Source: a virus
DNA length: 30,524 bases
Strand: one strand, 5' to 3'
Virus record (IMG/VR): IMGVR_UViG_3300040806_001441
Span: 1-30,524 of that record
Shown here in pieces: positions 1 through 30,524 of this stretch; positions within the stretch are counted from its first letter, which is position 1; the number at the start of each line of letters is the position of its first letter. The position numbers and the translations under genes were made by a program. Below the pieces are notes generated by a model that made no database searches, had not been told where the DNA came from, and saw only the letters and a program-made list of their open reading frames with translations.

Positions 1-909
1 ATAATAATTGTTACCATCAAATTCTTCAATTATTTTTTTCATCATATTAAGACTATGTAAATTGTAGTCATAAAAAACTATTTCAGCATTTTCTTCAAAT
101 CCACACTTTTCTAAATATAAAAGAAAGTTTAATCCGCTAGCAGGCATAATTATCTGTTTAAGTTCTTTTACCTGGGGTTCGATTACAGTTTCAGTGTTTG
201 CCGGATAAAACAATCTTGTCATTGCATAATTGTTCTTTTTGTAATAGTGCGAAAAATTTTTATGAAATTCATCAGCATATTTTGCATAGTAATTTCTTTT
301 ACAGTTTCTAATTGAGTCATCAAAAATTTCAAACTTCATATTCCATGCCAGCCCTCTATTAATCCAACTGTGACCAAAACATTGATGTTGATACTCCCTA
401 GGAGTATCACCTGGTAAAATCGAAACGGGTGTGTGTTCATGGTGATAATTTTCTTTACTGCGTTGAGGTTGAATCTGTGTGTGGGTAGTGTTTAAACTCC
501 ATTCTCCTATGTCAATGCTTCCTAACTTTTTATATTTTTCAAAATTAACAACAAAGCACTGATCATGCAATTCGTAGTATGCTTCATCTCTATCAAGTAT
601 GTGTCCTGCAACAAAGAAATCCTTCTGCAAAAGGTTTTTAAGATTAACAAAAAAACTTCCTCCTTCGAATTCGGTATCATTAGTATACACTACTGCATGT
701 TTGTATGTGTTAGAAATATCTCTAAGAACAGAGTCAATATTGTTTCTAGTAACATATACATCATATCCGTGATCAATAAGATTATGCAAAGTGTAATCCG
801 AAAGATTTTTAATTAACGATTGTATTGAATGATCCTCTATTTTAGGTGTTATGTCAATACACACAAATGCTGTGGTATTAGGGTTGTTAGTCTTATAACT
901 AAAGGCCAT
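1..909 (-). CDS. Conserved phage protein of unknown function, C-terminal part missing (window edge)
   Basis: An open frame of 303 codons runs on the minus strand from an ATG at 909-907 to the window edge without a stop, so the 3' end lies outside. The ATG lies inside the end of the 2OG oxygenase gene (11-nt overlap), which makes it the last visible gene of the radical SAM operon. The N-terminal half (about residues 40-120) reads like an alpha/beta nucleotide-sugar or Rossmann-type fold. A His-rich stretch YHHEHTPVSILPGDTP lies near residues 158-173. The visible C-terminal end, VFYDYNLHSLNMMKK, resembles the acidic-loop strand of methyltransferase-like folds seen in marine phage proteins. That resemblance is from memory and weak. 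No catalytic motif is clear. The operon position suggests a role with the radical SAM and oxygenase enzymes. Confidence 0.75.
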   Translation of the reverse strand, partial: MAFSYKTNNPNTTAFVCIDITPKIEDHSIQSLIKNLSDYTLHNLIDHGYDVYVTRNNIDSVLRDISNTYKHAVVYTNDTEFEGGSFFVNLKNLLQKDFFVAGHILDRDEAYYELHDQCFVVNFEKYKKLGSIDIGEWSLNTTHTQIQPQRSKENYHHEHTPVSILPGDTPREYQHQCFGHSWINRGLAWNMKFEIFDDSIRNCKRNYYAKYADEFHKNFSHYYKKNNYAMTRLFYPANTETVIEPQVKELKQIIMPASGLNFLLYLEKCGFEENAEIVFYDYNLHSLNMMKKIIEEFDGNNYY

Positions 910-1555
910 GTTTATCCATGCTCCTTTTAATTAAATCTATAAATTCTCTTTTCATATTTCCAGGATGTATCTGTGCAATCATGTGTACCCGATCCTCGTT
1001 TGAATTATTTGTTACTCTATGATTTTGTAAGATATTGACCAGGAATACTTTTCCTGGTTTCCATGGCACAGTGCCGTGCCCTTCAATCTCCATTTTGCAA
1101 CCTTGAGGATTGGTAATTGAAACATTTATTGGTAATAAAAAGTCAAGTAGATTATTTGGGTATTCCTTGGGTGTATCATTGTGCATTCCAACGTGACCTT
1201 GAGGCTTTAGTTTCATAAATCTCACTCTTGCAAATTTTTCAGCAGGGAAGTCCTTCCAAAATTTAGTAGCCTTAGGAGCATCTTTACTAACCTCGGTCCA
1301 GTAGTATGGTGCATTAATTTCATCGTTATACCCGTAATCATAACAGATGCGTGTCATGTTAGAACCAAGACCGTGAATACAGCATGATTCCCATCCTTTA
1401 TGATCCTCACCTTCTCGATGTTCTACATAATATTTTTTAATTTTTTCTAGTTCCATAAGATCTTGATATGGTGTAAATGAAGTATCTAATTCTAACCACC
1501 CTATATCTCCGCGTTTAAAAGATTCTAGTAATTCTAAAACTCTACTTTCGGACAT
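899..1555 (-). CDS. 2OG-Fe(II) oxygenase, aspartyl/asparaginyl beta-hydroxylase type
   Basis: A 218-residue protein with the iron-binding facial triad of 2-oxoglutarate dioxygenases. HND (His125, Asp127) lies in the segment GHVGMHNDTP, and the distal His179 lies in QNHRVTNNSNEDR. Arg189 is the likely 2OG carboxylate ligand. Spacing and surroundings (PINVSITNPQGCKMEIEG, then WKPGKVFLVN) match the aspartyl/asparaginyl hydroxylase family. The start was set at the ATG at 1555-1553 because AGGA of GGTAGGAAAG lies 7 nt upstream; an in-frame TTG at 1570 is less likely. It overlaps the upstream methyltransferase gene by 14 nt and the downstream gene by 11 nt, so it belongs to the radical SAM operon. 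It could hydroxylate a peptide, free amino acid or sugar; nothing in the sequence decides the substrate. Confidence 0.85.
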   Translation of the reverse strand: MSESRVLELLESFKRGDIGWLELDTSFTPYQDLMELEKIKKYYVEHREGEDHKGWESCCIHGLGSNMTRICYDYGYNDEINAPYYWTEVSKDAPKATKFWKDFPAEKFARVRFMKLKPQGHVGMHNDTPKEYPNNLLDFLLPINVSITNPQGCKMEIEGHGTVPWKPGKVFLVNILQNHRVTNNSNEDRVHMIAQIHPGNMKREFIDLIKRSMDKHGL

Positions 1556-2168
1556 GTTCTTTCCTACCAATTATCATAAATCTTTTATATTCAACGTTTG
1601 GCATTTCTAGTTCAGCAGACTGTTCTATTTCAATGCCACATGTCTTTTTAAATTCATCAAGATTTTTAGAGCAATTAATGTGTTCTTTAAGATCATAATA
1701 ATTATTACTTTGTAATACAATAGTAGATCTATAAGGTACCTTGGATAGCCACTCATCATATTGTTTTTGTGTAATGTGTTCGCAACTAGTATTGATTATC
1801 ACAGTCGGAACACTATCATAATTATATTCACACATGTCGCTAGTCACTGCTTTAAATCTTCCTTCTATTTCTTGCCTTTTATTAACCATTAAGGCTGTAT
1901 CTCTAACCAGAGGATCTATATCTACAGATACTATACTTTTCACCCCGATGTTACTGTTAAACAACATGCTGGCTAATACTCCATTCCACCCACCATGTAT
2001 TACGATAGATGAATTTGTAATACTGCTTAATCTTTTTTCTAAGAATTCAATTAACCAAGTTTTGGATTGTAATTGACCTCCCCAAAAACTTTCAAGAGTT
2101 CGATATCTGTCTTCGCTGTTGCGAATAGCATCCATCCAAAATTTTATATCTTTAATATCAATCTTCAT
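1542..2168 (-). CDS. Class I SAM-dependent methyltransferase
   Basis: A 208-residue protein with a Rossmann methyltransferase core. The glycine-rich SAM loop is IVIHGGWNG (residues 55-63). The acidic residues after strand 2 are SVDIDP (Asp83/Asp85). Asp111 follows in VTSDM, and motif IV is INTSCEH (about 125-131). The N-terminal 50 residues are helical and carry an FWGGQ segment. The ATG at 2168 overlaps the stop of the upstream radical SAM gene as ATGA, so the two are translationally coupled. The substrate is unknown. In this operon it may methylate the product of the radical SAM proteins, or be an O- or N-methyltransferase acting on a small molecule. No DNA-recognition domain is visible, which argues against a restriction-type methylase. 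Confidence 0.8.
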   Translation of the reverse strand: MKIDIKDIKFWMDAIRNSEDRYRTLESFWGGQLQSKTWLIEFLEKRLSSITNSSIVIHGGWNGVLASMLFNSNIGVKSIVSVDIDPLVRDTALMVNKRQEIEGRFKAVTSDMCEYNYDSVPTVIINTSCEHITQKQYDEWLSKVPYRSTIVLQSNNYYDLKEHINCSKNLDEFKKTCGIEIEQSAELEMPNVEYKRFMIIGRKEHVRK

Positions 2169-3142
2169 TTTATTTTTGGTATTTTACTGTCAGCACTACT
2201 TACGCAAGTATCAGTAATGCATTTAGATGGTGCTTTAAACAGCGTAAAACCGTCTGTAAGCGTGCCTAAGGGTTGTTCCGCACAACTATATGCTCGCTTA
2301 ACTTCAACACCCCTTATAATGCAACTTTGATACCCTGCTACACAATTCCATCCTTTGAATTTATTGAAACCAAAAGCGTTCATTCGTTCTGCTTGATCCA
2401 ATCCATAATCATTTCCTTTATGATCTTCAAAATACATTTGCATGACTTGTTTTCCTTGATTGTTTTGTGGAAAGTTGGTCTGCATCTTATCAATTTGATC
2501 CTCAGTATATTCATCCACAACAAAACTTGCTGTTGGGTCGCTCTGTGGTTTTAGTGTCACATTAATACCTTTCTCTGAAAATCTTGCACAGCGATCATAC
2601 AATTCATCAAACTGTTCGGGAACCATGACTTGATTGATTGTGACATATACTCCAGCGTTCATTAGTTGCAAACACTTGTCGCCAAATTCTTGTTCCTGTG
2701 CAAATTCTGAGTGATAACTTGCTGTTATGCTTCTTCTCTGTAGATTACTAGTTGTCTCTGACCATTTGCTCCACCACTTGCTGCCCGGAGATAGATTAGT
2801 GGTCATGTGTATGCTTTGGTAAGGTGCTTCTGTATCGCTACAGTAATGCTTTACAAGCTCTCCGAAGTGTTTGTATGCAGTAGGCTCACCGCCTGAAAAA
2901 CTAAAATGGAATTCTGTAAATCCATTATCTCTCGCTTGTCGTTTAATTTCATTTATTGTATTTTTGTAGACTTCTAGTTCTTGATGATCTGGTTTATCAG
3001 TATTTGCATATGGCCAGCAGTATGAACACTTGTAATTACAGAATCTACCCAATATCCAACTAACGTTGAACAATGGCTGATCTAGCATTGTTCTCTGTCC
3101 GAACTTAATTATATTATCAAAGGGTATAAGTGTAAAACTCAT
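2165..3142 (-). CDS. Radical SAM protein with C-terminal auxiliary cysteines
   Basis: A 325-residue radical SAM enzyme. The CxxxCxxC cluster-binding motif is Cys35-Cys39-Cys42 in GRFCNYKCSYCWPYANTD, and the SAM-binding GGEP motif is at residues 84-87 (FSFSGGEPTAY). The C-terminal 65 residues hold at least four more cysteines (WNCVAGYQSC, YSCAEQPLG, CITDTC), consistent with a second iron-sulfur site of the twitch/SPASM kind. The start ATG (3142-3140) overlaps the stop of the upstream radical SAM gene (ATGA). Two radical SAM proteins in direct coupling suggests sequential steps on one substrate. Peptide maturation is the commonest role for such architectures, but no precursor peptide gene was found nearby. 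Confidence 0.88.
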   Translation of the reverse strand: MSFTLIPFDNIIKFGQRTMLDQPLFNVSWILGRFCNYKCSYCWPYANTDKPDHQELEVYKNTINEIKRQARDNGFTEFHFSFSGGEPTAYKHFGELVKHYCSDTEAPYQSIHMTTNLSPGSKWWSKWSETTSNLQRRSITASYHSEFAQEQEFGDKCLQLMNAGVYVTINQVMVPEQFDELYDRCARFSEKGINVTLKPQSDPTASFVVDEYTEDQIDKMQTNFPQNNQGKQVMQMYFEDHKGNDYGLDQAERMNAFGFNKFKGWNCVAGYQSCIIRGVEVKRAYSCAEQPLGTLTDGFTLFKAPSKCITDTCVSSADSKIPKIK

Positions 3143-4200
3143 TTGGACCTCTCAACTACTGCATTCGAACATGCCTTAACACAGGTCATGCATTTGTTTT
3201 CTCCTTGCCAGTAATCGTCAATACCTGTAAATAAATTTCCGTCGGTTCCTAGTATTTCTGTTTGACAGTTAGGAATTCCTATGTTGTCTAGCATAGATTT
3301 TGTATCATCGACAGAAATATTTCTCAGAGTATGTATAGGAAGAGTTTCTTCAACTGGTTCTTCTAGATAGTCACTACCGATATAACAACAAGGAGTTATG
3401 TTTCCGTACGGATCAACATATATTCCTTGCTCAACCATACATTTAGGATTTATAGTTGCTGATGCTAATATGCTGTTTCTATAATCCTTATTCAATAGAT
3501 CTTTTAGATCAGCATTAGGATATCTTGCATATTCTTTTCTTTGTGCCGGACGAATGTAATACTCTATTTCACTTCTTTGATTAATAACTTTAAATTTATC
3601 CATCTCATAGAATCTAGTGGTACTTACAAAATTTACTTCTTTAACTCCTAAATTTAATAAAAACTCTTCTAATTTTTCTGTCTCATTCTCGTTGTGTGCA
3701 AAAACTAAACTATCCACTTTGGCATGGCCTCCCGCATCTATGTACGCTTTCATATTTTCTATAACCTTATCAAAGTTTGTGTTTCTTCTGTACAGTTCAT
3801 GCTTGCCCTTAAAGCCATCAACTGCAAATGCAACCGAACTTCCATTTTTGGTTCCTATTATGTCTGCTAGTTTACTCCACCATTCTGGGTTGCGCATTCC
3901 GCCATTAGTGTGTAGTGCCAATCTAGTATCAGGATTGCACTCTCTCACATATGAATAAATTTCCAAACAATCTCTTGCGAATGCCGGGTCACCGTAATTG
4001 CCACAACTATAAAAATTTTGTAATTGTCCAAGGAATGATTTTGGAAACCATTTTTTGAAATCTTCAATACTGATATCGCCGTTTTTGATGAACGGACGTG
4101 TTGGCCCGCCATGATAATTTCTAGCACACATTGGACACTGTGCCTGACACTTATCTGTAAGTTCTATATGAACCGTTGTGATATCTTTAATCTTTTGCAT
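3139..4200 (-). CDS. Radical SAM/SPASM domain protein
   Basis: A 353-residue protein and first gene of the minus-strand operon. The CxxxCxxC motif is Cys18-Cys22-Cys25 (TDKCQAQCPMCARNYHGG). A SPASM-like C-terminal region has NPKCMVEQGIYVDPYGN followed by TPCCYIG, and then CMTCVKAC near residues 338-345. That is enough cysteines for auxiliary clusters. SPASM radical SAM enzymes usually modify peptides or proteins; others act on sugars or nucleosides. The ribosome site AAAGG lies 7 nt before the ATG. A late-type TTAAATA motif sits about 24 nt upstream on the minus strand. The gene leads rSAM, methyltransferase, 2OG oxygenase and an unknown gene, all coupled by short overlaps. Confidence 0.88.
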   Translation of the reverse strand: MQKIKDITTVHIELTDKCQAQCPMCARNYHGGPTRPFIKNGDISIEDFKKWFPKSFLGQLQNFYSCGNYGDPAFARDCLEIYSYVRECNPDTRLALHTNGGMRNPEWWSKLADIIGTKNGSSVAFAVDGFKGKHELYRRNTNFDKVIENMKAYIDAGGHAKVDSLVFAHNENETEKLEEFLLNLGVKEVNFVSTTRFYEMDKFKVINQRSEIEYYIRPAQRKEYARYPNADLKDLLNKDYRNSILASATINPKCMVEQGIYVDPYGNITPCCYIGSDYLEEPVEETLPIHTLRNISVDDTKSMLDNIGIPNCQTEILGTDGNLFTGIDDYWQGENKCMTCVKACSNAVVERSK

Positions 4201-4223
4201 TCAAAACCTTTATAATATACGTA

Positions 4224-4230
4224 TATTTAA
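4224..4230 (-). promoter_or_regulatory. Possible late-type promoter for the radical SAM operon
   Basis: The minus strand reads TTAAATA, one base from the ATAAATA motif found before other genes in this window. It lies about 24 nt upstream of the ATG at 4200 with an AAAGG ribosome site between. Short motif and AT-rich surroundings make a chance match possible. Confidence 0.4.
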
Positions 4231-4242
4231 CCGCTCTTGTTT

Positions 4243-4271
4243 TTGATAACCGCGTTTAAGGCTTACATACT
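4243..4271 (+). promoter_or_regulatory. Degenerate sigma70-type promoter, copy of the 8502 element
   Basis: TTGATA, a 17-bp spacer, then CATACT. The spacer starts ACCGCGTTTAAGG and is nearly the same as that of the strong promoter at 8502. No plus-strand gene follows until 5269, so transcription from here would run antisense to the minus-strand gene at 4283-5233. It may be a relic or an antisense promoter. Confidence 0.5.
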
Positions 4272-4276
4272 AGTGT
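4243..4276 (+). repeat. 34-bp direct repeat, left copy, bracketing the sugar cassette
   Basis: Matches 8502-8535 at 28 of 34 positions in the same orientation, including an identical CCGCGTTTAAGG core and an identical TAGTGT end. The two copies enclose genes 4283-8481. In T4-type phages, early promoters with adjacent stem-loops are known to act as mobile cassettes that seed recombination; this pair looks similar. Confidence 0.7.
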
Positions 4277-4279
4277 AAG
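4262..4279. repeat. Inverted repeat beyond the stop of the 4283-5233 gene
   Basis: CTTACA and TGTAAG form perfect 6-bp arms around a 6-nt loop (TACTAG). On the minus strand it lies a few bases after the stop of the glycosyltransferase-like gene, but no T-run follows, so a classical intrinsic terminator is doubtful. It overlaps the degenerate -10 of the 4243 element and could be the stem-loop partner of that promoter. Confidence 0.45.
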
Positions 4280-4282
4280 ACA

Positions 4283-5233
4283 TTATAACATATCCTTAAC
4301 TAGTTCTTGGTATCCACCAAATTGTAAAATACTGTTAGGTACCAGATTTATGTCAAACCTAATATCCATTAGTCTTTTGTAGTTTCTTTCTGCTTTTTTT
4401 GCAACCATATTATACATTTTTTTATGATTCGTTTTACTTAATAATTCAATTTGTTTTACTATGTGTTCTAATCTATCTGCGTCATTAACAATACTGTCAA
4501 AACTATAATCAATAATTTCATCATATAGTTCAAACCCTAATTCCTGTAATGCTTTATGAAAATTTGGCACACTCCAAACTAAGAAAGGCTTTTTAAAATA
4601 TATCGGTGTATATGTTTTTTCAGTCGGAAAAATAGTCTCCATTGTAGATTCACTAACAAGACTAATAAAACTTTCAAAAAATATTGAAGGAAAAGATTCA
4701 TACGAGTTCATTGTTTCTGCATACTGCGTATCTATTATTAGACGTTCTTGTTTCCAATACTCAAAATCGTATTCAGTATTTGTTTCGTTCCAACTAATTG
4801 CTCCTTGTTTAATTAAATCAAATCTTGCTAATTGATCCATCATTTGACATCTATGATGCCAAGGTTTATTATTCAAACTTACAAATGTTTTTGTAAATGA
4901 TGTGTTGTCTGCTTTATGTTTATAGTGGTGTAATTCATGGTACGTATATGTAGGCCAGAAAGTTTTCCAATAGGTTACATTGTTACCTGGATAAAAAGAG
5001 TTGCTTGCAGGGAATCCACCGCAAACAAACTCTACGGTATTAGTAGAATAGTGTATCGCTTTTCTAAGTTTTTGTAATATTTTTTTGTTCGCTGGATCGT
5101 CCCATCCTATTATCGCATATTCCTCTGCACCTAAAATTCTTATTTTTGCATTACGGGTATTTTGAATTTTATCTAATAAACTGCCAAGAGACCAATCGTC
5201 ATGCCATACATATAGGTTTACTATTTCACTCAT
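4283..5233 (-). CDS. Putative glycosyltransferase-like phage protein
   Basis: A 316-residue protein with no textbook motif. Its second half has the segment PTEKTYTPIYFKKPFLVW (about residues 203-220), followed by LGFELYDEIIDYSFD. The same layout occurs in the product of 7318-8481 (EKL, then KTPFILLAPP, then LGFKTF). This E-K ... PF ... LGF pattern recalls the C-terminal donor-binding region of GT-B enzymes such as GT10 fucosyltransferases, where EK is followed by a G/PFL-type loop. That assignment is inference only. The start ATG at 5233-5231 has a late-like ATAAGTA motif just upstream and no clear Shine-Dalgarno. It is divergent from the aminotransferase gene at 5269, with only 35 bp between. 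The shared family signature at both ends of the cassette suggests both proteins act on the same sugar pathway. Confidence 0.7.
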   Translation of the reverse strand: MSEIVNLYVWHDDWSLGSLLDKIQNTRNAKIRILGAEEYAIIGWDDPANKKILQKLRKAIHYSTNTVEFVCGGFPASNSFYPGNNVTYWKTFWPTYTYHELHHYKHKADNTSFTKTFVSLNNKPWHHRCQMMDQLARFDLIKQGAISWNETNTEYDFEYWKQERLIIDTQYAETMNSYESFPSIFFESFISLVSESTMETIFPTEKTYTPIYFKKPFLVWSVPNFHKALQELGFELYDEIIDYSFDSIVNDADRLEHIVKQIELLSKTNHKKMYNMVAKKAERNYKRLMDIRFDINLVPNSILQFGGYQELVKDML

Positions 5234-5238
5234 ATATA

Positions 5239-5245
5239 TACTTAT
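5239..5245 (-). promoter_or_regulatory. Possible late-type promoter, leaderless, for the 4283-5233 gene
   Basis: The minus strand reads ATAAGTA, one mismatch from ATAAATA, with 5 nt before the ATG at 5233. By T4 geometry the transcript would begin at or next to the start codon. The same spacing occurs for the divergent gene at 5269. Confidence 0.35.
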
Positions 5246-5256
5246 TAACTGCGCAC

Positions 5257-5263
5257 ATAAATA
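5257..5263 (+). promoter_or_regulatory. Late-type promoter ATAAATA, leaderless, for the aminotransferase
   Basis: CATAAATA ends at 5263. In T4 late promoters the last A is at about -6, which puts +1 at 5269, the first base of an ATG. No Shine-Dalgarno is present, which fits a leaderless transcript. Confidence 0.5.
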
Positions 5264-5268
5264 TGTGT

Positions 5269-5853
5269 ATGTTTGAAATAGTTAAAGAGTTTGAAAAGCA
5301 AATTGCAGACTACTACGGTGCACCTTATGCTGTGGCTACAGATAGTTGTACACATGCAATTGAACTTTCTCTAAGATACGATAACCCAAAAGTCAAATTA
5401 ACTATTCCAACTAGAACTTATATTAGTATTCCCTTTACTCTTATGAAACTAGATTTAGATTGGAGTTTTGTGAATGTTGAATGGAGTGAATACTATTTTA
5501 TCGGTGGTACAAGAATTATCGACGGTGCAGTGAACTTTGCTAGAAATAGTTACATTAGAGGACAATTGATGTGTTTAAGTTTTCAACATAAAAAGATGCT
5601 TAGTCTAGGAAGGGGAGGCGCAATACTGTGTCCAACTGAACAAGATTACACAACGCTTAAACAAATGGCATATGACGGCAGAGCAGATGATAAACCTTGG
5701 GTAGAACAAAATATAAAACAAATAGGATATCACTATTACATGACTCCTGAAACTGCTGAACTTGGAATCGAAAAATTAAAAACTGTAAAAGCAGATAAGT
5801 TATGGACCAGCGAAGACTATCCTTACTTGCCTGCTATGGAGGTTTTTCAATGA
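5269..5853 (+). CDS. Short DegT/DnrJ/EryC1/StrS-type PLP aminotransferase
   Basis: A 194-residue protein that reads as the catalytic half of a sugar aminotransferase. The N-terminus FEKQIADYYGAPYAVATDS with THAIELSL is typical of the family's 'y.ga.yava...T.Al.lal' region. Asp of IIDGA is the likely PLP pyridine-nitrogen ligand. SFQHKKMLSLGRGGAIL carries the expected Schiff-base lysine before a GRGGAI turn. Family members usually have about 370-400 residues. Here the C-terminal small domain is almost absent, with the chain ending soon after the MTPETAELGIEKL helix. The start was set at 5269; an in-frame ATG at 5263 adds two residues. The stop overlaps the amidinotransferase start as ATGA. StrS-family enzymes put an amino group on a keto-sugar or keto-inositol, which is what a following amidinotransferase would need. 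Confidence 0.82.
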   Translation: MFEIVKEFEKQIADYYGAPYAVATDSCTHAIELSLRYDNPKVKLTIPTRTYISIPFTLMKLDLDWSFVNVEWSEYYFIGGTRIIDGAVNFARNSYIRGQLMCLSFQHKKMLSLGRGGAILCPTEQDYTTLKQMAYDGRADDKPWVEQNIKQIGYHYYMTPETAELGIEKLKTVKADKLWTSEDYPYLPAMEVFQ

Positions 5854-6818
5854 ACTCAACAAATGAATGGGGACAACTACGTAAGGTAATTGTAGGAGTT
5901 GCAGATCATGCAAAGATACCTACTGACGTTGATATAAGTTTACGCTGTGTAAATTTTGCAGACAAAATAAACGAAAGCGAAATACAAAAAGGTCCTTATC
6001 CACAACAAGTAATAGATGAAGCGAATGAAGATTTAGAAACCTTTGTAGGTTTTTTAAAAGGAGAATCAATTGAGGTACTTAGAACTGATCGTACTGATTG
6101 TAACTATTATAACTATTGCCCACGCGACTCGGTTTTTATTCACGGGGAACTAACACTTGCAACACCTATGCCCATACGTGCAAGGAAAGATGAATGGAAA
6201 GCATTTGAGAAACATTTAGATAATCCTATCAGCATTCCTTGTTATAACGAAAGTAGTTTATATAATACTGATTGCATTGGCAATAAAGATGTATTGGCTT
6301 TAAATGAGTTTGAACCTGCATTTGATGCCGCAAATGTTATTCGTGCAAACGATGATGTACTGTATCTGGTAAGCAACAGCGGAAACGAATTAGGTGCAAC
6401 ATTATTACAAGATAAACTTGGAGATACTAGAGTTCATTTGTTAAAAGACGTTTATAGTTTTATGCACATTGATAGCACTATTGCTTTTTTGCGTGAAGGG
6501 TTATTACTTGCCAATCCAAGCAGAATTAAAACAAAAGACGACTTACCTGAGCCATTTAGAAGTTGGGATATTATATGGTGTCCTGAACCTGTAGACATTG
6601 GACACTATCCTAAATGGTGTAATGCAAGCACATGGATTAACATGAACTTGTTCAGTGTAAATACAAAGTTAGTTGCACTAGAAGAAAATCAAGAGCCTCT
6701 ACGCAAGGCACTCGAACAACACGGAATAGAATGCGCCATGTTGCCTATGAGGCATCAACGCACACTTGGCGGTGGATTTCACTGCGTAACATTGGATATA
6801 AAAAGAGATGTGGATTAG
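5850..6818 (+). CDS. Amidinotransferase (glycine/inosamine amidinotransferase family)
   Basis: A 322-residue protein with the complete pentein-fold amidinotransferase triad. Asp159 lies in EPAFDAANVI, His206 in SFMHIDSTIAFLREG and Cys312 in LGGGFHCVTLDI. PRDSVF (residues 91-96) is the conserved 'PRD' substrate loop. The length is close to StrB1-type scyllo-inosamine-4-phosphate amidinotransferases (about 350) and shorter than eukaryotic glycine amidinotransferase. The enzyme transfers an amidino group, normally from arginine, to an amine. The start at 5850 is supported by TGGAGG 7 nt upstream and by overlap with the aminotransferase stop; an upstream in-frame ATG at 5802 lies well inside that gene. 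Next to a StrS-type aminotransferase the likely acceptor is an amino sugar or aminocyclitol, but a glycine-like acceptor cannot be excluded. Confidence 0.92.
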   Translation: MNSTNEWGQLRKVIVGVADHAKIPTDVDISLRCVNFADKINESEIQKGPYPQQVIDEANEDLETFVGFLKGESIEVLRTDRTDCNYYNYCPRDSVFIHGELTLATPMPIRARKDEWKAFEKHLDNPISIPCYNESSLYNTDCIGNKDVLALNEFEPAFDAANVIRANDDVLYLVSNSGNELGATLLQDKLGDTRVHLLKDVYSFMHIDSTIAFLREGLLLANPSRIKTKDDLPEPFRSWDIIWCPEPVDIGHYPKWCNASTWINMNLFSVNTKLVALEENQEPLRKALEQHGIECAMLPMRHQRTLGGGFHCVTLDIKRDVD

Positions 6819-7299
6819 AGGTAAATGTCCAGTAATATGGAATCAAGCGTTTAAAGACTTTGATTATGTAAGACAGCCTATCACAGGTGCTGAGTCAGAT
6901 ACGTGGCGTGAACAAGGCTATACGCATGAAACTACAACAGGAAAAATGTATGGCAGTATACACACTATGCCTACATATACTAAAGAAGTTGCAAAGTTAA
7001 TAAACTTAAAAAACTGTGGTTTTGTATTTTATAGAATGGATACTTTAGATATCATGCCTACACATATTGATCATTACAATACATATTGTAAAGTGTTTAA
7101 CAAAACACGTGAAGAAGTTAGACGTGCTATTGTATTCTTAGAAGATTGGAAACCTGGACATTATTTTGAATTAGGTGGCGAATGTATTGCAAACTACAAT
7201 GCAGGCGATTATGTATTATGGTCACCTGATGTGCCACATGCGGCCAGCAATATTGGAGTTGATCCAAGATACACATTACAAATTACAGGCACTTACTAG
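6808..7299 (+). CDS. 2OG-Fe(II) oxygenase-like protein
   Basis: A 163-residue double-stranded beta-helix protein. HID (His86, Asp88) lies in MPTHIDHYN, the distal His144 in SPDVPHAASN and Arg154 in RYTLQITG. These match the iron and 2OG ligands of small phage and bacterial dioxygenases. GGECIANYNAGDYVLW is the conserved glycine-rich strand before the distal His. The gene starts at an ATG overlapping the amidinotransferase end by 11 nt. It may hydroxylate the guanidino or sugar product; Fe-2OG hydroxylation of guanidino compounds is known chemistry, but the link here is inference. The cupin-like fold could also serve an epimerase-type role. Confidence 0.8.
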   Translation: MWIRGKCPVIWNQAFKDFDYVRQPITGAESDTWREQGYTHETTTGKMYGSIHTMPTYTKEVAKLINLKNCGFVFYRMDTLDIMPTHIDHYNTYCKVFNKTREEVRRAIVFLEDWKPGHYFELGGECIANYNAGDYVLWSPDVPHAASNIGVDPRYTLQITGTY

Positions 7300-7317
7300 T
7301 AATGGAGTATACAAATC

Positions 7318-8481
7318 ATGGGTTTTGATGCACACAAATTTTATCATAAAAATTTTCCTAACAAGGGAATACGATCTAATTTTCCTAGAGATGTAGATTT
7401 AACATTTTTGAAAGATACAGAGTTTCCAACAATTGTTTATACGGGTAATCAAACACTTAAAATATCTAGAATATTAGGTAGCAAATTTGATCAAAAACTT
7501 ATAAGGAGGGTAAGCAAGAAAGGTTTAAAGATTTATCTTTATGAACCTTTATGCTTTTACATAAAAGGCGATACGTACAATAAATCTTTTTATAGTGAAT
7601 TTTCAGTCCATGATGATCTGACATTGATTAGGTCTGAGGAATTAGATAGTATACAAAGATTAATAGACACACATGGATTTTATAATGTAACGGTATACAC
7701 ATGCGATTACAATGTTGAAAAATATTTAGGACCACACTACAATTTTAATATAGAATGCAAGGATCTCTTCCTTTCCGATGTTAAAAATATAGTAAAGAGA
7801 AAGCACAAGCCAAAAAAAATAGAAAAACATTTTTGGTGTGCAATTGGAAGGTACACATATCCTAGGCACTTGATAGTTTCTTATCTTACTAATTTTACAG
7901 GAAACTATACATGGCATTACGAATACGAGGGAGATATTCTTGGGGATGACAGTTGGTTAGAAAAAGAAAAACTAACTGAGAAAATGTGTTCTATGTTAGA
8001 AAACGGAAATAAATTGCTTAATCATAATTACTACAATATTGATACTGAATCAAATTCAAGAGAACTAGTTACATCACTAGAAGGAGTTTACATTCCTAAA
8101 TTAAAAAATGGTATACAGTCAACTAAGTTTTTAGAAAGTTACGATAATTGTTTTGTTGCTGTAGTTGCTGAAACAAGATTTGCTCAACCCACTGCAAATG
8201 TAAGTGAAAAATTACTACATTGCATTTCTTCCAAAACACCCTTTATACTTTTAGCACCTCCACATACTTTAGAATATGTTCGATCATTAGGATTTAAAAC
8301 ATTTTCTAAATTTTGGTCTGAAGAATATGATACAATTGAAGATCCTACACAAAGATTAAAAGAAATATTTACTGTAATTGATAACATAGGATTAATGGAC
8401 CTATCAGAAATTGAACAGATGTATGCAGAGATGGCAGAAATATTAGATTTCAATGTAGAAATATTGAACAACTTAAAATAA
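7318..8481 (+). CDS. Putative glycosyltransferase-like phage protein
   Basis: A 387-residue protein and last gene of the plus-strand cassette. The C-terminal third carries VVAETRF (about residue 283), SEKLLHCISSKTPFILLAPP and then VRSLGFKTF and EEYDTIEDPTQR. Order and spacing resemble the end of the 4283-5233 product and, more distantly, the donor-binding region of GT10-like GT-B enzymes. No DxD motif stands out. The start ATG has GGAG about 11 nt upstream and lies 18 nt after the oxygenase stop, so co-translation with the cassette is likely. The region before residue 160 has no motif I recognise. The call rests on the weak C-terminal signature and on context, so treat the chemistry as unproved. 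Confidence 0.7.
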   Translation: MGFDAHKFYHKNFPNKGIRSNFPRDVDLTFLKDTEFPTIVYTGNQTLKISRILGSKFDQKLIRRVSKKGLKIYLYEPLCFYIKGDTYNKSFYSEFSVHDDLTLIRSEELDSIQRLIDTHGFYNVTVYTCDYNVEKYLGPHYNFNIECKDLFLSDVKNIVKRKHKPKKIEKHFWCAIGRYTYPRHLIVSYLTNFTGNYTWHYEYEGDILGDDSWLEKEKLTEKMCSMLENGNKLLNHNYYNIDTESNSRELVTSLEGVYIPKLKNGIQSTKFLESYDNCFVAVVAETRFAQPTANVSEKLLHCISSKTPFILLAPPHTLEYVRSLGFKTFSKFWSEEYDTIEDPTQRLKEIFTVIDNIGLMDLSEIEQMYAEMAEILDFNVEILNNLK

Positions 8482-8501
8482 CTCCATAACCACAAATAAA
8501 C

Positions 8502-8530
8502 TTGACAGCCGCGTTTAAGGTGTATATAAT
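8502..8530 (+). promoter_or_regulatory. Consensus sigma70-type promoter for the histone-like/ThyX operon
   Basis: TTGACA, 17-bp spacer, TATAAT: a perfect match with ideal spacing. Predicted start is near 8537. The first gene begins at 8576. Confidence 0.85.
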
Positions 8531-8535
8531 AGTGT
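8502..8535 (+). repeat. 34-bp direct repeat, right copy, bracketing the sugar cassette
   Basis: Partner of 4243-4276 with 28 of 34 identical bases in the same orientation. This copy is an intact promoter; the left copy has decayed at the -10 hexamer. Confidence 0.7.
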
Positions 8536-8575
8536 TGTGTTTAAATACACGACATTAATAATGGAGAAAAATACA

Positions 8576-8770
8576 ATGTCACAAACAGATACGATTAAAA
8601 CGGCAATGGAAGCATTCCTTGCTGAAGATGAGAAATTCGAAGCAGGTAATGGTGCTGCCGGAACCCGTGCTAGAAAGGCACTACAGGAAATGGCAAAAGC
8701 AATCAAGGCAAGACGTAATGAAATTACCGAAACCAAGAATGCTCGTAAAGCAGAGAAAATGGGTGACTAA
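8576..8770 (+). CDS. Small basic histone-H1-like phage protein
   Basis: A 64-residue protein. The segment GNGAAGTRARKALQEMAKA (about residues 24-42), followed by IKARRNEI, matches the AGTRARK pattern of bacterial and phage histone-H1/Hc1-like proteins that bind DNA nonspecifically. The C-terminus is lysine- and arginine-rich. The start was taken at 8576 because GGAG lies 9 nt upstream; in-frame ATGs at 8561 and 8537 lie at or near the predicted transcript start. It is first in the operon from the strongest promoter of the window, which suggests abundant early expression, possibly for host or phage DNA organisation. Function is inferred from this motif only. Confidence 0.8.
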   Translation: MSQTDTIKTAMEAFLAEDEKFEAGNGAAGTRARKALQEMAKAIKARRNEITETKNARKAEKMGD

Positions 8771-9136
8771 ATGGATGACGACAAGCCTTACTCAATAACG
8801 CTTGATCCAAGTTATTCCTATAGTGGTAGTGCTGCAACAACAAGCACTATCACTATAGGCAACGACTATATGGACTCAGGAACTTTTACCATTGATACAT
8901 CCAGTATGTCAAATGAGTATGATCATGGCAATTGGGGCAATGATATTACAGTCCCCGCAGAAGGTGATATCAAGATAGGTAATAGGAGCCTAAAGACATT
9001 CATGGACACTATGGAAAAGCGTATGGCAATCCTACAACCGGATCCCGCCAAACTAGAAAAATTTGAAGCACTTAAAAAGGCATACGAACACTACAAGCAT
9101 TTAGAAAGTTTATGCGAACTAGATGAGGATCAATAA
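8771..9136 (+). CDS. Conserved phage protein of unknown function
   Basis: A 121-residue protein starting directly after the preceding stop (TAAATG). The first 50 residues are Ser/Thr/Gly-rich and probably unstructured. The rest (EGDIKIGNRSLKTFMDTMEK, then ILQPDPAKLEKFEALKKAY) predicts a charged helix or coiled coil. The 'GD.k.g..slk.fm...e.rlailqpnp' pattern occurs in many marine T4-like phages without assigned function, as far as I recall. It sits between the histone-like gene and ThyX in the same operon. It could be a small structural or scaffold-associated protein; nothing decides this. Confidence 0.75.
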   Translation: MDDDKPYSITLDPSYSYSGSAATTSTITIGNDYMDSGTFTIDTSSMSNEYDHGNWGNDITVPAEGDIKIGNRSLKTFMDTMEKRMAILQPDPAKLEKFEALKKAYEHYKHLESLCELDEDQ

Positions 9137-9137
9137 C

Positions 9138-9794
9138 ATGCAAGTTAAATTAATTTCCTACAGTAAGGCACCGGACGAACTGGGACTGGACGACTGCCAG
9201 GAACTAATCGCCTACTGTGCAAGGGTATCAAACCCTAGTAACCAAATGAATTCAGAAACATCAGAAAAACTGATCAAGTATCTAATCAAACACGCACACT
9301 GGAGCCCACTTGAGATGGTGAGTGCTTGTTTAGAAATTAACACCACACGTGATATTGCACATCAAATTGTGCGGCATCGCAGTTTTAGTTTCCAGGAATT
9401 CAGTCAGCGGTATGCTAATCCAGACGAACAAGGCGACATGTTTGAATACAGTGAAGCACGTTTACAGGACGAAAAGAACAGACAAAATTCAATTGATGTA
9501 AATGATGATAAATTACAACTTGATTGGTTACACGCACAAATGCGTATTGCACACTTGGCTAAGAAAGAATACGATTGGGCAATTAAAAAAGGTATTGCTA
9601 AAGAACAAGCACGTAAAGTATTACCAGAAGGTATTACAAAGACACGACTATACATGAACGGAACATTGCGTAGTTGGATTCACTACATTGAGCTGCGTGG
9701 AGCAAACGGAACACAGAAAGAACACATGGATATTGCACATGCCTGTGCAAGAGTAATAGCGGATATATTCCCACTAGCAGAAGACTTAGTCTAA
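9138..9794 (+). CDS. thyX: Flavin-dependent thymidylate synthase ThyX
   Basis: A 218-residue ThyX, close to the usual 215-250. The diagnostic motif RHRSFSFQEFSQRY (residues 79-92) matches RHRxxSxxExSxR. HWSPLEM (residues 54-60) and the C-terminal RSWIHYIELRG fit the family's FAD and dUMP sites. The enzyme methylates dUMP to dTMP using methylene-tetrahydrofolate and FADH2, supporting phage DNA synthesis in the cytoplasm. The start at 9138 has GAGGAT about 8 nt upstream and begins at MQVKLISY, the family's usual N-terminus; the frame extends to 9123 but without better support. It is part of the operon driven from 8502. ThyX is common in marine T4-like phages. Confidence 0.97.
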   Translation: MQVKLISYSKAPDELGLDDCQELIAYCARVSNPSNQMNSETSEKLIKYLIKHAHWSPLEMVSACLEINTTRDIAHQIVRHRSFSFQEFSQRYANPDEQGDMFEYSEARLQDEKNRQNSIDVNDDKLQLDWLHAQMRIAHLAKKEYDWAIKKGIAKEQARKVLPEGITKTRLYMNGTLRSWIHYIELRGANGTQKEHMDIAHACARVIADIFPLAEDLV

Positions 9795-9803
9795 GGAGAC
9801 TAA

Positions 9804-10196
9804 ATGAAGATAGGATTATCACTCAGTAGGTGCCTTCGTGACGTATGGGAAGGCAGGGTCGAGGAGAACGAAGTTCTCGTTATCATCTCTCGCACAGATA
9901 TCGATCCACACAATGATGCACACTGGAACAATATATGGGAAGGATACCTATACGGTGGCATGAGCAATCCAGAATGGGCAGGCATGGAAGAACAAGAGGA
10001 AGGCATGCGAAAATTACTGTGCGAAATGTATGATGATGGTAAGATACATCAACCTCGACAGTTTAAGGCACATCCTGCTAGGCTTCCTTACTATTGGCTG
10101 GAATGTTTTATACCAGACAACGAAGCATCATCAGCAGTAAAGGCAGCCTGGGATCAATACAAGGTAATTGCAGGACTAAGTGGAGTAAGGGTATGA
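9804..10196 (+). CDS. Conserved phage protein of unknown function
   Basis: A 130-residue protein preceded by AAGGAG 5 nt from its ATG. Features include IISRTDIDPHNDAHWNNIWEG near residues 28-48 and NPEWAG near 55, with many Trp and acidic residues. No catalytic motif is recognised. It follows ThyX by 9 nt, and its stop overlaps the next start (ATGA), so it is an operon member. The composition suggests a small soluble cytosolic protein. Confidence 0.72.
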   Translation: MKIGLSLSRCLRDVWEGRVEENEVLVIISRTDIDPHNDAHWNNIWEGYLYGGMSNPEWAGMEEQEEGMRKLLCEMYDDGKIHQPRQFKAHPARLPYYWLECFIPDNEASSAVKAAWDQYKVIAGLSGVRV

Positions 10197-10513
10197 TTAC
10201 CTACAGCACCAACTGGATGGGACCAGTTAATCTTCACTGGTATGAAGAGCGCGGACTACTTGAAGCCGATGGTGTAACTCCAACTATTCGATACTCTGCT
10301 GGACGCATTGACATCCGCGATGACAGCAAATCGGGTTATGACGGATGGGACGAATACAGCGTTGCACCCATGCACGGGGAAGACTGGAATGCACTAAGCG
10401 ACTACCTGTGGGACTTGACAACCGAAGAACTCTTATCATATAATACACTTATAGAGCAGTTTGAAACACACTACGGAAAAAGGATAAGGTGGGCAGATGA
10501 CACTACCAATTGA
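10193..10513 (+). CDS. Small acidic phage protein of unknown function
   Basis: A 106-residue protein. The ATG at 10193 overlaps the previous stop and follows GGAGTAAGG, so it is preferred over the longer open frame that begins at 10094. It is rich in Trp, Tyr and Asp (GYDGWDEYSVAPMHGEDWNA) and ends in a TLIEQFETHYGKRIRW helix. No family is recognised. A TTGACA/TATAAT pair lies inside it (10415-10444) and may feed the next two genes. It overlaps the downstream gene by 17 nt. Confidence 0.7.
   Translation: MITYSTNWMGPVNLHWYEERGLLEADGVTPTIRYSAGRIDIRDDSKSGYDGWDEYSVAPMHGEDWNALSDYLWDLTTEELLSYNTLIEQFETHYGKRIRWADDTTN
10415..10444 (+). promoter_or_regulatory. Internal sigma70-type promoter
   Basis: TTGACA and TATAAT, both perfect, with an 18-bp spacer. 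It lies inside the 10193-10513 gene and upstream of 10497 and 10684. Confidence 0.55.
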
Positions 10514-10694
10514 AAGAACACATGCGGTATTGAATGTAGAACGATTCCTAATGGACTTGCGAGATCCTAAGAAGTATCCGCGGGTGCCACGAGCAGTTAG
10601 ACAAGAAGCAGGTAGGTTGTTAAGGCACTACCCTTCGCAATATCATATGGCATACATTAAGGAAAGTTTCGAAGAGGTAGATTATGAAAGTTAG
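10497..10694 (+). CDS. BPSL0761-like small protein
   Basis: A 65-residue protein whose start (PIERTHAVLNVERFLMDL) and middle (VPRAVRQEAGRLLRHYPS) resemble a widespread small family, often named BPSL0761, of unknown function in proteobacteria and phages. AAGG lies about 7 nt before the ATG. It overlaps the preceding gene by 17 nt and the next by 11 nt. Two amphipathic helices are likely. The family match is from memory; no function is known. Confidence 0.7.
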   Translation: MTLPIERTHAVLNVERFLMDLRDPKKYPRVPRAVRQEAGRLLRHYPSQYHMAYIKESFEEVDYES

Positions 10695-11265
10695 TATTGG
10701 ACCATATCCCAACAGATGGATGAGCAACATTCATACACGCTACATGAACAAGAAGTATGGTTACGTAGATTGGCCCACGGAATACACACGATTTGAACGA
10801 TTCCTTGAAAAGTTTGAGGATCTTATGCAGACTATCTACAACTGCACCATTAATCTATTCCTTGATCGCAGAGAACGAAAGGTCAAGATACACATTGATC
10901 GTTGGGATACCTGGAGCATGGATCACACACTTGCACACATTATTTTACCAATGCTCAAACAACTAAAGGCTACCACGCACGGTGCTCCTTGGGTAGCAGT
11001 AACAGATGTTCCCAAGGAACTGCGTCCTACCAAGAAGCAACTAATGGATTATCAAAAGGACGGAACCACTGATCCTAAGTTCTTTGAACGCTGGAACTGG
11101 GTCTTGGACGAAATGATTTATGCGTTTGACTGTAAGACAAACAAGGATGATGTGTATATGCGCTTTGATATTAAAACACAACGAGAAGCAATAGATGCCG
11201 AACAGGAAAGAATATCAAATGGTTTCCGTTTGTTTGGCAGATACTATGAGAATCTGTGGGATTAA
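10684..11265 (+). CDS. Conserved T4-like marine phage protein of unknown function
   Basis: A 193-residue protein with the segments KVKIHIDRWDTWSMDHTLAH (about residues 66-85), ATTHGAPWVAVTDVP, WNWVLDEMIYAFD and, at the C-terminus, ISNGFRLFGRYYENLWD. I recall this pattern (RIDRYDTWSMDHTLA ... LKATKHGSP ... ERISNGFRLFGKYY) as common in T4-like cyano- and pelagiphages without known function. GAGG lies about 6 nt before the ATG, and the start overlaps the previous gene by 11 nt. It is last in the run started at 8502. The invariant Trp, His and Asp residues suggest a nucleic-acid or protein-binding role, which is inference. Confidence 0.8.
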   Translation: MKVSIGPYPNRWMSNIHTRYMNKKYGYVDWPTEYTRFERFLEKFEDLMQTIYNCTINLFLDRRERKVKIHIDRWDTWSMDHTLAHIILPMLKQLKATTHGAPWVAVTDVPKELRPTKKQLMDYQKDGTTDPKFFERWNWVLDEMIYAFDCKTNKDDVYMRFDIKTQREAIDAEQERISNGFRLFGRYYENLWD

Positions 11266-11286
11266 TTCTTTTTGATAACTTTTTTC

Positions 11287-11315
11287 TTGACAAATGATAT
11301 ATATCATCATATACT
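11287..11315 (+). promoter_or_regulatory. Sigma70-type promoter upstream of the TTG-start gene
   Basis: TTGACA, 17-bp spacer, TATACT. Predicted start near 11322, followed by AAGGAG at 11329-11334 and the TTG start at 11345. Confidence 0.75.
11294..11307. promoter_or_regulatory. Perfect palindrome in promoter spacer, possible operator
   Basis: ATGATATATATCAT is a 14-bp perfect palindrome exactly between the -35 and -10 hexamers. A dimeric repressor bound there would block RNA polymerase. AT-richness makes a chance palindrome plausible. Confidence 0.4.
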
Positions 11316-11344
11316 TTATTTTTTGTTGAAGGAGCAAACTGAAA

Positions 11345-12619
11345 TTGGCCACTAGAAAAAAAGCAAGGGGAACACCTAACATTAGACGTGGGGCGAAACT
11401 AAAGGCACCTGAATGGACCGGTTGGGAAGACTGGACCGGTGAACAGTTTCATCGCCACAAGATGCACACACATCGTTGGTATTACGACAACTATCAATCC
11501 GCCGATCTAATGCCTGCTGTATGGGTATGGATGGAAAACAACAATTACAGTGCGGATGATATTAAGAAATGCAAGGCTGCACCTTCGTATGAAATTAGTT
11601 CAACTGCTGGAATACTGTGTAATTTAATGAACGACGGTATGCCTGACTATAACAAAAAGCATGATGAATATTGGCAATCATTGCCCGGGACCATGGGAGT
11701 AACCAAACCCAATTCAGAATTTATCAAATCAAGAATAGAAATTGCCCTTACTAGTGGGAAGCGAGTCGTTGAAGAAAAGCAGCAGGAAGAAGAAAAAGTC
11801 AAAGTGATGGAAAAATACGTTCCGTCCATTCAACAGAGAATGCGTGAACAGGCTAATTCAATGAGCGAATTCATCGAACAAGCATTTGACGACTTTTGTG
11901 ACGGTAAGATAACAGACTTTAAGGGTGTTGAAATTACCAAAAAACTAAGAGCATCTGGATGTAAACAACCACATGCTAGATTGGTTGCTGGAGATTATCT
12001 TCCATTGCTTGAAGAATATAAACAATTGATGAATCCTCCTAGCACTGCTAAGATGTCCGAGCAAGAAAAGGATTATGCACAGCAGTTAAAGGAAGGTTAT
12101 GCACACTACGACAAGAAACAGATTAAGAAACTACACGATTTTATTATTTCAGTAGTTTCTGCATGTGATGCAATAATTGCGGAAAGCAAGGCAAATAGAA
12201 AGCCCCGTAAAGTATCAGCAAAATCTCCTGAAAAAGTTGTTGCTAAATTAAAATACAAGATTTCCGATGAGAAATATGCAATTTCTAGTATTGCTCCTGC
12301 AAAACTAGTGGGTGCAAACTGCTTGGTAGTGTTTAATAGCAAAACTAGAAAGTTAGGCATCTACTATACGAGCATGGAGGATCCAACGGGCGTGGGTAGA
12401 GAAGGTAGTGGACTTAATGTTAAGGGAACCACATTGATTCGCTTTGATGAAAAGAACAGCGTATCATACACACTTAGAAAACCCATGGAACAATTGCAGG
12501 AAGTAAAAGCACTAAACACACGCAAAAAGTTTGAAAATTGGATTTCAAAACTAACGACTACTCCGGTTAAGATGAACGGAAGAATTAACCCAGAAACTGT
12601 ACTAGTACACACATATTAG
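11345..12619 (+). CDS. Conserved phage protein of unknown function, TTG start
   Basis: A 424-residue protein. It starts at TTG (11345) because AAGGAG lies 10 nt upstream and no ATG is better placed. The N-terminus is basic (TRKKARGTPNIRRGAKLK) and is followed by WTGWEDWTGEQFHRHKMHTH. Residues 145-210 hold a charged coiled-coil stretch. The C-terminal third (KLKYKISDEKYAISS, TRKLGIYYTSMEDP) looks beta-rich. I recognise no enzyme motif. The promoter with a palindrome (11287-11315) makes it a separately controlled single gene. The basic ends and coiled coil would fit a DNA-associated or virion-internal protein, but this is a guess. Confidence 0.8.
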   Translation: MATRKKARGTPNIRRGAKLKAPEWTGWEDWTGEQFHRHKMHTHRWYYDNYQSADLMPAVWVWMENNNYSADDIKKCKAAPSYEISSTAGILCNLMNDGMPDYNKKHDEYWQSLPGTMGVTKPNSEFIKSRIEIALTSGKRVVEEKQQEEEKVKVMEKYVPSIQQRMREQANSMSEFIEQAFDDFCDGKITDFKGVEITKKLRASGCKQPHARLVAGDYLPLLEEYKQLMNPPSTAKMSEQEKDYAQQLKEGYAHYDKKQIKKLHDFIISVVSACDAIIAESKANRKPRKVSAKSPEKVVAKLKYKISDEKYAISSIAPAKLVGANCLVVFNSKTRKLGIYYTSMEDPTGVGREGSGLNVKGTTLIRFDEKNSVSYTLRKPMEQLQEVKALNTRKKFENWISKLTTTPVKMNGRINPETVLVHTY

Positions 12620-12645
12620 TTCTTTCTGATTCGTTTTTGTTTTCG

Positions 12646-12652
12646 ATAAATA
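12646..12652 (+). promoter_or_regulatory. Late-type promoter, near-leaderless
   Basis: GATAAATA ends at 12652, 7 nt before the ATG at 12660. T4 late geometry predicts +1 near 12658, so the leader would be about 2 nt. Confidence 0.6.
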
Positions 12653-12659
12653 CATTGTC

Positions 12660-13772
12660 ATGAACAATAACAACATAGATCAAGCACTTTCAGCACTGGG
12701 TGATGCCTTAAAAGGACAGGAACCAGAAGTCAACCCATTACAATTGATTTCTCAATTTCCTGATAGGTCCTTAAGTGGCAATCTCGTAAACGGTGGCAAG
12801 ATACTAAATTTTGAAAGTGCAGGTATCAAAGATACTGCAACAAGCACAAAAATTACAATCAATAACGACAGGGTAATTATAGATACCCTAGCAACTAATA
12901 CCATTTCAAATTCCTTGGGTATTTTAGGGGATCTCAATGTTGACGGTGTTATTAGAGTTGGAACTTTAGAAGTAGAACATCTAGTAACAAATCTTGATCA
13001 AGACTATCATAGAAATAAACCAGTTAAGTATACTGGCGATCTCAACGGTAAGGGAATTTTATGGGCTGGACAAGACTATACCAAGCAGTTTGTTTATCAA
13101 ACTGATAAAATTTTTAGTTCTGAATCTATCAACATTGCGAGAGGAAAGAATATATCAATCAACGATGTTACAGTAATCGACGGAGAGTCTATAGGATCTT
13201 CAGTTGTAAGAAGTAACTTAAGACAAGTTGGTGCTTTGCAAGGACTAGTAGTTAACGGATCAGTAAGTGTTAACAACTATATGATTTACGATGCAAATAC
13301 AGATAGGTTAGGTCTTGGAACTGATCAACCAAATGCTGCTCTAAGTGTTGCAGAGGATGGAGTTGAAATTATTGTTGGCACTGCTGACTCTACAAGAGGT
13401 GTCATTGGAACATTTGGCAGTCATGCACTTGATATCGTAACTGATAATTCTTCAAGAATTAATGTTGGAACAAATGGCGATGTTCTAATTGGCAATCGAC
13501 AAAGTTCACCAATACAAGCAAGCATACACGGAAAATTATCTGTTAAGGTAAACATGCCAGATCCTGAAGTTGATTTACATGTAAATGGTGCTGTTAAATT
13601 TAATAATAAACTACAAACACATGGAACAACATATCCAAACGTTGGCGAATTTAACAAAGGAGATATTGTTTGGAATTCGGAACCACAACTTGGCTCATAT
13701 GCTGGGTGGATCTGCGTAAGAGCTGGTAATCCAGGAACGTGGGAACCGTTCGGAAAAATTGGAAATCAATAA
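12660..13772 (+). CDS. Tail-fibre-type virion structural protein, paralog 1
   Basis: A 370-residue beta-rich protein. Residues 129-370 are clearly homologous to the next gene product: GKGILWAGQDYTKQFV, INIARGKNISIN, SSVVRSNLRQVG, DRLGLGT then PNAALSV, LHVNG and AGNPGTWEPFG. The DRLGxGT...PNAALSV and C-terminal 'GWICVRAGNPGTWEPFG' patterns are typical of tail fibres and other trimeric structural proteins of phages. Residues 30-115 form an extra N-terminal beta region missing in the paralog. It is the first late gene after 12646. Its stop TAA shares its last A with the ATG of the paralog. Confidence 0.8.
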   Translation: MNNNNIDQALSALGDALKGQEPEVNPLQLISQFPDRSLSGNLVNGGKILNFESAGIKDTATSTKITINNDRVIIDTLATNTISNSLGILGDLNVDGVIRVGTLEVEHLVTNLDQDYHRNKPVKYTGDLNGKGILWAGQDYTKQFVYQTDKIFSSESINIARGKNISINDVTVIDGESIGSSVVRSNLRQVGALQGLVVNGSVSVNNYMIYDANTDRLGLGTDQPNAALSVAEDGVEIIVGTADSTRGVIGTFGSHALDIVTDNSSRINVGTNGDVLIGNRQSSPIQASIHGKLSVKVNMPDPEVDLHVNGAVKFNNKLQTHGTTYPNVGEFNKGDIVWNSEPQLGSYAGWICVRAGNPGTWEPFGKIGNQ

Positions 13773-14617
13773 TGACTGAAAGAACAGATCAAGAAAGATT
13801 AAAAACATTAGCAGACGCACTGTTAGACGTAGTAGGCGAGCGAGAACTTGAACCTGCGGATAGTATTCAGCATCTCAAGTTTAAGGATCCTATTAATGGC
13901 AAAGGTCTTCTATGGCAAGGTAGAGATTACACTAAACAATTTGTTTTTCAAGATAGCAAACTATTTTCATCCGAAACTATTAATATTGCTAGAGACAAGA
14001 ATATTTCGATTAACAATATTAAAGTTTTAGATCAAACCGAATTAGGTTCAAGTGTAGTTAGAAGTAATTTAAGAGAAGTGGGACAACTTAATGGGTTGGT
14101 TGTTAATGGCGGGTTCCGCGTCAATAATTTTTTGGTATTCGATCATAATAGTGATAGACTTGGTATAGGTACCGAAGAACCTAACGCAGCATTAAGCATA
14201 GTTGACGATGCTGTAGAAATAGTATTAGGAGCCAAGGACCATAGTAATGCAGCCATTGGAACATATAATAATAGTGACTTACACCTAGTAACTGGAAATC
14301 AAACTAGAATTACTATTGGTGCTGATGGTAATATTCAGTTAGGCAGTGTAACAGATGGCGAATCTAAAATACAAGTACACGGAAGTATAGGTGTTAACGT
14401 AACCAGTATTGATCCGAGATCAAAACTGCATGTTAACGGATCAATTAAATTTAATGACAATCTTCATTTAACAGGTGTTGAAGCACCATCCGGCGGAAGT
14501 TTTACCTTGGGAGATATAGTTTGGAACTCAAACCCCCAACCTGGAAATTTTGTTGGATGGGTTTGTGTTAAAGCAGGTAATCCTGGAGTGTGGGCGACAT
14601 TCGGCGAAATTAGGTAA
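13772..14617 (+). CDS. Tail-fibre-type virion structural protein, paralog 2
   Basis: A 281-residue protein whose residues 41-281 align with residues 129-370 of the preceding product (GKGLLWQGRDYTKQFVF, SSVVRSNLREVG, DRLGIGTEEPNAALSI, AGNPGVWATFG). It lacks the 80-residue N-terminal beta region and has instead a short helical head (TDQERLKTLADALLDV). The start at 13772 is coupled to the upstream stop (TAATG); the frame extends to 13739 inside the paralog. Tandem duplication followed by divergence is likely. The two proteins could form heteromeric or alternative fibre parts. Confidence 0.8.
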   Translation: MTERTDQERLKTLADALLDVVGERELEPADSIQHLKFKDPINGKGLLWQGRDYTKQFVFQDSKLFSSETINIARDKNISINNIKVLDQTELGSSVVRSNLREVGQLNGLVVNGGFRVNNFLVFDHNSDRLGIGTEEPNAALSIVDDAVEIVLGAKDHSNAAIGTYNNSDLHLVTGNQTRITIGADGNIQLGSVTDGESKIQVHGSIGVNVTSIDPRSKLHVNGSIKFNDNLHLTGVEAPSGGSFTLGDIVWNSNPQPGNFVGWVCVKAGNPGVWATFGEIR

Positions 14618-14622
14618 CCGTT

Positions 14623-15237
14623 GTGACTTCATTGGTAATCGGTAACGGTGAGAGTCGAAAAGATTTTACCCTTACTAACTTTTCAAACAATTATAAACTA
14701 ATAGGCTGTAATGCAGTACACAGGGATATAGAAGTTGACCATCTTGTCTGTTGCGATAGAAGAATGGTTGAAGAATCCATACACAGCGAAAATACCTTAA
14801 ACACTAAGATATATGCCAGGCATGATTGGTTCAAGTATTATAGAAAAATTAAAAAAGATAAAAGAATTTATCAAGTTCCAGAACTTCCTTATATTGGCAA
14901 CTTAAAACAAGATCAACCCATACACTGGGGTAGTGGTACTTACGCTGTTCTTCTTGCCGCAACGTTATCACAAAGAGTATGTTTGATAGGTTTCGACCTT
15001 TATCCGGTTAGTGAAAAAGTTAATAACTTATATAAAAACACAAATAATTACAGTAAGGCAGCAGCAAACCCAGTTGATTATTCGTTTTGGGAATATCAAA
15101 TTGGAAAGGTATTTCAACACTTTCCTAATAATGATTTTGTTGTTCTCAATACTCCAGATTGGAAAATGCCAAAAGTATGGAATCGACCTAACGTTAAATT
15201 TGAAGTTTTGGCAACCAAGAACTTGACTTTTGCCTAA
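14623..15237 (+). CDS. DUF115/MptE-like Rossmann protein, possible glycosyl- or sialyltransferase-like
   Basis: A 204-residue protein starting with GTG (14623), 5 nt after the preceding stop. The start SLVIGNGESRKDF, then YKLIGCNAVHRDIEVDHLVCCD, then HWGSGTYAVLLAA and VCLIGFDLYP follow the pattern of DUF115/MptE-like and CstII-like Rossmann domains, where GNGxS and GxNxxxxD bind a nucleotide. Such proteins include flagellin glycosylation factors and sialyltransferase relatives. It sits directly behind two fibre-type genes in a late unit, so fibre glycosylation is a fair hypothesis. The family assignment is by eye and moderate at best. Confidence 0.68.
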   Translation: MTSLVIGNGESRKDFTLTNFSNNYKLIGCNAVHRDIEVDHLVCCDRRMVEESIHSENTLNTKIYARHDWFKYYRKIKKDKRIYQVPELPYIGNLKQDQPIHWGSGTYAVLLAATLSQRVCLIGFDLYPVSEKVNNLYKNTNNYSKAAANPVDYSFWEYQIGKVFQHFPNNDFVVLNTPDWKMPKVWNRPNVKFEVLATKNLTFA

Positions 15238-15251
15238 ATAGATCGTATAAT
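15223..15251 (+). promoter_or_regulatory. Sigma70-type promoter for the PTPS-KdsA operon
   Basis: TTGACT, 17-bp spacer, TATAAT. It begins inside the end of the preceding gene. Predicted start near 15258. Confidence 0.75.
15234..15240 (+). promoter_or_regulatory. Possible late-type promoter CTAAATA within the sigma70 spacer
   Basis: CTAAATA, a form I recall from T4-like cyanophage late promoters, lies inside the spacer of the 15223 promoter and includes the upstream stop codon TAA. The operon could be expressed both early and late. Confidence 0.4.
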
Positions 15252-15258
15252 TAGTTTT

Positions 15259-15324
15259 ATGTTTAACAAAGGTCTTGGCGTCAACCCTTCTAATTCTGCC
15301 GCCATTATTAAAGCAAGGAGATAA
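15259..15324 (+). CDS. Possible 21-residue leader peptide before PTPS
   Basis: An ATG at 15259 opens 21 codons ending at a TAA two bases before the PTPS start, with the PTPS ribosome site (AAGGAG, 15315-15320) inside its last codons. The peptide begins MFNKGLGVNPSNSAA and ends with two arginines. Predicted transcript start (about 15258) would make it leaderless. A small hairpin (AAGG/CCTT and TTG/CAA, 15269-15289) lies within it. It may be a coupling leader ORF or chance. Confidence 0.35.
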   Translation: MFNKGLGVNPSNSAAIIKARR

Positions 15325-15326
15325 TA

Positions 15327-15776
15327 ATGGGAAAACATTACAGCACAAAACACTACGGACACAACATTGGACTGTCAGCAGTCTTTAGACAACCTAACGC
15401 AGATCATTCACATTGCCATTTATTACATGGTTACAGTCTGGCATTTACATTCACATTTGGTTGTGATGAACTAGACAACAAAAACTGGGCAGTTGACTTT
15501 GGTGGGCTAAAGCCTTTGAAGAAGTGGCTTGAAGATCACTTTGATCACAAAACAGCAATTGATAAAAATGATCCACATATGGACAAGTTCTTGGAACTAC
15601 AAGAATTAGATCTAGCAGAGATTGTTGTTATGGACGGTGTTGGTGCAGAGAAGTTTGCTGAACACGCATTTAACTTTGCAGACAAACTAATACGTGAAGC
15701 AACAGACAATCGTTGTTACTGTGTTAAAGTTGAATGTGCAGAGCACGGAGCAAACAGTGCAATCTATGAAGCATAA
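15327..15776 (+). CDS. 6-pyruvoyl-tetrahydropterin synthase/QueD family protein
   Basis: A 149-residue protein of the PTPS/QueD fold: N-terminal HYGHNIGLSAVFRQ, the metal region DHSHCHLLHGYSLAF (residues 26-40), WAVDFGGLKPLKKWLEDHFDH (54-74) and the C-terminal Glu strand VKVECAEHGANSAIY. Canonical members bind zinc through the His of 'AAH' and both His of 'HGH'. Here these read AVF and HGY, while His27, His29 and His34 are nearby. I recall this variant in other phage PTPS proteins. The reaction may be 6-carboxy-tetrahydropterin formation (queuosine or 7-deazaguanine route) or another pterin step. AAGGAG lies 6 nt before the ATG, and its stop overlaps KdsA by 11 nt. Confidence 0.88.
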   Translation: MGKHYSTKHYGHNIGLSAVFRQPNADHSHCHLLHGYSLAFTFTFGCDELDNKNWAVDFGGLKPLKKWLEDHFDHKTAIDKNDPHMDKFLELQELDLAEIVVMDGVGAEKFAEHAFNFADKLIREATDNRCYCVKVECAEHGANSAIYEA

Positions 15777-16554
15777 AATTAGAATCATTGCAGGACCTTG
15801 TCAGCACGAAACACTAGAGCAAAGTCTCGCTATTGCAAAAGAATGTAAAAGTGTTTGTGACAGGCACGGTATCGAATACATTTTTAAAGCAAGTTACGAT
15901 AAGGCGAATAGGTCGTCTATTCACGGCATTAGAGGACGGGGATTAGCAGACACTATGAATGACTTTGCCATTCTTAAGAGCAAAATAAAAGATCTAAAAA
16001 TTATTACTGATGTGCATAACGTTAATGAAACTCTTAAGATTGGAGCATATTATAACGATATTATTGATGTATTACAAATTCCTGCATTCTTGTGCAGACA
16101 AACGGACCTAGTTCGTGCTGCTGTTAAGACAGGAATGATTGTTAACATTAAAAAAGGACAATTCCTTGCACCTTGGGATGTAGAAAACATTTTGTCTAAA
16201 ACAGAAGGAGCCAAGGAAGTATGGATTACAGAAAGAGGAACGAGCTTTGGATATAACACTTTGGTTACTGATTTCACTGGCCTTCAGTTTATGCTGTCTA
16301 ATTATAACGTTCCCATTGTTTATGATATTACCCACTCGGTTCAAAAACCCGGAGGTATGGGCACTAGCAGTGGCGGTAATCGTGAGTATGTGCCTGGCTT
16401 GGCTCGTGCTGCATCTGCAATGGGTATAACAAACTTCTTTCTAGAAGTTCACGAAGATCCTGATAATGCACCCAGTGATGGACCTAATGCATTACACTTA
16501 AAAGACTTTAAAACAGTTGTCGCAGATATTGTTAAGTATTCTTACACAGGATAG
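15766..16554 (+). CDS. kdsA: 3-deoxy-D-manno-octulosonate 8-phosphate synthase (KdsA), metal-dependent type
   Basis: A 262-residue TIM-barrel aldolase that condenses phosphoenolpyruvate with arabinose 5-phosphate to KDO 8-phosphate. Motifs in order: IAGPC (Cys12), FKASYDKANRSSIHG (40-54), TDVHN (81-85), QIPAFLCRQTDLV (104-116), NIKKGQFLAPWD (127-138), ITERGTSFGYNTLV (154-167), YDITHSVQKPGG (186-197), FLEVHEDP (225-232) and SDGPNALHL. Cys12, His190, Glu227 and Asp238 fit the metal-dependent class; metal-independent enzymes have Asn in place of Cys. Start at 15766 is chosen because it leaves MKHKIRIIAGPC, the usual N-terminus; upstream in-frame codons lie inside PTPS. It is followed by a glycosyltransferase and a HAD phosphatase, which fits a KDO-type sugar pathway. 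Confidence 0.95.
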   Translation: MKHKIRIIAGPCQHETLEQSLAIAKECKSVCDRHGIEYIFKASYDKANRSSIHGIRGRGLADTMNDFAILKSKIKDLKIITDVHNVNETLKIGAYYNDIIDVLQIPAFLCRQTDLVRAAVKTGMIVNIKKGQFLAPWDVENILSKTEGAKEVWITERGTSFGYNTLVTDFTGLQFMLSNYNVPIVYDITHSVQKPGGMGTSSGGNREYVPGLARAASAMGITNFFLEVHEDPDNAPSDGPNALHLKDFKTVVADIVKYSYTG

Positions 16555-16562
16555 TACATGGT

Positions 16563-17366
16563 ATGGAAGAAACTAAAGCAGAAAGAAAAGCTCGTAAAGC
16601 ACAGAGAAGATTAGAAAAAGAACAACATGTGTTCTTAAAGAAAAACCCTGATAGTAAAATCTTAGATTATAAAACTAACATTTTGTGTGTGAGATTTGGA
16701 AACAAATACGGACCAGAATACGTTAAAAGATTGAGAAATATGATTGACAGGAATATAACTGTTCCTTATCAATTAATATGTTTAACAGATGATCCAACTC
16801 CAATTGACGGTGTAAAGTTAATTGTGCAACCTAATGCTGGGTATGCAAAAGGTTGGTGGCACAAAGTACATATGTTTGATAAAAAACTGCCAATTAATGG
16901 AAGAATACTCTACATGGATTTAGATGTTGTTATATGTAATAATATTGATAAGTTAACTAGAATTTATAATAGTGATTTTATGGGTATTAGAGACTTTAAT
17001 AGAAAGTTTCACTCGGGATGGAGATATCTAAATAGTTCTGTGATGAGCTGGGTACACGGTTCACAAGATTATATCTATACAAATTTTAAGAGTGCTCCAG
17101 AAGTAGCACAACGTATGCACGGTGATCAGGATTGGACTTGGAAAAGTGCAAAAGATAGAATTAAGTTTTGGCCAGAATCTTGGATACAGAGCTATAAATG
17201 GGAGATTCGATCTCGAGGGGAGTTACAAGTCATCAACGGAGTTAGACAATTTGCAAATCAAAAAGATGATATAGTAATACCAGATGAATTGTGCGTTGCT
17301 GTATTCCATGGTGACCCTAATCCTGCTATAGTTAAGGATAAATTTGTTGTGGAGAACTGGAAATGA
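16563..17366 (+). CDS. GT-A type glycosyltransferase with DxD motif
   Basis: A 267-residue protein. The N-terminal 25 residues are a charged helix (AERKARKAQRRLEKE). The core starts at ILCVRFGNKYGPEYVKRL (about 40-57) and QLICLTDD. The metal and nucleotide-sugar motif ILYMDLDVVICNNID is at about 115-129, with Asp119 and Asp121 as the DxD pair. GDQDWTW near 185 and VFHGDPNP near 250 match the GT8/alpha-galactosyltransferase-like layout. It starts 8 nt after KdsA, and its stop overlaps the HAD gene start (ATGA). The likely role is adding a sugar to a glycan made with its operon partners; the donor is unknown. Confidence 0.8.
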   Translation: MEETKAERKARKAQRRLEKEQHVFLKKNPDSKILDYKTNILCVRFGNKYGPEYVKRLRNMIDRNITVPYQLICLTDDPTPIDGVKLIVQPNAGYAKGWWHKVHMFDKKLPINGRILYMDLDVVICNNIDKLTRIYNSDFMGIRDFNRKFHSGWRYLNSSVMSWVHGSQDYIYTNFKSAPEVAQRMHGDQDWTWKSAKDRIKFWPESWIQSYKWEIRSRGELQVINGVRQFANQKDDIVIPDELCVAVFHGDPNPAIVKDKFVVENWK

Positions 17367-18091
17367 CCGTAGTTAATAAGATTATATTTGATGTTGATGG
17401 CACACTAACACCTAGTAGGCAGCCAATAGATCCTAAGTTTAAAGAATGGTTTTTACATTTCCAAACTGAAAATTATACCTATCTTGTTACAGGAAGTGAC
17501 AGAGCAAAGACACTAGAACAAGTCGGAACAAGGATTTATAACTCTGCAGAAAAAGTTTATAATTGTTCAGGCAGTGATGTTTGGGAACAGGGCAAGAATA
17601 TCCATACCAGTGAATGGCACTTACCTAAATTACCTACACAGTTCTTAACACAATGCATGACAGAAAGTGAGTTCGTTCTACGGACAGGCTTGCATTTTGA
17701 ACATCGTCCTGGCATGTGTAACTTTAGCGTGGTGGGTCGCAATGCAACACTAGGAGAGCGAAAGTTGTATGTGAAACACGATTTAAAAACACAAGAAAGA
17801 AATACAATTGCAAAAGCATTTGAAACTATGTTTCCGGATATACAGGCTAAGGTAGGCGGTGAAACAGGCATAGATATTTTCCCAAGAGGTAGCGATAAGT
17901 CGCAGATACTAAGAGATTTTGATCCAAAAAATGATATACTGCATTTCTTTGGCGATGCAATGCATCCAGAAGGAAATGATTATCCATTGAAAAAAGTAAT
18001 CATTGACAACGACCTCGGACACTGCTATAATGTAAGAGACTACAAAGAAACTTGGAAGATATTAAAAGAAGAATTTGAATGGATGATCTAA
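17363..18091 (+). CDS. HAD-superfamily phosphatase/phosphomannomutase-like protein
   Basis: A 242-residue HAD protein. Motif I is IIFDVDGTLTPSR (Asp10 nucleophile, Asp12), motif II is VTGSDR and motif IV is FFGDAMHPEGND. HRPGMCNFSVVGRNA and GGETGIDIFPRGSDKSQIL are hallmarks of the eukaryotic-type phosphomannomutase (HAD-IIB) branch. It could interconvert mannose 1- and 6-phosphates. It may instead act as a sugar-phosphate phosphatase on the KdsA product, as no KdsC-type gene is seen. The start overlaps the glycosyltransferase end, with GGAG 8 nt upstream. Confidence 0.85.
   Translation: MTVVNKIIFDVDGTLTPSRQPIDPKFKEWFLHFQTENYTYLVTGSDRAKTLEQVGTRIYNSAEKVYNCSGSDVWEQGKNIHTSEWHLPKLPTQFLTQCMTESEFVLRTGLHFEHRPGMCNFSVVGRNATLGERKLYVKHDLKTQERNTIAKAFETMFPDIQAKVGGETGIDIFPRGSDKSQILRDFDPKNDILHFFGDAMHPEGNDYPLKKVIIDNDLGHCYNVRDYKETWKILKEEFEWMI
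18003..18031 (+). promoter_or_regulatory. Consensus sigma70-type promoter for uvsE
   Basis: TTGACA, 17-bp spacer, TATAAT, all inside the end of the HAD gene. Predicted start near 18038, before the uvsE start at 18079 (or 18097). Confidence 0.6.
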
Positions 18092-19146
18092 AATTTATGA
18101 CAGCAGCCGACTTTGTGACAAGCCAACAAGAAATACATCGCATAGGGTTTGCTTGCAAATATATGCACCCGGATCAAACGCAGAAGAAGAAACTGCTAGA
18201 AGAAATTCAGCGTCCACTTAATACACGTTCGACCACAGTTAGATGGTTAAATAATCAGACAAAGGAAGTTGCTGAGCAACGACTTTGGGATATTATGGTT
18301 CACAATATACAATCGTATATGAACCTTATCAATTACGTTGGAGAATTACCTAATGATCTTAGAATGGTTAGGTTGGGCAGTGATGTCCTTCCTGTTTATA
18401 CTCAGCACGAGTGGAGTTATTTTTGGCGGAAGCCTGACGTGGTCGATTATTGCGAGAAAAACTTTGCCATCGTCGGAGCTCTTGCAAGGAACCTTGATGT
18501 TAGGGTTAGTATGCATCCTGGGCAATTCACTGTTCTTGCTAGTGATAATCCAGGGATTGTTGAGAGGAGCATAGAAGAATTTGAATATCACACCGATGTC
18601 TTCCGCTGGATGGGATACGGCAAGTCCTTCCAAGATGCAAAATGTAATGTCCACATATCAGGCAGGCAAGGTCCAGCCGGTATACAAGCAGTCCTCCCAA
18701 GATTATCTCAAGAGGCGCGAAACATTATTACGATCGAGAATGACGAAATGTCGTGGGGTATTGACGCAAGCCTCGAACTTGCAAACGACCTCGCCCTCGT
18801 TCTTGACATACACCATCACTGGGTCGCTAGTGGTGAATACATTCAACCAACCGACGATAGATTTCTACGCATAGTAGATAGTTGGCGTGGTGTCCGCCCC
18901 GTGATACATTATTCTGTTTCACGTGAAGATCTACTTGTAGGACATGATCCTAACGTATTACCTAACATGGACGAACTACTTGAACAAGGCTTTAAGAAAC
19001 AAAAACTACGTGCTCATAGCGACTTTATGTGGAATAGTGCTGTCAACGATTGGGCTTTGTCTTTCCGTGACTCCGCAGATATAATGGTAGAAAGTAAGGC
19101 TAAGAACCTAGCCAGTATTGGTCTTTATGAATCTATCCAAAAGTGA
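18079..19146 (+). CDS. uvsE: UV damage endonuclease UvsE/UvdE
   Basis: A 355-residue TIM-barrel metal-dependent endonuclease of the UVDE family, which nicks DNA 5' of UV photoproducts. Motifs: RIGFACKYMHPD (21-32), VRLGSD (97-102), VSMHPGQFTVLASDNP (143-158), CNVHISGRQGP (189-199), ITIENDE (217-223), LALVLDIHHHW (238-248), PVIHYSVSRE (274-283) and RAHSDFMW (311-318). The His, Glu and Asp metal ligands of the family are present. The start at 18079 overlaps the HAD gene by 13 nt; an ATG at 18097 is an alternative and leaves all motifs intact. Its middle (about 18650-18900) is visibly GC-richer than the neighbours (near 43-57% in sampled 60-base rows against about 35% in the HAD row sampled), with CTC, GCC and GTC codons. 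Recent acquisition is plausible. Confidence 0.93.
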   Translation: MDDLKFMTAADFVTSQQEIHRIGFACKYMHPDQTQKKKLLEEIQRPLNTRSTTVRWLNNQTKEVAEQRLWDIMVHNIQSYMNLINYVGELPNDLRMVRLGSDVLPVYTQHEWSYFWRKPDVVDYCEKNFAIVGALARNLDVRVSMHPGQFTVLASDNPGIVERSIEEFEYHTDVFRWMGYGKSFQDAKCNVHISGRQGPAGIQAVLPRLSQEARNIITIENDEMSWGIDASLELANDLALVLDIHHHWVASGEYIQPTDDRFLRIVDSWRGVRPVIHYSVSREDLLVGHDPNVLPNMDELLEQGFKKQKLRAHSDFMWNSAVNDWALSFRDSADIMVESKAKNLASIGLYESIQK

Positions 19147-19175
19147 TTGACATCCGCACCCTTTGAAAGTATAAT
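19147..19175 (+). promoter_or_regulatory. Consensus sigma70-type promoter for the GIY-YIG gene
   Basis: TTGACA, 17-bp spacer, TATAAT. Predicted start near 19182, so translation must begin at the ATG at 19212 rather than at the in-frame ATG at 19176. Confidence 0.8.
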
Positions 19176-19211
19176 ATGTATAACAATCAGGCAGATAGAA
19201 AGGCAAATGAT

Positions 19212-19757
19212 ATGGCGAAAATAATTAAAACTAAAAAATATAAGTTCGTAGGCGATGTTTACGAATACTATGGACAGGACCTAAACTCAAAACAACGCAC
19301 ACATAGTGATGTAGGATGGCGTTTACGTAGTAAAAAATATGGCGGAATTTCTACATTTGCTAAAACTGTGTTAACTGAGTCTATAGAAGACAGAATATGT
19401 CCTCTCAAAGAAAAACAGTCAGGCATCTATATTTTAAGTGATAGCATTTTTCCGGAAGGATTTTATATTGGTAAAGGAAAGTGTATACATGATAGAATAT
19501 GGAAACACGGTGTAAAACTTGCAGGCACCAGTAAGTGGAATAAAAGTGTCGAAACTACAAAAGAATTTGAAAAATATCGTCAGTTGCGTAACGCAAAAGG
19601 ATTAACTAATCTCAATGATGTTGAGATTGCCTTTTGGTTTACTAACAGCATTGACGATCTTGAAGATCAATTGCTAGGTGGATATACAACTAAGTATGGA
19701 AGAACTCCTTACTGTAACGATACCGAAGAAGCAATGTTTGATCCTTGGGACATCTAA
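19212..19757 (+). CDS. GIY-YIG nuclease, probable free-standing homing endonuclease
   Basis: A 181-residue protein with a GIY-YIG domain. SGIYIL carries GIY at 71-73, FYIGKGK carries YIG at 85-87, the catalytic Arg95 lies in DRIWKH, and Glu151 lies in the helix EDQLL. The domain ends with YGRTPYCND, the usual Asn-containing end. An N-terminal 65-residue region of basic and mixed character could bind DNA. The ATG at 19212 has AAGG about 8 nt upstream; the in-frame ATG at 19176 lies upstream of the predicted transcript start. It stands alone between uvsE and the FkbM gene under its own promoter, which fits a mobile nuclease gene inserted between resident genes. Confidence 0.9.
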   Translation: MAKIIKTKKYKFVGDVYEYYGQDLNSKQRTHSDVGWRLRSKKYGGISTFAKTVLTESIEDRICPLKEKQSGIYILSDSIFPEGFYIGKGKCIHDRIWKHGVKLAGTSKWNKSVETTKEFEKYRQLRNAKGLTNLNDVEIAFWFTNSIDDLEDQLLGGYTTKYGRTPYCNDTEEAMFDPWDI

Positions 19758-19790
19758 GGCCACTTTTGCATGATACAAACGGCTGGGGCC

Positions 19791-19797
19791 ATAAATA
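19791..19797 (+). promoter_or_regulatory. Late-type promoter for the FkbM gene
   Basis: CATAAATA. T4 late geometry places +1 near 19803, with GGGAGA (19809-19814) as ribosome site and ATG at 19821. Confidence 0.6.
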
Positions 19798-19820
19798 TAT
19801 GCACCAATGGGAGATAGCAC

Positions 19821-20717
19821 ATGACAGTACAGGCACAAACAAATAAAATTTTAATAGAAAACAAAATAGGAAGAAAAATGTGGGTATGGGACTCTGATAG
19901 TTTCTATACTCAACGTTTACAAGCAGGTCCGTATCAAAAACAAAATTTGTTACATTTACGAAACCTTTGTCCTAACCCAAGAACAGTTTTAGATATCGGT
20001 ATGAACATCGGTATGAACACTTGGGAATACGCTACATTTGCAAAAACAGTTCATGGATTTGAGCCTGTTCCTGAAACTTATAATGTAGCACTAGATAATA
20101 TTAAAATGAATCAAAAAGAATATCGAGAAGATGTTGGGTGGTTTATACACAAAGATGGATCGTTTGAATCGTTAGAAATTACTGGTAATATTCAAACCTA
20201 TAATGTTGCATTGGGTCCTGATGGTGGAGCAAACAAAGTAGAAATTCATATTAAGAAAAATGACGGACATAATCGAGTTGCAAATGATAATGGTGAATTT
20301 AAAACTGTAACAGGAAAAGATATCAAAAGAAATACAGGTTATGAACGTGTAGAAATAGATCAACACACACTAGACAGTTATGGCTTTGAAGATGTAGACA
20401 TTATTAAAATTGATGTTGAGGGTTACGAGCTTCTTGTGTTAGAAGGAGCATCTCAAACTATTGCAAGTAATCGTCCAATTGTACAGGTAGAATGTGTAGA
20501 TATTCAGCCACGAGCATTTGGTAGAACTATTCAAGAACTATTTGACTATTTTAATGATAGAGATTATGTTATTACAACTGCCGACGGTGTAGTAAGAGGG
20601 CCTAAATGGTGCTATGTTAAGAAAATGATGGATCGATTTATGATTCCTAAAGAAAGAACAGATCTATACACTTTACCAGAAGATCAGCCCATAAACAATC
20701 TATTCGAAGAAGTTTAG
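19821..20717 (+). CDS. FkbM-family SAM-dependent methyltransferase
   Basis: A 298-residue class I methyltransferase. The SAM loop is VLDIGMNIGMNTWEY (56-70), motif II is GFEPVPETY (79-87), and the FkbM signature is DIIKIDVEGYELLVLEGA (about residues 194-211), followed by VQVECVD. A 40-residue insertion of polar residues lies around 135-165. FkbM enzymes O-methylate sugars, polyketides or glycan ends. In this phage the late promoter and the fibre neighbours suggest capping or methylation of a virion or surface glycan, but the substrate is not shown by the sequence. GGGAGA lies 6 nt before the ATG. Confidence 0.9.
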   Translation: MTVQAQTNKILIENKIGRKMWVWDSDSFYTQRLQAGPYQKQNLLHLRNLCPNPRTVLDIGMNIGMNTWEYATFAKTVHGFEPVPETYNVALDNIKMNQKEYREDVGWFIHKDGSFESLEITGNIQTYNVALGPDGGANKVEIHIKKNDGHNRVANDNGEFKTVTGKDIKRNTGYERVEIDQHTLDSYGFEDVDIIKIDVEGYELLVLEGASQTIASNRPIVQVECVDIQPRAFGRTIQELFDYFNDRDYVITTADGVVRGPKWCYVKKMMDRFMIPKERTDLYTLPEDQPINNLFEEV

Positions 20718-20718
20718 A

Positions 20719-20725
20719 ATAAATA
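20719..20725 (+). promoter_or_regulatory. Late-type promoter, near-leaderless, for superoxide dismutase
   Basis: AATAAATA ends at 20725, 6 nt before the ATG at 20732. Predicted +1 is about 20731. No Shine-Dalgarno is present. Confidence 0.6.
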
Positions 20726-20731
20726 TCATTG

Positions 20732-21289
20732 ATGTTGAAAGAACTAAAAGATATTATTACAGAGGCAGAATCCAGCCGAGAAACATTGGTTCTGGAAAAA
20801 CTTCCATATGATAGAACAGCACTTGAACCGGTCATGAGTAAGGATTCTGTTGATTTACATTACGGTGTTCTTTCAAAAGGATATGTTGATCGCTATAATA
20901 ATAAGGAAGGCGATGATGCATTTAACTATGGTGGCGCGGTATTGCACAATTTATATTGGCAATCGCTACAGGCACCCAGTTCTGCAAACAGACCTTCAGG
21001 AGCATCCGAAGAACTTATTAACGATAAGTTTGGATCATACCAAAAATTTAAAGAACAATTTATAGCCAAGGCAAAGGAACTGCAAGGTTCCGGTTGGTGT
21101 TATATGGATGTCAAGGGAAAGATTGGTATCATACCCAATCAAGGTTTCAAACAGGGAATGAGGATCGCACTAGCAGTTGACATGTGGGAACACTCTTATC
21201 TGCTTGACACTACCAAGGACAAGTATCTAGATAACATATGGCGAATAATTAATTGGTCAATAATCAACGATAGACTACAAGGAGAATAA
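20732..21289 (+). CDS. Fe/Mn-type superoxide dismutase
   Basis: A 185-residue protein of the Fe/Mn SOD family. Expected metal ligands are His43 (DLHYGVLSKGYVDRY), His72 (AVLHNLYW), Asp150 and His154 (VDMWEHSYLLD). FNYGG, GSGWCYM and the C-terminal YLDNIWRIINWSIINDR fit the fold. Canonical enzymes read LHYxxHHxxY around the first ligand. Here the two adjacent histidines are Leu47 and Ser48, while Tyr51 is kept, and the usual Gln before the second ligand is not evident. The N-terminal 24 residues (MLKELKDIITEAESS) are an added helix. It is expected to detoxify superoxide in the infected cell; altered activity is possible. The start at ATG 20732 follows a TTG that is in frame. Confidence 0.85.
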   Translation: MLKELKDIITEAESSRETLVLEKLPYDRTALEPVMSKDSVDLHYGVLSKGYVDRYNNKEGDDAFNYGGAVLHNLYWQSLQAPSSANRPSGASEELINDKFGSYQKFKEQFIAKAKELQGSGWCYMDVKGKIGIIPNQGFKQGMRIALAVDMWEHSYLLDTTKDKYLDNIWRIINWSIINDRLQGE

Positions 21290-21290
21290 C

Positions 21291-21500
21291 ATGTTTACAT
21301 GGTTGAAAAAGATTTTCGTGCCTGTTGAAAATGTATTAGTATTAGACAAGCAGATAATCGAAAAGAAATCAGAACTAACAGCAATGTCAAAAGTAAAACT
21401 TGAAGAACTAGGTCGTGCTTATGATGTTGAATTAGACCGTAGATTAACTAAAGCAAAACTGGTTGATCAATTATGGAAAGTAGTAAAACCTAAAAAATAA
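21291..21500 (+). CDS. Small SAP-like/Rho-N-like helical protein
   Basis: A 69-residue protein. Residues 31-65 (MSKVKLEELGRAYDVELDRR then LTKAKLVDQLWKV) match the helix-extended loop-helix of SAP and Rho-N-like domains, which bind nucleic acid. The N-terminus MFTWLKKIFVPVENV is amphipathic. AAGGAG lies 6 nt before the ATG, and it starts 1 nt after the SOD stop. Such proteins occur in many phages without a defined role. Confidence 0.78.
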   Translation: MFTWLKKIFVPVENVLVLDKQIIEKKSELTAMSKVKLEELGRAYDVELDRRLTKAKLVDQLWKVVKPKK

Positions 21501-21510
21501 GGAGAACACT

Positions 21511-21684
21511 ATGATAGATAAATTTAAAGGCTGGGTAGCAAAACGTTTTACAGAAAGAACATCTTGGGATGGAGCAATGCTTGTCCTACTAGGAGTTTTA
21601 GTATTAATTGCTAAACCAATTGCAGGCTTACTTGCATATGCGGCTATCGCATATGGTGCTTGGACTATTTGGAAGAGTGAATAG
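21511..21684 (+). CDS. Small membrane protein
   Basis: A 57-residue protein preceded by AAGGAG 6 nt from its ATG. The N-terminus is basic (IDKFKGWVAKRFTERTSWDG). A hydrophobic stretch (AMLVLLGVLVLIAKPIAGLL) is followed by AYAAIAYGAWTIW, giving one long or two short membrane segments. It ends KSE. It lies between the SAP-like gene and IscA in a late unit. The size and charge would fit a holin-like or membrane-anchoring role, but no lysis gene is nearby and the function is unknown. Confidence 0.8.
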   Translation: MIDKFKGWVAKRFTERTSWDGAMLVLLGVLVLIAKPIAGLLAYAAIAYGAWTIWKSE

Positions 21685-21687
21685 TGA

Positions 21688-22014
21688 ATGCCACAGGTAG
21701 TAAATCTTACAGATAGTGCAATAAAGCACATGGAAGGCTTAATTGAAAAGACCGGCAAGCCCGTCGTTCGACTACAAATGAAGGGTGGAGGGTGTGCCGG
21801 ATTTTCATATGACTGGCAGATGAGTGATTCCAAAGAATTGGATGACGAAATTGTAAAACTTCCTAATGGTGAATTTGCTATTGATAGTTCGAGTTTACTG
21901 TATCTAATAGGAACTGAAATAGACTATGTAGAAGAAGTGTTTGGTTCCTATCTTCAAATAAAAAATCCCAACTCAACATCAAGTTGTGGTTGCGGCGAAA
22001 GCGTAGGCTTTTAA
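21688..22014 (+). CDS. A-type iron-sulfur carrier (IscA/HesB/ErpA family)
   Basis: A 108-residue protein with the three family cysteines. Cys36 lies in KGGGCAGFSYDW, and Cys100 and Cys102 lie in SSCGCGESVGF. The N-terminus (LTDSAIKHMEGLI) and DYVEEVFGSYLQIKNPN fit the fold. A-type carriers deliver Fe-S clusters to target proteins. Inference: it may support the phage's radical SAM enzymes or host Fe-S proteins during infection. The start has no strong Shine-Dalgarno and lies 3 nt after the preceding stop, suggesting coupling. Its end overlaps the convergent minus-strand gene by 4 nt. IscA/HesB genes are frequent in marine myoviruses. Confidence 0.93.
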   Translation: MPQVVNLTDSAIKHMEGLIEKTGKPVVRLQMKGGGCAGFSYDWQMSDSKELDDEIVKLPNGEFAIDSSSLLYLIGTEIDYVEEVFGSYLQIKNPNSTSSCGCGESVGF

Positions 22015-22298
22015 TATTTAGAAATACTTAAATTAGAACCAGCAGGCATATCCCATATTTGCTTGTTCTCAACTCCCTTGCGCTGTGCAAAACGCTTGGC
22101 ATCACAATTACTACAAACATGAAAATATTCATTACTCAACCGTACTCTGTTGATGTTTTTTAAATCCCTGGTAAATACAGTATCACAATTGTCACACTGG
22201 AGTTTCACTACAGTTTTAGTACGCTTATAAACGTGCTTTTTACCGTGTTTACTCTTACGTGTGTGTTGAGTAATCTTTTGTTCTGTATCTAAAAACAT
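22011..22298 (-). CDS. Zinc-ribbon phage protein
   Basis: A 95-residue minus-strand protein with two CxxC pairs, Cys35/Cys38 (LQCDNCDTVFTRDL) and Cys62/Cys65 (FHVCSNCDAKRF), which would bind one zinc. The N-terminal half is very basic (HTRKSKHGKKHVYKRTKT). The C-terminus reads RKGVENKQIWDMPAGS. I recall a similar zinc-finger protein in T4-like cyanophages, sometimes annotated as nuclease-related, but no HNH or other catalytic residues are visible. Nucleic-acid binding is likely from charge and zinc ribbon. It is transcribed towards IscA, divergent from the giant fibre gene. Confidence 0.8.
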   Translation of the reverse strand: MFLDTEQKITQHTRKSKHGKKHVYKRTKTVVKLQCDNCDTVFTRDLKNINRVRLSNEYFHVCSNCDAKRFAQRKGVENKQIWDMPAGSNLSISKY

Positions 22299-22342
22299 AG
22301 TATAGTATTTACTATTTTACATTAGGCTTATAGAATGAATTG

Positions 22343-22349
22343 ATAAATA
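22343..22349 (+). promoter_or_regulatory. Late-type promoter for the giant fibre gene
   Basis: GATAAATA. T4 late geometry predicts +1 near 22355, leaving a 27-nt leader with AGGGG (22372-22376) before the ATG at 22382. Confidence 0.65.
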
Positions 22350-22381
22350 TTAGTGTGAAAAGGTAACTCCTAGGGGATAAA

Positions 22382-25300
22382 ATGGCAAGAAAAGTTATTG
22401 ATGTCGGTGCAGTTGGTAATGACGGAACCGGCGATAGTATTAGAAATTCGTTTAGTAAAGTAAACGATAACTTTAGAGAATTATATAGTTCACTAGGGCT
22501 AGGTGAACGTTTAACATTTATAGGGTTAGACGATACTCCAGCATCATTCCTAGGACAAGAAGGCGCGGTAGTATCAGTTAACCCAACAACTGATGCATTA
22601 CAATTCAAACAAATTACAGGAGGTATTGGTGTATCAATTGACACTACCAGTAACTCCAACCAGATTATTGTTAACACAGAATTTTCAGAAATTTCAGGTG
22701 ACACATCACCACAACTTGGTGGTGACCTTTCAGTTCAATCAGGCGGTAATACTTATAAGATCAAAGATCTTGCAACCCCAACTGAAGATACCCAAGCATC
22801 AAACAAAAGTTATACTGACTCGAAACTTTCACGTGCAGGCGTTGATGCAATAGATCCTGAAACAGGAACACTACAAAGTGCATTCGGAACCATGAGTGGT
22901 CCGTTGATTCTTTCTCGTTCTCCTGAGCCAGACGACGACGAAAGATATGACGGATTAATTGCTGCAACAAAACAATATGTTGACGGTTCATCCTTTGGTT
23001 CTTCTGTTAACCTGTATGTTGCCACATCAGGAGCAGATGAACGTCCAGGTGTTAGTCCTGCATTGCAAGGTAGAGCACTTGCATACGCATATAAAACAAT
23101 TGAGGCAGCACTAAAACGTGCAGAAGAACTTGTAAGAGAATCAGAAGACGATATTGGTCCTTACAAGAAAGTTTTAACATTCAATAATGGAAATGATTCA
23201 GTTACACTTGCAGGTGTTGGAACAGCACCCACTTCAGGATCAGGCTTTGCGGGTGTTGCTAAATTAAGTGTTGACACAATTACAATTAATAATGCAGGTA
23301 CAACTTATAACGTAGGCGATGTAATTACCTTATCAGGCGGTACTGGAACTGCTGCAGAATATGAAGTTTTAACAACAGCATCAACTCCTGGTGCGGTTGT
23401 AACATTTAGACAATTATCATCAGGTAACTATACTACAATTCCTGGTTCAGTAGGGGTTACAACAACAACTAATAGTGCATTTGGTAGTGGAGCAACTTTC
23501 AATGTAACTTATAAAGTTAACAACGTTGACATCAGCACTGGTGGTTCAGGTTATAGTTTAGTATCAGTAAGAATTACCGGCGGTGGCGGAACAGGTGCAT
23601 TTGGTGTAGCAACTGTGGTAAGTGGAGAAATTACCAAAGTTGAAGTTACTGACACAGGTAGTGGCTTTACTAGTTCACCAACTGTTGTTGCTGATTTACC
23701 TAGATTTTTACTTAGAACAGACGGACTAAGAACAGATTTTACAGGAGATGTATTAACTGATACTCCAGTAGCATTTAGAACAAGAGATATTAGAGAAGGT
23801 TTATACTTACGTGGCGAGACATCAGGAGCACTTGCACAGATTCTTGCACATGAAGGAGCATTAGATAGTAGCGGTAACGAGATATTTGATGTGGATATCA
23901 AGTATGGCACATTCCAACTAAATGAAGTTATAGCCTATGGTGATATTACTAACCAAGTTCAAATTTCAGTATTCATAGAAAGCGGTGTTTACGAAGAAAA
24001 CTATCCTTTAAAAGTTTCACAAAACGTTGCTATTATTGGTAATGAATTTAGACGTGTAATCATAAAACCAAGAAAAGGAACTTCAAGTTCTCCTTGGGCA
24101 TTTCAAAAATTTAGAAGAGACACTACCATTGACGGCTTAACAACTGCTACTCAATTATACGGTCATCACTATCTATCAGATAGCACTGAGCCTGTTTATC
24201 CAAAAATTAATAACCCTGGAAACTATAAGGCATCAGCAGCTCTTATCAAACTGAATAGAGTGTTCTTGCAAACTGAAATGGTAGCGTGGATCAACTATCA
24301 AATAGCAAATAATTTATCGCCTTTTACTAGTTCGTTTGAGTATGACGAAAAATTATGTAAAAGAGACTATGGATTAATTCTAGATGCTATGATATTTGAT
24401 ATTACCTATGGTGGGTATGACAGAACAATATCAGCAGGTTTAAAATATTTTCAAAGTGTTAGCGGAAGAAAAGCAATAACCGATCAGTTATCTGAATCAC
24501 TTGCTGGCCTTGCACATTTACAAACATTGGTTAATGCTGTTGTTAATAATAATACTATATCAACTGTTTACAATGAAATATTAACACAAGTAAAAGATAC
24601 TGCTTTCGTTAAAGAAACAGGAACAGAAGCAGTATTAGATGATTTGTTTGATGCATTTGAAGATGTAATTGATAACTCAGGCAGTGTTAACTATCCTAAA
24701 GACAATGAGGACATGGATGTGTTCCTTTGTAACGATGCAGTGATTATTAGGGCTGTAACAACTCAAGGGCATGGTGGTTTTACTATGGTGCTAGATCCGC
24801 AGGGACAAATTCTTGCTAAGTCACCGTACTGTCAAGAATCAGCATCGTTCTCAAGATCCATTAATGCACAAACGTTTGCAGGCGGTATGTTTGTTGACGG
24901 CTTTGCTGGTAACTTACAATTTAAACATACTGCTACTGTAGCAGGAACTGGTAATACAAGAATTGAAGTTTCAGGGCTAGATAGAATTCCAAATCTTCCA
25001 GCATCGTTCATTGTTAATGATGATATTTTTAGAGTAAACTATGTCAGAGATTTTGTCTTTGATCCTCAAGGGTCTACTGCAACATTCTCATTAGACGAAA
25101 CTACTCCGTTTACTGAAACACCTGGAGAGCAAACTCTTACATCGATTAGTTTTGGTACTCCAGCAATATTTACATTTGTTAATCACGGGTTACAGGCTAA
25201 TTCATCAATAGTACTTTCAACAACAGGAACACTACCAGCAGGACTTGTTGCTGGCAAGGAATATTACATTGCTGAAAACGGATTGACTAGTAATACATTT

Positions 25301-28300
25301 AGACTTACAACAACATTTGGCGGAACAACACTTGTAGATACAACTGATGCAGGTAGCGGAACACACAGTTATCAAAGACTTTACGAAGTTCTAATGCCTG
25401 GTAACAGATCAATGCTTTCAAATGACTTTACACAGGTTGCTGACATGGGGTACGGACTACTTGCAACTAACGGTGGATTGACTGAAGCCGTTTCAATGTT
25501 TACCTATTACACTTATACTTCATACATGTCATTGAACGGTGCGCAGATTAGAAGTATTGGTGGATCGTCTGCACATGGTGTGTATGCATTGGTTGCTGAA
25601 GGATCAGATCCTTTAGAAGTACCAACTCCAACTACAATATATTATGATTTAGCACAACAAGTTGATTGTTACGCACCCAGTGCATTATTTGCAAACACAA
25701 CAAACGGATTGTTTATCAATGTTACTAATTACGATTATACACCACTTAATAATTCAGAACTTGAAGTTGACCACGGTGCTTTAATTTATAGATATCCAGT
25801 TACTTCAGTTAGTACAACTGACTTACCAGACGGTGTTGCTAGACTGAACTTAACATCAGACGATACAGGAAACTTTGAAGGACTATTCGCAGTCATTCCA
25901 GATGAAACAAAGATGACACTGCGTTCTAATTCGCAGATATTGTTAACTGGAGAACTTGCTGATGTTGCTACTAGACCATCAACGGGTTTAAGATTACAAG
26001 AATCTTCAGATGTTTATCGTGTTCTACAATTTGAGTCTTACGATGATACTGTTGATGGTAGAGGCAGACTTGAGTGTACATTTACAACTGCTGACCCAAC
26101 AGTAATTACTTTTCTATTAGAAGTCATATCCATTGATAGTAATATTGCTACAACAGCAAGAAATCACGGATTAATTGCTGGCGATACGTTTACTGCACAG
26201 AGTACGGCGAACGGATTTGTCAACAGTACCACATACTATGTAATTGATGTACCTACATACGACTCATTAGAATTTTCAACTACATCAGGCGGTTCGACTC
26301 ATACGTTAACAAACGGCACTGGATTATCAATTAAAGGAATTATTCCTCATAAACAATTGGCTGATTATAGATTAAGTTTTGCAAATAGTGGCGGAACATT
26401 GCCAACAGGTATTAGCGAGGCTATTTCACAGTACTTTGTTTTAGAAACAGGACTTACTACAACAAGTTTTAGAATTTCAGAATCTCTTAACGGTGCTGCT
26501 GTTGCAGTTACGGCACCAGGAACCGGAACTAATAGTGCGGCTGCAGAAGGTATTACTAAAACTACACTAAGAGAAAACTATAACTATATTGACTTAACAA
26601 TATATAAGCCGGGAGAATTTGTTGGAACGTCCGGCGCTGCACCAGTTGTTCCTGGAACATCATATGCTATTAGTTCATTTACTATTGCATCACCTGCTGC
26701 GGGCATAGTTGTTACGAGTGCACCACACGGGTTATCAGTCGGCGATGTTATTAAATTCGAAACTACTGGAAGTTTACCAACAGGTATTACCGACGCAGCA
26801 CAATATTATGTTTCCGATAATGATGCTGATTCATTAGGCGCTAGTTCCGTTCAATTTACGGTAACATCAACACCACCGTCACTTGCTTCATCTTTAGAAA
26901 TTGCGTTTAGTGGAAGTGCTTCAGGAACTGCTGTGTATGGTCCTGTAACTGGTAGAGCCGGCGATACACAAATAGCCGTGGTTCCAGTTGCTCCTCAGGA
27001 AAGAGGTAGAGTTAAAGACAGTATTGTATGGTTTAACGGTGAAAGATATGTGATTGATGCGTACGAATCAGAAGATGATCTTGCTGAAGCATACGCAAGA
27101 ATTACGTTAGATAGACCATTAGAAGATTCATTAATACAGTATGACGGAACGTATACAATTAAATCACATGTTCCTATTAGAACAATAAATGCTAACGGCA
27201 ATCTAACTATTAGGATTTCATTGACTCGTGTTACATCACATGACTTACTAGAGATTGGTACAGGATCATATGCAGATACTAACTATCCAAATGAAATTTT
27301 TGGGCCAGCGGTAAATGCTGTTAATCCAAGTAACGAAACTGAAGAACGTTCAGTGGGACGTGTGTTTTATGTAACCAGTGACCAATTTGGTAACTTTAAC
27401 GTTGGACCTTACTTTAGGGTTGACCAAGGAACAGGACGAGTAACATTCTCCGCAGCGATTGCATTGAGTAACTTGGATGGTATTGGATTTAAGCGTGGTG
27501 TTCCTATTAGTGAATTCTCAACAGACTCTGGCTTTAGTGATAATGCTGTTGACACAGTTCCTACAGAGAATGCAGCCAGATTATATATTGAAAGGCGATT
27601 AGGTCTTACGCACAGTGGAGCGGTAGTTGCTCCAACTTCAAACTTAATTCCGCCAATCAGCGGCGGCTTTATGGCATTGGACGGTCAATTAGCCATGAAG
27701 GCAGACATGGATATGAATCAACATAAGATTGTTAATGTTGCTGATGCTGTTAATCCGCTAGATGCTTTAAACCTTAGAAGTTTGACTTTTGATAATCTAC
27801 AGAACTTTACATTTACAGATTTGGCTGCTAATCAATTGCTTGTATTCACAGGTGTTGATAGAGAAGCAGTTAACGCAGAAGTAGTTGGCGACATTACACT
27901 AAACATTGATTCGACAGCAAACACTATTGATGCACAGATTGAACCAGACGTAATTTTAGATGCTGACGTAAACACAAATGCAGATGTTGCACAGAGTAAA
28001 CTATTAATGCAGTTAACAACTGCTGATGCGGCAGCACCAACAGGAACTGCTAGAGATAAACAAGCACGCAGTGGACTTGCAAGTTTTGACACAGCACAGT
28101 TTACAGTGGTTGATGGATGGGTTCAACTGAAAGCAAATGGTGTTCCTAAAACTGCACTGGCACAAATTGCTGCTAAGTCAGTACTAGGTAACAGCGGACT
28201 CGCTGCGGCAAATGCCAGTGATGTTTTATTCACTACCGTTGTTGATAGTGGTGGATCGATCAAGAAAAATCAATATAGCGGAACTGGATTCCTACGCAGA

Positions 28301-29140
28301 GTAAATGCAGGAAGCAACACGTCAGATGCTGATTACGGTATGGTTGAAATGGCTTCTGGATCAAGCGGAACCCCTGAAGTTAGCAAATTAATTGTTAGAG
28401 ATACAAACGGTGACTTCGGTGGCAGGGTAGCAGATTTACAAAAACTACAAATTGATACTAAGGATGCCATTGACACTGGATCACTAGGCGGCTCAAGTGG
28501 GTTTATTAGATTATATACTTACGGTGGTAATGGTGGTATATTCCTACAATACGGAACACTGGCTAGTGATAACATTAACTATTACGACAATGATACACAT
28601 ATCTTTAGACCACAGAGCGGAATTGGACTTGCTCCTGTTACTGCTTCACAGGTAACAACTACTGCATTGACAACTGGCGGAAATACTACTGCTGGAACCG
28701 TAACTGGTAGATGGACGCTAACTGGTAGCAGTCCAAACGAATCAAGATTTGAAGCGACATACTCAGCAGACGTTGCGGAATACTATGAGGGTGACAAGGA
28801 ATATGAGGTTGGAACCGTGTTAGTATTTGGTGGTGACAAGGAAGTTACTTCTTCAAACACACACATGGACAAGCGCATTGCTGGAGTAGTATCAAATACT
28901 GCTGCATATGTAATGTATACTGCATGTCCAGGACACAAGAACCTAGTAGCACTTGTTGGTAGAGTTCCATGTAAGGTAGTTGGAAAGATTAAAAAGGGTG
29001 ACATACTAGTAACAGCAGGTATACACGGTGTTGCAACGGTAAGTGATGATCCTAAGGTAGGAACAATTGTTGGTAAGGCAATTGAAGATTACGATAGCGA
29101 TCATATAGGAACTATTGAAATAGCGGTAGGGAGATCATAA
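22382..29140 (+). CDS. Giant tail-fibre-type virion protein (2252 residues)
   Basis: A very long beta-rich structural protein. The N-terminus (RKVIDVGAVGNDGTGDSIR, then SFSKVNDNFRELY) is a virion-attachment head common in T4-like marine phages. Regions in order: YVATSGADERPGVSP (about 210), pectate-lyase-like; Gly-rich GGGGTGAFG repeats (about 400); VFIESGVYEENYPL (about 530), beta-helix like; four modules of the form 'HGL..GD....TG.LP.G....YY' near 925-1005, 1240-1320, 1325-1395 and 1425-1525; SDQFGNFNVGPYFRVDQGTG (about 1665); GGFMALDGQLAMKADMDMNQ (about 1760). The C-terminal 150 residues (ADVAEYYEGDKEYEVG with VGRVPCKVVGKIKKGD) resemble auto-processing or chaperone-like domains on phage fibres. 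Likely host recognition. Its stop shares a base with the next start (TAATG). Confidence 0.9.
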   Translation: MARKVIDVGAVGNDGTGDSIRNSFSKVNDNFRELYSSLGLGERLTFIGLDDTPASFLGQEGAVVSVNPTTDALQFKQITGGIGVSIDTTSNSNQIIVNTEFSEISGDTSPQLGGDLSVQSGGNTYKIKDLATPTEDTQASNKSYTDSKLSRAGVDAIDPETGTLQSAFGTMSGPLILSRSPEPDDDERYDGLIAATKQYVDGSSFGSSVNLYVATSGADERPGVSPALQGRALAYAYKTIEAALKRAEELVRESEDDIGPYKKVLTFNNGNDSVTLAGVGTAPTSGSGFAGVAKLSVDTITINNAGTTYNVGDVITLSGGTGTAAEYEVLTTASTPGAVVTFRQLSSGNYTTIPGSVGVTTTTNSAFGSGATFNVTYKVNNVDISTGGSGYSLVSVRITGGGGTGAFGVATVVSGEITKVEVTDTGSGFTSSPTVVADLPRFLLRTDGLRTDFTGDVLTDTPVAFRTRDIREGLYLRGETSGALAQILAHEGALDSSGNEIFDVDIKYGTFQLNEVIAYGDITNQVQISVFIESGVYEENYPLKVSQNVAIIGNEFRRVIIKPRKGTSSSPWAFQKFRRDTTIDGLTTATQLYGHHYLSDSTEPVYPKINNPGNYKASAALIKLNRVFLQTEMVAWINYQIANNLSPFTSSFEYDEKLCKRDYGLILDAMIFDITYGGYDRTISAGLKYFQSVSGRKAITDQLSESLAGLAHLQTLVNAVVNNNTISTVYNEILTQVKDTAFVKETGTEAVLDDLFDAFEDVIDNSGSVNYPKDNEDMDVFLCNDAVIIRAVTTQGHGGFTMVLDPQGQILAKSPYCQESASFSRSINAQTFAGGMFVDGFAGNLQFKHTATVAGTGNTRIEVSGLDRIPNLPASFIVNDDIFRVNYVRDFVFDPQGSTATFSLDETTPFTETPGEQTLTSISFGTPAIFTFVNHGLQANSSIVLSTTGTLPAGLVAGKEYYIAENGLTSNTFRLTTTFGGTTLVDTTDAGSGTHSYQRLYEVLMPGNRSMLSNDFTQVADMGYGLLATNGGLTEAVSMFTYYTYTSYMSLNGAQIRSIGGSSAHGVYALVAEGSDPLEVPTPTTIYYDLAQQVDCYAPSALFANTTNGLFINVTNYDYTPLNNSELEVDHGALIYRYPVTSVSTTDLPDGVARLNLTSDDTGNFEGLFAVIPDETKMTLRSNSQILLTGELADVATRPSTGLRLQESSDVYRVLQFESYDDTVDGRGRLECTFTTADPTVITFLLEVISIDSNIATTARNHGLIAGDTFTAQSTANGFVNSTTYYVIDVPTYDSLEFSTTSGGSTHTLTNGTGLSIKGIIPHKQLADYRLSFANSGGTLPTGISEAISQYFVLETGLTTTSFRISESLNGAAVAVTAPGTGTNSAAAEGITKTTLRENYNYIDLTIYKPGEFVGTSGAAPVVPGTSYAISSFTIASPAAGIVVTSAPHGLSVGDVIKFETTGSLPTGITDAAQYYVSDNDADSLGASSVQFTVTSTPPSLASSLEIAFSGSASGTAVYGPVTGRAGDTQIAVVPVAPQERGRVKDSIVWFNGERYVIDAYESEDDLAEAYARITLDRPLEDSLIQYDGTYTIKSHVPIRTINANGNLTIRISLTRVTSHDLLEIGTGSYADTNYPNEIFGPAVNAVNPSNETEERSVGRVFYVTSDQFGNFNVGPYFRVDQGTGRVTFSAAIALSNLDGIGFKRGVPISEFSTDSGFSDNAVDTVPTENAARLYIERRLGLTHSGAVVAPTSNLIPPISGGFMALDGQLAMKADMDMNQHKIVNVADAVNPLDALNLRSLTFDNLQNFTFTDLAANQLLVFTGVDREAVNAEVVGDITLNIDSTANTIDAQIEPDVILDADVNTNADVAQSKLLMQLTTADAAAPTGTARDKQARSGLASFDTAQFTVVDGWVQLKANGVPKTALAQIAAKSVLGNSGLAAANASDVLFTTVVDSGGSIKKNQYSGTGFLRRVNAGSNTSDADYGMVEMASGSSGTPEVSKLIVRDTNGDFGGRVADLQKLQIDTKDAIDTGSLGGSSGFIRLYTYGGNGGIFLQYGTLASDNINYYDNDTHIFRPQSGIGLAPVTASQVTTTALTTGGNTTAGTVTGRWTLTGSSPNESRFEATYSADVAEYYEGDKEYEVGTVLVFGGDKEVTSSNTHMDKRIAGVVSNTAAYVMYTACPGHKNLVALVGRVPCKVVGKIKKGDILVTAGIHGVATVSDDPKVGTIVGKAIEDYDSDHIGTIEIAVGRS

Positions 29141-30524
29141 TGGCATATAAAAATAATATAGATCTTGGCAATGCTCCTTTACTTTGGAGTAGAATGCGTG
29201 AAGCCTTTGATGGTATCAATGAAAACTTTACTGTTATTGCTGCTACTGTAGGTAGAAAAGCAGCCAGAGGTATTGAAACTATTACATTAGGTAATCCAAT
29301 TGTAATTACAACAGTAGATGACCATACGCTTACTTCGGGTGATAGAGTAACTGTTTTCCAAACAGAAATATCTCAACTTGATGGAAACACCTACTTTATA
29401 AAGACCACGAGATTAGATACAATAGAATTATATACCGACGAAGCACTTACTACTCCTGTAGATGGAAGTGCATACGATGCATGGGCTAGTCCTAATGCAG
29501 GAAAAATACAGGCGCTAAATGAGTTTTCTGATATTGATTTTGAAAAAATGACATCGAATGTTTCACCTGCAAGAACTGACGAATTTAATTTAGGAAGTGC
29601 ATCGACAGCATGGCAAAGATTATATCTTTCAGAATACTCAACAACACCGGGAATGGAACTAAACGGAGTATGGTTAGGAACAGCACAGATTAAAGGATCC
29701 GATGGTGTTATTGATTTACCACTAAACTCAACAGTTAACGGTAACTTAATTATTAATCCAGATAATACATTCTTCAAGAGTGTACAAATTGATAATTCAG
29801 AAAGAATTATAGCAGACAATTTTGTAGACACACTTAATCTATTAAGCGGTAATGGTTTTAGTATGAGTGCTGACAGTGGTGCTGAAAGTATTACATTTAC
29901 CAACACAGGTGTATTAAGCAATATTGCAGGATCAGGAATTAGTGTAAGTTCAGCAACAGGAAATGTTACTGTTACAAACACTGGAGTAAGAAGTTTACAA
30001 AATGTAACAGCATTGCCCAGCGGAAGAACAGAAGGTGCTGGTGTTAATGTAAATGCAACCACTGGCGATAATGTAAAAATTACAAATACTGGTGTACTAG
30101 CAGTGGAGGCAGGATCAGCAGCACTAACTGTGTTTACTGATGATGCAACTGGTATTGTTACAATTACAAATGCTGCTGCGGCTGGTAATGCATATAGAAA
30201 TGTAGATATCGATGGCACAATATTATCTGCACCTAGTGTGGCTGGAACTTTAACTGTTGACGCAGGTTATGCAACAACTATTACTGGTGATGCTGGCACA
30301 CAAACTATGACAATTGGATTTAGTGGCGTTGCTGATATTACTGGTAGTGTGTTTTCAGATGATTCAACCAAGATGGTCGATGCAGTTGAGAATGAAATAT
30401 ATGCAAGTGGTGGATTCTTTGGAACTTTAACAGGAGATGTTACAGGTAATGTTACAGGTAATGTTACAGGCGATCTAACAGGAAACAGCACAGGATACCA
30501 TACAGGTGATGTTAAAGGTTCAGT
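29140..30524 (+). CDS. Tail-fibre-type virion protein, 3' end outside window
   Basis: An open frame of 461 codons from ATG 29140, coupled to the giant fibre stop, running off the window. The start NAPLLWSRMREAFDGINENF resembles the attachment head of the preceding protein. HTLTSGDRVTVFQTEISQLD (about 68-87) is an HGL-type module like those in the giant fibre. Three similar segments of about 30-38 residues contain TNTGV (near residues 264, 286 and 312). A tetrapeptide repeat TGxx occurs at the visible end. Thr/Asn/Gly richness and repeats fit a trimeric fibre shaft. Confidence 0.88.
   Translation, partial: MAYKNNIDLGNAPLLWSRMREAFDGINENFTVIAATVGRKAARGIETITLGNPIVITTVDDHTLTSGDRVTVFQTEISQLDGNTYFIKTTRLDTIELYTDEALTTPVDGSAYDAWASPNAGKIQALNEFSDIDFEKMTSNVSPARTDEFNLGSASTAWQRLYLSEYSTTPGMELNGVWLGTAQIKGSDGVIDLPLNSTVNGNLIINPDNTFFKSVQIDNSERIIADNFVDTLNLLSGNGFSMSADSGAESITFTNTGVLSNIAGSGISVSSATGNVTVTNTGVRSLQNVTALPSGRTEGAGVNVNATTGDNVKITNTGVLAVEAGSAALTVFTDDATGIVTITNAAAAGNAYRNVDIDGTILSAPSVAGTLTVDAGYATTITGDAGTQTMTIGFSGVADITGSVFSDDSTKMVDAVENEIYASGGFFGTLTGDVTGNVTGNVTGDLTGNSTGYHTGDVKGS
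30430..30513 (+). repeat. Seven-unit 12-bp tandem repeat encoding TGxx
   Basis: Seven consecutive 12-base units starting ACAGG (two adjacent ones identical: ACAGGTAATGTT) encode TGDV-TGNV-TGNV-TGDL-TGNS-TGYH-TGDV. It lies in frame inside the fibre gene. The copy number may vary by slippage. Confidence 0.85.

Follow-up and report, generated by a model that had tools for sequence, protein, structure and literature searches.

A candidate guanidino-sugar pathway associated with glycan biosynthesis genes in marine phages

Analysis of a 30,524-nucleotide fragment of viral DNA (IMG/VR record IMGVR_UViG_3300040806_001441, positions 1 to 30,524; hereafter the window) revealed a compact run of genes encoding an aminotransferase (AT), an amidinotransferase (AMT) and a 2OG-Fe(II) oxygenase-like protein, followed by a glycosyltransferase-like protein (Table 1). 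The original prediction placed four plus-strand open reading frames at 5269-5853, 5850-6818, 6808-7299 and 7318-8481, with AT and AMT coupled by an ATGA overlap; all four are present, the ATGA lies at 5850-5853, and the AMT and oxygenase frames overlap by a further 11 bases. The arrangement of the first three genes, the trio, is not due to chance, because AMT homologues occur in 72 viral contigs and approximate dN/dS values against relatives are low (0.04-0.18 across the three genes). A near-identity DNA search against named phages gave zero matches.

Table 1. Features of the window considered in this analysis
Feature	Position	Strand	Evidence
Aspartyl/asparaginyl beta-hydroxylase-like 2OG oxygenase	899..1570	-	PF05118 5.1e-13
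Conserved protein, SAM methyltransferase-like by eye, no database match	1542..2168	-	family F8
Radical SAM enzyme 2	2165..3142	-	PF04055 1e-12
Radical SAM enzyme 1	3139..4200	-	PF04055 3.9e-12
Divergent glycosyltransferase-like protein, same broad family as 7318..8481	4283..5233	-	single-linkage cluster F4
AT, 194-aa miniature DegT/DnrJ/EryC1/StrS PLP aminotransferase without C-terminal domain	5269..5853	+	PF01041, predicted fold
AMT, 322-aa arginine amidinotransferase	5850..6818	+	nearest solved structure StrB1; catalytic residues
2OG-Fe(II) oxygenase-like protein, aspartyl/asparaginyl hydroxylase type	6808..7299	+	invariant H86, D88, H144, R154
Putative GT-B-like glycosyltransferase	7318..8481	+	model vs T4 beta-glucosyltransferase; no sequence-family match
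Tail-fibre-like virion protein, possible glycan carrier	12660..13772	+	PHROG tail fibre, virion structural matches
Second tail-fibre-like virion protein	13739..14617	+	PHROG short tail fibre, tail fibre matches
KdsA, 3-deoxy-8-phosphooctulonate synthase, phage sugar-precursor gene	15694..16554	+	TIGR01362 322 bits, cut-off 314
2252-aa tail fibre, possible glycan carrier	22382..29140	+	phrog_9851 tail fiber 7.9e-44; T4_gp9_10_N 7e-7

Among the remaining genes of the window, radical SAM enzyme 2 stays next to the trio in phages resembling the window and is strongly conserved there (64-78% identity in relatives), and family F8 recurs in 41 loci. The F8 protein was considered as a guanidinoacetate methyltransferase and set aside, with zero significant PDB matches. 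A regular association of KdsA with the trio was likewise dismissed; besides the window, this enzyme was found only in Synechococcus phage S-SCSM2R among 20 records.

AT matches the Pfam family DegT_DnrJ_EryC1 (PF01041) above its cut-off (E 4e-17), in keeping with its prediction as a StrS-type PLP aminotransferase. Its 194 residues do not reach the two-domain length of the DegT class (about 360-400 residues), and the Pfam, alignment and fold comparisons all end ahead of the C-terminal domain; relative to 7b0m, this whole domain and about 50 internal residues are missing. The truncation (194 residues versus about 360-380) had been missed in the earlier reading of this DNA. Across 29 homologues, Asp85, Lys109 and the motifs SFQ..K, GRGG and GYHYYMTPE are invariant. 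An AlphaFold model (pLDDT 94.5) has GDP-perosamine synthase, AtS13, BtrR, ArnB and WbpE as its best fold matches, so that the confidently predicted fold appears closest to nucleotide-sugar aminotransferases. AT thus shares a PLP core and the invariant Asp and Lys with the DegT/StrS sugar aminotransferases (GDP-perosamine synthase, WbpE, ArnB, LegC/PseC), but is about half their length. We propose that it aminates a keto-sugar nucleotide.

Activity of AT is not guaranteed, because it lacks a domain present in characterised DegT enzymes, and the extent of this loss could mean that AT has decayed into a non-catalytic remnant, with AMT using an amine supplied by the host. We consider such a remnant very unlikely, since relatives of the miniature form occur in 592 viral loci, the catalytic residues are invariant in the 29 homologues compared, dN/dS is low and the fold is predicted with confidence. 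In a set of 48 AT loci (L186-L233, mostly from new contigs), 39 carried AMT within 6 kb. Where AMT was absent, miniature AT adjoined a PglD-like amine acyltransferase in a Flavobacterium phage and, in a 642-kb phage, a fusion of an SDR with an acyltransferase-like domain; the PDB match of this domain is taken to be AntD.

The catalytic triad predicted for AMT is intact (D159/H206/C312, numbered from the ATG at 5850). Phage homologues belong to the arginine amidinotransferase superfamily, with the catalytic Asp, His and Cys and the donor-site Asp/Arg in 69 of 69 sequences; R112, D208 and S260 are likewise invariant. Comparison of StrB1 with glycine amidinotransferase (AGAT), suggested as a check in the original prediction, placed AMT nearer to StrB1 (phmmer E 6.9e-62 for 1bwd versus about 1e-34 for AGAT). 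The 300-flap of AGAT reads Asp-Pro-Asn-Pro-Met, and roles have been described for its residues, including Asn300 and Met302 (PMC4887976). The aligned flap is VYS[YF][MV]H in the phage proteins, YASTH in StrB1 and PNPMH in AGAT; the phage flap therefore has a StrB1-like Tyr-Ser/Ala in place of Pro-Asn-Pro, with Ser at the Asn300 position and Met kept in most sequences. In the window AMT this residue, Met205, adjoins the catalytic His and matches AGAT Met302, whereas StrB1 has Thr.

These comparisons bear on whether AMT is instead a glycine amidinotransferase that makes guanidinoacetate, the product of a creatine-type metabolic gene, which is how phage genes of this kind are often annotated. Apart from Met205, this reading draws on annotation: distant homologues in Campylobacter phages are labelled glycine amidinotransferase, a lake virus gene is labelled K00613, and a marine survey takes viral GAMT as creatine biosynthesis. 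However, the far better match to StrB1, the altered flap and the constant association with a sugar-type aminotransferase among glycosyltransferases make a glycine acceptor improbable. A sugar acceptor cannot be concluded from kinship with StrB1 by itself, because in a quick tree the phage AMTs form a single separate clade (SH-aLRT 100) outside the bacterial family that contains StrB1, and some of these bacterial relatives adjoin adenylating enzymes rather than sugar genes. We propose that AMT guanidinylates an amino sugar.

The third member of the trio, found in most loci as a conserved partner of AT and AMT, has the HxD...H iron triad and the 2-oxoglutarate-binding Arg of its family (H86, D88, H144 and R154, all invariant). 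PF05118 (Asp_Arg_Hydrox) matched nine of 25 family members, these being distant ones (best E 1.3e-7), and did not match the window protein itself. We propose that it is a tailoring hydroxylase. Single-sequence searches of this protein and of the adjacent glycosyltransferase-like protein against PDB and Pfam gave zero usable matches; a fold model was therefore used for the latter. The model (pLDDT 80) had T4 beta-glucosyltransferase, a GT-B enzyme, as its best Foldseek match (1j39, E 6.9e-5, probability 1.00) at a TM-score of about 0.3. Homologues of the 7318..8481 protein and of the 4283..5233 protein fall into one single-linkage cluster, F4.

AT occurs together with AMT in 67 of the 72 viral contigs, the remaining five ending at a contig edge, and AT and AMT distances are correlated (r = 0.92). 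Several distinct gene orders of the trio were found in relatives, suggesting a functional unit, because the order varies while the trio persists. The original prediction would have been refuted had the partners been unrelated across relatives; instead, AT, AMT and the oxygenase stay together. NDP-sugar 6-dehydrogenases are found near the trio in 49 loci and carbamoyltransferases in 17, and other neighbours include SDR epimerase/dehydratases, runs of GT25-like genes, GT2 and tail fibres. The original prediction is supported in part, its sugar-pathway context being borne out by this neighbourhood of sugar and glycan biosynthesis genes and by the sugar-aminotransferase superfamily to which AT belongs. 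The 30.5-kb window, itself a fragment, contains no NDP-sugar dehydrogenase or SDR gene.

One close characterised parallel is StrB1, the L-arginine:inosamine-phosphate amidinotransferase of streptomycin biosynthesis in Streptomyces griseus (1BWD), which is homologous to AMT over its full length, has the same Asp/His/Cys and a Tyr flap, and is encoded in a cluster that also has a DegT aminotransferase. The phage product could accordingly be a guanidino-cyclitol or another streptomycin-like small molecule rather than a glycan sugar: a DegT aminotransferase with a StrB1-type AMT is the streptidine combination, among the bacterial AMT loci fetched, a miniature AT or DegT gene was detected with two queries only in those of Streptomyces, and the AT fold also resembles BtrR. 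In contrast to the StrB1 cluster, the phage AMTs, which are also shorter, lie among dense glycosyltransferase and NDP-sugar genes. The inositol substrate raised by the streptomycin analogy is unsupported, because inositol-1-phosphate synthase (PF07994) was found in none of the 20 records, although hosts could still supply inositol, while NDP-sugar 6-dehydrogenases were found in 17. We assign a low probability to a cyclitol or other small-molecule product.

DNA, one of the targets named in the original prediction, gained little support. A guanidino group or guanidino-sugar could be placed on a base by the T4-BGT-like glycosyltransferase and block restriction, and the window also encodes ThyX and a QueD-like protein. 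However, the likeness to T4 beta-glucosyltransferase has a TM-score of about 0.3, and this protein family is variable (about 35% identity), as glycan transferases are. A search for base handles in the complete circular genome of S-SCSM2R found no thymidylate-synthase-type hydroxymethylase, no CmoA and TET/JBP only below cut-off; most of the 20 records likewise had none, with a thymidylate-synthase family protein in two. As far as these handles go, DNA hypermodification is an unlikely function of the cluster.

Related gene sets are present in named phages. S-SCSM2R genes 305-310 (PQ898602) encode AT (54% identity), AMT (64%) and the oxygenase (28%) in one run with glycosyltransferase and radical SAM genes, although gene order and glycosyltransferases differ from those of the window; this AMT is already annotated as an inosamine amidinotransferase, and no published function was found for genes 305-310. 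In Campylobacter phages CP220/CPt10, an amidinotransferase about 23-25% identical to AMT likewise lies among radical SAM and nucleotide-diphospho-sugar-transferase-like genes, and no miniature AT homologue was found beside it; a putative glycine amidinotransferase has been annotated in Campylobacter phages since 2010 (PMC2853527). Thus, the original statement that no phage pathway had been described holds in that we found no published proposal of one, but single enzymes were already annotated; the proposed pathway would be a variant of phage glycan biosynthesis.

Intact catalytic residues, predicted folds, co-inheritance and a sugar-related neighbourhood, as read from sequence, lead us to favour, with some reservation, a conserved enzyme set in a marine phage family that builds a guanidino sugar attached to a glycan. 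We infer its substrates, step order, product and target, as well as what the phage gains from it. Phage or host enzymes (NDP-sugar 6-dehydrogenase, SDR dehydratase/epimerase or radical SAM) would supply a keto-sugar nucleotide, which AT would aminate; AMT would transfer the amidino group of arginine onto the new amine, the oxygenase would tailor the product, and neighbouring glycosyltransferases would attach it to a glycan. The scheme resembles amino-uronic acid pathways of the WbpA/WbpE/WbpD type and amine capping of the PglD/AntD type, in which a 6-dehydrogenase and a DegT aminotransferase act before the new amine is modified, except that amidino transfer is proposed here and acetylation occurs there. 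Glycan decoration is probably the use of the guanidino sugar, and the likeliest carrier would be a virion protein, for example a tail fibre, or failing that a host surface glycan; the window fibres have no collagen-like G-X-Y runs (GT25-type glycosylation sites). More tentatively, large marine phages may use a one-domain aminotransferase and a phage-specific amidinotransferase to make a guanidinylated sugar, in some lineages also carbamoylated, that is displayed on virion tail-fibre glycans.

To our knowledge, a positively charged guanidinylated sugar is known from no virus. If the proposed pathway is correct, phages make a sugar building block with chemistry otherwise known mainly from the biosynthesis of streptomycin and other aminoglycoside antibiotics, using a single-domain DegT aminotransferase that is unusually small for its family. 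Viral genes annotated as glycine amidinotransferase, and perhaps those assigned to creatine, would be reassigned to glycan biosynthesis, and guanidino-bearing glycans would be predicted on virions.

The four plus-strand ORFs on which the original prediction of a phage guanidino-sugar pathway rested were found in the window at the coordinates that it had assigned them (table). They encode a miniature DegT/StrS aminotransferase (AT), a StrB1-type amidinotransferase (AMT), a 2OG-Fe(II) oxygenase-like protein (2OG) and a glycosyltransferase-like protein. Most likely, AT would convert a keto-sugar nucleotide to an amino sugar, AMT would use arginine to make this a guanidino sugar, 2OG would tailor it and glycosyltransferases would attach it. 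The sequence shows the catalytic residues, folds, co-inheritance and context; the substrates, step order, product and carrier of this route are inferred.

Features of the window
Feature	Position	Strand	Remarks
AT	5269-5853	+	ends in ATGA at 5850-5853
AMT	5850-6818	+	starts inside the ATGA shared with AT
2OG protein	6808-7299	+	overlapped by AMT
Glycosyltransferase-like ORF	7318-8481	+	18 bases after 2OG protein
Divergent block	899-5233	-	two radical SAM enzymes, aspartyl/asparaginyl-hydroxylase-like protein, conserved protein, second glycosyltransferase-like protein
Tail-fibre genes	12660-14617 and 22382-29140
Possible separate KDO-type sugar supply	15327-18091		four consecutive genes: QueD/PTPS-like gene, KdsA, glycosyltransferase, eukaryotic-PMM-like HAD phosphatase
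Other phage-borne genes	18079-19146, 20729-21289, 21688-22014, 9123-9794		UvdE-like endonuclease, Fe/Mn superoxide dismutase, IscA/ErpA-like protein, ThyX

AT matches Pfam DegT_DnrJ_EryC1 (E 4e-17) at a length of only 194 aa. In profile alignment its two halves pair with residues 35-85 and 136-252 of the 375-residue sugar aminotransferase 7b0m, so that AT has no C-terminal domain and is short of ~50 residues in its interior. Because its homologues (29 of 29 aligned) are equally short and retain Asp85, Lys109, SFQ, GRGG and GYHYYMTPE, and because the AlphaFold model is confident (pLDDT 94.5, pTM 0.91) with Foldseek neighbours among GDP-perosamine synthase, AtS13, BtrR, ArnB and WbpE, AT appears to be a genuine miniature enzyme of the sugar aminotransferase type, not a remnant. 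LegC was the top NCBIfam family, below threshold, and dN/dS was ~0.04-0.15 with dS near saturation. Reduced length is common to several sugar enzymes of these phages; NDP-sugar 6-dehydrogenases cut to ~246 aa adjoin the miniature aminotransferase at L055:6380-7117 and L052:6380-7120.

The closest solved structure to AMT is StrB1, the streptomycin amidinotransferase (E 6.9e-62), followed by glycine amidinotransferase (AGAT, ~1e-34), HsvA and SxtG. The predicted D159/H206/C312 triad proved invariant across 69 phage sequences, as did D93, R112, D208 and S260. Such phage genes are usually annotated as glycine/creatine metabolism (PMC2853527; PMC8226683), and viral GAMT was interpreted as creatine synthesis (PMC11360552). 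Against this reading stand the sugar partners of AMT, its StrB1 affinity and its active-site flap, which reads VYS[YF]MH in most phage sequences but YASTH in StrB1. The human AGAT flap is PNPMH; PMC4887976 describes the role of Asn300 and Met302 in that enzyme. By sequence, StrB1 kinship makes an acceptor amine other than glycine likely without naming which, because phage AMTs form a single clade (SH-aLRT 100) outside the StrB1-containing bacterial family in a quick tree, its root and CP220 branch unsure, and because bacterial relatives share ≤44% identity and several, judged by eye, adjoin adenylating enzymes, not sugar genes. In Halieaceae and other marine bacteria (L084, L122, L147), StrB1-like amidinotransferases adjoin a ~1400-aa protein that resembles adenylating enzymes; such loci may make a guanidino natural product not yet characterised. 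Several relatives carry second, divergent amidinotransferase-like proteins (L066:8968-10053, L187:3709-4803, L027:2085-3104, L241:14354-15247); the last, from Synechococcus phage S-SCSM2R (PQ898602 214353-214246 region), is annotated glycine amidinotransferase and adjoins KdsA and KdsB.

A viral-contig scan yielded 72 AMT loci, 67 with AT (in the other five the contig begins partway through the cluster) and 65 with 2OG. Gene orders were AT-AMT-2OG (40 loci), AT-2OG-AMT (12), AT-AMT-2OG-2OG (7), 2OG-AT-AMT (5) and 2OG-AMT-AT (1), and six glycosyltransferase genes can separate AT from AMT. Pairwise distances of AT and AMT correlated (r = 0.92), in part through common phage ancestry. A second scan, which used AT as query and kept only its nearest relatives, gave 48 loci, three of them on contigs already found; AMT lay within 6 kb of AT in 39.

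An NDP-sugar 6-dehydrogenase family lay near the three genes in 49 loci; SDR epimerase/dehydratases, radical SAM enzymes, GT2 and GT25-like proteins, the last with 3-6 in succession, also recurred. A NodU-type carbamoyltransferase lay downstream of the AMT cluster in 17 loci, most of them cyanophage-like (L195:8895-10388 and 16 others), and suggests a carbamoylated sugar. The radical SAM family of window 2165-3142, adjoining the three genes, is very highly conserved and had no match among 50,697 named phage records. Among 20 large records, 17 encoded the 6-dehydrogenase, eight an SDR and none inositol-1-phosphate synthase; an inositol substrate as in streptomycin biosynthesis was thus not supported, and a streptidine-like cyclitol product is disfavoured. 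In phages with the miniature AT but no AMT, a different amine-modifying enzyme can stand in AMT's place: Flavobacterium phage immuto has a PglD-like acyltransferase, and the counterpart in a 642-kb phage is a fusion of an SDR with an acyltransferase-like domain, which matches the PDB 3VBI series (deposited as galactoside O-acetyltransferase), taken here to be AntD. The pattern fits AT making an amino sugar whose amine AMT caps.

DNA modification was suggested by the predicted structure of the 7318-8481 product, which resembles T4 BGT, but neither a thymidylate-synthase-type hydroxymethylase, CmoA nor an above-threshold TET/JBP was found in the complete S-SCSM2R genome. There, homologues of AT, AMT and 2OG likewise lie together in one glycosyltransferase cluster, annotated as 3-amino-5-hydroxybenzoic acid synthase, inosamine amidinotransferase and 2OG oxygenase. 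In CP220-like phages, radical SAM genes surround a distantly related AMT. A search of 5.39 million open-access papers found no description of a phage guanidino-sugar pathway; the proposed one would be a new form of the phage glycan biosynthesis cluster, which is known in kind.

Virion fibres are the favoured carrier of the proposed guanidino sugar because the 30,524-base record holds T4-like tail-fibre genes and because collar-fibre-like genes, judged by eye, flank the cyanophage clusters, although this collar-fibre-like family (F37) had no database match. A repeated module (GKGxLWxGxDYTKQFVxQ...SSExINIARxKNISIN) is common to the two adjacent fibre-like proteins at 12660-14617, which apparently arose by tandem duplication. 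Alternatively, LPS or another host glycan may carry the sugar.
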